NCBI GenBank assembly: GCA_021234155.1
Contig: JAJEKV010000057.1
Span: forward strand, 7,102,623 to 7,166,622
Length of the DNA stretch: 64,000 nucleotides
Source of the DNA: Isoetes taiwanensis
Taxonomy: Eukaryota; Streptophyta; Lycopodiopsida; Isoetales; Isoetaceae
Direction of reading: 5' to 3'
The position numbers and the translations under genes are program-made. Below are positions 1 through 64,000 of the stretch, in pieces. The stretch's first letter is position 1. Every line of letters begins with the position of its first letter. The notes beneath the pieces are model-generated. The model had not been told where the DNA came from. It was given only the letters and a program-made list of their open reading frames with translations, and did not search any database.

Positions 1-3000
1 CGCCGTGACTTGGCGTGGAGTGGGGGTGTTGGCCTTGAGCACGGACCCTAAAATCCCCGGGCTGCTTGCCCGAATTTCCTCTCCCCAAGGCCACAGGGGC
101 CGGGCCAGGCGACCTCCCTCTCGGAATCGCGATTTGACTACGCCAATGGACTCGGAGCGTCGGCGTTGCCACGGGGACCAAGTTCGTGGCGAGGAAGACC
201 ACCCGACCTCTAAGAAGCGCCAAAGTAGCTCACTTCCATCACACTCGTAGTCAATTGGCCTAGGATGTGGATGCGGGATCTTGTCGTGGGGCGTGAGTGT
301 TTCTCTCTTTTGCAAAACCGACCTTGTAACTTGCTCCCTAGGGTAATTTCGCCATTCGGACGATTTGGGGGGTCGATTTGCCATTAGGAGCCTCCCGGTG
401 CGAGCGACAAGACAACTGCGGTTTCTACAAAGGCCGACCTCGGGGGCCCAGCGTTTTGACAAGTTCTCGGGACCCGATCACGGAATCTTTTGGGCCTTCA
501 GAAGAGGGGCCCTGAGCGGAGGATCAGCGGTCGGATAGAGGCAGGGCTCGGGAGGGTGGTCATTAAGCGTGCGGCCCAGGGGGGCGCTGCCCGGGGAAGA
601 GCTGCCTCGGGGAACTTTTGGATCCCGCCTCTTGGGGTCAGGACTCTCCCCCCCTCTTGTGAGGATCCTGCAAGGTCTGGCCTCGTTTGACTTGGGGAAG
701 GGTGCCGGCTCGGTTGCCACCAGCGGGCTGCCCGGCCGTTCTAATCTAACCCTTGGACCTAGACCTTCTCGAAAATTTGAAAATTGGGCTGTGTCTTTGG
801 AAATGGATTAGGATTCGGATGGCAAAAAATCAGAATTTATTTTTCGTACAATGCATTAATTGCGAATTTATGAATGTCTTGCCCTTTGCAAAAAGCGCCC
901 CCGACTTCTACTTGCCACATCGGGAGGAGGACAGGCCCAAACTCCGCTCCGTCAGTTCCCCTTGCTCCGTATTCTCGGCTGCAGCTTCTCGGCCAGGTCC
1001 CAAGTGCAACAGACCAAGTCTCGGCCCCCAAAACGCAAACCCTTCTAGAACACGGCAGCCCGCGGGGTTTCGCAGTTTTGGAGGCCCTCTCCTTGTCGGG
1101 ATTCGGGCGGGACCTTGCGCCGTGACTTGGCGTGGAGTGGGGGTGTTGGCCTTGAGCCACGGACCCTAAAATCCCAGGGCTGCTTGCCCCGAATTTCCCT
1201 CTCCCCAAGGCCACGGGGGCGGGCCAGGCGACCTCCCCTCTCGGAATCGCGATTGGACTCTGCCAATGGACTCGAGCGTCGGCGTTGCCACAGGGACCAA
1301 GTTCGTGGCGGAAGACCACCCGACCTCTAAGAAGCGCCAAAGTAGCTCACTTCCATCACACTCGTAGTCAATTGGCCTAGGATGTGGATGCGGGATACTG
1401 TCGTGGAGGGCGTGAGTGTTTCTCTCTTTTGCAAAACCGACCTTGTAACTTGCTCCCTAGGGTAATTTCGCCATTCGGACGATTTGGCGGGGTCGATTTT
1501 GCCATTCGGAGCCTCCCGGTGCGAGCGACAAGACAACTGCCCGGTTTCTACAAAGGCCGACCTCGGGGCGCCCAGCGGTTTGACAAGTTCTCGGGACCCG
1601 ATCTGGAATCTTTTGGGCCTTCAGAAGAGGGGCCCTGAGCGGAGGATCAGCGGTGGGATAGGGGGCGGGCTCGGGGAGGGTGGTCATTGGCGTGCGACCC
1701 GGGAGGCGCTGCCGGGAAAGGCTGCCTCGGGGAACTTTTGGATCCGCCTCTTGGGGTGGGACTCTCCCCTCTTGTGAGGATCTGCAAGGTCTGGCCTCGT
1801 TTGACTTGGGGAAGGGTGCCGGCTTCGGTTGCCTGCAGCGGCTGCCCCGGCCGTTCTAATGCTAACCCTTGGACCTAGACCTTCTCCGAAAATTTGAAAA
1901 TTGGGTTGTGTCTTTGGAAATGGATTAGGATTCGGATGGCAAAAATCGGAATTTATTTTTCGTACAATGCATTAATTGCGAATTTATGAATGTCTTGCCC
2001 TTTGCAAAAGCCCCAGAGCTTCTACTTGCCACATCGGGAGGAGGACAGGCCCAAACTCCGCTCCGTCGGTTCCCCTTGCTCCGTATTCTCGGCTGCGGCT
2101 TCTCGGCCCGGTCCCAAGTGCAGCGGACCAAGTCACCGGCCCCAAAGCGCCAAACCCTTCTAGAACACGGCAGCCCACGGGGTTTCACGTTTTGGAGGCC
2201 CTCTCCTTGTCGGTCGGGGCGGGACCTTGAAGTGACTTGGCGTGGAGTGGGGGTGTTGGCCTTGAGCGCACGGACCCTAAAATCCCCGGTGCTTGCCCGA
2301 ATTTCCTCTCCCCAAGGCCACGGGGGCCGGGCCGAGGCGACCTCCCTCTCGGGAATCGCGATTTGACTACGCCAATGGACTCGAGCGTCGGCGTTGCCAC
2401 GGGGACCAAGTAAAGTGGCGGAAGACCACCCGACCTCTAAGAAGCGCCAAAGTAGCTCACTTCCATCACACTTTCGTAGTCAATTGGCCTAGGATGTGGA
2501 TGCGGGGATCTTGTCGTGGAGGCGTGAGTGTTTCTCTCTTTTGCAAAACCGACCTTGTAACTTGCTCCCTAGGGTAATTTAGCCATTAGGACGATTTGGC
2601 GGGGGTCGATTTGCCATTTGGAGCCTCCCGGTGCGAGCGACAAGACAACTGCCCGGTTTCTACAAGGCCGACCTCGGGGCGCCCCATGGTTTGACAAGTT
2701 CTCCGGACCCGATCACGGAATCTTTTGGGCCTTCAGAAGAGGGGCCTGAGCGGAGGATCAGCGGTGGGATAGGGGAAGCAGGGGCTCAGGGAGGGTGGTC
2801 ATTAGCGTGCGGCCCCGGGGGCGCGCCGGGGAAGGCTGCCTCGGGGAACTTTTGGATCCGCCTCTTGGGGTGGGACTCTCCCCTCTTGTGAGGGATCCTG
2901 CAAGGTCTGGCCTCGTTTGACTTGGGGAAGGGTGCCCGGCTCGGTTGCCACAGCGAGCGGGCTGCCCGGCCGTTCTAATGCTAACCCTTGGACCTAGACC

Positions 3001-6000
3001 TTCTCCAAAAATTTCGAAAATTGGAACATTGTGTCTTTGGAAATGGATTAGGATTCAGGATGGCAAAAAATCAGAATTTATTTTAGTACAATGCATTAAT
3101 GCTTGAATTTATGAATGTCTTACCCAGCTGCAAAAGCGCCCCCGACTTCTACTTGCCACATCGGGAGGAGGACAGGCCCAAACTCCGCTCGTCAGTTCCC
3201 CTTGCTCCGTATTCTCGGTTGCGGCTTCTCGGCCGGGTCCCAAGTGCAGCAGACCAAGTCTCGGCCCCCAAAGCATAAACCCTTCTAGAACTTTGGCAAC
3301 CCACGGGGTTTCGTTTTGGAGGCCCTCTCCTTGTCGGTCGGGCGGGACCTTGCGCCCATGACTTGGCGTGGAGTGGGGGTGTTGGCCTTGGCCACGGACC
3401 CTAAAATCCCGGAAGGTTGCTTGCCCGAATTTCCTCTCCCAAGGCCACAGGGGCCGGACAGGCGACCTCCCCCTCGGGAATCGCGATTTGACTCGCCAAT
3501 GGACTCAAAGCGTCGGCGTTGCCACGGGGACCAAGTTGGTGGCGGAAGACCACCCGACCTCCAAGCGCCAAAGTAGCTCACTTCCATCACACTCGTAGTC
3601 AATTGGCCTAGGATGTGGATGCGGGATCTTGTCGTGGGGCGTGAGTGTTTCTCTCTTTTTGCAAAACCGACCTTGTAACTTGCTCCCTAGGGTAATTTCG
3701 CCATTCCGGACGATTTGGCGGTCGATTTGCCATTCGGAGCCTCCCGGTGCCCGAGCGACAAGACAACTGCGGTTTCTACAAGGCCGACCTCGGGGCGCCC
3801 GCGGTTTGACAAGTTCTCGGGACCGATCACGGAATCTTTTGGGCCTTCGAAGAGGGACCCTGAGCGGAGGATCAGCGGTCGGATAGGGGAACCGGGGCTC
3901 CGGGAGGGTGGTCATTAGCGTGCGACCCAGGAGGCTTTGCGGGGAAAGGGCTGCCTCGGGAACTTTTGGATCCAGCCTCTTGGGGTGGGACTCTCCCCTC
4001 TTGTGAGGGATCCTGCAAGGTCTGGCCTCGTTTGACTTGGGGAAGGGTGCCCAGCTCGGTTGCCCTTACAGCGGGCTGCCCGACCGTTCTAATGCTAACC
4101 CTTTGACCTAGACCTTCTCGAAAATTTGAAAATTGGGCTGTGTCTTTGGAAATGGATTAGGATTCCGGTGGCAAAAAATCAGAATTTATTTTTCGTACAT
4201 TGCATTAATTGCGAATTTATGAATGTCTTGCCATTTGCCAAAACCGCCCCGACTTCTACTTGCCACATCGGGAGGAGGACAGGCCCAAACTCCGCTCCGT
4301 CGGTTCCCCTTGCTCCGTATTCACCGGCTGCGGCTTTCGGCGAGGTCCCAAGTGCAAGAGACCAAGTCTCGGCCCCCAAAGCATAAACCCTTCTAGAACA
4401 CGGCAGCCCCGGGGTTTACATTTTGGAGGCCCCTCTCCTTGTCGAAAATTGGCGGGACCTTGCGCGTGACTTGGCGTGGAATGGGGGTGTTGGCCTTAAA
4501 AGCCACGGACCCTAAAATCCCCTGCTTGCCCCAATTTCCTCTCCCCAAGGCCACAGGGGCCGGGCCGGCGACCTCCCCTCTCGGAATCGCGATTTGACTA
4601 CGCCAATGGACTCGGAGCGTCGGCGTTGCCACAGGGGACCAAGTTCCGTGGCAGAAGACCACCCGACCTCAAGAAGCGCCAAAGTAGCTCACTTCCATCA
4701 CATTTTCGTAGTCAATTGGCCTAGGATGTGGATGCGGGATCTTGTCGTGGGCGTGAGTGTTTCTCTCTTTTGCAAAACCGACCTTGTAACTTGCTCCCTA
4801 GGGTAATTTTGCCATTCAAGGGGACGATTTGGCGGATTCGATTTGCCATTCGAGCCCTCCCGGTGCCGAGCGACAAGACACTGCGGTTTCTCAAAAGGCC
4901 GACCTCGGGGCGCCCAGCGGTTTGACAAGTTCTCCGGACCCGATCTGGAATCTTTTGGGCCTTCGAAGAGGGGCCCTGAGCGGAGGATCAAGCGGTCGGA
5001 TAGGGGCCGGGCTCGGGAGGGTGGTCATTAGCGTCACGGCCAGGGAGCTTGGCTGCCGGGAAAGGCTGCCTCGGGAACTTTTTGGATCCAGCCTCTTGGG
5101 GTGGGACTCTCCCCCTCTTGTGAGGGATCCTGCAAGGTCTGGCCTCGTTTGACTTGGGGAAGGGGTGCGGCTCGGTTGCCACAGCGGGCTGCCCGACCGT
5201 TCTAATGCTAACCCTTTGACCCTAGACCTTCTCGAAAATTTGAAAATTGGGCTGTGTCTTTGGAAATGGATTAGGATTCCAGCTGGCAAAAATCAGAATT
5301 TATTTTTCGTACAATGCATTAATTGCAAATTTATGAATGTCTTGCCAGCACCAAAAGCGCCCCCGACTTCTACTTGCCACGCCGGGAGGAGGACAGGCCC
5401 AAACTCCGCTCCGTCGGTTCCCCTTGCTCCGTATTCTCATTGCGGCTTCTCGGCCAGGTCCCAAGTGCAACAGACCAAGTCTCGGCCCCCCAAAGCGCCA
5501 AACCCTTCTAGAACACGGCAACCCACGGGGTTTCGTTTTGGAGGCCCTCTCCTTGTCGGTCGAGGCGGGACCTTGCGGAAGTGACTTGGCGTGGAGTGGG
5601 GGGGTGTTGGCCCGAGAAACCGCGGACCCTAAAATCCCCCAGGCTGCTTGCCCCGAATTTCCCTCTCCCCAAGGCCACGGGGCCGGACGAGGCGACCTCC
5701 CCTCTCGGAATCGCGACTTGACTCGCCAATGGACTCGAGCGTCGGCGTTGCCACAGGGACCAAGTTCGTGGCAGGAAGACCACCCGACCTCAAGAAGCGC
5801 CAAAGTAGCTCACTTCCATCACACTCGTAGTCAATTGGCCTAGGATGTGGGATGCGGGATCTTGTCGTGGGGCGTGAGTGTTTCTCTCTTTTGCAAAACC
5901 GACCTTGTAACTTGCTCCCTAGGGTAATTTCGCCATTAGGACGATTTGGCGGGGTCGATTTGCCATTCGGAACCTCCCGGTGCCCGAGCGACAAGACAAC

Positions 6001-6028
6001 TGCCGGTTTCTACAAAGGCCGACCTCGG
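1..6028. repeat. GC-rich satellite array, unit about 1.115 kb
   Basis: The landmark GTAGTCAATTGGCCTAGGAT recurs at 247, 1364, 2476, 3595, 4708 and 5827 (two copies carry small variations nearby), giving units of 1112 to 1119 bases and about 5.4 copies. The array starts before the window and stops abruptly near 6028, where AT-rich sequence begins. Units differ mainly by insertions and deletions of 1 to 4 bases in GC runs, so reading frames of 60 to 170 codons appear on both strands but are not conserved between units. I see no protein motif, tRNA or rRNA in it. It could be a subtelomeric or pericentromeric satellite or part of a ribosomal spacer; nothing here decides. Confidence 0.95.
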
Positions 6029-7800
6029 AATTTGTCATATCCTTATTCATCGTGGCATTCATCTTCTTGATATCCATCGATCATATTCATCTTCTTCATA
6101 TTTTTTATCTTCAAATTCCATTTTTTGAAAAAGCGATTTGAAATCTATATCATATCATATATCAGATTTTTTTGTATTCTACATCATGCTTATATACATA
6201 AGGCGGTGCCTCAAAAATTACGGATCAACCATAAGCTAAATTACGAGCTCAAAAATTCGGATCAACAGGGAGCTAATCGAGCTCAAAACTACCATATTAT
6301 AGTTATATCAAAAGATAGAATTTAAGTTGCTTCAATACCAAATATCGACTCCAAAGCGACTGAAAACTTTTACGCAAAGAACATTTGCATCTGCATCAAC
6401 AACTTTGTAATTTCCGGCACCGTGAAGGATCCCTTAGCGGTGATGTAAAATTTTTACCTTGGATATCTCTCTCAAAGCGAAACCACATCATTCACGCAAA
6501 TTACGCCTTGACAAACTGCTCCGGCCTTTTGCGAAGACATAACTGCGAACTATCCCAATACTTGATATCTAAATTTCCACATGCATTGATTTTAATCTAT
6601 AAGCGAAGCATCTTACCTTTTTTTTTTCTCCACAATTCCGCCATGGCAAGGCAAATGTGCTTACTGCGTTGATTTTTGGAATATTTGAAACAAAAAATCC
6701 AGAGAATCGAGTTATCAAATCAAGCCGCCCACTTGGTTGCACAAGCCACGAAATGAAATGCCGGTCTCAAGGACTTTCTTATCTAACCAATCCACACTAT
6801 CTTGAGAGCATAGTGTCTAGCATAATATCCTCTAGGCTGAACTTTTTGTACGCGCATGGCTCGATTATCAAGCGTGAATCAAGCTCTCTAAAAAGATGGC
6901 GCATCATTTTCTATACTCCTTGCCAACCCCCATCGGAAAACTCGAATATCTTCGTCTGCTTTGGAGATTATTTGCGGGGTGAACTTGATAAGAATGCATT
7001 GCAATGACTACAAATTTGAGACTCATTTATTACCTGCAGTCCCATATTAGCCATTACATAGCGGGACTGATAAATTGGTTAGAATATTAGAATACAATTG
7101 CGGGGAGATGAAGAAGCAAATCTAGACAATGACGATAACAATAGAACACGAAGCACCGGTATGACTAGATATATTATTATTTCATATTTTATAATTTGCA
7201 ATTGACATGGTTGGGATGTAATATAAGCGTATTGCCCTTGCTTGGATGGAGAAATCTGAACTTCGAGGCAGTTTGGGGGAACTCATATGTTTATAATTAT
7301 CAAATTATCGGGGATTTGGAAAGACAATCTCTGCAATTGCTTTGATTTTGAAGGCTAGACCGCCAAAGCGTCAAAGATACAATGTAGAAAGAATCACGGG
7401 AGCACCTTGATTGTTTTGCCCTAAATCGCTTTTTAAAACAATGGGAACATGAATTGAAGGAAAAAGTAGCACCATCTGTCAAGCTATACATTGTACATAT
7501 ACCATGAAGATCGGAGAAGAATAAATTGTGTTGAACTTTGTAAGCCACGACATTGTGCTTACTACATATGGAACCATTTGTTACAAATTCTGAAGCCATC
7601 GAAGAGGATGAAAAAGCGACCCCCGGGCTAAGGGCACCTGCTTGTCGAACATTAGGTGGTTTAGAATTATTACGGATGAAGCTCAATCCATTAGAAAAGC
7701 TCACACTAAAAGTTCACGTGCTTCTTTGGGGCTTAAGGGCACAATGAAGATGGTGCCTTTTGGAACATCGACCTTCTCGACACATATGTCACATATGTCA
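6029..7800. other. Unassigned AT-rich sequence
   Basis: No recognisable protein domain, RNA or repeat boundary was seen in this stretch. Short open frames occur on both strands but lack motifs and continuity. Thymine-rich stretches near 6080-6130 and 6617-6632 are the only notable composition. A decayed transposon is possible but not shown. Confidence 0.5.
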
Positions 7801-7812
7801 CATATCTGAAAG

Positions 7813-7920
7813 TTCTAGAATGTTCTAGAAAGTTTTAAAAAGTTTAAAAAATATAAGAGAATCTTGGGTGAGCCTAAGGAATCCTTTTAGAAAATTCGAA
7901 TGTTGTAGAAAGTTCTAGAA
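7813..7920. promoter_or_regulatory. Heat-shock-element-like inverted repeats
   Basis: Positions 7813-7830 read TTCtaGAAtgTTCtaGAA, four alternating half-sites with exact 5-base spacing, which is the canonical plant heat shock element pattern. A further TTCTAGAA lies at 7913-7920. The surrounding sequence repeats near-copies of the words GTTCTAGAA and GTTGTAGAA, so the site may have arisen by local duplication. No transcribed gene can be placed beside it. Functional use by a heat shock factor is inference. Confidence 0.4.
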
Positions 7921-9055
7921 TGAATGTTGCGAGAGAATACACTTATTTTCTTCCCAAAGCATTTTGCTAGATGACCAATTAAAATATTTTAGTTCAACCA
8001 ACTCCACAATTCTCTTGATTTTTCGATGAACAAACTTGTCCAAGGAAGGCAACAACCTCCACAACCTCGGAATGGCCATAATGAAGAAATTAAAAAAGGC
8101 GGTTAAGAGATTTTCGAAAAAAAGCGCATGATTTTTGGGTGGCGTATGTTGTATTTGTATGTTCGGATCATACAATCGATCGTGACAACCCATAAAAATC
8201 TTGGCTCAAAGCGGAACAAGTTCATGAGTCATGAAGGCGAAAACAATCGAGCATGGCGTTAAAAAAGCTGCACCAAAGGATTTGATTTTGGCATTAGGGC
8301 GGAAAGAAGTGCATTTTTCGGTATTGGGTGTTCGTGAAGAACCCGGCAATGTTAACAAGCTCAACAGCCTTGTGATCCCTAAGCTCGGTGAAGCCCATTT
8401 TCCTTTGCACCATGACATGCTCTACTTTGAAGACTTCCAAAGGTAACGGTGGCGGTTTAGATACTCTTCTTGGCATAGCGGCCAGGAGCTATGTTCAATT
8501 CCACTTTCCATGTATGGATCTAGAAACAAGGCCATCAGCGGGTGTAGCGCGCATAGTATCTCGGCTTTTCAAAATCCTCATCAATGAAATTCGGCTTCAT
8601 ATGGAACTTGTGCAATTGAAGCATAAATTCCTCCACCATCATATATCACAAAAATCATCGGCGTTTGGCGGGTAAAGTTACAAGTTCAAGCATTGCTGCT
8701 TGATTCCAACCTTGATGTTGATCTTTCAACTTCCATAGTGCCATTAAATTACTTGTATACCCGGCATGAGATTTTAGATCATAACCTTCTTCCCCCGTAT
8801 TGGCGTATCCATATGTGCTTCTTTGGTTTTTGATATAGTTGAGACAATATTTTTTCCGGCTCTTGTAAGCTCTCAAAGCCCAAAAAAACCATTTTTCTCA
8901 AAGTCTAGATGAAGGAGGTAATTCATGCGGTAGCACATCTCTTTGTGATGATGCATCGCGGGCAACTTTGCAGCTTAAATGAAGGCTGCGGGTTGGTCGT
9001 CGAGTCTTTTTGGGGCAATTATTGAATTTGTAATCCTAAAAAACCAAACCCGTGT
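7921..9055. other. Unassigned sequence with short minus-strand open frames
   Basis: Several short minus-strand frames (8193-7915, 8476-8294, 8876-8655) follow each other and could be remnants of one decayed coding region. None has a motif I can name. No splice pattern was convincing. Confidence 0.3.
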
Positions 9056-9240
9056 ATAAAAATATCGTCACATCACGACCACCCTCACGTCACATATACG
9101 TCTTGGCGTGTCATATCGTTCACATATACATTTGGCGTGTCTTATCGTCCACATATCACGTATGGGCGTGTCACATAGCCGATCACATATCGTCTTGGCG
9201 TGTCATATCGACAAAAACGTCACCTCGTCACATATCTGAC
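9056..9240. repeat. Short tandem repeat, about 30 bp period
   Basis: The word TTGGCGTGTC with small variants starts at 9103, 9132, 9163 and 9195, each followed by an AT-rich CACATAT segment. The spacing is 29 to 32 bases. The copies are imperfect. No coding role is apparent. Confidence 0.75.
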
Positions 9241-9600
9241 GTTTTATCGCGGCGTCCGCGAAGTAAACTTCTCGCTTTTGGTCATCCACCAAAAGCGTCC
9301 CAAGCAAACATTTGCAAGCCATCCGCGATGTCGGGTTTTCGCACCATAAAACGTCGCATCGCGGCTTGACACAGCGTGACGGGTCGGGTTAAAGTCGGTG
9401 GTAATCAAAGCCTCAATGCGTCGCTGGCGGCGTCCTGATGTCGAGCGTCGCACCATGAGTGTCGAAGCAAAGCACCACCATCCTTGATGGGCGATGAAAA
9501 ATATGCGGCGTGGCGTCGCGTGGCGTCAAATGGTGGCGTTATTTCTGCGGCGTCATGGCGTCGCCTGAGGCGTCGCAAGCCGCGTCGCTAAAGTCCATTC
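9241..9600. other. CpG-rich segment with GCGTC words
   Basis: This stretch is dense in GCGTC, GGCGTCGC and GCGGCGTC words, unlike its AT-rich neighbours. A similar CpG and GCGTC bias is found inside the hAT-type element at 39197-39857. I could not find terminal repeats here, so identity with that element is only suggested. Confidence 0.35.
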
Positions 9601-10255
9601 TCTTGTTGTGATTCTTGTTTCTTGCTTAAAAGAAAAACACAAACCATCCTAGTGTCTCGGTGAAAATCCAAATATAGCAATGACCATGTGGCCTAATGGA
9701 CAAAGGCTTCGCCTCGGGACCCGGAGATTATGGGTTCGAGTCCCATCTTGGTCGGTTTGTTTTATGGCGTCTTGACACTTCATGAACTGCCGAGAAGGAC
9801 ATAAGCGTGAAGTTGTACCACAACTATAGTTTGATCGAGCAATGATAGCAGCTCTAAGGTTTGGTGATTAAAATTTGTAAACCCTCTATAATTTATTTCT
9901 AAGTATGATTGAGGTTTGATCGAGCAAGGAATAATCCCTCTATAGCTTTATGTCTAAATAGAATTAAGGTCTTATTGCGGTCGGCCTTAAGTAAAGTTTT
10001 GCTACAACTAAAGTTTCATCAAGCAAGGATAACCCCTCTAAGGTTTGATCGAGCAAAGCATAACCTCTCTATGAATATATGTCTAAATACGTTCAAGGTT
10101 GGTCAACATGAAGCATGGCATAACCTTATGAAGTTTGATCAAGTTGGAGCATTAGTTGATTTTTACATGTTGCTTACTTAGTTCTAAAATATAATATAGC
10201 ATACATATCTCCATTATATTGGCCAAAAGTCACGAATGATTAAGTAATATGTGAA
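9600..10255 (+). repeat. Isolated copy of the tRNA-Arg repeat unit
   Basis: From the motif TTCTTGTTTCTTGCTTAAAAG to the words TATATTGGCCAAAAGTCACG this region matches the units repeated at 34-50 kb, including the tRNA-Arg body and the downstream GTTTGATCGAGCAA blocks. It lies about 24 kb from the main array. It is more altered than the array copies, especially at GCG-containing positions. Confidence 0.9.
9682..9753 (+). pseudogene. tRNA-Arg pseudogene
   Basis: The acceptor, D-arm (GCCTAATGGAC) and T-arm (GGTTCGAGTCCC) match the array copies. The anticodon arm is scrambled: CTTCGCCTCGGGACCCGG stands in place of CTCGCCTTCGGAGCGGG, so no good five-pair anticodon stem forms. Pol III A and B boxes remain recognisable. 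Confidence 0.8.
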
Positions 10256-10260
10256 CCTGC

Positions 10261-11137
10261 CAAATTATGCCAAATTACTCTCTTTTTCTTTTTGGATTGC
10301 CCCTGTTAAGGGGGCAATTCGTTAGGGGGAGGGTTGGTTTTGGCATATTACGGCATATCGGTATATCGATAATCGGCGGTAGTCATTCTTGATTGTTTTT
10401 CGGTGAAAAACTTTTTGGTTTTCGCGTATGAATATCGCTAAGGTTTTCCGTGTTTTGGGCGTAAATTATTTTTCGGTGATCGGGCTTCGTTTTTTGTGAA
10501 AAACTATTGGTTTTAACCTTTGGGCTAGAGATTCCTTTTTTAGAATTTATCTTTGGGTTTTCTGCTCTTTACGCTTTCGCTTTTGCTTATAGGTCTGATT
10601 AAGATCACGGGTTTACATTTCATTTCTCATGCATGTTCTATACGTATTTTCGCCCGGTTTTAATTGGAGTTGTTTAAAATTTTACTAGATTTATCACGGT
10701 TGTGGCATTGTTTGCCTCACAAGTTGACAAGCAAATCATTGGCGAAAGTTCATTGGTAGTACAATCTACCTAAAAAGCAAAACCACGGTGGCGGGGATGT
10801 CGTTTTTCCTTGCCGAAGGAAATAAGGGGTTACATCGCCGACGGTGCGGCTTCACTAATCGAGTTATTTCCTTTGTTAGAGGTACAAGCTATAACCTTTG
10901 CATTTGTACCTTCGGGGATAATTCAGCAACAAAATTTGCCAAGACTTTGGACACTTGCTATGAAACATCGACTTAGAATCTAAAGATCTCGGATTAACGG
11001 ATCTAAAAATCTCTGGGTTACTAATCTTAAATCCACGGGTTGTATTTAATATTTTTTCAATTTTTGTAGTCACGGTATTCATCACGAATTTCTTGGGATG
11101 TTGTTTTTGTATAATAGATTAAACCAAAGATAGATCT
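10261..11137. other. Unassigned sequence with a GC hairpin near its left end
   Basis: Near 10297-10320 ATTGCCCC and GGGGCAAT flank a short loop inside otherwise AT-rich DNA. A related block, TTGCCCCTAGGGGGGCAA followed by CGGCATATTCC-like words, occurs near 53766-53812, so this is probably a dispersed repeat end. No gene was recognised in the rest of the interval. Confidence 0.4.
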
Positions 11138-11140
11138 TTG

Positions 11141-11259
11141 AGGTTCTCAGGTTTGGGGCTCATTATCACCGATCATATGCTTCAAATTGTTTGGAAAGAA
11201 GAATTGGGTGGGAAGCTCACGCTATTAATCCCCTTGGTGCCTTTGCAAATCCATCCCAG
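11141..11259 (+). CDS. Branched-chain amino acid aminotransferase, N-terminal exon (partial)
   Basis: The translation contains IITDHMLQIVWKEELGG followed by IPLVPLQIHP. This matches the region of class IV, fold-type IV PLP enzymes just before the HYG..CFEGMKA segment, in the variant typical of animal and fungal BCATs (TDHM...W). The exon ends with CAG before GTATTG, a good donor. The next exon starts at 11519. The enzyme transfers the amino group between leucine, isoleucine or valine and 2-oxoglutarate. The 5' end and any targeting peptide were not found. The left boundary is set by a possible acceptor and is uncertain. Confidence 0.7.
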
Positions 11260-11518
11260 GTATTGCTTTCGGGTTAGGACCAAGGACTTACATGTTTTTG
11301 TGTGTTTAAAATATGATGTACTGAACTTGCACACAAAAGAACTTTTTTCCTTTGGAATCAATAAAAATTTATTCCTTGCACTTATCAACAAAAAGTGTCT
11401 GTGCACATCCCATCATGTGAGCATAAGATTACATTGGTGCAGAAAACAATTTTACTTTTCGCAATTTGTTTCTCAAAAGTTACATGTCCTGTTATCAATC
11501 ATAAATTGATGTTCACAG

Positions 11519-11663
11519 GTATTGCATTATGGGCTCGAGTGCTTTGAAGGCATGAAAGCGTACAAAGGAAAGGATGGTTGCATTCGGCTTTTCCATCCAG
11601 ATATGCATATGGACCGCTTGCTACGCTCAGTTAAATGCCTAGCTCTAACCATAGTTTGATAAG
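11519..11663 (+). CDS. Branched-chain amino acid aminotransferase, second exon (partial)
   Basis: After an acceptor (GTTCACAG) the frame reads [19 protein letters not shown] and then [16 protein letters not shown], which is the conserved BCAT block that shapes the substrate pocket. The exon seems to end at TTTGATAAG before GTTTGT. The expected family sequence FDK is present there, but one base out of frame, after an in-frame stop. This is either a damaging change or a consensus error. A Helitron end lies only 35 bases downstream. The next matching coding block is at 29336, so the exon for the roughly 25 intervening residues is missing or unseen. Confidence 0.85.
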
Positions 11664-11697
11664 GTTTGTTTCCTTATTATACATATACTAGTAATGG

Positions 11698-11726
11698 TGC
11701 CCAGCGTTGCTGGGCATATGATCATA
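11698..11726 (-). mobile_element. Helitron 3' terminus (minus orientation)
   Basis: CTAG at 11698-11701 is followed by TAATGG and the hairpin TGCCCAGC-GTT-GCTGGGCA at 11708-11726. Read on the minus strand this is a hairpin, a six-base gap and CTAG, the standard Helitron 3' end. The base before it is A, as expected for A/T insertion. The matching 5' end was not identified with certainty. Confidence 0.75.
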
Positions 11727-12646
11727 AAGAAGAAAAGCGCGTGACATATCACTTGGAACATCTTATAAACTTTAGAGCTTCTTTGTCCTAATATGGAATC
11801 TCATGTTAGAACGAAGCGCGGTGCTGGAAATTCAATTTAGATGTTATAATTAGTTGTTATATAAAAAACTCACAATGGTGCCTTATAGGATGCATGGATA
11901 TTAGGCATATGATGATGTTAACCCTTTGTGAAACATATGAGCCATATGTTTTGTTTCCCTTGTGAATTGTTTTCATGTAGATGATTTTAGACATTTGACT
12001 ACCTTTTCTAAGCGTGCAATAGATACAAAGGTTTAAACCACTGTGAGTTTTGGAAGTGAAGTTGCGGAGTAAGAGACTTTCAAATAGTTTTTGCACTTTT
12101 ATAACCTTTAATGTTTTATAAAATTATAAGGCTTTTTAGACTTTATAAGAGTTGGTAACATGTGATTAATATCCCTCCTTTAAAATAGAAACTGTGCCTA
12201 AAAACACTGGGCACTTTTTCTTGTGTAAATATAATGTCTTTTCTTGTGTAAATATAATGTCTTAGGATTTTGTCCGTTCCAATGCTATCTTACATATTAT
12301 AACAACAAACCAAGCCCGTCCTTAAGGTTATTGTGTATCTAAGGTTATTATGTATCCAATAGGACTTGAACCCTCAGCTTATGCTTTGATCTAGCGTTGA
12401 TGGGCTAAGGTTATTGTGTATCCAATAGGACTTAAACCCTTGTCTAATGCTTAGATCCAAGATAGACAGATACACACACACACTAAAGTTTTATAGTATA
12501 AGACAATTGAATGGGACAATTAAATGCATATGGGTTTTGGTTTGGTTTTGGTGTGCTTACATCCCTTTATCATTGTCCTCTAGATGAACATGCATCATTC
12601 CCTATAGGACAAATCCAGTTTCTAATAATAATAATAATAATAATAA
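11727..12646. other. Unassigned sequence between two Helitron ends
   Basis: No gene was recognised. A short direct repeat, TTCTTGTGTAAATATAATGTC, occurs twice near 12219-12263, and TTATTGTGTATC-type words with TCCAATAGGACTT recur near 12330-12440. An ATA-type microsatellite ends at 12646, next to the following Helitron end. Confidence 0.4.
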
Positions 12647-14958
12647 CTAGTAACTGTGCCCAGCGTTGCTGGGAATAAGTTGGGAACCTGTAAATGTTTT
12701 GGTTGAAATGACAAAAGCGTGTAGTAATAAGCCAACTTTTGTATCCAACCCCGGTGTTCCTGGGCTTTAAGAGCTATAACTTAGGAACTTGTTAAGGAGG
12801 AAAATATCTCTAGCGATTTCATATCTTCTCACAACACCCACCTCCCCCAAAGCACAACATTGATTTGATGCTTGATGCAAGCACAAAATTGATTTGATGC
12901 TTGATGCTCTTTGAGGATGCCTTTGTTGATATGTTTCTTTTCTATTCCTTGCTTGATGCTCTAGGAATAAGTATATTGTGTTAAGTTGCATTGACTCCTG
13001 TCAGCACAACATTGATTTGATGCTTGATGCAAGCACAAAATTGATTTGATGCTTGATGCTCTTTGAGGATGCCTTTGTTGATATGTTTCTTTTCTATTCC
13101 TTGCTTGATGCTCTAGGAATAGATGTTGCCTTAAAGTTGCACTTGACGCCTAAGATCCATCTCCCTTGATATAAGTAAAAATACAACATCTACAATGTTT
13201 AAACTTGAGTTCATGTGCACACAATATTTGATGTTATATATTCTTTCATAAACCTTGTCAGATGCCTTGCATATTAACCTAAGCAAATATCTTAGGTATG
13301 CTTCACTATTGTTTTGAACCTTCCATTCATTTGGTATTTGTCATTCCATTGTTTTGCATTGTGAAATGTGGAAAGGATGGCTAATGCCATCATGAGCCAT
13401 CTAGAAAGACTATGCAGACTTTTTCCCCGGATATCAGAGCTTGCCAATTCTTAAAAAGTCCCAAGCTTGTTCACGTCTTTCATTTTATTGCAAAGAGTAC
13501 TCCATTTAACTGTGCATTTATCTCTTCTCTGTAGAACAATCCCACTTCCAGAACAATCCCACTTGAGAGCTTTCAAGTTTCTCTTTTTCCAAAGCTACTC
13601 CAGTTATCTGTGTAAAAAATGACAATATCCTCTACAGTATGCACTATAAGAATGTAATAACATTGTACACTGTTTTAGCTTATGATTATTCCAGTGGTTT
13701 ATTGCAACCTCTCTTTGCAACTTTTACGCCTTTTATAATAAAGATATCCACTTCTCCAAAGGTTAAAAGTTACGGCGTGACTTGGAAGTATGAAATCGGC
13801 GGTTTGTATGATGTTTTGTATCTTTGAAAGATGGCAAACCTATATTTTGTGAGATCATCCAAACATCCACAAGAAACAAAGCAGACTAATGAGATGTTCA
13901 TTTGATTATGGTGCCATTCCATTGTTACGATGCCATTATCGACCATCTATAAAGACTATGACAATGTAGCGGTATACATAATAGCAACCATACATCCATT
14001 TAACATACTCACGATTATACCTTTACATTCTTCTTGCCTCGAATGATACATCAGCTCTTTGATCTTCAAGGCTTGCGGTTTTTAAGTATACAAACTTCAT
14101 TTTCTTTAAGATCTTGGGGTCGAAAACACTTGTAGACCCTAAAAACAACAAAAATCAGATCGTATCGCGACCACAAGCGAGCGAGGAACAAAGATTCATC
14201 GCTCTCCGGATTTTGGGTGAGCTTCTCTTCAATGGACTTAGTGGACTGCTCACGGAAGTTCCACGGACACAAATTAAAACAGAGAATAACAATAAGCGAG
14301 AAATCGTTTAAAGACAAAAGAAACCAAAAAATATTACTTGGGAGCTTCATTCACGAATGCTTGAGGTTTCTTATTTGAAAATTGTTGAATGCCCACTGCC
14401 ATTTCATCGAAGGACTTGAACAACAAATACAATGCGACCATCTTCGGTCGCCTTTTTGATGTTGTCGTAATTGGCTTTAAGCACTTTTTGAATTTGGTGG
14501 ATCTCATTTGTTGTTAAAAGGCGATCTTTTCGTTATAGACCCAAAATGAAGCCCAATTAAGGTTTTCACCATATTCATTTTGCGAGAGAAAAGAAGATTG
14601 CTTAAAGCCATAATCTTTATATTGTACCTTTGAATCTCCTAACTTCATGATAGATCTTTACTAAGCCTCATCGCCTTGTAGGCTGTGAGGTCGAATTCGA
14701 AACAGCGAGTCACCTCGCTGCGGTAAAGCGCCAAATGTCGTGTGCCAAATCCTTCTCTGCTCTGCTCCACGCAGACCTGTCCTCTGCTCTATTACCGTAA
14801 AGCCTTATTAGGGCAACGATACTGCTCTTTTTGTCTTGAATCTTGATCGTCTAATTAGGCCAATCAATCCTCACCCTCTGATTTAGGGCATCATCTCCTC
14901 CATTGATTTGATCAAATCTGGGCCGCCCAAATTAGGGCTGGGTCCAACACTTACACAA
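12647..14958 (-). mobile_element. Probable Helitron, minus orientation, 5' end degraded
   Basis: CTAG at 12647-12650 precedes a slightly mutated copy of the CCCAGCGTTGCTGGG hairpin and the shared words AAGTTGGGAACCTGTAAATG. The right side, near 14880-14955, carries the subterminal words CCGCCCAAATTAGGGCTGGGTCC that precede the 5' ends of sister elements. The terminal bases themselves are overwritten by another element that starts at 14959. The interior has a tandem duplication at 12851-13121 and no recognised gene. Confidence 0.5.
12851..13121. repeat. 119 bp direct duplication
   Basis: The segment 12851-12969 is repeated at 13003-13121 with near identity, at an offset of 152 bases. Each copy itself contains two GATTTGATGCTTGATGC words. 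It is noncoding as far as I can see. Confidence 0.9.
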
Positions 14959-15170
14959 TCCTATATTATAAAATTATAGTGAATGTCTGTTGTGAATGTC
15001 GCCCTAAATCGGACGGCTGAGATCATTCGTGGGTTAGATCAGATGGTTTCTGTGATTTCTAACCCTAAAAATCCTTTTTCTTTATCGTGCTTTCGAGCGG
15101 CATAGGTTCTAGCTTCATCGCGAAAGCTTCATTCCTGCAGTTGTGAGATCTTATTCGTGGATTATTGCAG
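14959..15170 (+). mobile_element. Helitron 5' terminus (plus orientation)
   Basis: TCCTATATTATAAAATTAT at 14959, preceded by A, matches the 5' ends of sister elements. It is followed by GTCGCCCTAAATCGGACGGCTGAGAT, similar in word order to AGCCCTAGATTGGGCGGCTCAGAT after the 38849 start. The 3' end of this element was not found in plus orientation nearby. It is followed at once by an RPS3 fragment, consistent with gene capture. Confidence 0.55.
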
Positions 15171-15262
15171 TTCATTGCAGATGGTGTATATTTTGTGGAG
15201 CTAAGTTAAATGAGGTTCTAACAAGGGAGCTTGCTGAAGATGGGTACTCTGGCGTTGAAGTA
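15171..15262 (+). pseudogene. RPS3: Ribosomal protein S3 exon fragment
   Basis: The frame reads FIADGVYFVEL, then after a one-base shift LNEVLTRELAEDGYSGVEV. This is the highly conserved N-terminal KH-domain approach of cytosolic ribosomal protein uS3 (RPS3), a small-subunit protein at the mRNA entry. An acceptor-like TTATTGCAG stands directly before it, and GTAAGC lies directly after. Only one exon is present, with a frameshift, just inside a Helitron 5' end. I therefore read it as a captured, nonfunctional fragment. Confidence 0.85.
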
Positions 15263-17345
15263 TGTAAGCTTTCTTTTATGAAAAAAAAGAAACCTTAGGG
15301 CTTTTACCATTGCTCAGGTGAGAGGGGCCGACCCGATCAGAGGAACAAATTTAGCTTTCTTGAAAACCCGAGGGCTTTCGGCTCAAGGGCAACCATGGCT
15401 TACGCTAGCATTGCCTCCAGGCTACCCCGGTCGGATCTGCTCCATTGTCTTCCCAAATTTCTATTAAAAGGTCCTCACGAATGTTTTCCCCTTTGAAATA
15501 AAAATGCAAGGCCATGGCTTACGCTAGCATTTCCTCTCGGTTATCACAAGCTACTCCATTGTCTTCCCAAATTGCTATTAAGAAGATCCTATGAATGTTT
15601 TCTTTGAAAAAAATGCAAGGGCGTTTTACGCAATGTCATTTAGAATCTTGTCAAATATTTACGAGCTCTTTTCGATTATACAAGGCACTTGCAAGGCCAT
15701 GGTTACCTTTGGGCACATCTGACATATTGCCAACCCAAAGGCCTAGGGGAGCTGGAGCAAAGGACAGCGATTGTCTTTGGGTAAGTTGATAAGCAATGTT
15801 CATTTATTTATTTTTTTATGTATGAGCTTTGTCTATTTGTTGTCTCCACAAAGCCAAGCCAGGTGATTAGGTCAAGGAGATTTGTTGATCCTCCATTATG
15901 TCTGGCGTGATATGTTGTCGTTGTGAGGACAATTTAAATTTTTAACTCCAAGTAATTTGTTTATACTAACAATGATATTGAACTAACTGATATTCTTTAT
16001 GTAAAAAGGTGGAGAGAAATAGTTCACATAGTGAATCTGAATGAGGAAGCTTCTTGGCTGAAACCTATGTATTGGTTTTGCATCTGGAATTTGGATCATG
16101 AAACTTTCAGTAGTTTCATGTCGTTATCGTATTATATACTTGAGACATGAAATTTGCACTGGTTTAATTGAATTTAGATTACAAAATTTTTATTCAGTTC
16201 AGGTTAATCGCATTGTATATGTTTAGATCACGAAGTTTTCATTGGGTTCATATTATACTCATTTTATATGTTTGGATCTGAGTGTCATCAAGTAGAAGGA
16301 TGCAATCACGGAATGCAATCTTTATCCGCGAGCAAAGAGGCAGAGGTTGTTGCACTGCCATGTACCGCCGATCATGGCGACACTACTTCCTCATGTTGCA
16401 CCATTATAGGGCCTTCACAAACACCTCCATATAATCTGCATGGACTTGAAAGTTTTCTTTTCAAGCTAGATTAACATGTCTTTGTGCTTCATGATCTATG
16501 TAAGGAAGTATTTGCTGCACTTTATTTTAAAAGCCAAATGACAACAAAGACGACGGAATGGTAAAAGTCCTTTCCATTTATTTATCTTACTGGAATGGAA
16601 TTCTGATCAGATATGCCAAATGCATGCAAAGGGTTGGATTAAAGCCTCTGGATTTCTTGGAACTCTATTGCATAATTTCTATCGCTGTGAAGTTTGTTCT
16701 ATTTTGGTTAATAATTAAGACACTACCATTCGTTGTTCCTGCTTCAAGCAAATCAGAGGTGGGCACTCTTTCAATCTCTTAGGATATGGAAGGCAACGTT
16801 TCCGAGTCAGATTTTGCCATGGTACATGACCAAATCAATTATGTTCTCTATACGTAACAACACAATGGCATGATTATTTTATAAAATTTACAATGTAATG
16901 TCCTTTGCCTCTTTTCATATCTCTTTTGGACTCCTTAAGTAGATGGTCTGTAAATCATTTGTGATCCTGCAATCACTTCTTGCTGGTAATAGAAGCTCAA
17001 TGAAGAAGCTGTTAAGATGTTTAATATGCAATGTGTTTATTAAATGCAATGCGGGCTTTGGAACACATGGTACAACATTGATAAACAAAGAAATTACTTT
17101 AACACATCTAAATACTAAATACAATGTTGCTTCATTATCATCTAAATGACCCCCAAAACAATGAACGTGTTAGATAACCACCACCATATAGGCACGATGA
17201 ATGCTTTACTATTTCTATTGTCATGAATCAAATTTTTATGACTACAATGTTCTCATAGCATTTTCTTATAACAACAATGAAGAACATCACACGATAAAAC
17301 ATATACAACATGGACTTCCCACCGAAGGTGGGCAATGCTCTAGTA
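15263..17345. other. Interior of a composite Helitron region, no gene recognised
   Basis: The words GCCATGGCTTACGCTAGCAT recur near 15393 and 15513 with neighbouring TCCATTGTCTTCCCAAATT, so part of the stretch is a local duplication. Three similar phrases (GATCA.GAA.TTTTCA) near 16090-16240 also look duplicated. No reading frame has a recognisable domain. Confidence 0.4.
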
Positions 17346-17361
17346 ACATTATAATATAGGA
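17346..17361 (-). mobile_element. Helitron 5' terminus (minus orientation)
   Basis: ACATTATAATATAGGA, read on the minus strand, is TCCTATATTATAATGT, the 5' end shared by this family. The next base is not host T, because another element of the family (17362-19527) inserted exactly at this end. The T is found after that element, at 19528. Confidence 0.65.
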
Positions 17362-19527
17362 CTAGGAACGGTGCACAGCGTTGCTGGGCATAAGTTGACT
17401 GAGACCCTGTAAATGATACACAATAGCAATGAGAGAATAACACAAAAGTACTCCATTGTTAACATATTCGATACCATTCTTTACGCTGCTTTTACTCTTT
17501 TCTTTTTCCTTTTCTTCGTTTTCACACTTCCCTTTTTCCTTTTCCTTGCATGCTTCCTTTCTTTCCTTCTTTTTTTTCTTCTTTTTTTTCACATCCTTGT
17601 TTCCCCCTATGTTGCCCTTCCCTTTCCCTTCTTCCCAAACCTTTTCCTTGTGGATTCTTTCCTTTTTTTTTCCTCTTTTCCCCACCCTTTCCCTCTTTTT
17701 CTTTTCTTTTTCCCTTTTTCCAGGCTCTTCTTGGCTTCTTTTTTCCCCTTTCTTTCGCCCTTTTTCTGTGTCTTTTTCCCCTTCTCTTTTCCCATTTCGC
17801 TATTCCTCTTTTCCCCACCTTTTTTTCGTTCCCTTTTTTCCCTTCCATTTTCCTCCTTTCCCGACCCTTTCCTTCCCCTTTTCCGCTCTCTCTATTTTTC
17901 CTTTTCCCTTTCCCTTTTCCCATGACATTCTTTCCTTCTCTTTTCTAATTTTCTTGCTCTTTCTTTCCCTCGTCCCCTTTTCCCCATGCCTTTTTCCCTT
18001 CCATTTGCATGCTCTTTTCGCTTCCCTTTTACCCTTTGTTCACCCTTTCCTCTTCCCCTTTTCTCGTGCCCTTTCCCCCCTCCCTTTTTTCTTCCCCTTT
18101 TCCTCTTGCTTTTTTTCCCAGATTCTTTTTTCCACTTTCCCCCTCCCTTTTTATTTTTTCATTTCCCTTTTCCATTTCCAGTTCCCCTTTTTCCCTTCCC
18201 TTTTCCTCTTTTTCCCACCCTTTCCCTCTTCCCCTTTTGATGGTGCCCTTTTTCCCTTCATTTTCCCTTTCGTTTTTCTACTCCTTTCCCAAAGCCATTT
18301 ATTCCTTCCCTTTTTTTCCTTTTTCCCTTTTCCCTTTTTCCCATGCCTTTTTTCCTTCCCTTTTTTGCATTCTCTTTTTTTTTTCCTTTTCCTCGTGCCT
18401 TTTTGCCCTTCACATTCTCCCTTTCCTTCTCGTTTTTCCTTTCCCCCCTTTTTCCTTTTCCCATGCCTTTCTTTTTCCTCACCCTTTCCTACTTCCCCTT
18501 TTTCCAGTACCCATTTTCCTTCCCTTTTCCTCCTTTTCCTCTTCCCGCATCCCTTTTTCTCTTTCCTTTTATCCTCTCATTTCCTTTTCGATTCCTCTTT
18601 CCCTTTCCTCACCCTTTCCCTTTTTCTCTTTTTCCGTGCCCTTTTCCCCTTTCCTTTTCCGCGTGCCCTTTTTCCCATTCCTCCTTTTTCTTTTCTCTTT
18701 CCCTTTTCCACGTGCCCTTTTCCCCTTTCCTCTCTTTTCTTTTCCCTTTCTCTTTCCTTTATCCCATTTCCATTTCCTTTTTACTTTCCCATTTCCCCAT
18801 CATTTTCCTCTTCCCCTTTTTTTTTTTTTCATGCTTTCGTTTTCCCTTTCCTCACCTTTTTTCCTCTTCCCTTTTTCCCTTTCCCTCTTCCCTTGCCCTT
18901 TTCTTCCTCATATGTTACTTTCCCTTTCTCTTTTCCCATGCTTTCCTTTTCCCCTTTCAGGTACCCTTTCCCTCTTCCTTCTTCTTTTCCTCTTCCCCTT
19001 TTCCCCTCCCTTTTTCTTTTTTCGCTCCCTTCCCTTCTTCCTTCCCTTTTTCTCTTTTCCTTCTCCTCTTGTCCTTTTCCCTTCCCTTTTCCCCTTCCCC
19101 CCTTACCCTTTCCCTTTTCCAATGTCCTCTCTTTCTTCCCCCCCCCCTTTTTCCTTTCCCTTTTCCCATGCCCTTTTCCACCCCTACCCTTTTCCTTTTC
19201 TCACTTTTCCCTTCCCTTTCCCTCTTTCCCTTTTCTCGGTGTCCTTTTTCCCTTCCCTTTCTCCCTTTCTTTTTTTTTCTTTCTCCTGCCCTTTTCTCCT
19301 TTCCCTCTTTCCCTTTTGTCTATGCCTTTTTGCCCTTCACTTTTCCCCTTTCCTCCTCCCTTTTCTTTTACCCTTTCCTCCTTCCTTCCTTCCTTCTTAA
19401 GAGATCACAGCATGGCCAATTGCGGTGGTGGGAAGTTGTGCAATAAATCACGGCCTATGGATGCAATCAAATGATCTAAGCCATACAAATTAGGGTTTGC
19501 TTCATGACATAATTTTATAATATAAGA
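17362..19527 (-). mobile_element. Non-autonomous Helitron with pyrimidine tract
   Basis: On the minus strand the element begins TCTTATATTATAAAATT (19527 downward) and ends with hairpin plus CTAG (17365-17362). It is flanked by A and T. No Rep or helicase coding sequence is present. About 90% of its length is a pyrimidine tract. Its 5' subterminal region (TTGTGCAATAAATC, AAATTAGGGTTTGC) closely resembles that of the 46609-48664 element, so both are copies of one lineage. Confidence 0.88.
17470..19398. repeat. Long homopyrimidine-homopurine tract
   Basis: Almost two kilobases consist of C and T with rare A or G, in short words such as CCCTTTTCC and CCCATGCC. The tract opens a frame of 672 codons made almost only of F, P, S and L, with matching K/R/E/G frames on the other strand. 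These have no domain features and are products of composition. Such tracts can form triplex DNA. Confidence 0.95.
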
Positions 19528-19554
19528 TGATGATGATAATAATAATAATAATAA
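19528..19554. repeat. TGA/TAA microsatellite between Helitrons
   Basis: TGATGATGATAATAATAATAATAATAA fills the gap between the 5' end of one Helitron and the CTAG end of the next. A similar TAA run precedes the CTAG end at 12647, so this microsatellite appears to be a preferred insertion site. Confidence 0.8.
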
Positions 19555-19734
19555 CTAGTAACGGTGCCCAGCGTTGCTGGGCATAAGTTCGGCCTGTAAA
19601 TGTTTTGGCCGCAATAAGAAGGGCTTGCAGTAATAAGCCAACTTTTGTAACTTCTTATTATAACAATTTTTCTTTTCAAAGCTTTAACAATGTTTTCCAT
19701 GGATTATGTAAACAATATCAAAACAATAGGGAAG

Positions 19735-19751
19735 TGCCCAGCGTTGCTGGG
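19735..19751 (-). mobile_element. Second, degraded Helitron hairpin
   Basis: TGCCCAGCGTTGCTGGGCC lies 175 bases inside the 19555 end but lacks an adjacent CTAG. Paired 3' ends like this also occur at 42499 and 42904. Confidence 0.6.
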
Positions 19752-19759
19752 CCTAATTT

Positions 19760-21389
19760 GGAGTACATATTAATCCGGGATAGTGTAAGTTGAGAACTTG
19801 AAAATGTTAATTTGTTTTATAGCCTAGCATCTTCGATTATAGCGGCTCCTCATAATCTTAAAATTATCTTGCGCCTTGCAGCATTTCTTTTACATTGATC
19901 CTGTAAAGAATAGGAATGTAGACAACGTTTATGTCCATGCTCAACATCCTTCTTATATGGCTAAGGACCTAGATTATCATTGGTACCCATGTGGGACCAA
20001 AAGGAACTTCTACTCATGCAAAGAAAGAAAGGAAAGAGAAACGATCTACCAAACATGTGTTTAGGCGTTAAGATGTGTGCGTACGTATAACATAAATTGG
20101 GTATTTTAGGGTGCCAAGGCAAATTATACTATGTCTACATGCCCAATCGAGTGCATGATGTCCATCATACATGTGAAACATAATATTATTATTGGAACCA
20201 CGAGTTAGGGCTTCGTATGCCTTACATTCTCCTCGACAAAGCATTAAAAAATACTTTGTTTGTCTGTTTCGTGTTTTCCTTTCTTTTCATGAGCTTAATA
20301 ATAGCATACCTTGTGCCTATATAAAGGTTTGTACCTTACGGGATATCACAAAATGACATCCTACATCTAGAATAATAGGAAGAATCTTTTTGCAAATACA
20401 TCATTGCACTTTTGTACATGATGTTTCTCAATCAAAATAATGCTCACGCATTATCTTCTTTTTGTCTAAATAATGTACGCATGGGAAGGTATGTGATATT
20501 CAAAAGACTCTATAGTTATTCCTCACACTGACTCCTTTTAAGAGGTCCTTACGATCTCAAATTCAGCTCCTTATAGAGGTCTTTATAGTCCTATGCATTA
20601 GCATAGTGGTGGCAATTTTTGTTATTCGGAAGGAGCATGGGCGTTATTCGACCAACCAATTCATTCTTCCTAGACTTTCAAATGCCTAATGCATCATGAT
20701 GACATTATTTGCTTTCGAGTTCTTTTTAACATTCTGTTTCATATATGATTTAGGTCTACGCAAAAAAATTGGTATTGCTTTTGTTGACAAATCTTGACAA
20801 AGGGTTTTCTTCCTTTTCTAGTTCTTTTTTTTCTGCGCGGGATACCATTGAAAAGACATCATGGCATGGCATGGGAGAAAAAGGGCTCCAACGTTGCCAA
20901 ACACGATGAAGATTCTCGAGAATCCAAGACTACCCAAATAATGAAAACTTTATTTTCTTAAGTCGTCATAAGTTAAAAAATGAGTATTCCATGTTATAGT
21001 AGAACCATGTCATGGGACTCATCAAATTCCATTCTATGTTTACATCGGTCAAAAGTGCGGTGGTAATAATAAACCTGCTCTTTCCTCTTCTCAGGGGGTG
21101 AGTTTTACGGTATAATGTCTACAATGTAATCTTTGCGGGGAAAATTGCAAAGGCAGCTCCAAATTCTAAGTTTACATCACTATTGCCAGTAGTGAAAATG
21201 ATATTGCCAAAGAACTGATAGAAGGAAATAGGTTACAACCGCCATTTTTAGGAGGGTCAGAGACTGTCAAGTTGGCATTAATAGGCACACTGCAAAAGAA
21301 AACAGGATCATCAGCATAGAGATTAAGCACAAAGGAAGAATAAAATGCACAGGACAGAAAAAATCTGCTTACAAAATGCTTAAATGTAC
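19760..21389. other. Unassigned sequence, possibly intronic or downstream of the translocator fragment
   Basis: I see no domain in any frame. On the minus strand, 21300-21130 has an acceptor-like TTTTGCAG followed by an open stretch, but it does not match the next expected translocator exon. Confidence 0.35.
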
Positions 21390-21549
21390 CTGCTTGTTAT
21401 AGATGTTCAAATAAATGTTGAACAAATACCACATCCCAAACAGAGCACCCAGCTGCAAAGTCCTCACAATACCACCATCTGTCTCTGTTTTGCCTGCATC
21501 TCCGGGCACAGCAGCCGCGTCTCCTGATATGGCAGCTGTAGGCTTAAAG
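21390..21549 (-). pseudogene. Phosphoenolpyruvate/phosphate translocator exon (fragment)
   Basis: The minus-strand translation ends [20 protein letters not shown], then YLNIYNKQ. This is the start of the first membrane segment of plastid PEP/phosphate translocators (family signature MWYLFNI.FNIYNKQV), inner-envelope antiporters that import phosphoenolpyruvate for the shikimate pathway. A short A/G/D-rich linker precedes it, as in the family between transit peptide and core. The exon is bounded by TTTAG and by CAG before GTACAT. The remaining eight or so membrane segments were not found downstream, so I treat it as a fragment. Confidence 0.8.
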
Positions 21550-22198
21550 CTAAACCTTTTATTACACCTCTTTAGCTGGATTCTGGCTTTCTTAAAAATT
21601 GAGAACTACCCCATGCCAAGCTAGATAAGCTCTTACCCGCAAATCCATTGCATTTCTGCGCTAAAAAGGTGGGCTATGCATTAGTTGGCTGGCACTTATA
21701 AACATAGGAACGACAATGGAAATGAAAGGAATTGCATCCATTATTAAGTTCTGCTGACAGAAAAAGAGAAACATCAACCATCAGTCTCAATGCTAGTTAT
21801 TCCAGTCATTCATTAAAACCACACCTAAGATGTTTTCTTGTCCATAATCCTATATTAAAAAAATGGACATTAAGGTTAACAAAAAAACCTATGGTACCTA
21901 GACATAGCAGCATATATTGTAAGGACAGAGATTGATGATGCAAAAACGGTTTATACTGGCAATGAGTAGCAGCAGAACATGATAAACAGTAGGAGCATGA
22001 AACAACATCTAAACTTAGGCACAGAGACAACTTAAGTTCTTTATACAGTATTCAATTCCAGAGCATATCAATTCCAGAGTATTGAGTATTCAATTCCAGA
22101 CCCCATCGTGACTATGGGGTACAATCATGAGAATCAAAGAGACAATTAAAGGTTTGATGACATGAACAATGTAAACCAAGTAATAATTAGCTACCTAC

Positions 22199-22303
22199 CT
22201 TTGAAGCGGCCGCCCCGGCCCGATTGCACGAAGCCAATTAAATGAGGCTTGAATCGGGGAAAGCCTTTCTCAAGTGCTCCGGATAGAGTAGGAGTTAGGC
22301 GGC
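22199..22303 (-). CDS. Possible transit-peptide exon of the translocator fragment
   Basis: A minus-strand open stretch reads LTPTLSGALEKGFPRFKP and then SGRGGRFKG, lies between TGTACAG and AAAG before GTAGGT, and is about 650 bases upstream of the translocator core exon. Its serine/arginine/glycine-rich, acid-poor character suits a plastid transit peptide. The assignment rests on position and composition only. Confidence 0.4.
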
Positions 22304-23199
22304 CTGTACAATAGAGCATTATTTATGCAAGCAAACAACAATAATAGAAGAAATAACACTCAAAAATGCAGAAAATCGAGAAAAAAAGCGTATGCGGGTC
22401 CATCAATATTTCGGTTTATTGAATATCGCCGAGGCTTGAATTTGGGCGACATACAACATCCTAAATCCTAAAACTTCATGGAAAAATCTGATGGAAACAC
22501 TTGCTTTCTGTTTTCAAGAAACCATGGAAACATGCACATGGTGCAGTGCATTTGTTGCATCCTAGCATTGAGCGTAAAGGAATGGTGCAAATCTATTGTT
22601 TAGTGCCTTCCATTAAGTGCACATTAAGGTCTTACAATGTTAACTACTTGGAGCATGAAGTCTTAAACCTCGTAAAGGCATGCAAAGGCGTATTTAGAAT
22701 GTTTCTTTGGTGTGACTTGAACTCACTAATAAAAGCCCAATCAATCAAGAACTTATGATAAAAATCAAAATCACGATGTTCTCGGACTGGATTGAAGCCC
22801 GTGGCATGCAAGTTTAGGGGATAATGTCAAGTGAATGAATAGATCGCCTTCTATTTCGTTTTACATTGAGTACGTGCCACGAAGTGAAGTCGGTATAGTT
22901 CACCAAGAACCGTTGTTATACACACCGCAAAATAAGATCGGTTAAATTCTTGCGGTCAAAATAAGATCAGTTCAAGTGTAAAAGCATGGTTCATCCGTTT
23001 CTATTGCTTGTGTATTGACGTCTAATTTTAAGATCCATGTGGTTTCTCGACATTTTGCTTCTGAGAACTCCCCCGTAATGCGAGTTTTTGAAATTAAAAT
23101 CTTTAGACTTACTCTATGGAATGGAGCTCTAGATTAATGGCCTTATGCATAAAAGCACATGGAAGAACGGATGGCCTTGAGGAACAGAGGAGAAAAAGA

Positions 23200-23580
23200 T
23201 TTTGTGGTCGCCACGACCACGAGATGCGACCATATTCTTTTATGAGCACTTAAGCGATTAACCGAGATCTAATGCCGAAGTCTCGGTACGGCAAGAAAGC
23301 GAGAAAAACACGTAAATAGCGAAATTTGAGACAAAAAAGAAAAGAGCAAAAAATGTTATACTCGCCATAGTCAGAGATGCAGCCGCTGGATCCATATTCC
23401 CATGTTTATGCGCAGAGTAATGGAGGATCAAAAGGTTTTGTGGTCGCCATAGCCAGAGATGCGGCCATATGAGCACTTATACGGTTACAACAAATGAAAA
23501 TAGAACAGAGGATTGAATCGAGGAAAGCCTTTCGGAAGTGCTCTGGGTAGACCAGGAGTTGAAGAGGAGCTACACGAAAA
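23200..23580 (-). repeat. Duplicated block containing a second copy of the transit-like exon
   Basis: Near 23506-23570 the minus strand reads TPGLPRALPKGFPRFNP, parallel to the stretch at 22199-22303. TTTTGTGGTCGCCA followed by GAGATGCG-CCATAT occurs twice (about 23194-23240 and 23420-23470). The region is therefore an imperfect tandem duplication of translocator-upstream sequence. Confidence 0.5.
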
Positions 23581-23644
23581 CCCTAAAGGTCGAAAATAGG
23601 GTTAGGGTTTTGTTGACGACATACTTACCCAATAACATTATAAT

Positions 23645-23652
23645 TATAATAA

Positions 23653-23710
<58 letters not shown>

Positions 23711-23711
23711 T
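23645..23711. repeat. (TAA)n microsatellite
   Basis: About 20 TAA triplets. On the minus strand this follows the end of a LINE-like reading frame, so it is probably the element's 3' tail. Confidence 0.9.
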
Positions 23712-23945
23712 TGATCATGCCCACATTGGACCTTGAAGGTCATGGAGCAGAAAATATTTACATTTGATTAATTCTCATAAGCAAACTACGATGAGAGTCC
23801 ACTGCCTTGATATACAAACCAAGATCGTGTGGCCTCATGCTAAGGACAGTATCAAGACACGATTCATCAATTCCAAACTTATCACGAATATCCGAGTATG
23901 CCGAACATCGTGTAAGTACGTGTGTCTCATCCTCTAATAACAATG
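23712..23945 (-). mobile_element. 5'-truncated LINE remnant, C-terminal zinc-knuckle region
   Basis: The minus-strand frame begins LLEDETHVLTRCSAYSDIRDKF, the usual form of the C-terminal segment of non-LTR reverse transcriptases (E.HVL..C..Y...R). It stops about 50 bases before the triplet tail at 23645-23711. RTE- or I-like LINEs commonly end in such microsatellites. All upstream parts (endonuclease, reverse transcriptase) are absent, as expected from 5' truncation. Confidence 0.6.
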
Positions 23946-25930
23946 TTTAAATTGAAATGCACTAATTTAAGAAGTGCGTTTGAAAGATTCCTTTATAAAA
24001 TGCAAGTCGTCTTAAGATTTAGCTAAAAAGAGGCTTTGGTTGTTTTTAACAAAAAAAATATGCTAAACTTCTCTTCGAAATAGTGATTTTGCCCAGACAT
24101 TTTAATGAAGTGAAATACCAAAAAATAAAAAATCCTATTTTTGGGGGTTATACAGACATTTTAATGAAGTGAAATACCAAAAAATAAAAAAAATCGTATT
24201 TTTGGGGGTTATACAAACCATGTTGCAAGCAAGTAAAACAACACATAGTAAAATCATGAAGATTAAAGCGAGATGTTTTGAATTCGTTCATGAGCATTAA
24301 GAACTACATGCTGTAGAAGCCATCCAAAAATATGATGTCACATGCAAGAGCAGTCTCAACCATAATATCCCCCTCTAATTTATGTTTCACAATGACGGAA
24401 TGTGCATGCTTTTTTCTTGGTGCATGCTGAAAGGATTGTATAAATTATTTGGCAAGATACCCTCAATCTGCATTTGCTGGAAAATATGGAAGGCCGCTTA
24501 GTAAGATCTATTTTGGGCATATGTAGAAATAATGATGGTCCAAGAAACCACATTTTCTCATTTATCCTGCATCTATGCTCTGCCATCTCTAATATCCCTG
24601 CACAGATCTGCATCTTTTCCTTTGTGATAACTTCCTAGCATGAAGGCACCATAAGACACCATTGCACGTTAGCAATACTAACACATGTTCCATAATTTGT
24701 TTTCAGGACTTTCATCACAAGCTATGACATCTTTGTCGTAATCAACTTAACTAGCCCTTTCCTTGTCTAATGATGAACTATAGCCCATTCAAGGCTGATA
24801 TCTGGGGAAAATCTTGAACTGCTGCATCACTAAAAGCTTATCCTTCTCCAGAAGCAATTTAAACTTGGTAACAAAATTTGCAGGTTGAGAATCTGGCATA
24901 CCTTTGTTGCACGTATTCTCTTGTTTCTACATCCAAAACAGCCAAAGAATGCATGAATCAAAGGCCGCTACCATTTTGTGCATGAGTTGGACCTTATCTT
25001 TAGTATAGTCTGTTAAAGTAGGCCATCCCCAGCCCTCTTAACATCCAGCCATCTTGCTATGAATATATTGTGTGCACAGTTGCACAAATTAGCACTGACG
25101 GTACGAGTTACTTAAATAAGAGCTAAGCACATAAGGTGACCAATTTGAAATTAATGATGCCCATAGTATCCCTTGCGAACTGCATATAAACTCAAGCTGA
25201 GGCCAAAAGCTGGAAATAGAATGACCCACTGACTTATATTTATTCTTCTACAAGCATCCACATATTGCATCCATGTGCTCTGAGGCATACAAAACATTTC
25301 TGATTTTACTTGTACAAACAGAGCAGAGGCAGATCATTTGTGAAGCTTTTAACCATCTTTCACATGCTTATGGCATGAAATCTAAGAAAAACGTAGCTTT
25401 TCTAGATCTGAGATATTGCTTTTGACATCATGCCGATCCAAATTTGTTACACCTTTCCCTTTTCCAATCCTTGGCTTCTAATCAAAAGTGAGACAAAAGC
25501 AGAGGACTTGAGGTGCGAAATTGCTATCATGCTGCTATAGATCTGCCTTTGGACTTGTTATTATCTGCTTCGTCCTGGAATGAATTGGCCAAAAGAAAAA
25601 CCTTCAGAAATCACAGATTTAGAGATGCATGTGAGTGTTTTCAAGATAAGATATGTCTCCGACCCTCTTACGAATGGCCAAAATATGAAGGCATGAATTT
25701 GATCGGGGACCGAGGCTCTATGCATAGACGAATCCAGAATAACTAGTGCCAATATCTATTGCAACCACGATCTTTTTGTGTCCCTGGAAGTCTATTTACC
25801 CTAAGAAATTTTCTTACTCCTTGAAAAGCATCAAACCTTCTTCAAAAGAATCAGACAAACTCTGGCCGCACCAAGAACCCCCTGGATCGAGAGATTGACA
25901 AAACCCTAAAATTTTTCTTGCACCAAAATT
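23946..25930. other. Unassigned AT-rich sequence
   Basis: Apart from the 58 bp duplication at 24095, I recognise nothing. Short frames on both strands have no motifs. Confidence 0.4.
24095..24212. repeat. 58 bp tandem duplication
   Basis: AGACATTTTAATGAAGTGAA starts at 24095 and again at 24153. Both copies continue through TTTTTGGGGGTTATAC with only small differences. Confidence 0.9.
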
Positions 25931-25940
25931 TCCTAGCCAC

Positions 25941-26340
25941 GGTATAGATTTATACCATCCGGATCCATTCGGGATGTAGATTAGATTTTGCCTCATTATA
26001 GCCAAGCAATGCCATGTTTCATCCATACAGTGTCATGTTATAACCATATATAAAGTTTCATTTGATGAAATTTCTATGCGTAAATAAAGCTTTATATTAC
26101 AAAAATATTCGAAAGGGAGCTCGTGGTATAAATTTATACCGTGGCATGGTATAAATTTATACCGTGGCGTGGTATAAATTTATACCGCTTGAGCTCATAT
26201 GCAGTATAAATTTATATCGCTCGAGTTTTCTTCCTGTATACATTTTTACCACGAGCTCACGCAGTATAAATTTATACCGTTTAGTGCAAAACAATATGAA
26301 TCTATATCTCTTGAGCTCCCGGACGGTATAAATTTATACC
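25941..26340. repeat. Array of 16 bp palindromes GGTATAAATTTATACC
   Basis: Exact copies start at 26125, 26148, 26171 and 26325. Variants lie at 25941, 26203, 26235 and 26263. The first three exact copies are spaced by 23 bases. Spacers often contain GAGCTC or a run such as CGTGGCGT. Each unit is a perfect inverted repeat. No coding sequence overlaps it. A binding-site cluster or a hairpin-generated expansion are both possible. Confidence 0.9.
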
Positions 26341-26345
26341 GTCCG

Positions 26346-27660
26346 ATGACATGGGAAAATTTAAAGCCTACGAACTGATACTAAAAACACATCATTTTAT
26401 GGAAGGGTCAGGTTGTATGGTTACCTGGCCATGTCCTGCGTACAAAATTATATAGCAAGTCGGCAACACATTTTGGGGCAAGGCGGAGCTTACAAGTTGC
26501 ATGTTGTAACTCAAATGTTACTAAGGTCAGAACTCGGATTGGGTGAACCACCCAAAATGGTTGTGAGAGATGTGATGAAGTTTTATTAGTAGACAACAAT
26601 GAGGAAGATCCACTTTTGATAGTGAGGCAGATGACATGAATAACTTTGGTGATCATGGTCTCAACGAATCAGACGAAGACATGCATCCCGATTTAGCCAC
26701 AAAACGTAATTTTGTTAAGAATGTTAAATGTACTATATTTTTTTACGATTTTGTTCATAAATTTGTAGTGATTTTGAAAAATCTGAATACCGTACCTTTT
26801 TGTTGCTCTAGTGCAATTGCTGTTTGTTTGAATGTCAAAATTTCTAGGGTCCTTAAATTTGTTAGTATTTCTTGTATCAAACTAGGGGGGCCAAAATAGG
26901 GTATCAAACAATTTTACATGTATGCTAAGCTCAAGTAGAAGCTCAAAAATGGTGTCTAAAATGTTGAAATTGTCACACTTGTCACAAATAGACCGCGAAA
27001 ATGGATCTTTTTTGGGGAATTTTAGGGAATCTTTTAAAGATTCCTTTTAAAGTGCATTTGGAGTAAATAAGTGCGTTTCAATTTAAACTCTGTTTAATGC
27101 CTGTTGGTCACAGAAAGCACAAATCCGATTCTCTCTTGGAACCCCTGCCCATCTGCCTGTCTCTATACCAAGATGATGCGAGAATATAATAGAGGAAAAT
27201 TGTCTATCCACATTCCTAGGGGGTAGTTGAGAATGTCGTAAGCTTATATTCTCATACCTCGCTCTAAAGTAACAAATGCACCATTGTCCTATTTAATGTA
27301 AGTTGTCATTGTTGAGGGCCAGGGCAACACGCATTGAGCATATGAATTTGCTGGAAACCCATCCAAGTTATAATGATATGTGATATTTCCTTATGTTCCA
27401 ACTACAACAGTTTGCATGACTTTCATAGACAGCATATATCTTGCACATTGTTATTTTCATCTTAGTAGTTGTGTTGTATCTTTGCATGCCATCTGCTGCA
27501 TTGGCTAGATGATATAGCTTCAAAGATCAGATTTCCATAAAAGTTCAACATCATCATCTGGATATCTGCGTTTCAAAATGTAGACACCAAGAAAAATAAT
27601 TAATCACAATATAACATTTCGAGTTCAACGCCAATTTTTAAATAATTATTACAAAACTAT
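26346..27660. other. Unassigned sequence
   Basis: No recognised gene. The words GCACTAATTTAAGAAGTGCG near 23957 and the reverse-oriented AAGTGCGTTTCAATTTAAAC near 27070 suggest a dispersed repeat, but its borders were not resolved. Confidence 0.35.
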
Positions 27661-27663
27661 CCC

Positions 27664-28135
27664 ATACCTGACATCATATGACGATAGCACATACCAAAAT
27701 TTATCCTTAATGAATATTTAAGGTGGGTATAATGCTCGTATAATGTATGATACATCGTTCCTGTTTCTAAGGATGACACGAATGGCATACTAATGCCAAC
27801 TTCTAGAACTGAACCTGTTAAAAGCACAATCATTTCTTCAAAATGCTCCCCAAATGCATCATCAAGTTGCATACTGGCCCAAAGTGTTGCATTTAAATAA
27901 ATATCAAATGCAGGAAGATTGTTCTTTCCATCATACTTGCCATAGAGAAATGTTGTTCTGATTAAATAGCATCTACCTGTCTTTCCAGGAATATTGTAAT
28001 AGCTTTTCTGATCTGAGAATGACCTTACATGCTGTAAGTGCTTAGACTTATTTACAGAAATGGAAATCTTGAATCCAACAGAATAAGTGTCATCAGGCTG
28101 CCACTGGATGCTAATGTGATTTAATAGCTCACCTT
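27664..28135 (-). pseudogene. Malectin-like receptor kinase ectodomain fragment
   Basis: The minus strand encodes VRSFSDQKSYYNIPG, then RCYLIRTTFLYGKYDGKN, FDIYLNATLWASMQLD and ISMPFVSSLE. These follow the order of the plant malectin-like domain (RSFP...CY.L...YLIRA.F.YGNYD...P.FDLYLG...W..V). In intact proteins this extracellular domain precedes leucine-rich repeats or a transmembrane kinase. It ends at a possible donor (GTCAG before GTATGG). Leucine-rich repeats and kinase are not found nearby, so this is a partial gene. Confidence 0.75.
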
Positions 28136-28224
28136 TGCTTTTGGCGCACCTTTGGAAAATGGAATGGAAAGGAACTTAAACCCCTTTTAAACATATACAT
28201 ACATACATTAAGAATTGAAATTGG

Positions 28225-28560
28225 TATCTACACAAAAGCAAGCTTTATGATCTTTGACTTTGTATTCGCATGATGCTTGAGCTGTAATAGCAACAATAGG
28301 AATACGCTGGTCAGTATTCCTTTCAACATCTCTAAACTTTGTGCAGCACTGTAAACATTCATCACAATCATCTGCAGCAAGAGAAACTCATATCATTTCT
28401 CTAATTATAAATAACATACAAACAGGAATGAAAATGAAGTCTAACATAAAAGACATACTGCACAAACCATTATGATGAGATTGAAGTTGGCATCCTCAAG
28501 TGGACTTATTGTTCCATCCATAAATTGAGGAACAACATTACTGCCATCCATAGTGTCACT
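28225..28560 (-). pseudogene. Two-component receiver domain fragment (two exons)
   Basis: On the minus strand, ANFNLIIM (ending at 28468 before GTTTGT) and, after a CTGCAG acceptor at 28370, a stretch with TKFRDVERNTDQRIPIVAIT can be joined. They resemble the beta3-alpha3-beta4 part of receiver domains of plant hybrid histidine kinases (LI.MD..MP...G...IR..E....IPI.A.TA). The motif around the second conserved region is degraded (DDCDECLQCC instead of D..MPVM.G). The match is moderate and could be coincidental. Confidence 0.4.
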
Positions 28561-29335
28561 GATCTTTAACATATTGTTGCAGTTGATCCCTATCAGGATT
28601 TTGCTCTATCTTTATATAGCTGCACATAGATTTAGCATTGTTGACATTTCTGTGGCTTTAAGCAAAATAATAAATAAAACTTGATCTGGCAAACCTATTT
28701 TCGGATGGGCAGATAATCTACATGCCGAAATGCTGAGCTACGGTTTTACTGCCAGTCAGGGCATAGAAAAAAACATGTTGGAATGCAACACCCTGCATTA
28801 CCACGATTTTCAGCCACGATTTTGCAAAGGCCAGAACCTGTGCTGCATGGATCCGCATTTGAAATCGATTATCCTGTTCATGTTCTTGCCCTTTGCTAGG
28901 TACCGCCAAAGCTTGCTCTAATCTGAAGCTTGCCTTGCTCTAATCTGAAGCTCAAGCACCTTGCATCTGTTTGCATCTTGCTTAAAAGCAGATAGCCCGC
29001 CATGCTCGAAGTCGCCATAGCGGCCTTCGATACCCTAGATAGAAACTAAAAAGATTCTTACGTGGCACCATATCATCCATCGATTTGATTAAATCCGGGC
29101 CGTCAAAATTAGGTCTCCATGGAAGACACACGCCAAAACATTATAATAAAAGAAGATTGTACATTATTGAAAAAGTGATGGGACTCTTTCCCATGTGGTT
29201 AAAACATATACTCTTTTCTATATGTTATACATACACATTTCACTATAAAAGTTTAATTAGGCATAAACATAACATATTTGTGCATGTTATACTGTCCAAG
29301 TACGTTTCTAATGTGTATGCTATCTCTCATATCAG
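28561..29335. other. Mixed sequence with a weak Helitron 5' end
   Basis: GAAGCT and CTTGCTCTAATCTGAAGC words repeat near 28913-28955. The part 29060-29156 resembles Helitron subterminal sequence (CATCGATTTGATTAAATCC, AAAATTAGG, ACATTATAAT). No gene was recognised before the aminotransferase block. Confidence 0.45.
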
Positions 29336-29841
29336 CTGCGATACCTCAGAAGGAAGGTTTCTCCATTTATATCCGTCCGACAGTCATTGCAACCCATCCA
29401 TTTCTTGGTGTGGGACCTCCAAAAGAAGCAATGCTTTATATGATTTTGTCTCCTGTTGGTCCTTACTTTCCCACTGGTCTGAAACCAATACGGTTATTTG
29501 TCGACACAAAGAATGTTGGGGCCTTTCCAGGAGGAATTGGTGATAAAAAGGCTGGTGGTAATTATGCTCCTACTATAGTTCCTCAACTAGAGGCAGCCAA
29601 ACGTGGTTGCTCACAAGTTCTTTATGTACTTGATGATGGAATAGACGGAGGCCGCATTTGTGAATCAGGAGCAATGAACATGTTTTTTCTTTTTAAAACT
29701 GATTCTTCTAGCGAAATGGAATTGGTGACTCCCCCTTTAGATGGGCTTATTCTTCCTGGAGTTACTAGAGATACAGTGTTAGTGCTTGCAAATTTGTTGG
29801 GGAATATTAAAGTTTCGGAACGGCCATTACGTCTTGCTGAG
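29336..29841 (+). CDS. Branched-chain amino acid aminotransferase, C-terminal coding block (partial)
   Basis: After an acceptor (ATATCAG) the frame reads PQKEGFSIYIRPTVIATHP, then LLxSPVGPYFPTG-type residues, GGIGDKKAGGNYAPT, ESGAMNMFF and TPPLDGLILPGVTRD, ending KVSERPLRLAE before GTGACT. The lysine in DKKAGGNYA corresponds to the PLP-binding Schiff-base region, and SGAMN and LPGVTR are the cofactor and product-binding loops. The block is uninterrupted for about 168 codons. The form matches animal/fungal BCATs better than the usual plastid plant form. It continues the exons at 11.1-11.7 kb in order, separated by 17.7 kb of transposons. Confidence 0.85.
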
Positions 29842-29871
29842 GTGACTGGTTTAGCCCATCAACATACTTGT

Positions 29872-30602
29872 CAATCATTTCTGACAAAGACGGTAATCCA
29901 GCAGAAGGGCTAGACATAGCCTTTGCTCAGTTACTGGGAATACGAGATAAGGAAGGATTCGGAGATGGATTTAGAATGTTAATGGACGGGGTAAGAAAAT
30001 TTGAATTGGAGGGGGTTATTCCGAGAAGAGAATTTCCACTGGAGGAGAGGGCCATAGAGGAGCTGATACAGACTATGCAAACACCACCAATTGCCATAAT
30101 TGCTGACATGCTTATTGGTTGGTCTATATCTCCAGCAAAGAAGATGAATCTGAAATACTTTTTTCTCTTTCCCTGTGCTCCACTGTATCTAGCTGCGCTA
30201 CTCAGAGCAAGAAGCTTGATCTTGCAAGGTATTGATCCAACATGTCACATAGGTTTAGAGATTGAGAAAGATTTGCCTATTATTCCTTGGCCTCAAGTAC
30301 CAAATTATATGAAAGATAAGGACCACCCATGTTTTGACTGCTGGGAACTCGGTGGTTCTGGTGTGTTAGAATCAGATGGAATTTTGTTTAACACTTTCAA
30401 AGAGCTAGATAGAAAGGTTTTAGAAGCTATAGAGAATATGCCAGAAGCAAGAGGTATACCAATATTTCCTGTGGGACCTCTAGTTCATCCTTTGTTTTTG
30501 GATCGTCAAACATCACCAGAGAGAATCTCGGGAGCTGCTGTGTTTAAGGGCAGCAAAAAAGGGGAGATGCGCTGTTTAGAATGGTTGGAAGGAAACAATT
30601 AG
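29872..30602 (+). pseudogene. UDP-glycosyltransferase N-terminal half (truncated)
   Basis: The frame runs ISDKDGNPAEGLDIAFAQLL through PPIAIIADMLIGWS, a long acceptor-binding region, GILFNTFKELDRKVLEAIE and IPIFPVGPLVHP, and stops after MRCLEWLEGNN. Family-1 plant glycosyltransferases show the same order, with CL.WL directly before the P.SV.Y.SFGS start of the sugar-donor half. Here the stop falls at that point, so the PSPG box and UDP-sugar site are missing. The catalytic His near the N terminus is also not present. It cannot be an active enzyme as it stands. It adjoins the aminotransferase block with only about 30 bases between and in another frame. Confidence 0.8.
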
Positions 30603-30810
30603 CACCTTATTCTACTATACATTGTATAACGTTGAGATGGGATCTCTAATGGAGTTTCTGCTTCAGCTATATTGTACATACCTGTTCCAAGAATTGTCAC
30701 GCTAGAATTATGTTATAGAAGTACAATTAATGCCCACAATGCATATACACAACGATCTTGCTTGATTTGCTGGCACCAAGATGTACTAACACATTGGACT
30801 AATTTTTAAA
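30603..30810. other. Short spacer before a Helitron
   Basis: AT-rich, nothing recognised. It ends with A, the base before the CTAG of the next element. Confidence 0.5.
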
Positions 30811-33466
30811 CTAGTAATAGTGCCCAGCGTTGCTGGGCTAATGTTGGAACCTGTTTATGAATAATAATTTATAATAATTTAGATAACCTCTTTATTGAAG
30901 ATGCTAAAAACACACACTAAATTCACTAACACAAAACCCAACTCTCACATGGTTATCATTAATAATGCACTTGACAAATGTCATATGTACAGTAGTTTCA
31001 TTTCTTTGCTTGCAACACTTCCTAGCATGGCACTCTAGATATTATCCAATATTCTCTCTAAGAGACATCCCATAACCAAGCTTGCCCATGTGAAACAACA
31101 TCAGATGTGCATATTTGCAAATAGTTTACACCAGATGTGCATATTTGCAAATAGTTTATATTTATGTGCCATAACTAAGCGTGTCAAATGTGAAACTACA
31201 CTGAATGTGCATATCTTGCAAATAGTTTATGTTTATATACTTCATGGTTATGACTAATAATGCACTTGACAATGTCATGTGTACATGTGTACAATGGTTA
31301 TTTCTTTGCTTGCAACAACATGGCACTCTAGAAACCATATATTACATATATTGCTTGAATGGCCTTAGCAATGCCTAAGAAGGTTTAAAGTAGTTGTTTC
31401 TTTGCTTACAACATGGCATTTTAGAACCATATATCTCATATATTGCCCGAATGGCCTTAGCAATGCCCAAGAAGGTTTAAAATTCACACAACAAACCATC
31501 GAGAATAAAAGAAATTGTAGGAGTCAATGGTACATCAAAGTGGAACATTCGTAATAATTTTATGACAAAACCTTAATCTATATTTTACTGCAATGTATAA
31601 CACCACGCCCTAGTCCATATTTTACTCCAATGTATAACACCACACATCACACATGTCTTGCTTGCAGTTTTCTATTGCACATGTTTTGCTTGTAGTTTCT
31701 CTAAATTGAGGCAAAAGCAGGTTCTTATGAATAGAGACACATGCTGATAATATCTTTTGTTGTGAATCCTAAAAGCAGTTTCATAAAGGAATGGTTTTCC
31801 AAGAACTTATCAAAATTCTTTAGATCTTAGCTGCAATACAATAACCTCATAGACTGCTTTGAATGGTCTTATCAATAAGCTAGAGGGCGTAAAATTCTTT
31901 GCTGCCAAAACACAAAACATAGAGATTAAAAAAAAAACAATAGAAGGCATCAAAGGTAGCGATCATATGCATTTGTTTAGGAGCTGGAGAAGGTCTTGCA
32001 TTAGCAAGAAATGCAGACCAAACTGAACACATGGAATATGTCTAGCAGACAACCTCCCAACAAAGTCATATGTGCAAGGTGATTCAAACAAAAAATCTAC
32101 TTCCCAACTGGCTCGAATCTTCATTATTATTGACAAAGGCAGGGAATCAGAACATTTTAAATTAGAAATAAGCAGTAAATTCAAATGCAGGAAAAATGCC
32201 AATTAAATTCTTAAAAATTTATCTGCAAATCTTGGCTTACAATCTACTAAATATGCGGCAGGGCCTTCTCTAAGTTTACTGAAAGTAACAATGATTCTTT
32301 CCAAGAAAATGTGTACATATGCATGCACATAAATTCTGTCAAGAATAGGAGCTAAGAGATCAACATAATACCCATCCTCTCAGAGTCGGTAATTGGCACG
32401 TATATAAAACGATCTGACAAAAAAAAATACAAAGGAAGAATCTTCATTATGTACCTGAAAAGACCCATCTTTCTAGCTCTCCAAGCTGTTTCATGCCCAA
32501 GTTCAAGTCTGTCACAAAAGATAAACAAAATACTGCATTCCCCAAAAGTAAGAACCACAAATGGCAACAGTAAGAACCACAAACGGCAACAGATAACCCA
32601 GCCGGTGAGAGCAGAACATATATCAGGCGCAGTGAAGCTTCAAAAATGAAGTAGAGCTTTGGCCATTTGGGGAAAGTTTCACCTCTTTCTGTACCGTCAT
32701 GCATTTTAAACTTTCACTTTAGTGCATTGCGTGAAACTATTGATCTACTCCCACAATTATGAAGGAAGAATATAAAGATAAGTTAAGAAGCTTCAACTTA
32801 CCTTCACTGGGGAGCAGAACTTCAAGAAAGGGTTCGTCCAGCATATATGCAGTAGGAGCAATTTCTTGAACAAAAGAAAACAGACATTTACTGTAGCAAA
32901 AGATGTTGTAGCTCAGGGAGAACCCATATTAGTTTTGTAATGAACAGGAACCCGAACTCTTGACGAAGCAATACTCCCTGCTTGTCATTCACTGTAAGAT
33001 CCAAAGCATAGCCACGGATAAAACATTGCTGCATTATGCTAAACAGGGGTCTCTCGTGATTGTAACGGCTGGAAATCGAATTTTGAACCCAAGGAACAGG
33101 CTTAAGATGACGCAAACAAACGGATCAAACCTTGTTGCCACAGTAGCACAAAACGAATACGGAATGGCCCCAGATTGCTCAAAACACAGACGGAATACTC
33201 CAGGGAGCATGAGACATAGGCATGAAGCGTATACCCTGGCTCCGAGCCCCAATCTGAAGCGCCTCTGCTTTATCGATCTGCAATCTACATAGAACCAAAA
33301 CCATCGCCTCCTTTGCTATCTGCATTCGTCTCAACAACAACAGGTAGATTAGGGTTAGTCGTAATCTAAAAACAAAAAACAAATCTTAGCCGTCAAATGT
33401 TAGGGTCCAATCTTAGCCCTCCAATTTAGGGCTGGATACAACACCCTATAACATTATTATATAGGA
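30811..33466 (-). mobile_element. Non-autonomous Helitron, about 2.66 kb
   Basis: CTAG at 30811-30814 with hairpin TGCCCAGCGTTGCTGGGC forms the 3' end on the minus strand. ACATTATTATATAGGA at 33451-33466 forms the 5' end (TCCTATATAATAATGT). Flanking bases are A and T. The 5' subterminal words CAATTTAGGGCTGGATAC match sister elements. No Rep/helicase is present. Minus-strand exon-like pieces with good splice signals occur inside (for example EIAPTAYMLDEPFLEVLL before GTAAGT near 32803, and DRLELGHETAWRARKMG near 32500), so it has probably captured an unidentified gene. Confidence 0.88.
31099..31330. repeat. Internal direct repeats in the Helitron
   Basis: CAGATGTGCATATTTGCAAATAG occurs at about 31103 and 31132 and a variant near 31204. 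AATAATGCACTTGACAA with GTACA also recurs from 30962 to 31300. They are noncoding as far as I can tell. Confidence 0.7.
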
Positions 33467-34240
33467 TGAAGCAACAAATTCAAACGAAAAGCAACCTACT
33501 TTAAATCTCACATATGCCCTTCTAAAATAATGTGCACTACATCCAATTTGACTTTGCGTCTCAATGGCAATCAATAGATGAACTAATCTTCCAATGTATA
33601 CTAACTTTTACGTGATTTTAAAAATTCAAATCCCATATGTTACTCATGTTATTCAACACTAAGTCGAACCCTACACCTCAAAGGACTTAACCATTCAACA
33701 CAAACACATGCTAATAAATAATGTTCAAAATCTACATCTAAACATAAAAAAAAAAAAGTTACGCATCACCCTTAACAAAACAAAAAAAATACACATGAAT
33801 TGTCAACACGGGATCAGAATAGAAAAACAACATCTTCGTGATATTGGCCACTTACCTCTTTGCCTTGCAAAAACAAAGACATATGCAACGAAATGATTCA
33901 TCCATGTTCCTATACTACTTTCAAAATAATTAAATAATTTAAATAATAGATAGATAGATAGTATTTTAACGCCACACCACTAGGGCAAAGATCCAACTGG
34001 ACATGTGACAACACTACATTGCTTTGTTGGGCCCCCGCCCCCAACCACTTTACATTTGCGTCTATGGGTTTTGACACCCAACAGTTCAAAAAGTGCGATT
34101 AAAGGCCGACCTATAGTTGCTAGACCTAGTGTATTACCACTAGACTAAACGACTGTGACGATGAAGATACATTTATAAAGCTTTATTCATAATAGCATTT
34201 TGGGGCAATCCACCATTGCTTTTGCACCTTGTTCTTTTCT
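33467..34240. other. Unassigned sequence before the tRNA array
   Basis: A GATA microsatellite lies near 33947-33960. No gene was found. The tRNA repeat pattern starts gradually from about 34240 (CGCCAAATTACTTTTGGATTAT). Confidence 0.5.
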
Positions 34241-34585
34241 CTTTTTTATAAAAATACGCCAAATTACTTTTGGATTATATTGAACAAAAACGAGGGTTTC
34301 ATTAGGCTAAACACCGCAATGCATATATAGGCATATAAATGAGCTATAAATCTTGTGTTCTTAGATTCTTTTTGTCCCAAATCCATTACAAGTTAGTTTA
34401 TGGTTTTCTATAGAATACGCCATAGGGATAGATTTAGCAGATGTATGAATTTTGTGGGATTGTTCTTATATACGGCTAGTTGTAAGGTTGATAAAAAAAA
34501 ATGGTTGCCTACCATTCTTGTTTCTTACTTAAAAGAAAAACACAAACCATCCTAGTGTCTCAGGTGAAAATCCAAATATAGCAAT

Positions 34586-34657
34586 GACCATGTGGCCTAA
34601 TGGACAAGGCGCTCGCCTTCGGAGCGGGAGATTATGGGTTCGAGTCCCATCTTGGTT
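34586..34657 (+). tRNA. tRNA-Arg (TCG)
   Basis: A 72-base cloverleaf is drawn by hand: acceptor GACCATG with CTTGGTT, D-arm GCC..GGC, anticodon stem CTCGC/GCGGG with loop CTTCGGA (anticodon TCG), T-arm ATGGG-TTCGAGT-CCCAT. The A box is TGGCCTAATGG and the B box GGTTCGAGTCC; a TTTGTTTT run follows as a pol III stop. The last acceptor pair is G-T instead of G-C and one internal pair is T-T. Whether it is charged is unknown. Confidence 0.8.
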
Positions 34658-35504
34658 CGTTTGTTTTATGAGCGTGCTGACACTTCATGAACTCGCCGAA
34701 GGACATGACTGTGAAGTTGTACCACAACTATAGTTTGATCGAGCAATGATAACGCTTTAAGGTTTGATTGATTAAGCTGTAAACCCTCTATAATTTATTT
34801 CTAAGTATGATTGAGGTTTGATTGAGCAAGGCATAATCCCTCTATAGATTTATGTCTAAATAGAATTAAGGTCTTATTGCAGATCGACGCAACTGTAAAG
34901 TTTTGCTACAACTAAAGTTTCATCAAGCAAGGATAACCCCTCTAAGGTTTGATCGAGCAAAGCATCACCCCTCTATGAATATATGTCTAAATACGTTCAA
35001 GGTTGGTCAACATGAAGCATGGCATAACCTTATGAAGTTTGATAAAGTTGGAGCATTAGTTGATTTTTTACATGTTGCTTACTTGGTTCTAAAATATAAT
35101 ATAAGGCATACATATCTCCATTATATTGATTAAGAAGTACGAGTGATTCGTAATATGTGAACCTGCCAAATTACGCCAAATTACTCTCTTTTTCTTTTTC
35201 TTTTCTCATTTTTGCGAAATACGCCAAATTACTGTTGGATTATATTGAACAAAAACAAAGGTTTCATTAGGCGCAACACTGCAATCTGTACTATATAGGC
35301 ATATAAATGAGCTATAAATCTTGTATTCTTAGATTCTTTTGGTCCCAAATCCATTACAAATTAGTTTATGGTTTTCTATAGAATACGCCATAGGGATAGA
35401 TTTAGCAGATGTATGAATTTTGTGGGATTGTTCTTATATACAGCTAGTTGTAAGGTTGATAAAAAAAAAATCCTTTTTGAGTTAGGTTTAGATGGTTGCC
35501 TACC

Positions 35505-36491
35505 ATTCTTGTTTCTTACTTTTCATCCAAAGACTCAACGACGATGGGTAGCAGCTGGTATCAGCACTATTGCAGCTTGGTATGAGTCTGGTCATCTCAT
35601 GTTATGGGAAGCATTTAGAACAAAGTTCTTGTTGTACAGATGGGATAGAGTAATCTGGAATCATATTGCTGCATTGTTGCCACAGGATTCTGGTCCACAG
35701 ATTGAGGTAGTCGTATGGGGTTGCCATCAGGATATCCAGCTAGGGCGGTTTGTGTCTTCTGTGTATAAATTGCTTTTGCATTCTGAAAACCTGCCTCCAT
35801 CTAATAGGTGGCATCTTCAGGTCCCTCAGCCACAATGGAAAAGTGTTTGGATATGGGTATGGGATAAGCTGCTTTATCCCAAAGTAGTAGTTCTGTGGTG
35901 GCAAGTGATCCATAGATGCCTCAGAGTCAACAGGTTAGTCCATAAAATGGATAATCGGATTTCAGAGCTCTGTCCTTTATGCCAGTGAAGGGTTGAGAGC
36001 ATTGAGCATTGAGCATTGTTTTTTCTTGTGTGAGCCGCTTCGGCAGGCATGGTCTTGGTTGTTGACCCTATTTGGCACGTCTAGATCTAGCCAGCAAATT
36101 TTGCTTGCTATCTATCCTGATGCTTGGCCCAAACTACGGAAATGAGCTTTTCATCTCGCATGTGGCTGGCTTTTATTGGTCAATGTGGAAGAGAAGGAGG
36201 TTGTTTATCTTTAAGGTCGTAGATACTGCAGATGAGATTGTTTTTCAGTGGGCGCAAAATAAAATTGTTATGGCTTACAATTGTTCTTCTCTTGATCAAG
36301 AGAAAAAAGTACTGATCTGGCATACTTACCTTCAGATTCATTCTTTTGCATAGGCAGGTAGTTGTGCTCAGTTGGATTGGTTTGTCCACTGGGGTTATAA
36401 TCCTGTCTTTGCATTTTATGTTGCTCTGGTTTTTAGTTGGTAAATAAAGCTTGTCGTCCTTAAAAAAAAAAAAAAAATTCTTGTTTCTTAC
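35505..36491 (+). mobile_element. 5'-truncated LINE insertion with 15 bp target duplication
   Basis: ATTCTTGTTTCTTAC at 35505-35519 is repeated at 36477-36491, and the empty site is seen in sister units. The insert ends in a run of 16 or more A. Its coding part (from 35520) reads HPKTQRRWVAAG and later WDKLLYPKVVVLWWQVIHRC and ISELCPLC, the C-terminal zinc-binding region after reverse transcriptase (zf-RVT), then IEH..FFLCEPLRQAWSW-like residues. A stop at 35986, near a small GAGCATT triplication, breaks the frame. Endonuclease and polymerase domains are absent, so it is dead on arrival. Confidence 0.92.
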
Positions 36492-36548
36492 ATTAAAGAA
36501 AAACACAAACCATCCTAGTGTCTCAGGTGAAAATCCAAATATAGCAAT

Positions 36549-36620
36549 GACCATGTGGCCTAATGGACAAGGCGCTCGCCTTCGGAGCGGGAGATTATGG
36601 GTTCGAGTTCCATCTTGGTC
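36549..36620 (+). tRNA. tRNA-Arg (TCG)
   Basis: Same fold as the copy at 34586 with acceptor 3' half CTTGGTC. One change in the T-arm (GTTCGAGTTCC) turns a G-C pair into G-T. Anticodon loop CTTCGGA gives TCG. Confidence 0.8.
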
Positions 36621-37491
36621 GGTTTGTTTTATGAGCGTGCTGACACTTCATGAACAAGTTGTACCACAACTATAGTTTGATCGAGCAATGATAACGCTCT
36701 AAGGTTTGATTGATTAAGCTGTAAACCCTCTATAATTCATTTCTAAGTATGATTGAGGTTTGATTGACCAAGGCATAATCCCTCTATAGATTTATGTCTA
36801 AATAGAATTAAGGTCTTATTGCAGATCGACGCAACAGTAAAGTTTTGCTACAACTAAAGTTTCATCAAGCAAGGATAACCCCTCTAAGGTTTGATCGAGC
36901 AAAGCATCACCCCTCTATGAATATATGTCTAAATACGTTCAAGGTTGGTCAACATGAAGCATGGCATAACCTTATTTAGTTGATTTTTTACATGTTGCTT
37001 ACTTAGTTCTAAAATATAATATAACGCATACATATCTCCATTATATTGACCAAGAAGTACGAGTGATTCGTAATATGTGAACCTGCCAAATTACGCCAAA
37101 TTACTCTCTTTTTCTTTTTCTTTTCTCTTTTTTTGCGAAATACGCCAAATTACTGTTGGATTATATTGAACAAAAACAAAGGTTTCATTAGGCGCAACAC
37201 TGCAATCTGTACTAGGCATATAAATGAGCTATAAATCTTGTATTCTTAGATTCTTTTGGTCCCAAATCCATTACAAATTAGTTTATGGTTTTCTATAGAA
37301 TACGCCATAGGGATAGATTTAGCAGATGTATGAATTTTGTGGGATTGTTCTTATATACGGCTAGTTGTAAGGTTGATAAAAAAAAATCCTTTTTGAGTCA
37401 GGTTTAGATGGTTGCCTACCATTCTTGTTTCTTACTTAAAAGAAAAACACAAATCATCCTAGTGTCTCAGGTGAAATCCAAATATAGCAAT

Positions 37492-37563
37492 GACCATGTG
37501 GCCTAATGGACAAGGCGCTCGCCTCCGGAGCGGGAGATTATGGGTTCGAGTTCCATCTTGGTT
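37492..37563 (+). tRNA. tRNA-Arg (CCG)
   Basis: Anticodon loop CTCCGGA gives CCG. The T-arm has TTCC and the acceptor 3' half ends GTT, so two weakened pairs are present. It may be a pseudogene. Confidence 0.7.
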
Positions 37564-38457
37564 GGTTCGTTTTATGAGCGTGCTGACACTTCATGAACTC
37601 GCCGAGGACATAACTGTGAAGTTGTACCACAACTATAGTTTGATCGAGCAATGATGACGCTCTAAGGTTTGATTGATTAAGCTGTAAACCCTCTATAATT
37701 CATTTCTAAGTATGATTGAGGTTTGATCGAGCAAGGCATAATCCCTCTATAGATTTATGTCTAAATAGAATTAAGGTCTTATTGCGGATCGACGCAACAG
37801 TAAAGTTTTGGTACAACTAAAGTTTCATCAAGCAAGGATAACCCCTCTAAGGTTTGATCGAGCAAAGCATCACCCCTCTATGAATATATGTTTAAATACG
37901 TTCAAGATTGGTCAACATGAAGCATGGCATAACCTTATGAAGTTGGAGCATTAGTTGAGTTTTTACGTGTTGCTTACTTGGTTCTAAAATATAATATAAG
38001 GCATACATATCTCCATTATATTGATTAAGAAGTAGGAGTGATTCATAATATGTGAACCTGCCAAATTACGCCATTTTTCTTTTTCTTTTCTCCTTTTTTG
38101 CGAAATACGCCAAATTACTGTTGGATTATATTGAACAAAAACAAAGGTTTCATTAGGCGCAACACTGCAATCTGTACTAGGCATATAAATGAGCTATAAA
38201 TCTTGTATTCTTAGATTCTTTTGGTCCCAAATCCATTACAAGTTAGTTTATGGTTTTCTATAGAATACGCCATAGGGATAGATTTAGCAGATGTATGAAT
38301 TTTGTGGGATTGTTCTTATATACGGCTAGTTGTAAGCTTGATAAAAAAAAATCATTTTTGAGTCAGGTTTAGATGGTTGCCTACCATTCTTGTTTCTTGC
38401 TTAAAAGAAAAACACAAACCATCCTAGTGTCTCAGGTGAAAATCCAAATATAGCAAT

Positions 38458-38529
38458 GACCATGTGGCCTAATGGACAAGGCGCTCCCCTCCGGAGCGGG
38501 AGATTATGGGTTCGAGTCCCATCTTGGTC
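38458..38529 (+). pseudogene. tRNA-Arg (CCG), mismatched anticodon stem
   Basis: The anticodon stem reads CTCCC against GCGGG, leaving a C-C clash. The rest matches. The same lesion occurs in the copy at 45247, so the two units share a recent ancestor. Confidence 0.7.
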
Positions 38530-39114
38530 AGTTTGTTTTATGAGCGTGCTGACACTTCATGAACTCGCCGAAGGACATAACTGTGAAGTTGTACCACAAC
38601 TATAGTTTGATCGAGCAATGATAACGCTCTAAGGTTTGATTGATTAAGATGTAAATCTTCTATAATTCATTTCTAAGTATGATTGAGGTTTGATCGAGCA
38701 AGGCATAATCCCTCTATAGTAAAGTTTTGCTACAACTAAAGTTTCATCAAGCAAGGATAACCCCTCTAAGGTTTGGTCGAGCAAAGCATCACCCCTCTAT
38801 GAATATATGTATAAATACGTTCAAGGTTGATCAACATGAAGCATGTCATCATCCTATATTATAATGTTATCCGGTGTTGTATCCAGCCCTAGATTGGGCG
38901 GCTCAGATTTAATTAGGCCACATGGCATTATCTTGCCCTCTTCTTTTTTCTTTTGCCACTTAGGGTTTCTTAGGGTTTCGCTAGGAGAAGCCACACGTTG
39001 TTTGCTATTGCATCCACAGTCTGCAGAATATCATTTACCGGATTTGAGACTGAGGATTTTGGCGTGGAAGCCGGATATTATGTTTTTAGGGTCCAGCAGA
39101 GCTGAAAAAATGGG

Positions 39115-40050
39115 CTTTTAAGGCTTATGAGCTATTACAGAGGTCAAAGAGCAGGATATGCTGAAAGATAATCTCCTATTTTCCAGCTTTTGCCATCAGG
39201 GATAGGTTCAATACGGCCATGCGTTTTATAAGAAATCACATTATGAATTGTATGATCACGGCACAAATTTGCGGTATAAAAGCGCAAAAATACGGCAAAA
39301 AAAACAATTCGGCGTCCGGAAGATTTTTGGCGTCTGAAAAACAACTATATCAGCGTCTGTGAAAAATTTTTTTGTCTGGCGAAAATGCCAGAACAGCGTC
39401 TGGCGAAACCAAAATTTTCGGCGTCGCGAAAACAGCGCCCAGCGCCGACGCGGACTTTTCGGCGTCACAGCGATTTAGTTCAATTTTTACAGACGCGAAA
39501 ATCTTCCGACGCCCGAATTGTTTTTGCCGTATTTTTGCCCGTGTATTTTTTTTTAGAACATCATTTGCTTTCGCGATGCAGCGAAATGAACTGGATAGCG
39601 TCTGTGAAAAAAATTTTCGTCGCACGCTATCCGCGGCTTTCAGCGTCTGCGAATGTCGCCTGTCCTTCGCCCGCGATTCTTTCTATTTAAGCGTCTGTAA
39701 AAAATTTTCAGCGACGCTTTCGCGGGTTTCAGCGACGCGAAGATTTTTTCCCACGGCGAGGTATTTATACGTTAAATACGTATTTTATTAAAAAATACGT
39801 ATTTTTTAACTTTATACGTCAGAAATTTTAATTTTGTACGTATAGAACCTATCCCTGTTTGCCATATCAAATGGGTAGATCTTCGCCGCGAAGCTGCAGT
39901 CATAAGTGAGTTGCATGAATCAGTTACAGAATCATTTTTTAAGGTGGCAAAACAAACTTGGTTGATTCACAAAGTTGCAACTGTGCTTAGGTTCAGTGAT
40001 GGCGCTTCATTTGTTGCCCGCTTTATGAAGAGCATCACTGTGGGTGAATA
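39115..40050 (+). pseudogene. Captured gene fragment split by a hAT element
   Basis: Removing the element at 39197-39857 leaves an open stretch that reads HIKWVDLRREAAVISELHE and, after ESFF, KVAKQTWLIHKVATVL and FSDGASFVARFMKSI. The pattern AK..W..H..A....F....F...FM.S is reminiscent of the C-terminal part of the plant DUF641/GIL1-like family, but I am not certain. Only this exon is visible. It lies just inside the Helitron 5' end. Confidence 0.3.
39189..39865. mobile_element. Non-autonomous hAT-type element (MITE-like), 661 bp
   Basis: The inverted ends CAGGGATAGGTTC (39197-39209) and GAACCTATCCCTG (39845-39857) are perfect complements. They are flanked by the 8 bp duplication TTTGCCAT at 39189-39196 and 39858-39865. 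An 8 bp duplication and CAGGG ends are hallmarks of the hAT superfamily. The interior is rich in GCGTCTG words and A/T runs and has no transposase. Confidence 0.93.
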
Positions 40051-40059
40051 GGATGGATT

Positions 40060-42477
40060 TATGATTATCTAGATTTCGTATTTCTGAGCTTATCTAATCT
40101 TGCAACCTGCCATGGAGGCCAGAGATCATTATTGATGCTGCTTCTACAGTTTAATCATGCTTTTCTAGGAGCCTTCCTTGAGCGTTCACTTCTGCCAAGG
40201 ACACAGGTATTTGATGGCCTAGAATGCATGCGTTAGACTTTGAAAAGTGACTTCTTGAATAGTGAACAGAGCAATATTCAAGCTATCAATGCTTTTTGTT
40301 AAAACAGCGGTGGGTTCCGTGTTAATTTTTTATAATGCCTCAGTATAGCAAATTTAGCATGGTGGCTGCAAATTTGGCTCATGCAGGACTAAGATTGTCT
40401 CCATTGTTGAAGTCACGCTCACTCATTCTGAGGTATTTGATTATATTTTGGTTAAAGCTATGTTGCAACATGTGATTTGTTTGTTGTTTTGTTGTGCTAT
40501 TGAAGCTCAGGAATTGGCCGTCTTTACGATGCAACATAGTCCTATCTTATAAAGTTCTCTTCTCTATTCTTCTTGCATGTGCAGTTTGATATTAGTAGAG
40601 CAGGAAACGATTCCTGTCATACTGCATGGAATTGCTCGATAAACCTCACCAAAACCTTGCTACCTTGCTTAGCTTTGTGCCACGCTTGCCTGTGATTTCT
40701 TTCCATCGGCTCTTGAAATTCTTTGGTTTGTGCCTAAATTTGTTTCCTATCTTTTTATTGGTCCAAATGCAAAAAATAGATTCTCGATTTTGTCATGTAA
40801 TTGCAACTATGGCGCTAATTTGGTAAATAACATGCAACTGTCATTTGCAGTTGAAGGTGTCCAAGAAGGAATGAAAGAAATATTGGACGCATATAAAACA
40901 TATACATATTGTACAATGGCATTGAACCATCTGGTGAACCATTAAGTCTACACAAGACAATATTATGTGGTAGAACAAATAAGTGGAATTGCTCTTGTAG
41001 CTACCGATCATACACTCATCAAACCTCAGTCCTATTTCAACGTGGCTCGCTCATACCACAGCAAGGCTTGCACCTTATTTTTGGAATCCTCCATATAAAT
41101 GCAGGTAAGTCCTGCCATGTGTAGATTTTATCAAAATCAATAGCATGATGGAACTATGCTGTAATTGCATGTGAATATGAAACAACAACTGCCTATTATC
41201 GACTATCTATTCATGACTTAAAGACCTTAAACAGAAACAAGGAGCTGTGGTGGTGTTGTGCGCAACGCATGAATATTTGGAGGTCATTCATCAACCAAAG
41301 CTCCAAATGCATGTAGGCATCATGGAGTTTATGCATCTTAGTTTCTGGAATGACAATATCATCTTACCAGGCTGTAAGGAAAGCTATTTATATATGTGTA
41401 TTGGGCCTATCGAGATTTGTGTTTTTATTTGTCCATGTGGAGGACAAACTAAACTACTTACATGCAACAAGCTGTGACACGAGGACAAACTAAACTATTT
41501 AAATGCAATAAGGTGTGACACGTTTGGGAAAATGAATTCTATCACAAAGTCATAAAGTTTGTGATTTACATTTCACTTGGCGATAGTAATGTGGCCCAAT
41601 ATCAGCTATGTCTTAGACAAACTACTTACATATAAGGTGACACACATTTACAAAATTGAGTTTTATCACAAAGACATCTGGTGCAATTGCAATGCACATC
41701 AATTTTGCTTTGGCTCAATTTGACACAGTTTTTAGAGACTCGGCGACAAGATTTTGCCAATAACATTACCCTTATGATTTGTTTAAAGAAGGTAGTCATG
41801 GACATGGATATCTTAGAAAAAAACGGAACTACAAATTAACGTGCTATAGAGTTTACAAGGGACCATATATAAGTGTGCATAAATTTAAGGGGCATTAATA
41901 TTTGGTTATTAATCTTTACAGACATAGGTGGAATCTGGTATTTGCTATCCAATGGCCCTCACCCAAACATTATGGCAAATTCCTTAAGAATGGTATTTGC
42001 TATTCACCCAAACATTATGGCAAATTCCTTAAGAAGAAGATACAGGTAGGATATGGTTCTTAAAATTTGCTATCAAATGGCCTTCATCGAAATCGTATGA
42101 GGAATTTCTTAGGAAGGGCAACTACAACGTAAGAGGTTGACATATCAGGGTGATTTACTAACGATTTGTATTGTAGTGATAAGTTGATATATTAAGACCA
42201 TTTATTAACGGTTTGTAGTGATTTTAGGTTCTATTGGACCCAGTCTTGGGATAGTATTTGAAACATCTGTTCAATCCCACTACCCGTTGAGAAGGAAAGT
42301 CTCGGAATTGCTATGACCAAGCATCATCCTGTTCTTCTCAAAGCTCTGAAAGATACCGATGCAACACTACCTAACATGAAAAATTTCTGTTTTAATAAAA
42401 ATTTAAAAAAGATATATTATACTGCATGCTTTTTTCTTTGAGGCCAAAACATTTACAGACTCCCAACTTATGCCCAG
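40060..42477. other. Helitron interior, no gene recognised
   Basis: Short plus-strand frames near 40626-41124 and 41247-41477 show no motifs. ACAAACTAAACTACTTACATGCAA-type words near 41446-41520 and CCCAAACATTATGGCAAATTCC near 41960-42030 are locally duplicated. Confidence 0.4.
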
Positions 42478-42499
42478 CAACGCTGGGCACCATTACTAG
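42478..42499 (+). mobile_element. Inner Helitron 3' terminus
   Basis: The hairpin TGCCCAGC-AAC-GCTGGGCA ends six bases before CTAG at 42496-42499, followed by T. It is a better hairpin than the outer end at 42904. Confidence 0.8.
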
Positions 42500-42666
42500 T
42501 TCCTCTAGAACTTCAAACAATGTTGAATAACATGTTGTATGTTGCATTAACTTGAATTCATTTTACTCGAACCTCACCTAAAATAAATCCCTACTGGGAA
42601 ACCTTTGATAATAATGATCCATCACATTATTTACAACGACATCCGCAAAACATCGTACCAAGCAAA

Positions 42667-42691
42667 TTTTTTTTTTTTTTTTTTTTTTTTT
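42667..42691. repeat. Poly(T) run
   Basis: Twenty-five T followed by GAGGGGGGG. It could be the tail of a minus-strand retroposed sequence, but no body was identified to its left. Confidence 0.6.
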
Positions 42692-43455
42692 GAGGGGGGG
42701 TGGAAAAGGTAATAACAATTATCCAACAAGCACCCAACAACCTAACAACAAAAAATAATAATAGCCTATAGTGCCACACTTTACATACACACAATATTTA
42801 CAAAAATAAGAATTTGAGACTGATCGTAATTTGGATACGCTTTGTGGCCCAAGGCATTTACACGCTCTCAACTTATGCCCAAAAACGCTGGGCACCATTA
42901 CTAGTAACCTTATGAAGTTTGATCAAGTTGGAGCATTATTTGATTTTTTACATTATGCTTACTTGGTTCTAAAATGTAATATAAGGCATACATATCTCCA
43001 TTATATTGACCAAGAAGTACGAGTGATTCGTAATATGTGAACCTGCCAAATTACGCCAAATTACTCTCTTTTTCTTTTTCTTTTCTCTTTTTTGCGAAAT
43101 ACGCCAAATTACTGTTTGGATTATATTGAACAAAAACAAAGGTTTCATTAGGGCAACATTTCCCAATCGTACTCACGCATATAAATTAGCTATAAATCTT
43201 GTGTTCTTAGATTCTTTTGGTCCCAAATCCATTACATGTTAGTTTATGGTTTTCTATAGAATACGCCATAGGGATAGATTTAGCAGATGTATGAATTTTG
43301 TGGTATTGTTCTTATATACGGCTAGTTGTAAGGTTGATGAAAAAAAGAATCCTTTTTGAGTCAGGTTTAGATGGTTGCCTACCATTCTTATTTCTTACTT
43401 AAAAGAAAAACACAAACCATCCTAGTGTCTCAGGTGAAAATCCAACTATAGCAAT

Positions 43456-43527
43456 GACCATGTGGCCTAATGGACAAGGCACTCGCCTCCGGAGCGAGAG
43501 ATTATGGGTTTGAGTCCCATCTTGGTC
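43456..43527 (+). tRNA. tRNA-Arg (CCG)
   Basis: Anticodon stem CTCGC/GCGAG is fully paired and loop CTCCGGA gives CCG. The B box has GGTTTGAGTCC, replacing the invariant C56, which would weaken transcription and folding. Confidence 0.65.
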
Positions 43528-44261
43528 GTCCCTCTATAGATTTATGTCTAAATAGAATTAAGGTCTTATTGCAGATCGACGCAACAGTAAAGTTTTGCTA
43601 CAACTAAAGTTTCATCAAGCAAGGATAACCCCTCTAAGGTTTGATCGAGCAAAGCATCACCCCTCTATGAATATATGTCTAAATACGTTCAAGGTTGGTC
43701 AACATGAAGCATGGCATAACCTTATGAAGTTTGATCAAGTTGGAGCATTAGTTGATTTTTTACATGTTGCTTACTTGAATCTAAAATATAATATAAGGCA
43801 TACATATCTCCATTATATTGATTAAGAAGTAGGAGTGATTCGTAATATGTGAACCTGCCAAATTACGCCAAATTACTCTCTTTTTCTTTTTCTTGCGAAA
43901 TACGCCAAATTATTTGTTGGATTATATTGAACAAAAACAAAGGTTTCATTAGGCGCAACACTGCAATCTGTACTAGGCATATAAATGAGCTATAAATCTT
44001 GTGTTCTTAGATTCTTTTGGTCCCAAATCCATTACAAGTAAGTTTATGGTTTTCTATAGAATACGTCATAGGGATAGATTTAGCAGATGTATGAATTTTG
44101 TGGGATTATTCTTATATACGACTAGTTGTAAGGTTTATAAAAAAAAAAAAAAAAATCCTTTTTGAGTCAGGTTTAGATGGTTGCCTACCATTCTTGTTTC
44201 TTACTTAAAAGAAAAACACAAACCATCCTAGTGTCTCAGGTGAAAATACAAATATAGCAAT

Positions 44262-44323
44262 GACCATGTGGCCTAATGGACAAGGCGCTCGCCTCGATTA
44301 TGGGTTCGAGTCCCATCTTGGTC
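44262..44323 (+). pseudogene. tRNA-Arg pseudogene with anticodon-arm deletion
   Basis: About ten bases are missing across the anticodon arm (CTCGCCTCGATTATGGG). Acceptor, D-arm and T-arm are intact. Confidence 0.85.
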
Positions 44324-45246
44324 GGTTTGTTTTATGAGCGTGCTGACACTTCATGAACTCGCCGAAGGACATAACTGTGAAGTTGTACCACAACTATAGT
44401 TTGATCGAGCAATGATAACGCTCTAAGGTTTGACTGATTAAGCTGTAAACCCTCTATAATTTATTTCTAAGTATGATTGAGGTTTGATCGAGCAAGGAAT
44501 AATCCCTCTATAGCTTTATGTCTATTTCTAAATAGAATTAAGGTCTTATTGCAGATCGACGCAAGTAAAGTTTTGCTACAACTAAAGTTTCATCAAGCAA
44601 GGATAACCCCTCTAAGGTTTGATCGAGCAAAGCATAACCCCTCTATGAATATATGTCTAAATACGTTCAAGGTTGGTCAACATGAAGCATGGCATAACCT
44701 TATGAAGTTTGATCAAGTTGGAGCATTAGTTGATTTTTTACATGTTGCTTACTTAGTTCTAAAATATAATATAACGCATACATATCTCCATTATATTGAC
44801 CAAGAAGTACGAGTGATTCGTAATATGTGAACCTGCCAAATTACGCCAAATTAATCTCTTTTTCTTTTTCTTTTCTCTTTTTTTGCGAAATCATGCCAAA
44901 TTCTTGTTGGATTATATTGAACAAAAACAAAGGTTTCATTAGGCATAAACTTTTGCCAATCTGTACTAGGCATATAAATGAGCTATAAATCTTGTATTCT
45001 TAGATTCTTTTGGTCCCAAATCCATTACAAGTTAGTTTATGGTTTTCTATAGAATACGCCATAGGGATAGATTTAGCAGATGTATGAATTTTGTGGGATT
45101 GTTCTTATATACGGCTAGTTGTAAGCTTGATAAAAAAAAATCCTTTTTGAGTCAGGTTTAGATGGTTGCCTACCATTCTTGTTTCTTGCTTAAAAGAAAA
45201 ACACAAACCATCCTAGTGTCTCAGGTGAAAATCCAAATATAGCAAT

Positions 45247-45318
45247 GACCATGTGGCCTAATGGACAAGGCGCTCCCCTCCGGAGCGGGAGATTATGGGT
45301 TCGAGTCCCATCTTGGTC
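45247..45318 (+). pseudogene. tRNA-Arg (CCG), mismatched anticodon stem
   Basis: Same CTCCC/GCGGG clash as the copy at 38458. The downstream flank of both units shares TTGATTGATTAAGATGTAAATC, so one was duplicated from the other. Confidence 0.7.
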
Positions 45319-46233
45319 AGTTTGTTTTATGAGCGTGCTGACACCATGAACTCGCCGAAGGACATAACTGTGAAGTTGTACCACAACTATAGTTTGATCG
45401 AGCAATGATAACGCTCTAAGGTTTGATTGATTAAGATGTAAATCTTCTATAATTCATTTCTAAGTATGATTGAGGTTTGATCGAGCAAGGCATAATCCCT
45501 CTATAGATTTATGTCTAAATAGAATTAAGGTCTTATTGCAGATCGACGCAACAGTAAAGTTTTGCTACAACTAAAGTTTCATCAAGCAAGGATAACCCCT
45601 CTAAGGTTTGGTCGAGCAAAGCATCACCCCTCTATGAATATATGTATAAATACGTTCAAGGTTGATCAACATGAAGCATGTCATAACCTTATGAAGTTTG
45701 ATCAAGTTGGAGCATTATTTGATTTTTTACATTATGCTTACTTGGTTCTAAAATGTAATATAAGGCATACATATCTCCATTATATTGACCAAGAAGTACA
45801 AGTGATTCGTAATATGTGAACCTGCCAAATTACTCCAAATTACTCTCTTTTTCTTTTTCTTTTCTCTTTTTTGCGAAATACGCCAAATTACTGTTTGGAT
45901 TATATTGAACAAAAACAAAGGTTTCATTAAACTTTAACTTGCAATCTGTACTACGCATATAAATTAGCTATAAATCTTGTGTTCTTAGATTCTTTTGGTC
46001 CCAAATCCATTACAAGTAAGTTTATGGTTTTCTATAGAATACGTCATAGGGATAGATTTAGCAGATGTATGAATTTTGTGGGATTGTTCTTATATACGGC
46101 TAGTTGTAAGGTTGATGAAAAAAAGAATCCTTTTTGAGTCAGGTTTAGATGGTTGCCTACCATTCTTGTTTCTTACGTAAAAGAAAAACACAAACCATCC
46201 TAGTGTCTCAGGTGAAAATCCAACTATAGCAAT

Positions 46234-46305
46234 GACCATGTGGCCTAATGGACAAGGCACTCGCCTCCGGAGCGAGAGATTATGGGTTTGAGTCCCATCT
46301 TGGTC
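46234..46305 (+). tRNA. tRNA-Arg (CCG)
   Basis: Identical in body to the copy at 43456, including CTCGC/GCGAG and the GGTTTGAG B-box change. Confidence 0.65.
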
Positions 46306-46608
46306 GGTTTGTTTTATGAGCTGAAGAACATAACTGTGAAGTTGTACCACAACTATAGTTTGATCGAGCAATGATAACGCTCTAAGGTTTGATTGATTAA
46401 GGTGTAAACCCTCTATAATTCATTTCTAAGTATGATTGAGTTTTGATCGAGCAAGGCATAATCCCTCTATAGATTTATGTCTAAATAGAATTAAGGTCTT
46501 ATTGCAGATCGACGCAACAGTAAAGTTTTGGTACAACTAAAGTTTCATCAAGCAAGGATAACTCCTCTAAGGTTTGATCGAGCAAAGCATCACCCCTCTA
46601 TGAATATA

Positions 46609-46734
46609 CTAGTAATGGTGCCCAGCGTTGCTGGGCATAAGTTGAGAGCCTGTAAATGCTTTGGGATGCAGTGAGAAAAGCCCTATCCCTTTCCCTTTTG
46701 CTCTATCCCGCATTTCAGTTTTTCTTATTTTCTC

Positions 46735-46772
<38 letters not shown>

Positions 46773-48664
46773 CCGTCTTTCTCACATGTTTCCTTGTTTT
46801 CCCATCCCTTTCCTTCCCCCTTCCCTGTTCCCGATAATCTTTTTCCCTTCCCTTTTGCTCCTTTCTCCACCTTTTCCCTCTTCTCTTTTTTCTTTGCCCT
46901 TTTCCCTTCCCCTTTCTCTTTTTTTATGCCTTCTCTTTCCCCACCCTTTTTCCATGTCTTCCTTTTTTCTTGACATTTTTCTCTTTCGCCTTTTTCCATG
47001 CCTATTTTTCCTTCTCTTTTCCTCGCCTATTTTTCCTTCTCGGTCGCCCTAAATCTGGTGGTCTAGAATATTTTGCCCTAAAATTTTAACGGCCACGATA
47101 GCTCAATGGCAAGATTATGAAGCTCAAGACCAAGAAAAAAAAAACCCCTGCTCTGGCGATGGCGATCTCCTCTTCAGCTCAGTGATAGCAATTTTGCAAG
47201 ACAAAACGGCTTCAAGGCCGCTATGGCTATGTCATGCTATAGTAAAGGCGGCTAGAATTACGTGAACTCAAGGTTTAGTTTGTAAAAAAAGAAATAGGTT
47301 TTCCTCTAGCATCAGCTATCCGTTATTGCTTTTCGGGAGCCATTACTTGGCAAAGAGCCACGAACTGGAGGGCTTCTGGCAGAGGATGCTTGAATAAAGC
47401 AATGTTTTTCTTTCATAAAATGTTAGCATCGGCAAAAACCTCAGCCATGTCTGGTTATGGCTTTTGCATACTGACGGGTTCCTCCTTTTCCCACTCTTTT
47501 CCTCTCTTTTTTGTGTGACCTTTTTCCTTCCATTTTTTTTTCTCCCTTCCGTTTTTCATGCCCTTTTTACCTTCCCTTTTTCCATCTCCTCACCCTTTCC
47601 CTCTTTCCCTTTTCCATGTTCCCTTTGTCTCTTCCCCTTTTCCATTTTCCTCATTTCCTTTTTCCCCTGCCTCTCTCTCTTTCCCCTCTTTTCCATTCTT
47701 TTTTCTTTTCTATTTCCCTTTTCCCATGTCCTTTTTCCCACCCTTTTCCCTTTTCCCCATGCCTTTTTGCCCTTCACATTCTCTCTTTCCACTTCCCTTT
47801 TCTTTTCCTTTCCCTTTTTTCTTTTTTCCCTTTTCCTTTTACCCTTTTCCCTTTTCCCCATGCCTTTTTGCCCTTCACATTCTCTCTTTCCACTTCCCTT
47901 TTCTTTTTTTCCCTTTTCTTTTCCCTTTTCCTTTTTTCCCCTTTTTTTTTTTTTTTACCTTTTTCTTTTTCCCTTTTTCCTTTTCCCCATGCCTTTTACC
48001 CTTTTCCCTTTTCCCCATGCCTTTTTCCTTTCACCACCCTTCCTCTTTTTCCTTTTCTTTTCTCTTTTTTCCTTTTTCCCTTTACCTTTTACCCTTTCCC
48101 TTTTCCCCATGCCTTTTTGCCCTTCACATTCTCTCTTTCCACTTCCCTTTTCCTTTTTTTCCCTTTTCTTTTCCCTTTTCCTATTTTCCCTTTTCCTTTT
48201 CCTTTACCTTTTTTCCTTTTTCCTTTTCCTTTTACCCCTTTCCCTTTTCCCAATGCCTTTTGCCCTTCACATTTCTCTTTCCACTTCCCTTTTCCTTTTT
48301 CCCTTTTCCTTTTCTCCCTTTTTTTTACCCTTTTCCTTTTTGCCTTTTTCCTTTTCCCCATGCCTTTTTCTTTTCCCCACCCTTTCTCTTTTTCCTTTTC
48401 TTTTCCCTTTTTTCTTTTTTCCCTTTTCCTTTTACCCTTTTCCCTTTTCCCCATGCCTTTTTGCCCTTCACATTCTCTCTTTCCACTTCCCTTTTCCTTT
48501 TCCCCCTTTTCATTTACCCTTTCCCCTTAAGAGACGCATGACCAATCACAGTGTTGGTAAGTCGTGCAATAAATCTAGGCCTTCGAATGCATCCAGATGA
48601 TCTCAGCCATTCAAATTAGGGCTCGGTGCACTACGCACTTACGGTATAACATTATAATATAAGA
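46609..48664 (-). mobile_element. Non-autonomous Helitron with pyrimidine tract, inserted in a tRNA unit
   Basis: CTAG and hairpin (46609-46635) form the 3' end on the minus strand, and ATTATAATATAAGA (ending 48664) forms the 5' end. The flanks GAATATA and TGTTTAAATACG join to the uninterrupted GAATATATGTTTAAATACG seen near 37880. This is a second, independent proof of A/T insertion. Its interior is again mostly pyrimidines, and its 5' subterminal sequence is homologous to that of the 17362-19527 element. Confidence 0.94.
46680..48530. repeat. Pyrimidine-rich tract with internal repeats
   Basis: From 47500 on, a module CCATGCCTTTTTGCCCTTCA followed by CATTCTCTCTTTCCACTTCC recurs near 47758, 47858, 48108, 48256 and 48458. 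The segment 46737-46772 is 36 consecutive T. Between 47046 and 47463 about 0.4 kb is of ordinary composition. The long F/P/S/L frames are composition artefacts. Confidence 0.93.
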
Positions 48665-49152
48665 TGTTTAAATACGTTCAAGGTTGGTCAACATGAAGCA
48701 TGGCATAACCTTATGAAGTTGGAGCATTAGTTGATTTTTTACATGTTGCTTACTTGGTTCTAAAATATAATATAAGGCATACATATCTCCATTATATTGA
48801 TTAAGAAGTAGGAGTGATTCGTAATATGTGAACCTGCCAAATTACGCCAAATTACTCTCTTTTTCTTTTTCTTTTCTCTTTTTTTGCGAAATACGCCAAA
48901 TTACTGTTGGATTATATTGAACAAAACCAAAGGTTTCATTAGGCGCAACACTGCAATCTGTACTAGGCATATAAATGAGCCATAAATCTTGTGTTCTTAG
49001 ATTCTTTTGGTCCCAAATCGATTACAAGTTAGTTTATGGTTTTCTATAGAATACGTCATAGGGATAGATTTAGCAGATGTATGAATTTTCTGGGATTGTT
49101 CTTATATACGGCTAGTTGTAAGGTTGATAAAAAAAAAATCCTTTTTGAGTCA
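48665..49152 (+). repeat. tRNA-Arg array, last partial unit
   Basis: It continues the unit broken by the Helitron through GAATACGTCATAGGGATAG to TTTTTGAGTCA, where homology stops just before the expected GGTTTAGATGG and tRNA. Confidence 0.9.
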
Positions 49153-49736
49153 AAATATGATAGCCATGGGAACATTCAATATAATAGATCTGCGAGTTAT
49201 ACTTTTGCATGTGCTATCCTCAAAGAAACTCAAAGACAAGAATGACAATGAAATGCATTAAGTTTCTGATGGTGATTGCAAAACCATGTGGGATATACAA
49301 AGAGTGGTTGAAAGAACCTTGATGTGCATTTCTTTGGGAAAGTTGTTCATCATGTAAAACATTTATTTACTTTATTTTACGCATCAGATCAAATTTTATC
49401 ATATCATACAATAACACTTCTATAGAATGGTTACCATCTCTACATATGTAGTTTCGTTTTATTGTGTCATTGCTAGAAAATCTATTCATCATATGAAGAT
49501 GATATGATGATTGTTATGTGATGGCTATCATCATTAGGTGATGATTGTGAGTTAAATGTAATTTGATCATTTTGGTTAGTTTCAAGACAGTTGAGTAGTA
49601 TGATGTTTTATTTTGGTTATGCCTCTATAAATTACATATTGGACTAAGTTATTTCTTCTATTATGTTGAGGATCATTGCAAACAAAATATTTAAGGCACC
49701 CAACTTCTGCCCAACAATGCTGGGCACCATTACTAG
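49153..49736 (+). mobile_element. Helitron fragment with plus-orientation 3' end
   Basis: It ends TGCCCAACAATGCTGGGCA, CCATTA, CTAG (49733-49736) before T. The 5' end is not recognisable at the left junction, and the flanks do not match the same point of the repeat unit, so a deletion probably removed part of the element and of the unit. ATCATATGATGAT-like words lie near 49488-49540. Confidence 0.6.
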
Positions 49737-49739
49737 TAT

Positions 49740-50650
49740 CTATATATTGGCCAAGAAGTACGAGGGATCCTTAAGATCTGAACCCGACATTAGTTTACTT
49801 TTTCTTTTCCTTTTTTCTGTTTTCTTTCCCAATTGGAAAATACGTGAAGGTATTGTATGGACAATATCGAAGAAAAACAAAGGTTTCATTAGGCACAACA
49901 CTGCAATCAGTACTAGGCATATAGATCAACTAAAAATCTTGTTTTCTTTTGGATCCAAATACAATACAAGTTGGTTAATAATTTTCTGGAGTATGCGCCA
50001 AAGGGATATATTCAGTATATGTATGAATTTTGTGGAATTGTTCTTATATACGGCTAGTTGCAAGGTGGATAAAGAAAAAATCCCTTTTGAGTCAGCTTTA
50101 GAGGGTTGCCTTACCATTCTTGTTTCTTACGCAAAAGAAAACAACCACCTATCATAGCATCGAGTGGAAAGCTAATATGTCATTGACCATGTGGCCTAAT
50201 GGACAAGACGCTCGCCTTCGAAGCGGAAATTATGGGTTCGAGTTCCATCTTGGTCGGTTTGTTTTATGAGGATGGTGATACTTCATGAACTTGCAGAAGG
50301 ACATAACTGTGAAGTTGTACTACAACTCAAGCAAGGATAACCTCTATAAGTTTTGATGGAGCAAGCCCTATATAATTAATGTCTAAATATGATTAAGGTT
50401 TGATCAAGCAAGGTATAACCCCTCTGTGGATTTATGTCTAAATACAATTAAGGTCTTATTGGAGATCGACATAATTGTGAAGTTGTACTACAATTAAAAG
50501 TTTCATCATGCAAGGATAACCCCTCTAAAGGTTTGATCGAGCAAGGCATAACCCCTCTATGGATTTATGTCTAAACACATTTAAGGTTGGTCAACATAAA
50601 CCATGGCATAACCTTATGAAGTTTGATCAAGTTGGAGCATTTGAAATACG
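49740..50650 (+). repeat. Diverged tRNA-Arg unit
   Basis: The order of blocks is that of the array, but identity is clearly lower (for example GGAGTATGCGCCAAAGGGATAT). It marks an older member at the array's edge. After about 50650 the similarity ends. Confidence 0.85.
50185..50255 (+). pseudogene. tRNA-Arg (TCG), diverged
   Basis: The anticodon arm reads CTCGCCTTCGAAGCGG with one base lost after it, so the lower stem pairs poorly. The T-arm has GTTCGAGTTCC. The A box is intact. Confidence 0.65.
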
Positions 50651-52900
50651 TGTTTTACTGTTGGTAAAAGATAGAGGAATAGAATCCTCCATTTGCACTA
50701 CCTTGTTTGTGCATATACAGTCTTTCTGGCCCTATTTCTTACAAACATATGAATTTTCCATTGGTGAGGGCTTTGGCCCTATTTCTTACAAACATATGAA
50801 TTTTCCATAGGTGAGGGCTTTGCTTCTTCTCCGGATGCACACCTAAGTAGTTTATATTCCGGTTTGCTCCAACTATCTGTTTTCTTTATTTTAGATCTCC
50901 GAAAGGAGTAGCCTGCTCTACATCTACATCTTCAGCCTTGCTTCTTTTGTTCTTCTTTGCTTTTTCTTCTGTGCGTCTTAGTTGAGACACGTTTGGCCTT
51001 GCGTATGGCCCCTACCTTTAGATTCGTATTCAATGTTTGAATCAACGACAGTTATTTTTTTTATTCTTGTTCAAATAGTGATTAGAGTTGAGTGAAGGTG
51101 ATGGTTGATTGTCCAACAAATTAGCTATATAAGCAATTTGTAGTTGGATCAAGATAACTCCAAATTATAATGTACAAACTCCATAGCTAAGAAGTTGTTT
51201 CAAACCCTTTAATTAATTGACTAAGCTCTTAAACTTAACACACGTCTCCAGCTCAATTACACCTAACATACAATAACATTTCAAGGGCATCTCACAATAG
51301 ATAAGCAGTCTATTTGCTCTCCTAACAAAGATAAACCAATATGGACAAACTATATATGCCTTCAATCTACATTATCAGGCATTTTGCTGGATTGCCCACA
51401 GAAGAGGCTTTCTGATATTTGTTAGACATTTTTGCAATCCCCATCAAAGTTGTATGTCACACAATAATGATGAGTTGAAGGCATGTCAACGACCTTCAAA
51501 GCCATATCCATTAGCACTACCCCCTTTATATTTAGAGCATTAGACATCTAATGTTATGGCTGACTTTGTACGTGGGGTTTGAAGGAAGAAATCTTTCACT
51601 TATCATCATATATATTCTCAACGTTCTTCCGAAATGAGATCCTTATTGAAGTTTTATGGTGATAAAATTTGCACTCCTGGTAGTAAGGAAGTAGAACATT
51701 GCTGGGCATCAGGAAATTTGCATCAACGGGTGCTGCACTCATTATTATTACCAAGAATAAATTTCTGCTAACACATCCATCACATTCTTTAGGGCTAATT
51801 TGGCTGGACATAGAGAAATCTACACATCGATAACAAAGAATGCTATCTTGTTTACTTAGTCTGCCATACCTCCAAAACATCCATTCTACAAATTCAGATT
51901 TAGCTCAAAGTTTTGTTTTTCTCTCAAAATCTCATTTCTGCTTCATGATATTAGGTCACGCACATCCTACCATTGACATCAACATACAGAGGCAACGTTC
52001 ATTTGATTTGGCATACATCATGTATGATAGCATTTTTGGCATATTGCATCGAAAATGTAGGAGGTTCTCATATTTGAGAAGGGCTTGTCGCTACACCATG
52101 TTTATTTGTTCAATAAACTATGGTCATGATTGTATAACAGACAAATACTAAGAATCATTCTATTTGTCTACAAGAATACTATTCTTACCTGGAATTGAAG
52201 ACTTCTTAACTCTGCTGGATGACTGTGTATTGCATGAAGGTAAGATCCCAGGACAAGATTCATGTGACATGCTTATAAAGATAAGAACCTGCTAAGCAAT
52301 CATAAACATAGAGCAGCTAAGGCATGACAGGCTTATTTTGTTTATTCAACTGACGGTTGCAACATGAATGCTTGCCATGTGATATGTTGCAACTAGCTGA
52401 TGGCAAGATGACAATCTAGCATTTACTTCAGCTAGAAAGTTCTTTGGTCAAAGAAGCAAGCATCATAAAGTAAGATTTATTACAACCTAGCAGCAGGTGC
52501 TTCGAAACTAGCAGAAAACACTATGGATGCTTACACATCACATGTTAGCTTATAATAATTCGATCCAGTAATGCAAGCGACAAAACAAGAACATCTATAT
52601 CAGACCCACTATAAAAAAACAGATTTCATTGTATGAACATTTGTAAAATACATTCTTACCTGCAAGGCAAGGAACTGCACATGTGCTTCAAGCTTTCTTC
52701 TTGCCTGCAAAACAAGAGACATGCTAAATTATTGCTTCCACATTTTGATTAACATCTACACATATTTGCCAAGATATTCTCATGTCCAAGAAGAGCAAAC
52801 ATTGCTGACAAAAATCGACATATAATAAGAACGTGCGACCCAAAACATACTTTGGAAAAATTTAAGTATGATACTGGCTGCAGCTTATAGCTGTAATCCA
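50651..52900. other. Unassigned sequence
   Basis: A 47 bp direct duplication (GGCCCTATTTCTTACAAACA at 50728 and 50775) is the clearest feature. Minus-strand open pieces at 51560-51400 and 51880-51596 have no motif I can name. The rest is AT-rich without signals. Confidence 0.4.
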
Positions 52901-53052
52901 TGTGATGGCATCCTCTATGTGGCTGCTAAGAAGTTGCCATTGTCTAGGAGGAGCAGACAGCGCTGAACCACATCAAATATATTTTTTTCATACCTCTGTT
53001 TATAAGGAGTCATTCCAAAGGAGAAGACATTGCAATCTGAGCGAGAAAAGCT

Positions 53053-53595
53053 ATGGCTTGCCTAGAGATCAAGGTACTCTACTTCAGCATCAACAACAGC
53101 CACAGTGTGGGAGAATACCCAAATTCTTTAGCAGTAAGAATATGTCCAGGTGCAGCAGTGCAGCTGAATGGAACAGGAGTTCCTCATTCAGAAGAAGCTG
53201 TGTTGAATATGAGGCTAGATCAAGCCGACGAAGAGATGCAGAGCATCACATATGTGGGCACAGATCATGTTAGCGTAAGAGGATCATTTCAACTGCAGAT
53301 CCAACACCAAAAGGAGCTCCTGATGAGTGCTAGTATTCAAGAGCATGGGTCAGGTTGGAGGATAAATTGCGAAGGAGGAACAGGGGCATGGAGCTCAATG
53401 TTGAGCATGGAATTGGGTATGGTGGGAAACTCGCTTGGATCGTCTGTAATTCTGAGCGAGACTGTAGAAGTAGTGAGAAAGAGAAGTAGAAAAGCACTAG
53501 TTAAGATTGAAGAGGAAGAAGAAGAACAAGAGCAGCGCCCAAAGCGGAGGAACTGGAAAGGGAAGCTCCGGCAGCTGCTTAGATGGAGGCATTGA
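53053..53595 (+). CDS. At1g01500-like protein, partial or truncated
   Basis: The 180-residue frame begins MACLEIKVLYFSINNS and contains LAVRICPGAAVQLNG, LDQADEEMQSITYVGTDHV, a GSF.L.I...KELLMSASI segment, WRINCEG and VILSETVEV, ending in a Glu-rich, then Lys/Arg-rich tail. The order follows the plant family of At1g01500 (annotated, without biochemical support, as erythronate-4-phosphate dehydrogenase family): W/CLEIK.FY..., L.L...P....E.NG, VTYVSTD.V...GS..F, WS..C, PVILTKT. It lacks the family's N-terminal extension. A start codon is present at the first Met, but upstream exons are possible. Cellular role is unknown. Confidence 0.65.
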   Translation: MACLEIKVLYFSINNSHSVGEYPNSLAVRICPGAAVQLNGTGVPHSEEAVLNMRLDQADEEMQSITYVGTDHVSVRGSFQLQIQHQKELLMSASIQEHGSGWRINCEGGTGAWSSMLSMELGMVGNSLGSSVILSETVEVVRKRSRKALVKIEEEEEEQEQRPKRRNWKGKLRQLLRWRH

Positions 53596-54136
53596 TTGAA
53601 TTGAAGTAACGCATTTTTCCAGAGGCCGCCATCGCCACGTTTTCAGCAGGACTGAAAAATGGAGTGCGTTTAAATGGCAAAAGAGCTAACCATTGTATAA
53701 AAACTCTCATGTTAACATTATACTTCAAGCCCATTTGTTCAATTTTGGTCTCGTTTTGTTTTTTGGGTTGCCCCTAGGGGGGCAAACCTTGGTCCATGTG
53801 GGTTTTCGGCATATTCCTTGGATATGCTGGTATATGCTTCAGATATTCCGAAAACTGCTCCAAACCCACTATCGCCCTTAAGCTCTCGGTCACCCTCGTT
53901 CATGTGCGAGGCTTTTTTGCTTCTCTTCCTACCGGTGACCGAAACAGCTGTTGTAGGCTAGATGGCTTCCAAATCTGCTGGTTTGACGAAGTTTGAAGGC
54001 TCTGACTAGAAGCTCCTTGCCTCGACTATGAATTCAAGGCGCTAACTTCCAAATTCAGGCCCAACGATTCCGGAAACAGGGGCATCCCACAGGTAAGAAC
54101 CCAAAAACCTAAATCAGTTTTATCTTCTGAAATTCC
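53596..54136. other. Spacer with a dispersed GC-hairpin repeat
   Basis: The part 53745-53850 (TTGCCCCTAGGGGGGCAA and CGGCATATTCC...GGATATGC) resembles 10290-10370. No gene was found. Confidence 0.45.
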
Positions 54137-54962
54137 TCATCCCATGGAAGCTGGAAGTTCTATTTCAACTGTTTTTAGCTCTAGCTGCAAATTAGAAGAG
54201 CAAAGCCCAGCAAAGCCGTAAGAGAAAGTCTTCACCTTATTATTTAAGTGGGCTATCGTTAATGCTTCTGTTTGATGCCCAGATTTGCTGTTTGCATTTG
54301 CAATACCCTCATCATAAATTTCTTTCCCCTGGTTGACCATCATCACCACCTCTTGGTATTCCTCAATCTCTTCATTGCTAAGTTCCAATGGCTGAATAAA
54401 TGTTGGTAGTAAACGCTTAAATTGATCTTGCTACAAGGATCACACACCAATCATTTAGTCTTCAATGGCATCTCCATTTATGAAAGAAAGATATATGCTT
54501 AAAATGACATCTTACCTTATGATAAATGCCATCACTACAGAGCAGGAGCTCCAATCCCCATGACCAGGGGAAAACCACCATTTCTTAGACACCTAAAGAT
54601 AAAGTCCAGTATAAACAAAAGAAAAATACCATATCTTCATGAGACTCGGGGTTGTACCTTATTATACAACTTTGCATATGCTACCCATTGACCCTCTCGA
54701 TTTCGATCGACTGCGGCAATTGCCTCCTTTGCACGAAGGGCAAAGCTTATCGCTCCTAGAAGCTCCTTACCACTCTCATCTATTCTCGCATTAGAGAAGG
54801 CAATAAATAGCATGCAATCAATCTTATTTGCACGCAAAGAATCACCTCATTATGACGGTTTGCTAGCGGGACGTTCTCCTTCAACTCTAAGAGTGGATGC
54901 CCCAATTTTAATTGCCTAGGGAAGAACCCCTTATCGGTGCTTAGATTCTCGGCGTCTTCCAA
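54137..54962 (-). CDS. Unknown spliced protein gene (partial), minus strand
   Basis: Two exon-like blocks are visible. The first (from 54962 down to about 54655) reads NLSTDKGFFPRQLKLGHPL, then ANRHNEVIL, IDCMLFIAFSNARIDESGKE and ISFALRAKEAIAAVDRNREG, ending LYNK before GTACAA. It needs one frameshift near 54840, at GCACGCAAAG. The second (about 54433 down to 54235), after a TTGTAG acceptor, reads QDQFKRLLPTFIQPLE, SNEEIEEYQEVVMMVNQGKE and ends HLNNK before GTGAAG. Good splice signals and unbiased composition suggest a real gene. I recognise no domain. The second block is probably alpha-helical. Confidence 0.45.
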
Positions 54963-55394
54963 AGATGTTGACCCGATTGTTGTTTATTTGGCCATTTTTT
55001 CTGGCTGAAATGGCGGTATCATTTGGAAGCGGATGGTAAATTGACACTCTCCTTATGCGACCAATGTAATCGCATGCCCATACTCGGCATATTCATGCAT
55101 GCTCTGCATGTAATCTTAGATTTAATAAAGCAGAACACGAAGATGCACTTGTAGAATATAATTCAAAGCAGATCTTCGTTCTGATTCGCACCTCTAATGG
55201 TGCCTCATCCGTACCCCTGATGGCTGTATGAAGTGACTACATATAAATGAAATTTTTTCATTTGACAGCAAGCTATTCCACAACAAAGAAACATATTGCT
55301 CCCCACCATTGAAGGCACACTACTAATTTAGGTGGTTTTGTGCTTAGGTTTTTCTTTAAGCTTTTTATGATACAGATGCATGCTTAGAATTAAA
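54963..55394. other. Spacer, no gene recognised
   Basis: It could be an intron or the 5' flank of the minus-strand gene. No motifs were found. Confidence 0.4.
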
Positions 55395-55520
55395 ACTAGG
55401 GGCTCTAATTCAAGGGACAAGGTATATGGAAAAGAAATAGACCAGCATGGAACTGTGATAAGGTTCAATAATGCACCTACCTTAGGATATTGGGTTTTGG
55501 GAATGGAGTCTGTTGCCCCA
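55395..55520 (+). pseudogene. Sialyltransferase-like (GT29) L-motif fragment
   Basis: The frame reads YGKEIDQHGTVIRFNNAPTL followed by GY. This is the centre of the sialyl motif L of glycosyltransferase family 29 (YG..ID.HD.VIR.NNAPT.GYE.DVG), which binds the nucleotide sugar in the Golgi. Plants have a few such proteins. Here the Asp after His is Gly, and the sequence becomes unrelated after GYW. Only this piece was found, so it is a gene fragment or one exon of a decayed gene. Confidence 0.65.
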
Positions 55521-55565
55521 GCCCAGAGAAAGAATGAGTTCAAGAATGTTGAGAATCGCATTTGA

Positions 55566-56853
55566 AAAAACAATACTATCCCATCCTCAAGTATTATCGC
55601 TTCAACAATCTTGTGCATATAGTCAAATTTTGATTCCTAGTTGATCTTATTTGTTTTGCTTTTTAAAATTTTTCGGCATACAGGAAGAAACGAAAGTACA
55701 ATTTTTGATGAAAAGGGGTCATTGTGAACCGATTACCTGCAGAGGTGAGAGTAGACAGACAACTTAGCACAATTTTAACAATTATTGTTCACTGTGCTAA
55801 TTCCTGTAGATATTTTACATTCATGCACTTTATTAGATCTGTCTCTTCTTTTCAGGTTTGTAGAGAATGGGAGTCAGCAGCCAAGCAGGTCATTACTAAT
55901 GTAAGACTGGTGCTTCTGCGTATGCAAGCAATAGTTCCTATAGCAGCTAGCTATGAAGACTTATGATGCATGGAAGGAATTAAACTCAGCTGATCTCATT
56001 TTCCACTTTAGTGAAGGTAGCATCACTTCCTTGTCAAAAATGTTTCATCTTTAACGTTATTTCAAGATTCTTGGTTTCCTTCACATATGATGTAGTGGCT
56101 ACTAGGCCAGTTGCATTGCGAGAAACTTATCAGGAGCTGATTATATGAATTCAATATTTCCTTTGCTCCATTATGTAACATGCTACTGTAGCAAGCACTT
56201 GAGCATCCGTGTACTTAAATTTATGCTAGCATGCAATAGAGCTCACCATGCTTATGCATATTATGCAATGCACGCAGAAATGAAACAAGATCTGTTGAAC
56301 AATCCCATTCTAGTTGTTGGCTGCAACTTAGTGTTGGTCAGCTTAAGAAGTATAGCTTGAAAGCATGACAAAGAAATATGAGTAGGATGTAAGCACTACG
56401 AGCATCTTGGCATGAAACAAAGTTGCGTATTAAACGGGAGCAAATCATCGAAACGAGAGCGAAAGGAATATTCCTCAAAGTTTCCCTTTTTTTTTTACAA
56501 AAAGGGGGTAAAATGAGGTTTAAAAAAAAAAAAGATGCATGAAATTCTATTTTGACCCCCCCAAAAGTGACTAATTTTTTTGTGCAACGAAAGAATTGAC
56601 TTTTTTAAAGTGTCATTTTTCTTAGCAAATAGAATGTTGTTGAAGTATATTTTACGAGAGAAACCCTAATTTCAGAGGATAAAATATTTAACAAAAAATT
56701 GAAGTTAGTCCAGAATCAAACTGTAGTATTCTCAAAATTTGAAGATAGAATCTTCATATTCACATGCAAAATTCTGATCTTTTTCTAAGACTCAGTTATG
56801 TGCAAAAGTATGAGGAGTGATGAAGGAAGGATCCAGGACGTCATCATGTTCAT
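55566..56853. other. Unassigned sequence
   Basis: Open pieces at 55724-55966 and 56145-56360 show no known motif; the first could be the exon after the sialyl motif, but it does not match the family. A run of T and A near 56485-56535 is noncoding. Confidence 0.35.
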
Positions 56854-57531
56854 TTATGCCATCCTCATCACCTTCACTTCTTTCACTGTCACTAGAGGAA
56901 GTGCTTGAGTTATCTTCCTCATCACTATCAACAGATGGTGTAGCATTGCCACCACCTTCTTCATCCTCTTCTTCGTAATTACAAGCTTTTTTTTAAGCAA
57001 ATTGATAGTCCTCGGCGTAGAGGCGATTGTCGATTTCAATTTAAAATCATAGCACAATATAGTCACGTCATTAAGGATCAACTCATCCCTACAACCCACC
57101 TTCTTGGACTTTCTCCCTTTTCCTTGGCTTCTCATTTCTAACTCATATCTACCTTCAAAAGCATTTTCTGAGCGTGTTGCAAGCCAATGAATCTTGAGTT
57201 TAGTGACTAAGCCTTCCTCCTTGACTGTGTCAAGCACTTTTGCTATCCAGAAAGGTCGACCTTTGTCATCCTCCTCAGTTGGAAGAGCAATTAGCATACC
57301 CTTGGTAATTTCTGTGATATTACCTTGAGGCTCATTCCTGCGTCTTGGTCCGAGGTACATGACTCGATCCTCGTCTTCTTCTCCGCGAGGTGCTAATGTA
57401 GCATTGCTTGGACTGCTTGGTCTTTGGGGTTGATGGAAGGTGTTAGGCCATCCAAATGGTTCTTGCAACTGTCTTAGAGCTATATTTTTCACAACAATTT
57501 TCTGTTCGAGAAAGAAATTACTCCACCACAT
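56854..57531 (-). pseudogene. C-terminal part of a DUF7869-type element protein
   Basis: The minus-strand frame reads ITKGMLIALPTEEDDKGRPF, WIAKVLDTVKEEGLVTKLKI, HWLATRSENAFEGRYELE and VTILCYDFKL. A compact beta domain with PFWIAKV...IHW.....GKY is common downstream of DUF7869 in plant element proteins, from memory. It is followed by a Lys-rich, then acidic tail. It lies 430 bases after the DUF7869 core in the same orientation, with stops and frame changes between. Confidence 0.5.
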
Positions 57532-57960
57532 CCGATCTTCTTCTAAGAAGTACTTAAAGCCTGAGGAAATTCCATTTTCAATGGCTTTTAAGGATGACTC
57601 TGAGGTACTTTTCTTACCTTGGACTCCTTAGGATTTTTGAGAGGAAGTTGCTCAAAGACGTTCTATGAAGGAAGTGTCCGGAATATATTTAAGAAAGCGT
57701 AATCCCTCGGTGGACTCAGTCCTTAGTTGTAGTATACTTCTTCCCTTGTAAGAAACTCGGCCATCCTTCAAGTAGAACTTGATATGATGTTGAAAGGTGA
57801 GATCATTCAACTTGTTCACGGCTTGTTCTCAATGCGAACGTTGAGAGAAAACAAACTCTCGAAATCAGCAGTCTCTTTAAGAAGATCGACCCTTTGGAGT
57901 AGGAGTGTAAGAATCTTCAATAATTGAACTAAAGAAGGAAGACGAAAAGCCTTCTTCCTT

Positions 57961-58398
57961 CTAAGGCATACGAAAAATCTGCTTTGAACATTTGGTCAAT
58001 CGATCATGAGTGTGTCCTACAAGTAAGAAACAGAGCTTCACTTTTCTAAAGATCCCTAGCTCCACTAACATGGCAAGATGCATAAAGAGTGTTTGATTCT
58101 TGTTCTCCCTTGTAGTATTGTCAAGTTGCGAGATAAAGCTTTGGCGGTAATTGCTCTTGCTCGCATGGGACCTTGTTAAGAATTGTAATTGTGAGGTTCG
58201 GGTCACCATGCAAGTTTGGATCGTCAAAAATACTTTGCACTTTAGACTTCCTTTGAAGACCATAGCTCCTACAAGGTGGACCTTAACAAAACATTCCTCC
58301 GGCACATCTTTAGGAATGTTCAAGAAATGTGGTAGAGTAGTTTTTTTTTGGTCCATTCCATCAATCACAATGAGACATATATTGCATTGGGCGTTCAA
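57961..58398 (-). pseudogene. DUF7869-type transposase-like core domain
   Basis: The minus strand encodes LIVIDGMDQKKTTLPHFLNI, then HLVGAMVFKG, and near the end QLDNTTRENKNQTLFMHLAM followed by LVELGIF and FLLVGHTHDRLTK. The invariant D-G-M-D-Q, DN..RENKN and VGHTH(D/E) blocks identify the family found in multicopy proteins of many plants and other eukaryotes, usually linked with mobile DNA. The block between HLVGAM and QLDN is shifted out of frame in places. The acidic residue set suggests an RNase H-like nuclease fold, but this is inference. Confidence 0.75.
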
Positions 58399-58639
58399 GA
58401 GCTTTTTTTTACGTGTTTGGCAAGCTTTCTTCTCTCTGGCGCTTGTTGTTCACGATGTCGGCAAGCAAGGTTACGTTGCACAATATCGTAGAAGAAATAA
58501 GGTCAAAGCATTTTTTTTTTTTTTAAAACAAGTGAGAGATTGAAGAACATGAGCTTACTTCTTTCGACCTCTGTCTTTGCGGTTTCTCTTTGACTTTTTA
58601 ATTACGCACACCTTGAGCAAAGCGGACATTACGTGTCTC

Positions 58640-59177
58640 CTCGAATTTTCACTAAACCGAATTCACTTTTCCACGGTCACGGTGAAGTGTGAGTAAGAGA
58701 TGTCTTTGAAGGCTGAGTGCAAGTCTCTTTGTACTCATTAAAAACATCTTTTTGGTGATGTTATCGGTTAAATGATACATGTTGCTATTAGGCGACTTCT
58801 CACATGTTTCTCTAAAATATTTCTCCATCCATGACACAAAGACAAGGGCATGCATGGTTACAACTCTTCTTGGTCCACAATGATCATCAATTCTTTGGAT
58901 TTTTGTCCGATCTTTTGTGTATTCTAGACATTCGGTGGACCCTAAGCGGTGGACAACCATAAAGCATTTCGGCAAACTTCTTGGCCGGTTAATGTAGTGC
59001 AAGAAGGTGTTGCTTGGTCGGCCTTACATGATAGGCCAAGTAGGCATTCTGGTCAGCCAATGTCATTGAAGCGTAGTTGTCTCTAATTGCTCGTAATTTA
59101 GACATGTTAAATTTGTTGATACAACCCAATGAGCGGCATTTACTTCTTAAAAGTCTTCTCATTTTATGCTCGTCCAT
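58640..59177 (-). pseudogene. N-terminal region of the DUF7869-type protein
   Basis: Two adjacent frames give CRSLGCINKFNMSKLRAIRD with a Cys-x3-4-Cys start and MTLADQNAYLAYHV, then INRPRSLPKCFMVVHRLGST and VTMHALVFVSWMEKYFRETC. DUF7869 proteins typically begin with C.C...CL..F....L...R......L....Q..YL.. and a later R....V..WL..Y....G...P. The order and spacing fit. One frameshift lies near 58992. Confidence 0.6.
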
Positions 59178-59327
59178 AAGGTTTCTTCTTCTTGGAGGAG
59201 GAGCATGCTCTCAAACTATAATCCACCTTGAATTTCTTGGTGGTGGCTAGAGAGCGTGTAATCTCGTTGCGCCGTTGGTGTCTTCATCTTGAAGAGAATT
59301 CTACTCACTGGGGTGACCTCCTCGCTC

Positions 59328-59999
59328 TTAGTGGTGTGCTTGTAGAGGAGAACAAACCACGTGAAAGTATGCCGGATAAAGGCGGAGGTGCGGTGTTGAA
59401 TGAAGGAGATGGGCCAGCATATGATGTGCGGTGAAAGTTGTTGTAGCGTCTTCACGGGGAGTTCGATCAAACATATCTCTTATAGCGGACTCGAAATTAC
59501 GCAAACCCATGTCACCACGTTTGTGTGAAGAGGAGTAGATCTTTGCGGGGTCGTCTTCATTTGTAGTGAAATCGTGATGGGAGAAACGATGGAGAATCTC
59601 GCGATCTTGAGCGTCTTTGTATTCTTGGCATGTGTAAGTGAAGATGGAGAAACAACAAACGCGGAGGTAGTCCGTTCCGAAAAATTTCTTTGAGGTCGAG
59701 CCATTGTAGTGTGGGGATGGTACAAATGGTGGTGGAAGATTGCTACGTGCAACAGGTGAGGGTTGGAAAGGTGGTGGCAGCCGGTTTCCCTCTTGGACTT
59801 GGAGAGAGGGCTGGAAAGGTGGTGGCGATCTACTAGTTCTTGGACTCGGAGTGTCTTCGAGAAGCAACAAAGACCTTGTCGAGGTAGGTGTTGAAGAAGC
59901 ATCTCCGTCTTGTGTTCCATCTGAAGTAGAGGTACTTGGGCAAACAAATGGTGGTGGAAGTTTGTTCACGAATCGGTTAACCATGTCAAACAACTGCAA
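59328..59999 (-). CDS. Proline-rich N-terminal frame upstream of the DUF7869 gene
   Basis: A 223-codon frame with repeated PPPF.PSP motifs (KLPPPFVCPS, RSPPPFQPSL, RLPPPFQPSP, NLPPPFVPSP) and Ser/Thr-rich stretches. It starts at 59999, just left of the palindrome-bearing spacer. It could be the first exon of the minus-strand element protein, but linkage is only by position. The last third has no motif. Confidence 0.4.
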   Translation of the reverse strand: MQLFDMVNRFVNKLPPPFVCPSTSTSDGTQDGDASSTPTSTRSLLLLEDTPSPRTSRSPPPFQPSLQVQEGNRLPPPFQPSPVARSNLPPPFVPSPHYNGSTSKKFFGTDYLRVCCFSIFTYTCQEYKDAQDREILHRFSHHDFTTNEDDPAKIYSSSHKRGDMGLRNFESAIRDMFDRTPREDATTTFTAHHMLAHLLHSTPHLRLYPAYFHVVCSPLQAHH

Positions 60000-60800
60000 G
60001 AAATTGTGGGCTTGTTACTAACTCACAAGTCGATTGGACTAATGATATTCGAGAATACAATTGCTATTCTGGAATAGTATTTTGTGTGCAGCATTTGCCG
60101 TGTGTGTGCAAAGATGCTATTCCAGAATACACTTATCCAGAGTGCTTGGACAAGACGGATTCCGCATCACATAGAAAAAGACAACTGACAGTGGCCTACC
60201 TTTAAAAAGGAAAATTCGAGCGCCTCAGTTGCGTATTCCGCTTTCAGAGATTTAGTCGCCAGCCCGAGCGCTTTCCGTTCAATATACATTTGCTGTATTC
60301 CGATTTACATAGCGAAAAGAATGGACAGGTAAGCATGTAAAGTACATAGTACGTCTTTCTTTTGTTCTTTGATTTGCTTCTGTAGGCCAAAGTGTATTCC
60401 AGAATACACTTTGCCCTTCGGGCGAAGAGCAAAGTGTATTCCGGAATACACTTTGCTCACTGGTAAAGGGCAAAGTGTATTCCGGAATACACTTTGCACT
60501 TGGCCAGTAAGCAAAGTGTATTCCAGAATACATTGTGCTTGTAATTTTTAGAGCGCTTGCTTTTTTGCACTAAGATAACGCACTTTTTAGCTGCAACATA
60601 CCACTTTTTAGGTTAAAAATAACACTTTCGAGTCCAAATAAGGCACAAAAAAACGACTTAGAGTGACAATATTTTAGCTTGTTTTCCTGTCTTTTCTTGG
60701 CCTTCTGGGCACAAGTTTAGTAAATGTTATTCTGGAATACAACTTTCGTTTGAATTTCTGTCTTGACAAGGTAGTTTTCAACGTTTCAGTGGCAGGGAAG
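60000..60800. promoter_or_regulatory. Divergent spacer with palindrome sites
   Basis: This spacer separates the minus-strand DUF7869 region from the plus-strand ParB-methyltransferase region. It holds single 12 bp sites at 60046 (TATTCGAGAATA), 60065 (TATTCTGGAATA), 60118 (TATTCCAGAATA) and 60728 (TATTCTGGAATA), half-sites near 60233 and 60293, and the four-copy array at 60389-60536. A shared promoter under control of an element-encoded binding protein is plausible but inferred. Confidence 0.4.
60389..60536. repeat. Palindrome array 1 (four copies)
   Basis: 24 bp units made of AAAGTGTATTCC and its reverse complement start at 60389, 60431, 60472 and 60513 (offsets 42, 41, 41). The middle two are perfect. 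The first and last have CCAG in place of the central CCGG, and the last has one more change. All are flanked by GC on the left or right so that the symmetry extends to 28 bp (GCAAAG...CTTTGC). Confidence 0.95.
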
Positions 60801-61318
60801 AAGGAAGCAAGAGGGCTTCAAAGAAATCTCACAAGCCTAAGCGTCCACACCCTCAGAAGCACACCGCTGACACAGACGCCCCCGCTATTTACGAGAATTT
60901 TCAAACGCAGTGGTTCGTGACGGGGGTGCGGATGGAAAATACTGGCCTGCCGACGTTTACATGCGTCGTAAAAGTCTTTGGTAACAAAAGGTACGCCGAC
61001 TCCGAGTTTGTTAACCTTGGGACAATAAAAGATGTCTCTGAGGTTGCCGGACAAGGAGGTCAGGTGGGGAGGCTTTTCTTCAAGACCTCCCAAGGCTTTA
61101 TTGTTGTGGACATCGCATTCTTTAAAATTGTCAGTGTGCAACCACCGGCACTATACAAATTTTTTTCACACTACCGGCTAAAACGAAGCCTGTGTTCATT
61201 AATTAGGCAGGTTTTTTCCAGCACAAGCGAGGACTTTCCTGTCAGTGAGTTCGAGCAATCAGATGGAGAAAGGTCACAATCACCACCTTCATTAGTTCTT
61301 GGGGAGGTCATCGGATAG
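60790..61318 (+). CDS. ParB-methyltransferase protein, N-terminal region
   Basis: After an acceptor-like TTTCAG, a Lys/Arg-rich start is followed by WFVTGVRMENTGLPTFTCVV, FGNKRYADSEFVNLGTI and FFKTSQGFIVVDIAFFKIVS. I recognise no family. The mixed strand/turn pattern suggests a compact beta domain. The frame ends at 61316, and the next open piece with similar character starts near 61390. The start codon is not fixed because an upstream exon is possible. Confidence 0.5.
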
Positions 61319-61389
61319 AGGTTCGAGGAACAAGGCGAGGAAGAAGACCTTTGTGCGACCAAAAACTTAGCAGGCCAAGGCAAGCGATA

Positions 61390-62161
61390 GCTGCTAAAGA
61401 ACCAAAAAGCGGAAGGTACAGGGGAGCTTGTGGTTCTTGAAATCGCGGAGGAACAACCAAAAACGAAGAAGGGAAAGGGCAAGGCTCCTGGGGTGGCCAT
61501 TAAAGAAAAGAAGGTGGACAAGACCTCAGAGAGGATGGAACAAATAAATCTTAACAAGTATGTTCAAGGGGTAATATACTTGCCAGTAACATCCATGAGG
61601 TTGCCACCAAAGAATGAAGCTGGTGAGCGCCCCCTTGAGGTTCGAAAAATCTATGCGCGACCACTTAAGAAACACGAAAGATAGAATAAGGAGCAATCCC
61701 AATGCCCACGTTGCTCCAATTGTATTCGTTCTTGTTTGAGATCCCAATGCATGGACCCCAAGGACTATGGCGGGGAAAATGCAGATACTTACATGCACTA
61801 CGTCCTAGGGGGTAACCACAGTTTTAAAGCAAGAAGGCAGTTGTACAAGGAGAAAAAGAACCCGAGATATCTTTACGTGCTTTCTGCTTGCCATTTTGAC
61901 TTTGCGACGGATGAAGAAGCGAAGATCGTTGCCAACACGCATAATCGCGACAACGAGTACAAGCTTAAAATGAGCTTCGTGGACAAAATCAGGTTCATGC
62001 ATAGGGAGTATATTATATTCAAAGAAAAATATGGAGAAGAATTGAAGAAACCAAGCAAAATCTCTAGAACTAAAGGAAGCGTGTCTTTGTGGAGTCTTTG
62101 CCTCAAATATGACGAGGCTAACAAAAGGGGTCTCTCATACCACATGACAACTGGTTTCAAT
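61390..62161 (+). CDS. ParB-like domain region
   Basis: A basic linker (KTKKGKGKAP) leads to YVQGVIYLPVTSMRLPPKN and GERPLEVRKIYARPLKKHER. After about 60 bases whose best frame reads HVAPIVFVLV, come YMHYVLGGNHSFKARRQLYK, YLYVLS, ANTHNRDNEYKLKMSFVDKI and RFMHREY. GGNHS.KARR at 61808 corresponds to the G.(H/R)R..A box of ParB/Sulfiredoxin-fold domains, and PIVF to the strand before it. ParB domains bind nucleotide and act with DNA-binding parts; fusion to DNA methylases is known in phages and plasmids. Stops at 61682 and 62162 are in the way, so frameshifts or errors exist. Confidence 0.55.
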
Positions 62162-62247
62162 TAGCCTTCAGAGGAGGCGGAGTAAGTTTCTTTTGTATTC
62201 GGAATACCCCCGCAACCATCCCATCGACATTGCTTGTTCTCTTGCAG

Positions 62248-62478
62248 ATATGGGACACGCAAAAGCGAAATATTTAGCATGTTTGAACGTGGTGAACTGA
62301 AAAGTAAAGGAAAGGTCGCCGAGAAGAAAAAGGGTTCTGACGTCCCTAAAAAGGAAATGACCATAACTGTGTGGAGAGAAATGCAGGGCTTTACAGACCT
62401 CGACATACTCGAAAGGCTTCTGCAGAAGGTTGTGGACAAAGAATTCACGCTTGAAGAAATGTCAAAAGAGCTGCACAA
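62248..62478 (+). CDS. Middle exon of the ParB-methyltransferase gene
   Basis: It is bounded by TTCTCTTGCAG and by CACAA before GTAAGA. It reads RYGTRKSEIFSMFERGELK, KGSDVPKKEMTITVWREMQ and DLDILERLLQKVVDKEFTLE, a helical, charged segment that suits the helical part following ParB cores. No family was recognised. A 66-base upstream intron (62182-62247) contains a shortened palindrome, TATTCGGAATA. Confidence 0.55.
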
Positions 62479-62909
62479 GTAAGAACTACAAAACATTCTT
62501 TCCCGCTTTTGTTAGTTTGGACGTAGTGTATTCCAGAATACACTACGTCTTAATTTGTAAAACAAAGTGTATTCCGGAATACACTTTGGCTTCGGAGTGT
62601 TAGCCAAAGTGTATTCCGGAATACACTTTAGCTTCAAGGAGGCAACCAAAGTGTATTCCGGAATACACTTTGGCCTTGGATTGTTAGTTAAAGTGTATTC
62701 CGGAATACACTTTAGCTTCGAAGGGTCAACCAAAGTGTATTCCGGAATACACTTTGGCTTGCATGCCTCGGCCACAGCGTATTCTCGAATACCCTTTGTT
62801 TACAAAATTTGAGATGCGTGTTCCAGTAAACCGTACTTCCTGTCGAGATGTTTCTTTTCCATGTTTTCGCCCTAATTTAACGTTTTTCTAATGTGGTTTT
62901 GTTTTACAG
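62479..62909 (+). other. Intron carrying palindrome array 2
   Basis: The donor (AA before GTAAGAAC) and acceptor (GGTTTTGTTTTACAG) are strong, and both neighbouring exons are open. About 280 of its 431 bases are the palindrome array. Frames through the array (KCIPEYTL repeats) exist on both strands because of its symmetry and are not proteins. Confidence 0.65.
62521..62797. repeat. Palindrome array 2 (seven copies, 42 bp period)
   Basis: Copies of the 24 bp unit start at 62523, 62564, 62606, 62648, 62690, 62732 and 62774. Offsets are 41 once and 42 five times. Five copies are perfect; the first has CCAG in the centre with ACGT-extended symmetry, and the last is degraded. Spacers are 18 bp and mostly begin GGC or AGC and end GCC or ACC, so symmetry often extends beyond the core. 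Confidence 0.96.
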
Positions 62910-63048
62910 CCAAAAAAATGTCATCACATGTCAAACATGCTTGATGGAACAACTTAACGTTGACAGCTGGGACAGATGTAAAGAACTTTACCCCATCGCA
63001 ACCTCGAACGAAAGGATAGTACAATACGCTCCTAATTTTGAAATTTGG
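62910..63048 (+). CDS. Exon after array 2
   Basis: It reads QKNVITCQTCLMEQLNVDSW, DRCKELYPIATSNERIVQYA and PNFEIW before GTAAGT. The CxxC pair (CQTC) followed by a third Cys may bind zinc. The frame stays open through the possible donor to 63168, and the only nearby acceptor would give a 45-base intron, so splicing here is doubtful. Confidence 0.5.
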
Positions 63049-63093
63049 GTAAGTTTAAGAGTTTCTTGTTTTTGGGTTTCTTGTGTTACAAAG

Positions 63094-63552
63094 GCGATTG
63101 TTTTCGCGAGTAAAAAGAAAAATAAGGACTGGGAGGGCTTCATGCATCTTGTCGGGACGGTAGCGTGAGGAGAGGGCGGCTCTTGGACAAAGGCGTGTTT
63201 TGGACAATGAGCCCTCCGAAGTACGAACACTTTACAATGTTTGATCAAAACAACATGTTACAGTATAGTACACGGTGGATCGCACCAAACCGGGTAAAAC
63301 AATAAAGCCCCAAGATTTTACGTTGGTAGTAGCTGACCTTCCTTACGGTTCAAGCTCAAAGGCGGCCCTTCTGACGACCAGCCTTTTAAGAACTCGAGTT
63401 TAATGCATTCGTCGGCGGCATAAAGAAGATTACCACGGCAAAACATTGGAGGTTGGTTGTATTTCACTCCGGCATGCAGGCGGCCTTGTGGAAGCCAATT
63501 TCAAGACTCATTTTGGTTCCCCACGCAAATTTGGTTATGAAAACATGGTTTG
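63094..63552 (+). CDS. Amino-methyltransferase, catalytic half (motif IV)
   Basis: WEGFMHLVGTV and, in shifted frames, MSPPKYEHFTMFDQNNMLQY, then DFTLVVADLPYGSSSKAALL, FNAFVGGIKKITTAKHWRLV and VVFHSGMQAALW. DLPYG at 63335-63349 is a D-x-P-Y motif of the (D/N/S)PP(Y/F) type that binds the target amino group in N6-adenine and N4-cytosine DNA methyltransferases. FHSGMQ lies where a strand after motif IV is expected. Two frameshifts and a stop (near 63304 and 63400) interrupt it. It ends before GTAAGC at 63553. Confidence 0.65.
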
Positions 63553-63603
63553 GTAAGCAATTATTCGGAAAACGTTTTCTATACGGAATATGTTAGGAGT
63601 TTC

Positions 63604-63615
63604 TATTCCGGAATA
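63604..63615. repeat. Single palindrome site in an intron
   Basis: TATTCCGGAATA is the exact core of the arrayed palindromes, here alone. TACGGAATA-like half words lie 30 bases upstream. Confidence 0.85.
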
Positions 63616-63665
63616 CGTTTCTTTTCTGGCGTACTTAAACCCTCTCTTATGTTTTTGTTCTTAAG

Positions 63666-64000
63666 GTACAAAACAAACATAAATTACCATGGCGGAGGCC
63701 CTAGGCATTGAGTAAGGTCGAATATCTCCACATTCGCTTCTTGGAGTTTTGATGGAAAGCGTGCAATGGAACACTTCAACACGGCGGCGTGCGGAACTTT
63801 TCGAGCGTGTTGGAGTTTCCGGCGGTTTTTTGCGAAGCTGCGGGACCCTAGTGCGCAGGGAAGAATAGTGAATCACTATCGAAGCCCACGAAGTTGATTA
63901 ACCATCTTCTGGACATGTTCTCACGTCCAGGAGATTGGGTGCTCGACGCATTTTCTGGCTCTGGTACAACTATTGCTTGTGCACTTAAGAAGGGCCATGA
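63666..64000 (+). CDS. Amino-methyltransferase, AdoMet-binding half (motifs X and I), cut by window end
   Basis: After an acceptor (GTTCTTAAG; the 113-base intron holds a perfect TATTCCGGAATA at 63604) the region contains KPTKLINHLLDMFSRPGDWV followed by LDAFSGSGTTIACALKKG. KP..L...L.....PGD.VLD.F.GSGTT is the classic motif X to motif I passage of class beta N6/N4 methyltransferases (PF01555 type), with the AdoMet loop DAFSGSGTT at 63945-63971. Motif IV before motif I is the beta-class order. The start of this exon has frame changes, and the C terminus lies outside the window. Confidence 0.8.

What the first reader, a model, noticed from the sequence alone, without database searches (positions are those of the whole stretch)
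60000..64000. ParB-like domain plus DNA amino-methyltransferase in a plant mobile-element context
One plus-strand region encodes, in order, a ParB-like GGNHS box, a helical segment, a possible zinc CxxC, the catalytic DLPYG motif and the AdoMet loop DAFSGSGTT. Introns with standard borders suggest it is a eukaryotic gene and not contamination. ParB-methylase fusions are known from phages and plasmids; a spliced version beside a transposon-like gene in a plant would be a notable capture. It could modify adenine N6 or cytosine N4, either to mark the element's own copies or to regulate them.
Basis: partly seen in the sequence, partly recalled or inferred. Interest (0 to 1): 0.92.

Follow-up and report, generated by a model that had tools for sequence, protein, structure and literature searches.

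The report
Transposon-borne ParB-like DNA methyltransferase in quillwort
A jumping-gene family in a land plant (most likely the quillwort Isoetes taiwanensis) carries its own DNA-methylating enzyme of bacterial or phage type, together with rows of short mirror-image DNA motifs that differ between branches of the family, so the motifs are ready-made candidates for where an element protein acts.

Summary
The 60-64 kb region is half of an 8.3-kb DNA transposon (56416-64691, ending past the window): AACA...TGTT inverted termini, 4-bp target duplication, a minus-strand DUF7869 transposase-like gene and, divergently, the reported six-exon gene. The window copy is a frameshifted pseudogene; relative L028 is open throughout (946 aa): ParB-like region, helical and CxxC segments, beta-class N6/N4 methyltransferase. 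The host is probably Isoetes taiwanensis; contamination is excluded. ParB-like and methyltransferase parts are under strong purifying selection (median dN/dS about 0.04). New here: arrays of a palindrome, TATTC-CG-GAATA, often 41/42 bp apart, in the divergent promoter and introns (263 sites in 165 kb element-side, none in 113 kb outside). Two sister-subfamily elements (L120, L121) and a deleted element in the same window (23939-27094) carry GTAT-RAATTY-ATAC instead. ParB-methyltransferase passengers are already reported in brown, green and red algal transposons, so the kind is known; the land-plant host and the palindromes are, as far as I found, new. ParB membership is not established (no Pfam match, Box-II Arg replaced by Ser, weak fold). 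That the enzyme reads the palindromes is inferred; the transposase is the main rival.

The parts
56416..64000 (.). DNA transposon (8276 bp; runs on to 64691 in the same contig, past the window). 5' AACA...TGTT 3' termini
   Evidence: Right end placed in 18 of 20 other copies, left end in 2 of 20 (L013, L029); terminal inverted repeat and 4-bp duplication
56412..56415 (.). Left target-site duplication ATGA (right copy ATGA directly after 64691, outside the window)
   Evidence: same 4-bp rule in L013 (CTAA) and L029 (ATCC)
56416..56440 (+). Left terminal inverted repeat AACAAAGTTGCGTATTAAACGGGAG
   Evidence: right partner ends at 64691
56792..59984 (-). Transposase-like gene with DUF7869 (broken in this copy; start codon at about 59984)
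   Evidence: DUF7869 E 3.4e-20 in ORF 57961-58449; relative in L028 E 1.5e-51; start by homology; split over several frames where L028 has one 572-codon frame
60046..60129 (.). Divergent promoter palindromes TATTCNNGAATA at 60046, 60065 and 60118 (62, 81 and 134 bp upstream of the transposase ATG)
60321..60328 (+). Methyltransferase gene exon 1 (ATGGACAG)
   Evidence: homologous to L028 exon 1
60395..60739 (.). Intron 1 palindromes (60395, 60437, 60478, 60519, 60728)
60790..62181 (+). Exon 2: N-terminal domain, linker, ParB-like region with GGNHS box at 61808-61822 (frameshifted here)
62248..62478 (+). Exon 3: helical segment
62529..62791 (.). Intron 3 array of seven TATTCNNGAATA palindromes, 41/42 bp apart
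62910..63048 (+). Exon 4: CxxC segment
63109..63552 (+). Exon 5: methyltransferase motif IV DLPYG (frameshifted here; acceptor CAG lost)
63604..63615 (.). Intron 5 palindrome TATTCCGGAATA
63666..64000 (+). Exon 6: AdoMet motif I DAFSGSGTT (continues to stop at 64335, outside the window)
   Evidence: PF01555 E 1.2e-10
23939..27094 (.). Second, deleted element with sister (L120-type) terminal repeats AACAATGTTTAAATTGAAATGCACT..., 4-bp duplication TAAT/TAAT, and a short stretch that by eye resembles the transposase C-terminus
   Evidence: no tblastn match to the methyltransferase or transposase queries at E 1e-3
26126..26339 (.). Five GTATAAATTTATAC palindromes of the sister type in that deleted element
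   Evidence: expected 0.01

Best explanation
The region is the right half of an 8.3-kb cut-and-paste DNA transposon with a DUF7869 transposase-like gene and a divergently transcribed, six-exon passenger gene for a ParB-like amino-methyltransferase (here called M). Shown: element ends, target duplications, two-gene layout, an open relative, purifying selection on M, and palindrome arrays that were seen only in elements and differ between subfamilies. Inferred: M is the element's own sequence-specific modification and regulatory protein. It would dock as a dimer on the palindromes in the shared promoter and in its own introns through its ParB-like, helical and target-recognition parts, and methylate adenine N6 (less likely cytosine N4) there, so that the element tells its own copies from others and sets the activity of the transposase and M promoters. 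The window copy itself is dead.
For: AACA...TGTT ends with 4-bp duplications in 5 of 5 elements for which I could place both ends: window ATGA, L013 CTAA, L029 ATCC, L120 CTAC, second window element TAAT. L028 encodes an uninterrupted 946-aa M with five GT-AG introns; MTase: PF01555 E 9.4e-18, PDB phmmer best CcrM 1.3e-9, then MboIIA and RsrI, phrog_67 E 5.2e-27. Motif order IV then I and D-[LI]-P-Y fit the beta class and lean to N6-adenine (motif rule recalled). Median dN/dS: ParB-like 0.046 (19 pairs), exon 3 0.028 (23), exon 4 0.033 (13), MTase 0.038 (22), DUF7869 0.212 (39). Palindrome: 14 window hits with up to 2 mismatches, 0.13 expected, all inside the element; 263 hits in 164.8 kb element-side, 0 in 113.2 kb outside; in L028, of 17 hits with up to 3 mismatches, 3 promoter, 13 intron, 1 beyond the transposase's 3' end, 0 in M exons; 2585 exact 18-bp sites genome-wide, reversed control 0. 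Sister subfamily: another palindrome in the same promoter and intron places of L120; the deleted window element has the sister palindrome with the sister TIR. Of 13 exact GGTATGAATTCATACC sites genome-wide, 5 lie within 5 kb of a listed PF01555 or DUF7869 match, one being L120 itself, though each list shows only 150 places.
Against: No binding, methylation or expression data. ParB-type profile matches are sub-threshold, the AlphaFold model of that region has mean pLDDT 45, and the Box-II arginine is Ser in 9 of 9 sequences of A2. Helical phasing is uneven: L120 plus L121 fit 10.5 bp (n=8, R 0.95), but with two tandem-duplicate spacings R is 0.67 (n=10), with the deleted window element R is 0.75 (n=12), with everything 0.57 (n=14), and that element alone does not fit (n=4, R 0.42); in the main family without 40-43 bp spacings R is 0.38 (n=64), distinct values only p about 0.13. 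Array spacing can come from tandem duplication. The central CpG is TG or CA in 115 of 249 units, as expected if host 5mC still reaches it. Only L028 among 21 sequences has exon 2 in one open stretch by the test used.
Confidence: 0.5

Rival explanations
1. The palindromes are read by the DUF7869 transposase (or another part of that protein), as internal binding sites or enhancers, in the way subterminal motif arrays of plant CACTA or hAT elements are (comparison recalled); M does something unrelated to them.
For: Palindromes and TIRs change together between subfamilies. Palindromes occur in L121, where no M was found in the fetched stretch, and in a deleted element in which only a transposase-like remnant was seen. 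A GGAATATTCC palindrome made of the same GGAATA half lies 49-50 bp inside the left end in 4 of 5 elements.
Against: Main arrays are internal, in M introns and the divergent promoter, not subterminal. The TIR motif AAACGGGAG does not resemble the palindrome.
Confidence: 0.28
2. The palindromes are host-factor or RNA-level elements (promoter boxes, intronic enhancers, hairpins in introns) or simply minisatellites spread by slippage, with no role for an element protein.
For: They sit in promoters and introns and form tandem arrays with 41/42-bp units.
Against: The core is nearly invariant while spacers are not (hits were picked by similarity to the core, which inflates this). Present in subfamilies whose MTase silent sites are saturated against each other. 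A different palindrome occupies the same places in L120. None found outside elements in 113 kb.
Confidence: 0.15
3. M is an anti-silencing or immunity device acting on the whole element (6mA as an active mark, or blocking 5mC), without need for the palindromes.
For: Strong constraint on the catalytic part. The title of PMC12695648 links adenine DNA methylation to permissive chromatin (search listing only).
Against: CpG decay in 115 of 249 palindromes suggests host methylation wins in the long run, though old copies may have lost M.
Confidence: 0.2
4. Bacterial or viral contamination, or a single domesticated host gene.
For: The protein type is prokaryotic or phage-like.
Against: Introns, target duplications, and 1443 first-look candidates (150 scored, all matching) dispersed over contigs of up to 53 Mb in a plant genome.
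Confidence: 0.01

Closest known systems
Sola1-1_Ec32 ParB plus N4/N6 methyltransferase passenger (Ectocarpus, PMC12477816; passages read)
   Same: DNA transposon; gene on the strand opposite the transposase; ParB-like plus amino-methyltransferase; about 1000 aa
   Different: 21.5 kb brown-algal element; the word palindrom- does not occur in that paper's text; relation of its transposase to DUF7869 not testable here; ours is in a land plant with subfamily-specific palindromes
Green and red algal ParB-methyltransferase transposon proteins (Iyer 2011; Petroll 2025; only the reference entries seen)
   Same: Cited by PMC12477816 as similar transposon-encoded proteins
   Different: Not read; sequences not available here
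Phage ParB-N6/N4 methyltransferase fusions (PMC12704722 passages; L038, L039 and relatives here)
   Same: Same domain order, beta-class MTase; ParB parts align at GGNHSFKARRQL / AGHTRLKASLKL
   Different: About 410 aa, one uninterrupted frame, 24% identity in the MTase; phage sequence has Arg where M has Ser in that box
Bdelloid N4CMT (PMC8885841; passages read)
   Same: Captured permuted PF01555 amino-methyltransferase with introns in a eukaryote, acting on transposons
   Different: Host gene with a chromodomain, not carried by a transposon; the term ParB is absent from the text
Retrotransposon-borne cytosine methyltransferases (PMC5890265; passages read)
   Same: Mobile elements carrying a DNA methyltransferase; purifying selection reported for one family
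   Different: C5-cytosine enzymes in LINE, DIRS and Gypsy-type retroelements; the term ParB is absent from the text

Membership tests
Beta-class (permuted) N6/N4 amino-methyltransferase, PF01555 | Profile match above curated cut-off | tested here: met
   65.4 bits, cut-off 26.7, residues 762-850 of L028; 42.1 bits in the window copy
Beta-class (permuted) N6/N4 amino-methyltransferase, PF01555 | Catalytic DxPY before AdoMet FxGxG loop | tested here: met
   DLPYG in exon 5 (DIPYG in L014, L029, L120), DAFSGSGTT in exon 6
ParB/Srx NTP-binding fold | Profile match (PF02195) | tested here: not met
   No match at E up to 10 or 5. Related leads only: DUF6551 in 7 of 9, best E 0.0022; phrog_723 ParB-like in 5 of 9, best E 0.026
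ParB/Srx NTP-binding fold | Conserved Box-II arginine needed for NTP binding (per PMC12704722 passage) | tested here: not met
   GGNHS in 9 of 9 of A2; GGTHS in L120
ParB/Srx NTP-binding fold | Fold | tested here: inconclusive
   AlphaFold mean pLDDT 45.2, pTM 0.35; not searched against structures because too weak
TIR DNA transposon with 4-bp duplication (as reported for Sola2 in PMC3627910, passages) | TIRs and 4-bp target duplication | tested here: met
   5 of 5 elements with both ends placed; in L020 the left terminus was covered but not found, its homology starting 57 bp inside
Sola superfamily | Transposase homology to Sola reference proteins | not testable with these tools
   Repbase not held; DUF7869 occurs in no held paper
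Algal ParB-methyltransferase transposon passengers | Sequence homology of the passenger protein | not testable with these tools
   Algal sequences not at hand; protein database switched off. Architecture and divergent orientation match the description only

The most novel reading that the evidence does not exclude
A eukaryotic transposon lineage carries its own ParB-like modification enzyme with matching parS-like palindromic arrays: each subfamily has its own palindrome, read and methylated by its own M, giving a self/non-self recognition system that partitions transposon subfamilies within one plant genome.
Probability: 0.37. Interest if true: 0.92.

Novelty: new variant of a known kind. Interest (0 to 1): 0.74.

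Why it matters
Transposon-borne ParB-methyltransferases have been noticed in algae, and PMC12477816 suggests that they bind and modify their own element, but I found no report of what they bind. Here a land-plant family offers an open gene, strong purifying selection on the enzyme, and predicted target sites that can be tested on sequencing data. If M marks its own palindromes, plants have a transposon-encoded DNA modification system beside 5mC, with subfamily-specific self-recognition that works like a restriction-modification methylase or a ParB-parS pair.

Tried and rejected
1. TAG read as Gln: in-frame TAGs in the window looked like a recoded alga; the best HSP70 genes of the same genome are open in the standard code, and L031 ends GPKIEEVD; copy L015 lacks those TAGs. 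So the TAGs come from frameshifts.

2. Bacterial contamination: rejected.

3. Close phage, giant-virus or prokaryote relatives: viral-contig scans with the MTase and ParB-like parts as single proteins and with the ParB-like alignment confirmed no relative; the MTase alignment gave three distant loci, 24-30% identity. One prokaryote scan with the ParB-like alignment gave none. Phage records matched the MTase part only in the 30 of 365 records listed, at most 27.7% identity; the ParB-like part alone gave no phage match at E up to 1. These scans see close relatives only, so they do not date or place the origin.

4. Structure of the ParB-like region: model too weak to use. One of two structure jobs was wasted on a 56-residue piece.

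5. Marchantia 4mC enzyme as a relative (recalled): its name is in no held paper; not tested.

6. Genome-wide TIR count: unanswered; count of GGTATAAATTTATACC: unanswered. Copy number is only bounded (150 scored of 1443 PF01555 candidates; 2585 palindromes). DUF7869 has 9903 first-look candidates, so many elements may lack M; not resolved.

Literature searches made; only PMC CC0/CC BY/CC BY-SA papers are held, so absence of a land-plant report is not proof.


Full report
WHAT WAS CHECKED. All three reported intron starts (62182, 62479, 63553) are right; two more introns start at 60329 and 63049, and four of five introns keep GT...AG. The reading frame is broken in several places in this copy; comparison with other copies shows lesions, not another genetic code.

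THE GENOME. The window is contig C1064:7102623-7166622 of a 1,658,258,908-base genome in 1110 contigs. The best HSP70 genes read in the standard code and L031 ends GPKIEEVD, a land-plant type (recalled). The Isoetes taiwanensis assembly is reported as 1658.30 Mb in 204 scaffolds plus 909 contigs (PMC8566536, passages), so the host is very probably that quillwort; this is an inference.

THE ELEMENT. Comparison with 20 other places (L011-L030) places the right end at 64691 in 18 of 20 and the left end at 56416 in L013 and L029; most other fetched stretches do not reach the left end, L011, L012 and L030 are truncated or differ, and in L020 homology starts 57 bp inside the left end. The ends form an inverted repeat AACARRGTTGC...; the flanks carry 4-bp duplications: ATGA in the window, CTAA in L013, ATCC in L029. 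Hence an 8276-bp DNA transposon. It has two divergent genes: a DUF7869 gene on the minus strand (E 3.4e-20 in the window; 1.5e-51 in L028) and, on the plus strand, the gene of the finding, called M here.

AN OPEN RELATIVE. L028 has M without stop or frameshift: six exons, five GT-AG introns, 946 aa. Among 21 sequences (20 copies plus the window) it alone has exon 2 in one open stretch over 93% of its length; others show stops, splits, gaps or truncation there. By the same test exon 3 is open in 17, exon 4 in 15, exon 5 in 13 (one of them, L024, only 44% identical) and exon 6 in 16 of 21. M consists of an N-terminal domain, a charged linker, a ParB-like region (231-452), a helical exon, a CxxC exon and a beta-class methyltransferase (PF01555 E 9.4e-18; PDB phmmer best CcrM 1.3e-9, then MboIIA and RsrI). 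D-[LI]-P-Y and these matches lean to adenine N6, but the domain has switched repeatedly between 6mA and 4mC (PMC8885841 passage), so the base is not settled.

IS IT ParB? Weak. No PF02195 match. DUF6551 matches 7 of 9 members with best E 0.0022, the first member's score being under the cut-off; phrog_723 (ParB-like) 5 of 9, best 0.026; phrog_30771 (no function given) 7 of 9, best 2e-4. The PDB search with the alignment found nothing. Profile comparison with 27 phage ParB-methyltransferase fusions (27 of 29 picked from the 80 loci) aligns GGNHSFKARRQL to AGHTRLKASLKL, E 0.09. The arginine of that box is Ser in 9 of 9 and in L120. PMC12704722 (passages) says that changing this Arg abolished nucleotide binding, so binding by M is doubtful. 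I call it ParB-like, not ParB.

SELECTION. Nei-Gojobori dN/dS over pairs of 12 chosen copies. Pairs with dS below 0.25, saturated dS or too little overlap were dropped, leaving 13 to 50 of 66 pairs per part. Medians: ParB-like 0.046, exon 3 0.028, exon 4 0.033, methyltransferase 0.038, N-terminal 0.196, linker 0.144, C-tail 0.145, DUF7869 0.212. Pairs share copies and are not independent, the parts were compared at different dS, and some ParB-like pairs include frameshifted stretches, which raises dN. With that, the catalytic and ParB-like parts were held more tightly than the DUF7869 domain.

THE PALINDROMES. A feature the finding does not mention: TATTC-CG-GAATA, often within GTGTATTCCGGAATACAC. 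In the window 16 exact-core matches lie at 60046-63615 (0.14 expected) and nowhere else in 64 kb. Over the 20 copies and the window region, 263 hits with up to two mismatches lie in 164.8 kb of element-side sequence (this includes some left flank) and 0 in 113.2 kb outside; 19 of 20 copies have 4 to 21 hits, the truncated L030 none. Successive hits are most often 41 or 42 bp apart (32 and 72 times). In L028, of 17 hits with up to three mismatches, 3 are upstream of the transposase ATG, 13 in introns 1, 2, 3 and 5, 1 beyond the transposase's 3' end, none in M exons. The central CpG reads CCGG in 107 of 249, CTGG in 65, CCAG in 50, the decay expected of 5mC. Both gene starts could be placed in 6 of 21 sequences; each has two or three sites between them, at 62/81/134 bp from the transposase start in the window and L017, 73/93/113 in L028 (in L021 the matched start differs and the distances are 352-424). 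The whole genome has 2585 exact 18-bp sites; the reversed control has none.

CO-DIVERSIFICATION. DUF7869 has 9903 first-look candidates, 150 scored, all matching. The first and fifth of that list, fetched as L120 and L121, carry a sister transposase (74-75% identical in the domain). L120 has a sister M (ParB-like part 50% identical, exon 5 44%, exon 6 66%, one in-frame stop), ends AACA...TGTT with CTAC duplicated and a different inner TIR. In L121 no M was found in the 3.3 kb held beyond its promoter sites. Neither has a TATTCNNGAATA core. Both carry other palindromes of the frame GTAT-N6-ATAC: L120 has nine with AATT in the middle, two before the transposase start, four in what I take as intron 1 (M start read by eye at 7174), three in intron 2; L121 has five before the transposase. 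Genome-wide GGTATGAATTCATACC occurs 13 times (reversed control 0); 5 of 13 lie within 5 kb of a listed DUF7869 or PF01555 match, two of them (C1037, C1059) 4.4-4.6 kb from a PF01555 place, as in L120. For the other 8 the 150-place lists say nothing.

PHASING. L120 plus L121: n=8, R 0.95 at 10.5 bp, the best of ten periods tried; with two tandem-duplicate spacings n=10, R 0.67, p 0.011; with the deleted window element n=12, R 0.75; with everything n=14, R 0.57, p 0.01; that element alone n=4, R 0.42. Main family without 40-43 bp spacings n=64, R 0.38; distinct values only n=37, p about 0.13. Suggestive, not proof.

A SECOND ELEMENT IN THE SAME WINDOW. At 23939-27094 lies a 3156-bp element with L120-type terminal repeats and TAAT duplicated, a stretch that by eye resembles the transposase C-terminus, and five GTATAAATTTATAC sites at 26126-26339 (0.01 expected); no tblastn match to M or transposase queries. 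In this window each palindrome type is found only in the element with the matching TIR type. This is one pair, not a survey.

HOW IT PROBABLY WORKS. M is likely a self-directed modification and regulatory protein of the element. It would bind palindromes in the common promoter and in its introns and methylate there. Whether the mark opens the promoter, represses it, or marks DNA for the transposase is not known. The chief rival is that the transposase reads the palindromes: TIR and palindrome change together, L121 and the deleted element have palindromes without a detected M, and a GGAATATTCC sequence sits 49-50 bp inside the left end in 4 of 5 elements. On rechecking I lowered the main reading from 0.55 to 0.50, the novel case from 0.40 to 0.37, and raised this rival from 0.25 to 0.28 for these reasons.

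KNOWN OR NEW. PMC12477816 (passages and part of the reference list) describes a 1104-aa ParB plus N4/N6 methyltransferase gene opposite the transposase in Ectocarpus Sola1-1 and cites green and red algal cases; it proposes that they bind and modify their own element. Our case has the layout described there; homology could not be tested. New, as far as the ten literature searches show: a vascular-plant host and subfamily-specific palindrome arrays. Hence new variant of a known kind.

Noticed in passing
window 23939-27094: Second transposon of the sister type, internally deleted, with its own palindrome type and TAAT target duplication.
   Followed up: yes
window 16001-20000 and 46001-50000: Strong strand asymmetry: GC skew -0.60 and AT skew -0.57 at 18001-20000, weaker at 46001-50000, i.e. 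pyrimidine-rich stretches on the plus strand.
   Followed up: no
window 1-6000: GC 57-59% against 35-44% in the rest of the window; a different kind of sequence, not examined.
   Followed up: no
left ends: window 56465, L013, L029, L120: A GGAATATTCC palindrome, made of the same GGAATA half as the main array motif, lies 49-50 bp inside the left end in 4 of 5 elements looked at; absent in the deleted element at 23939.
   Followed up: partly
L028 (reverse complement 165-1880) and L120 3643-5442: Transposase C-terminal part has a shared stretch of the kind PFWIAKVIDTVKEEGL...KIHW that looks like a Tudor/chromo-type reader by eye; Pfam names only DUF7869 for this protein.
   Followed up: no
64648-64676, past the window: Short hairpin ACGGGAGTG...CACTCCCGT next to the right TIR, with variants in the right ends printed.
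   Followed up: no
L038, L039, L040-L119: A common phage family of about 410-aa ParB plus N6/N4 methyltransferase fusions in IMG/VR (263 relatives confirmed in one scan, 80 kept).
   Followed up: partly
G000:C1068, C1055, C910, C1029: Clusters of many full and broken HSP70 copies on the same contigs.
   Followed up: no
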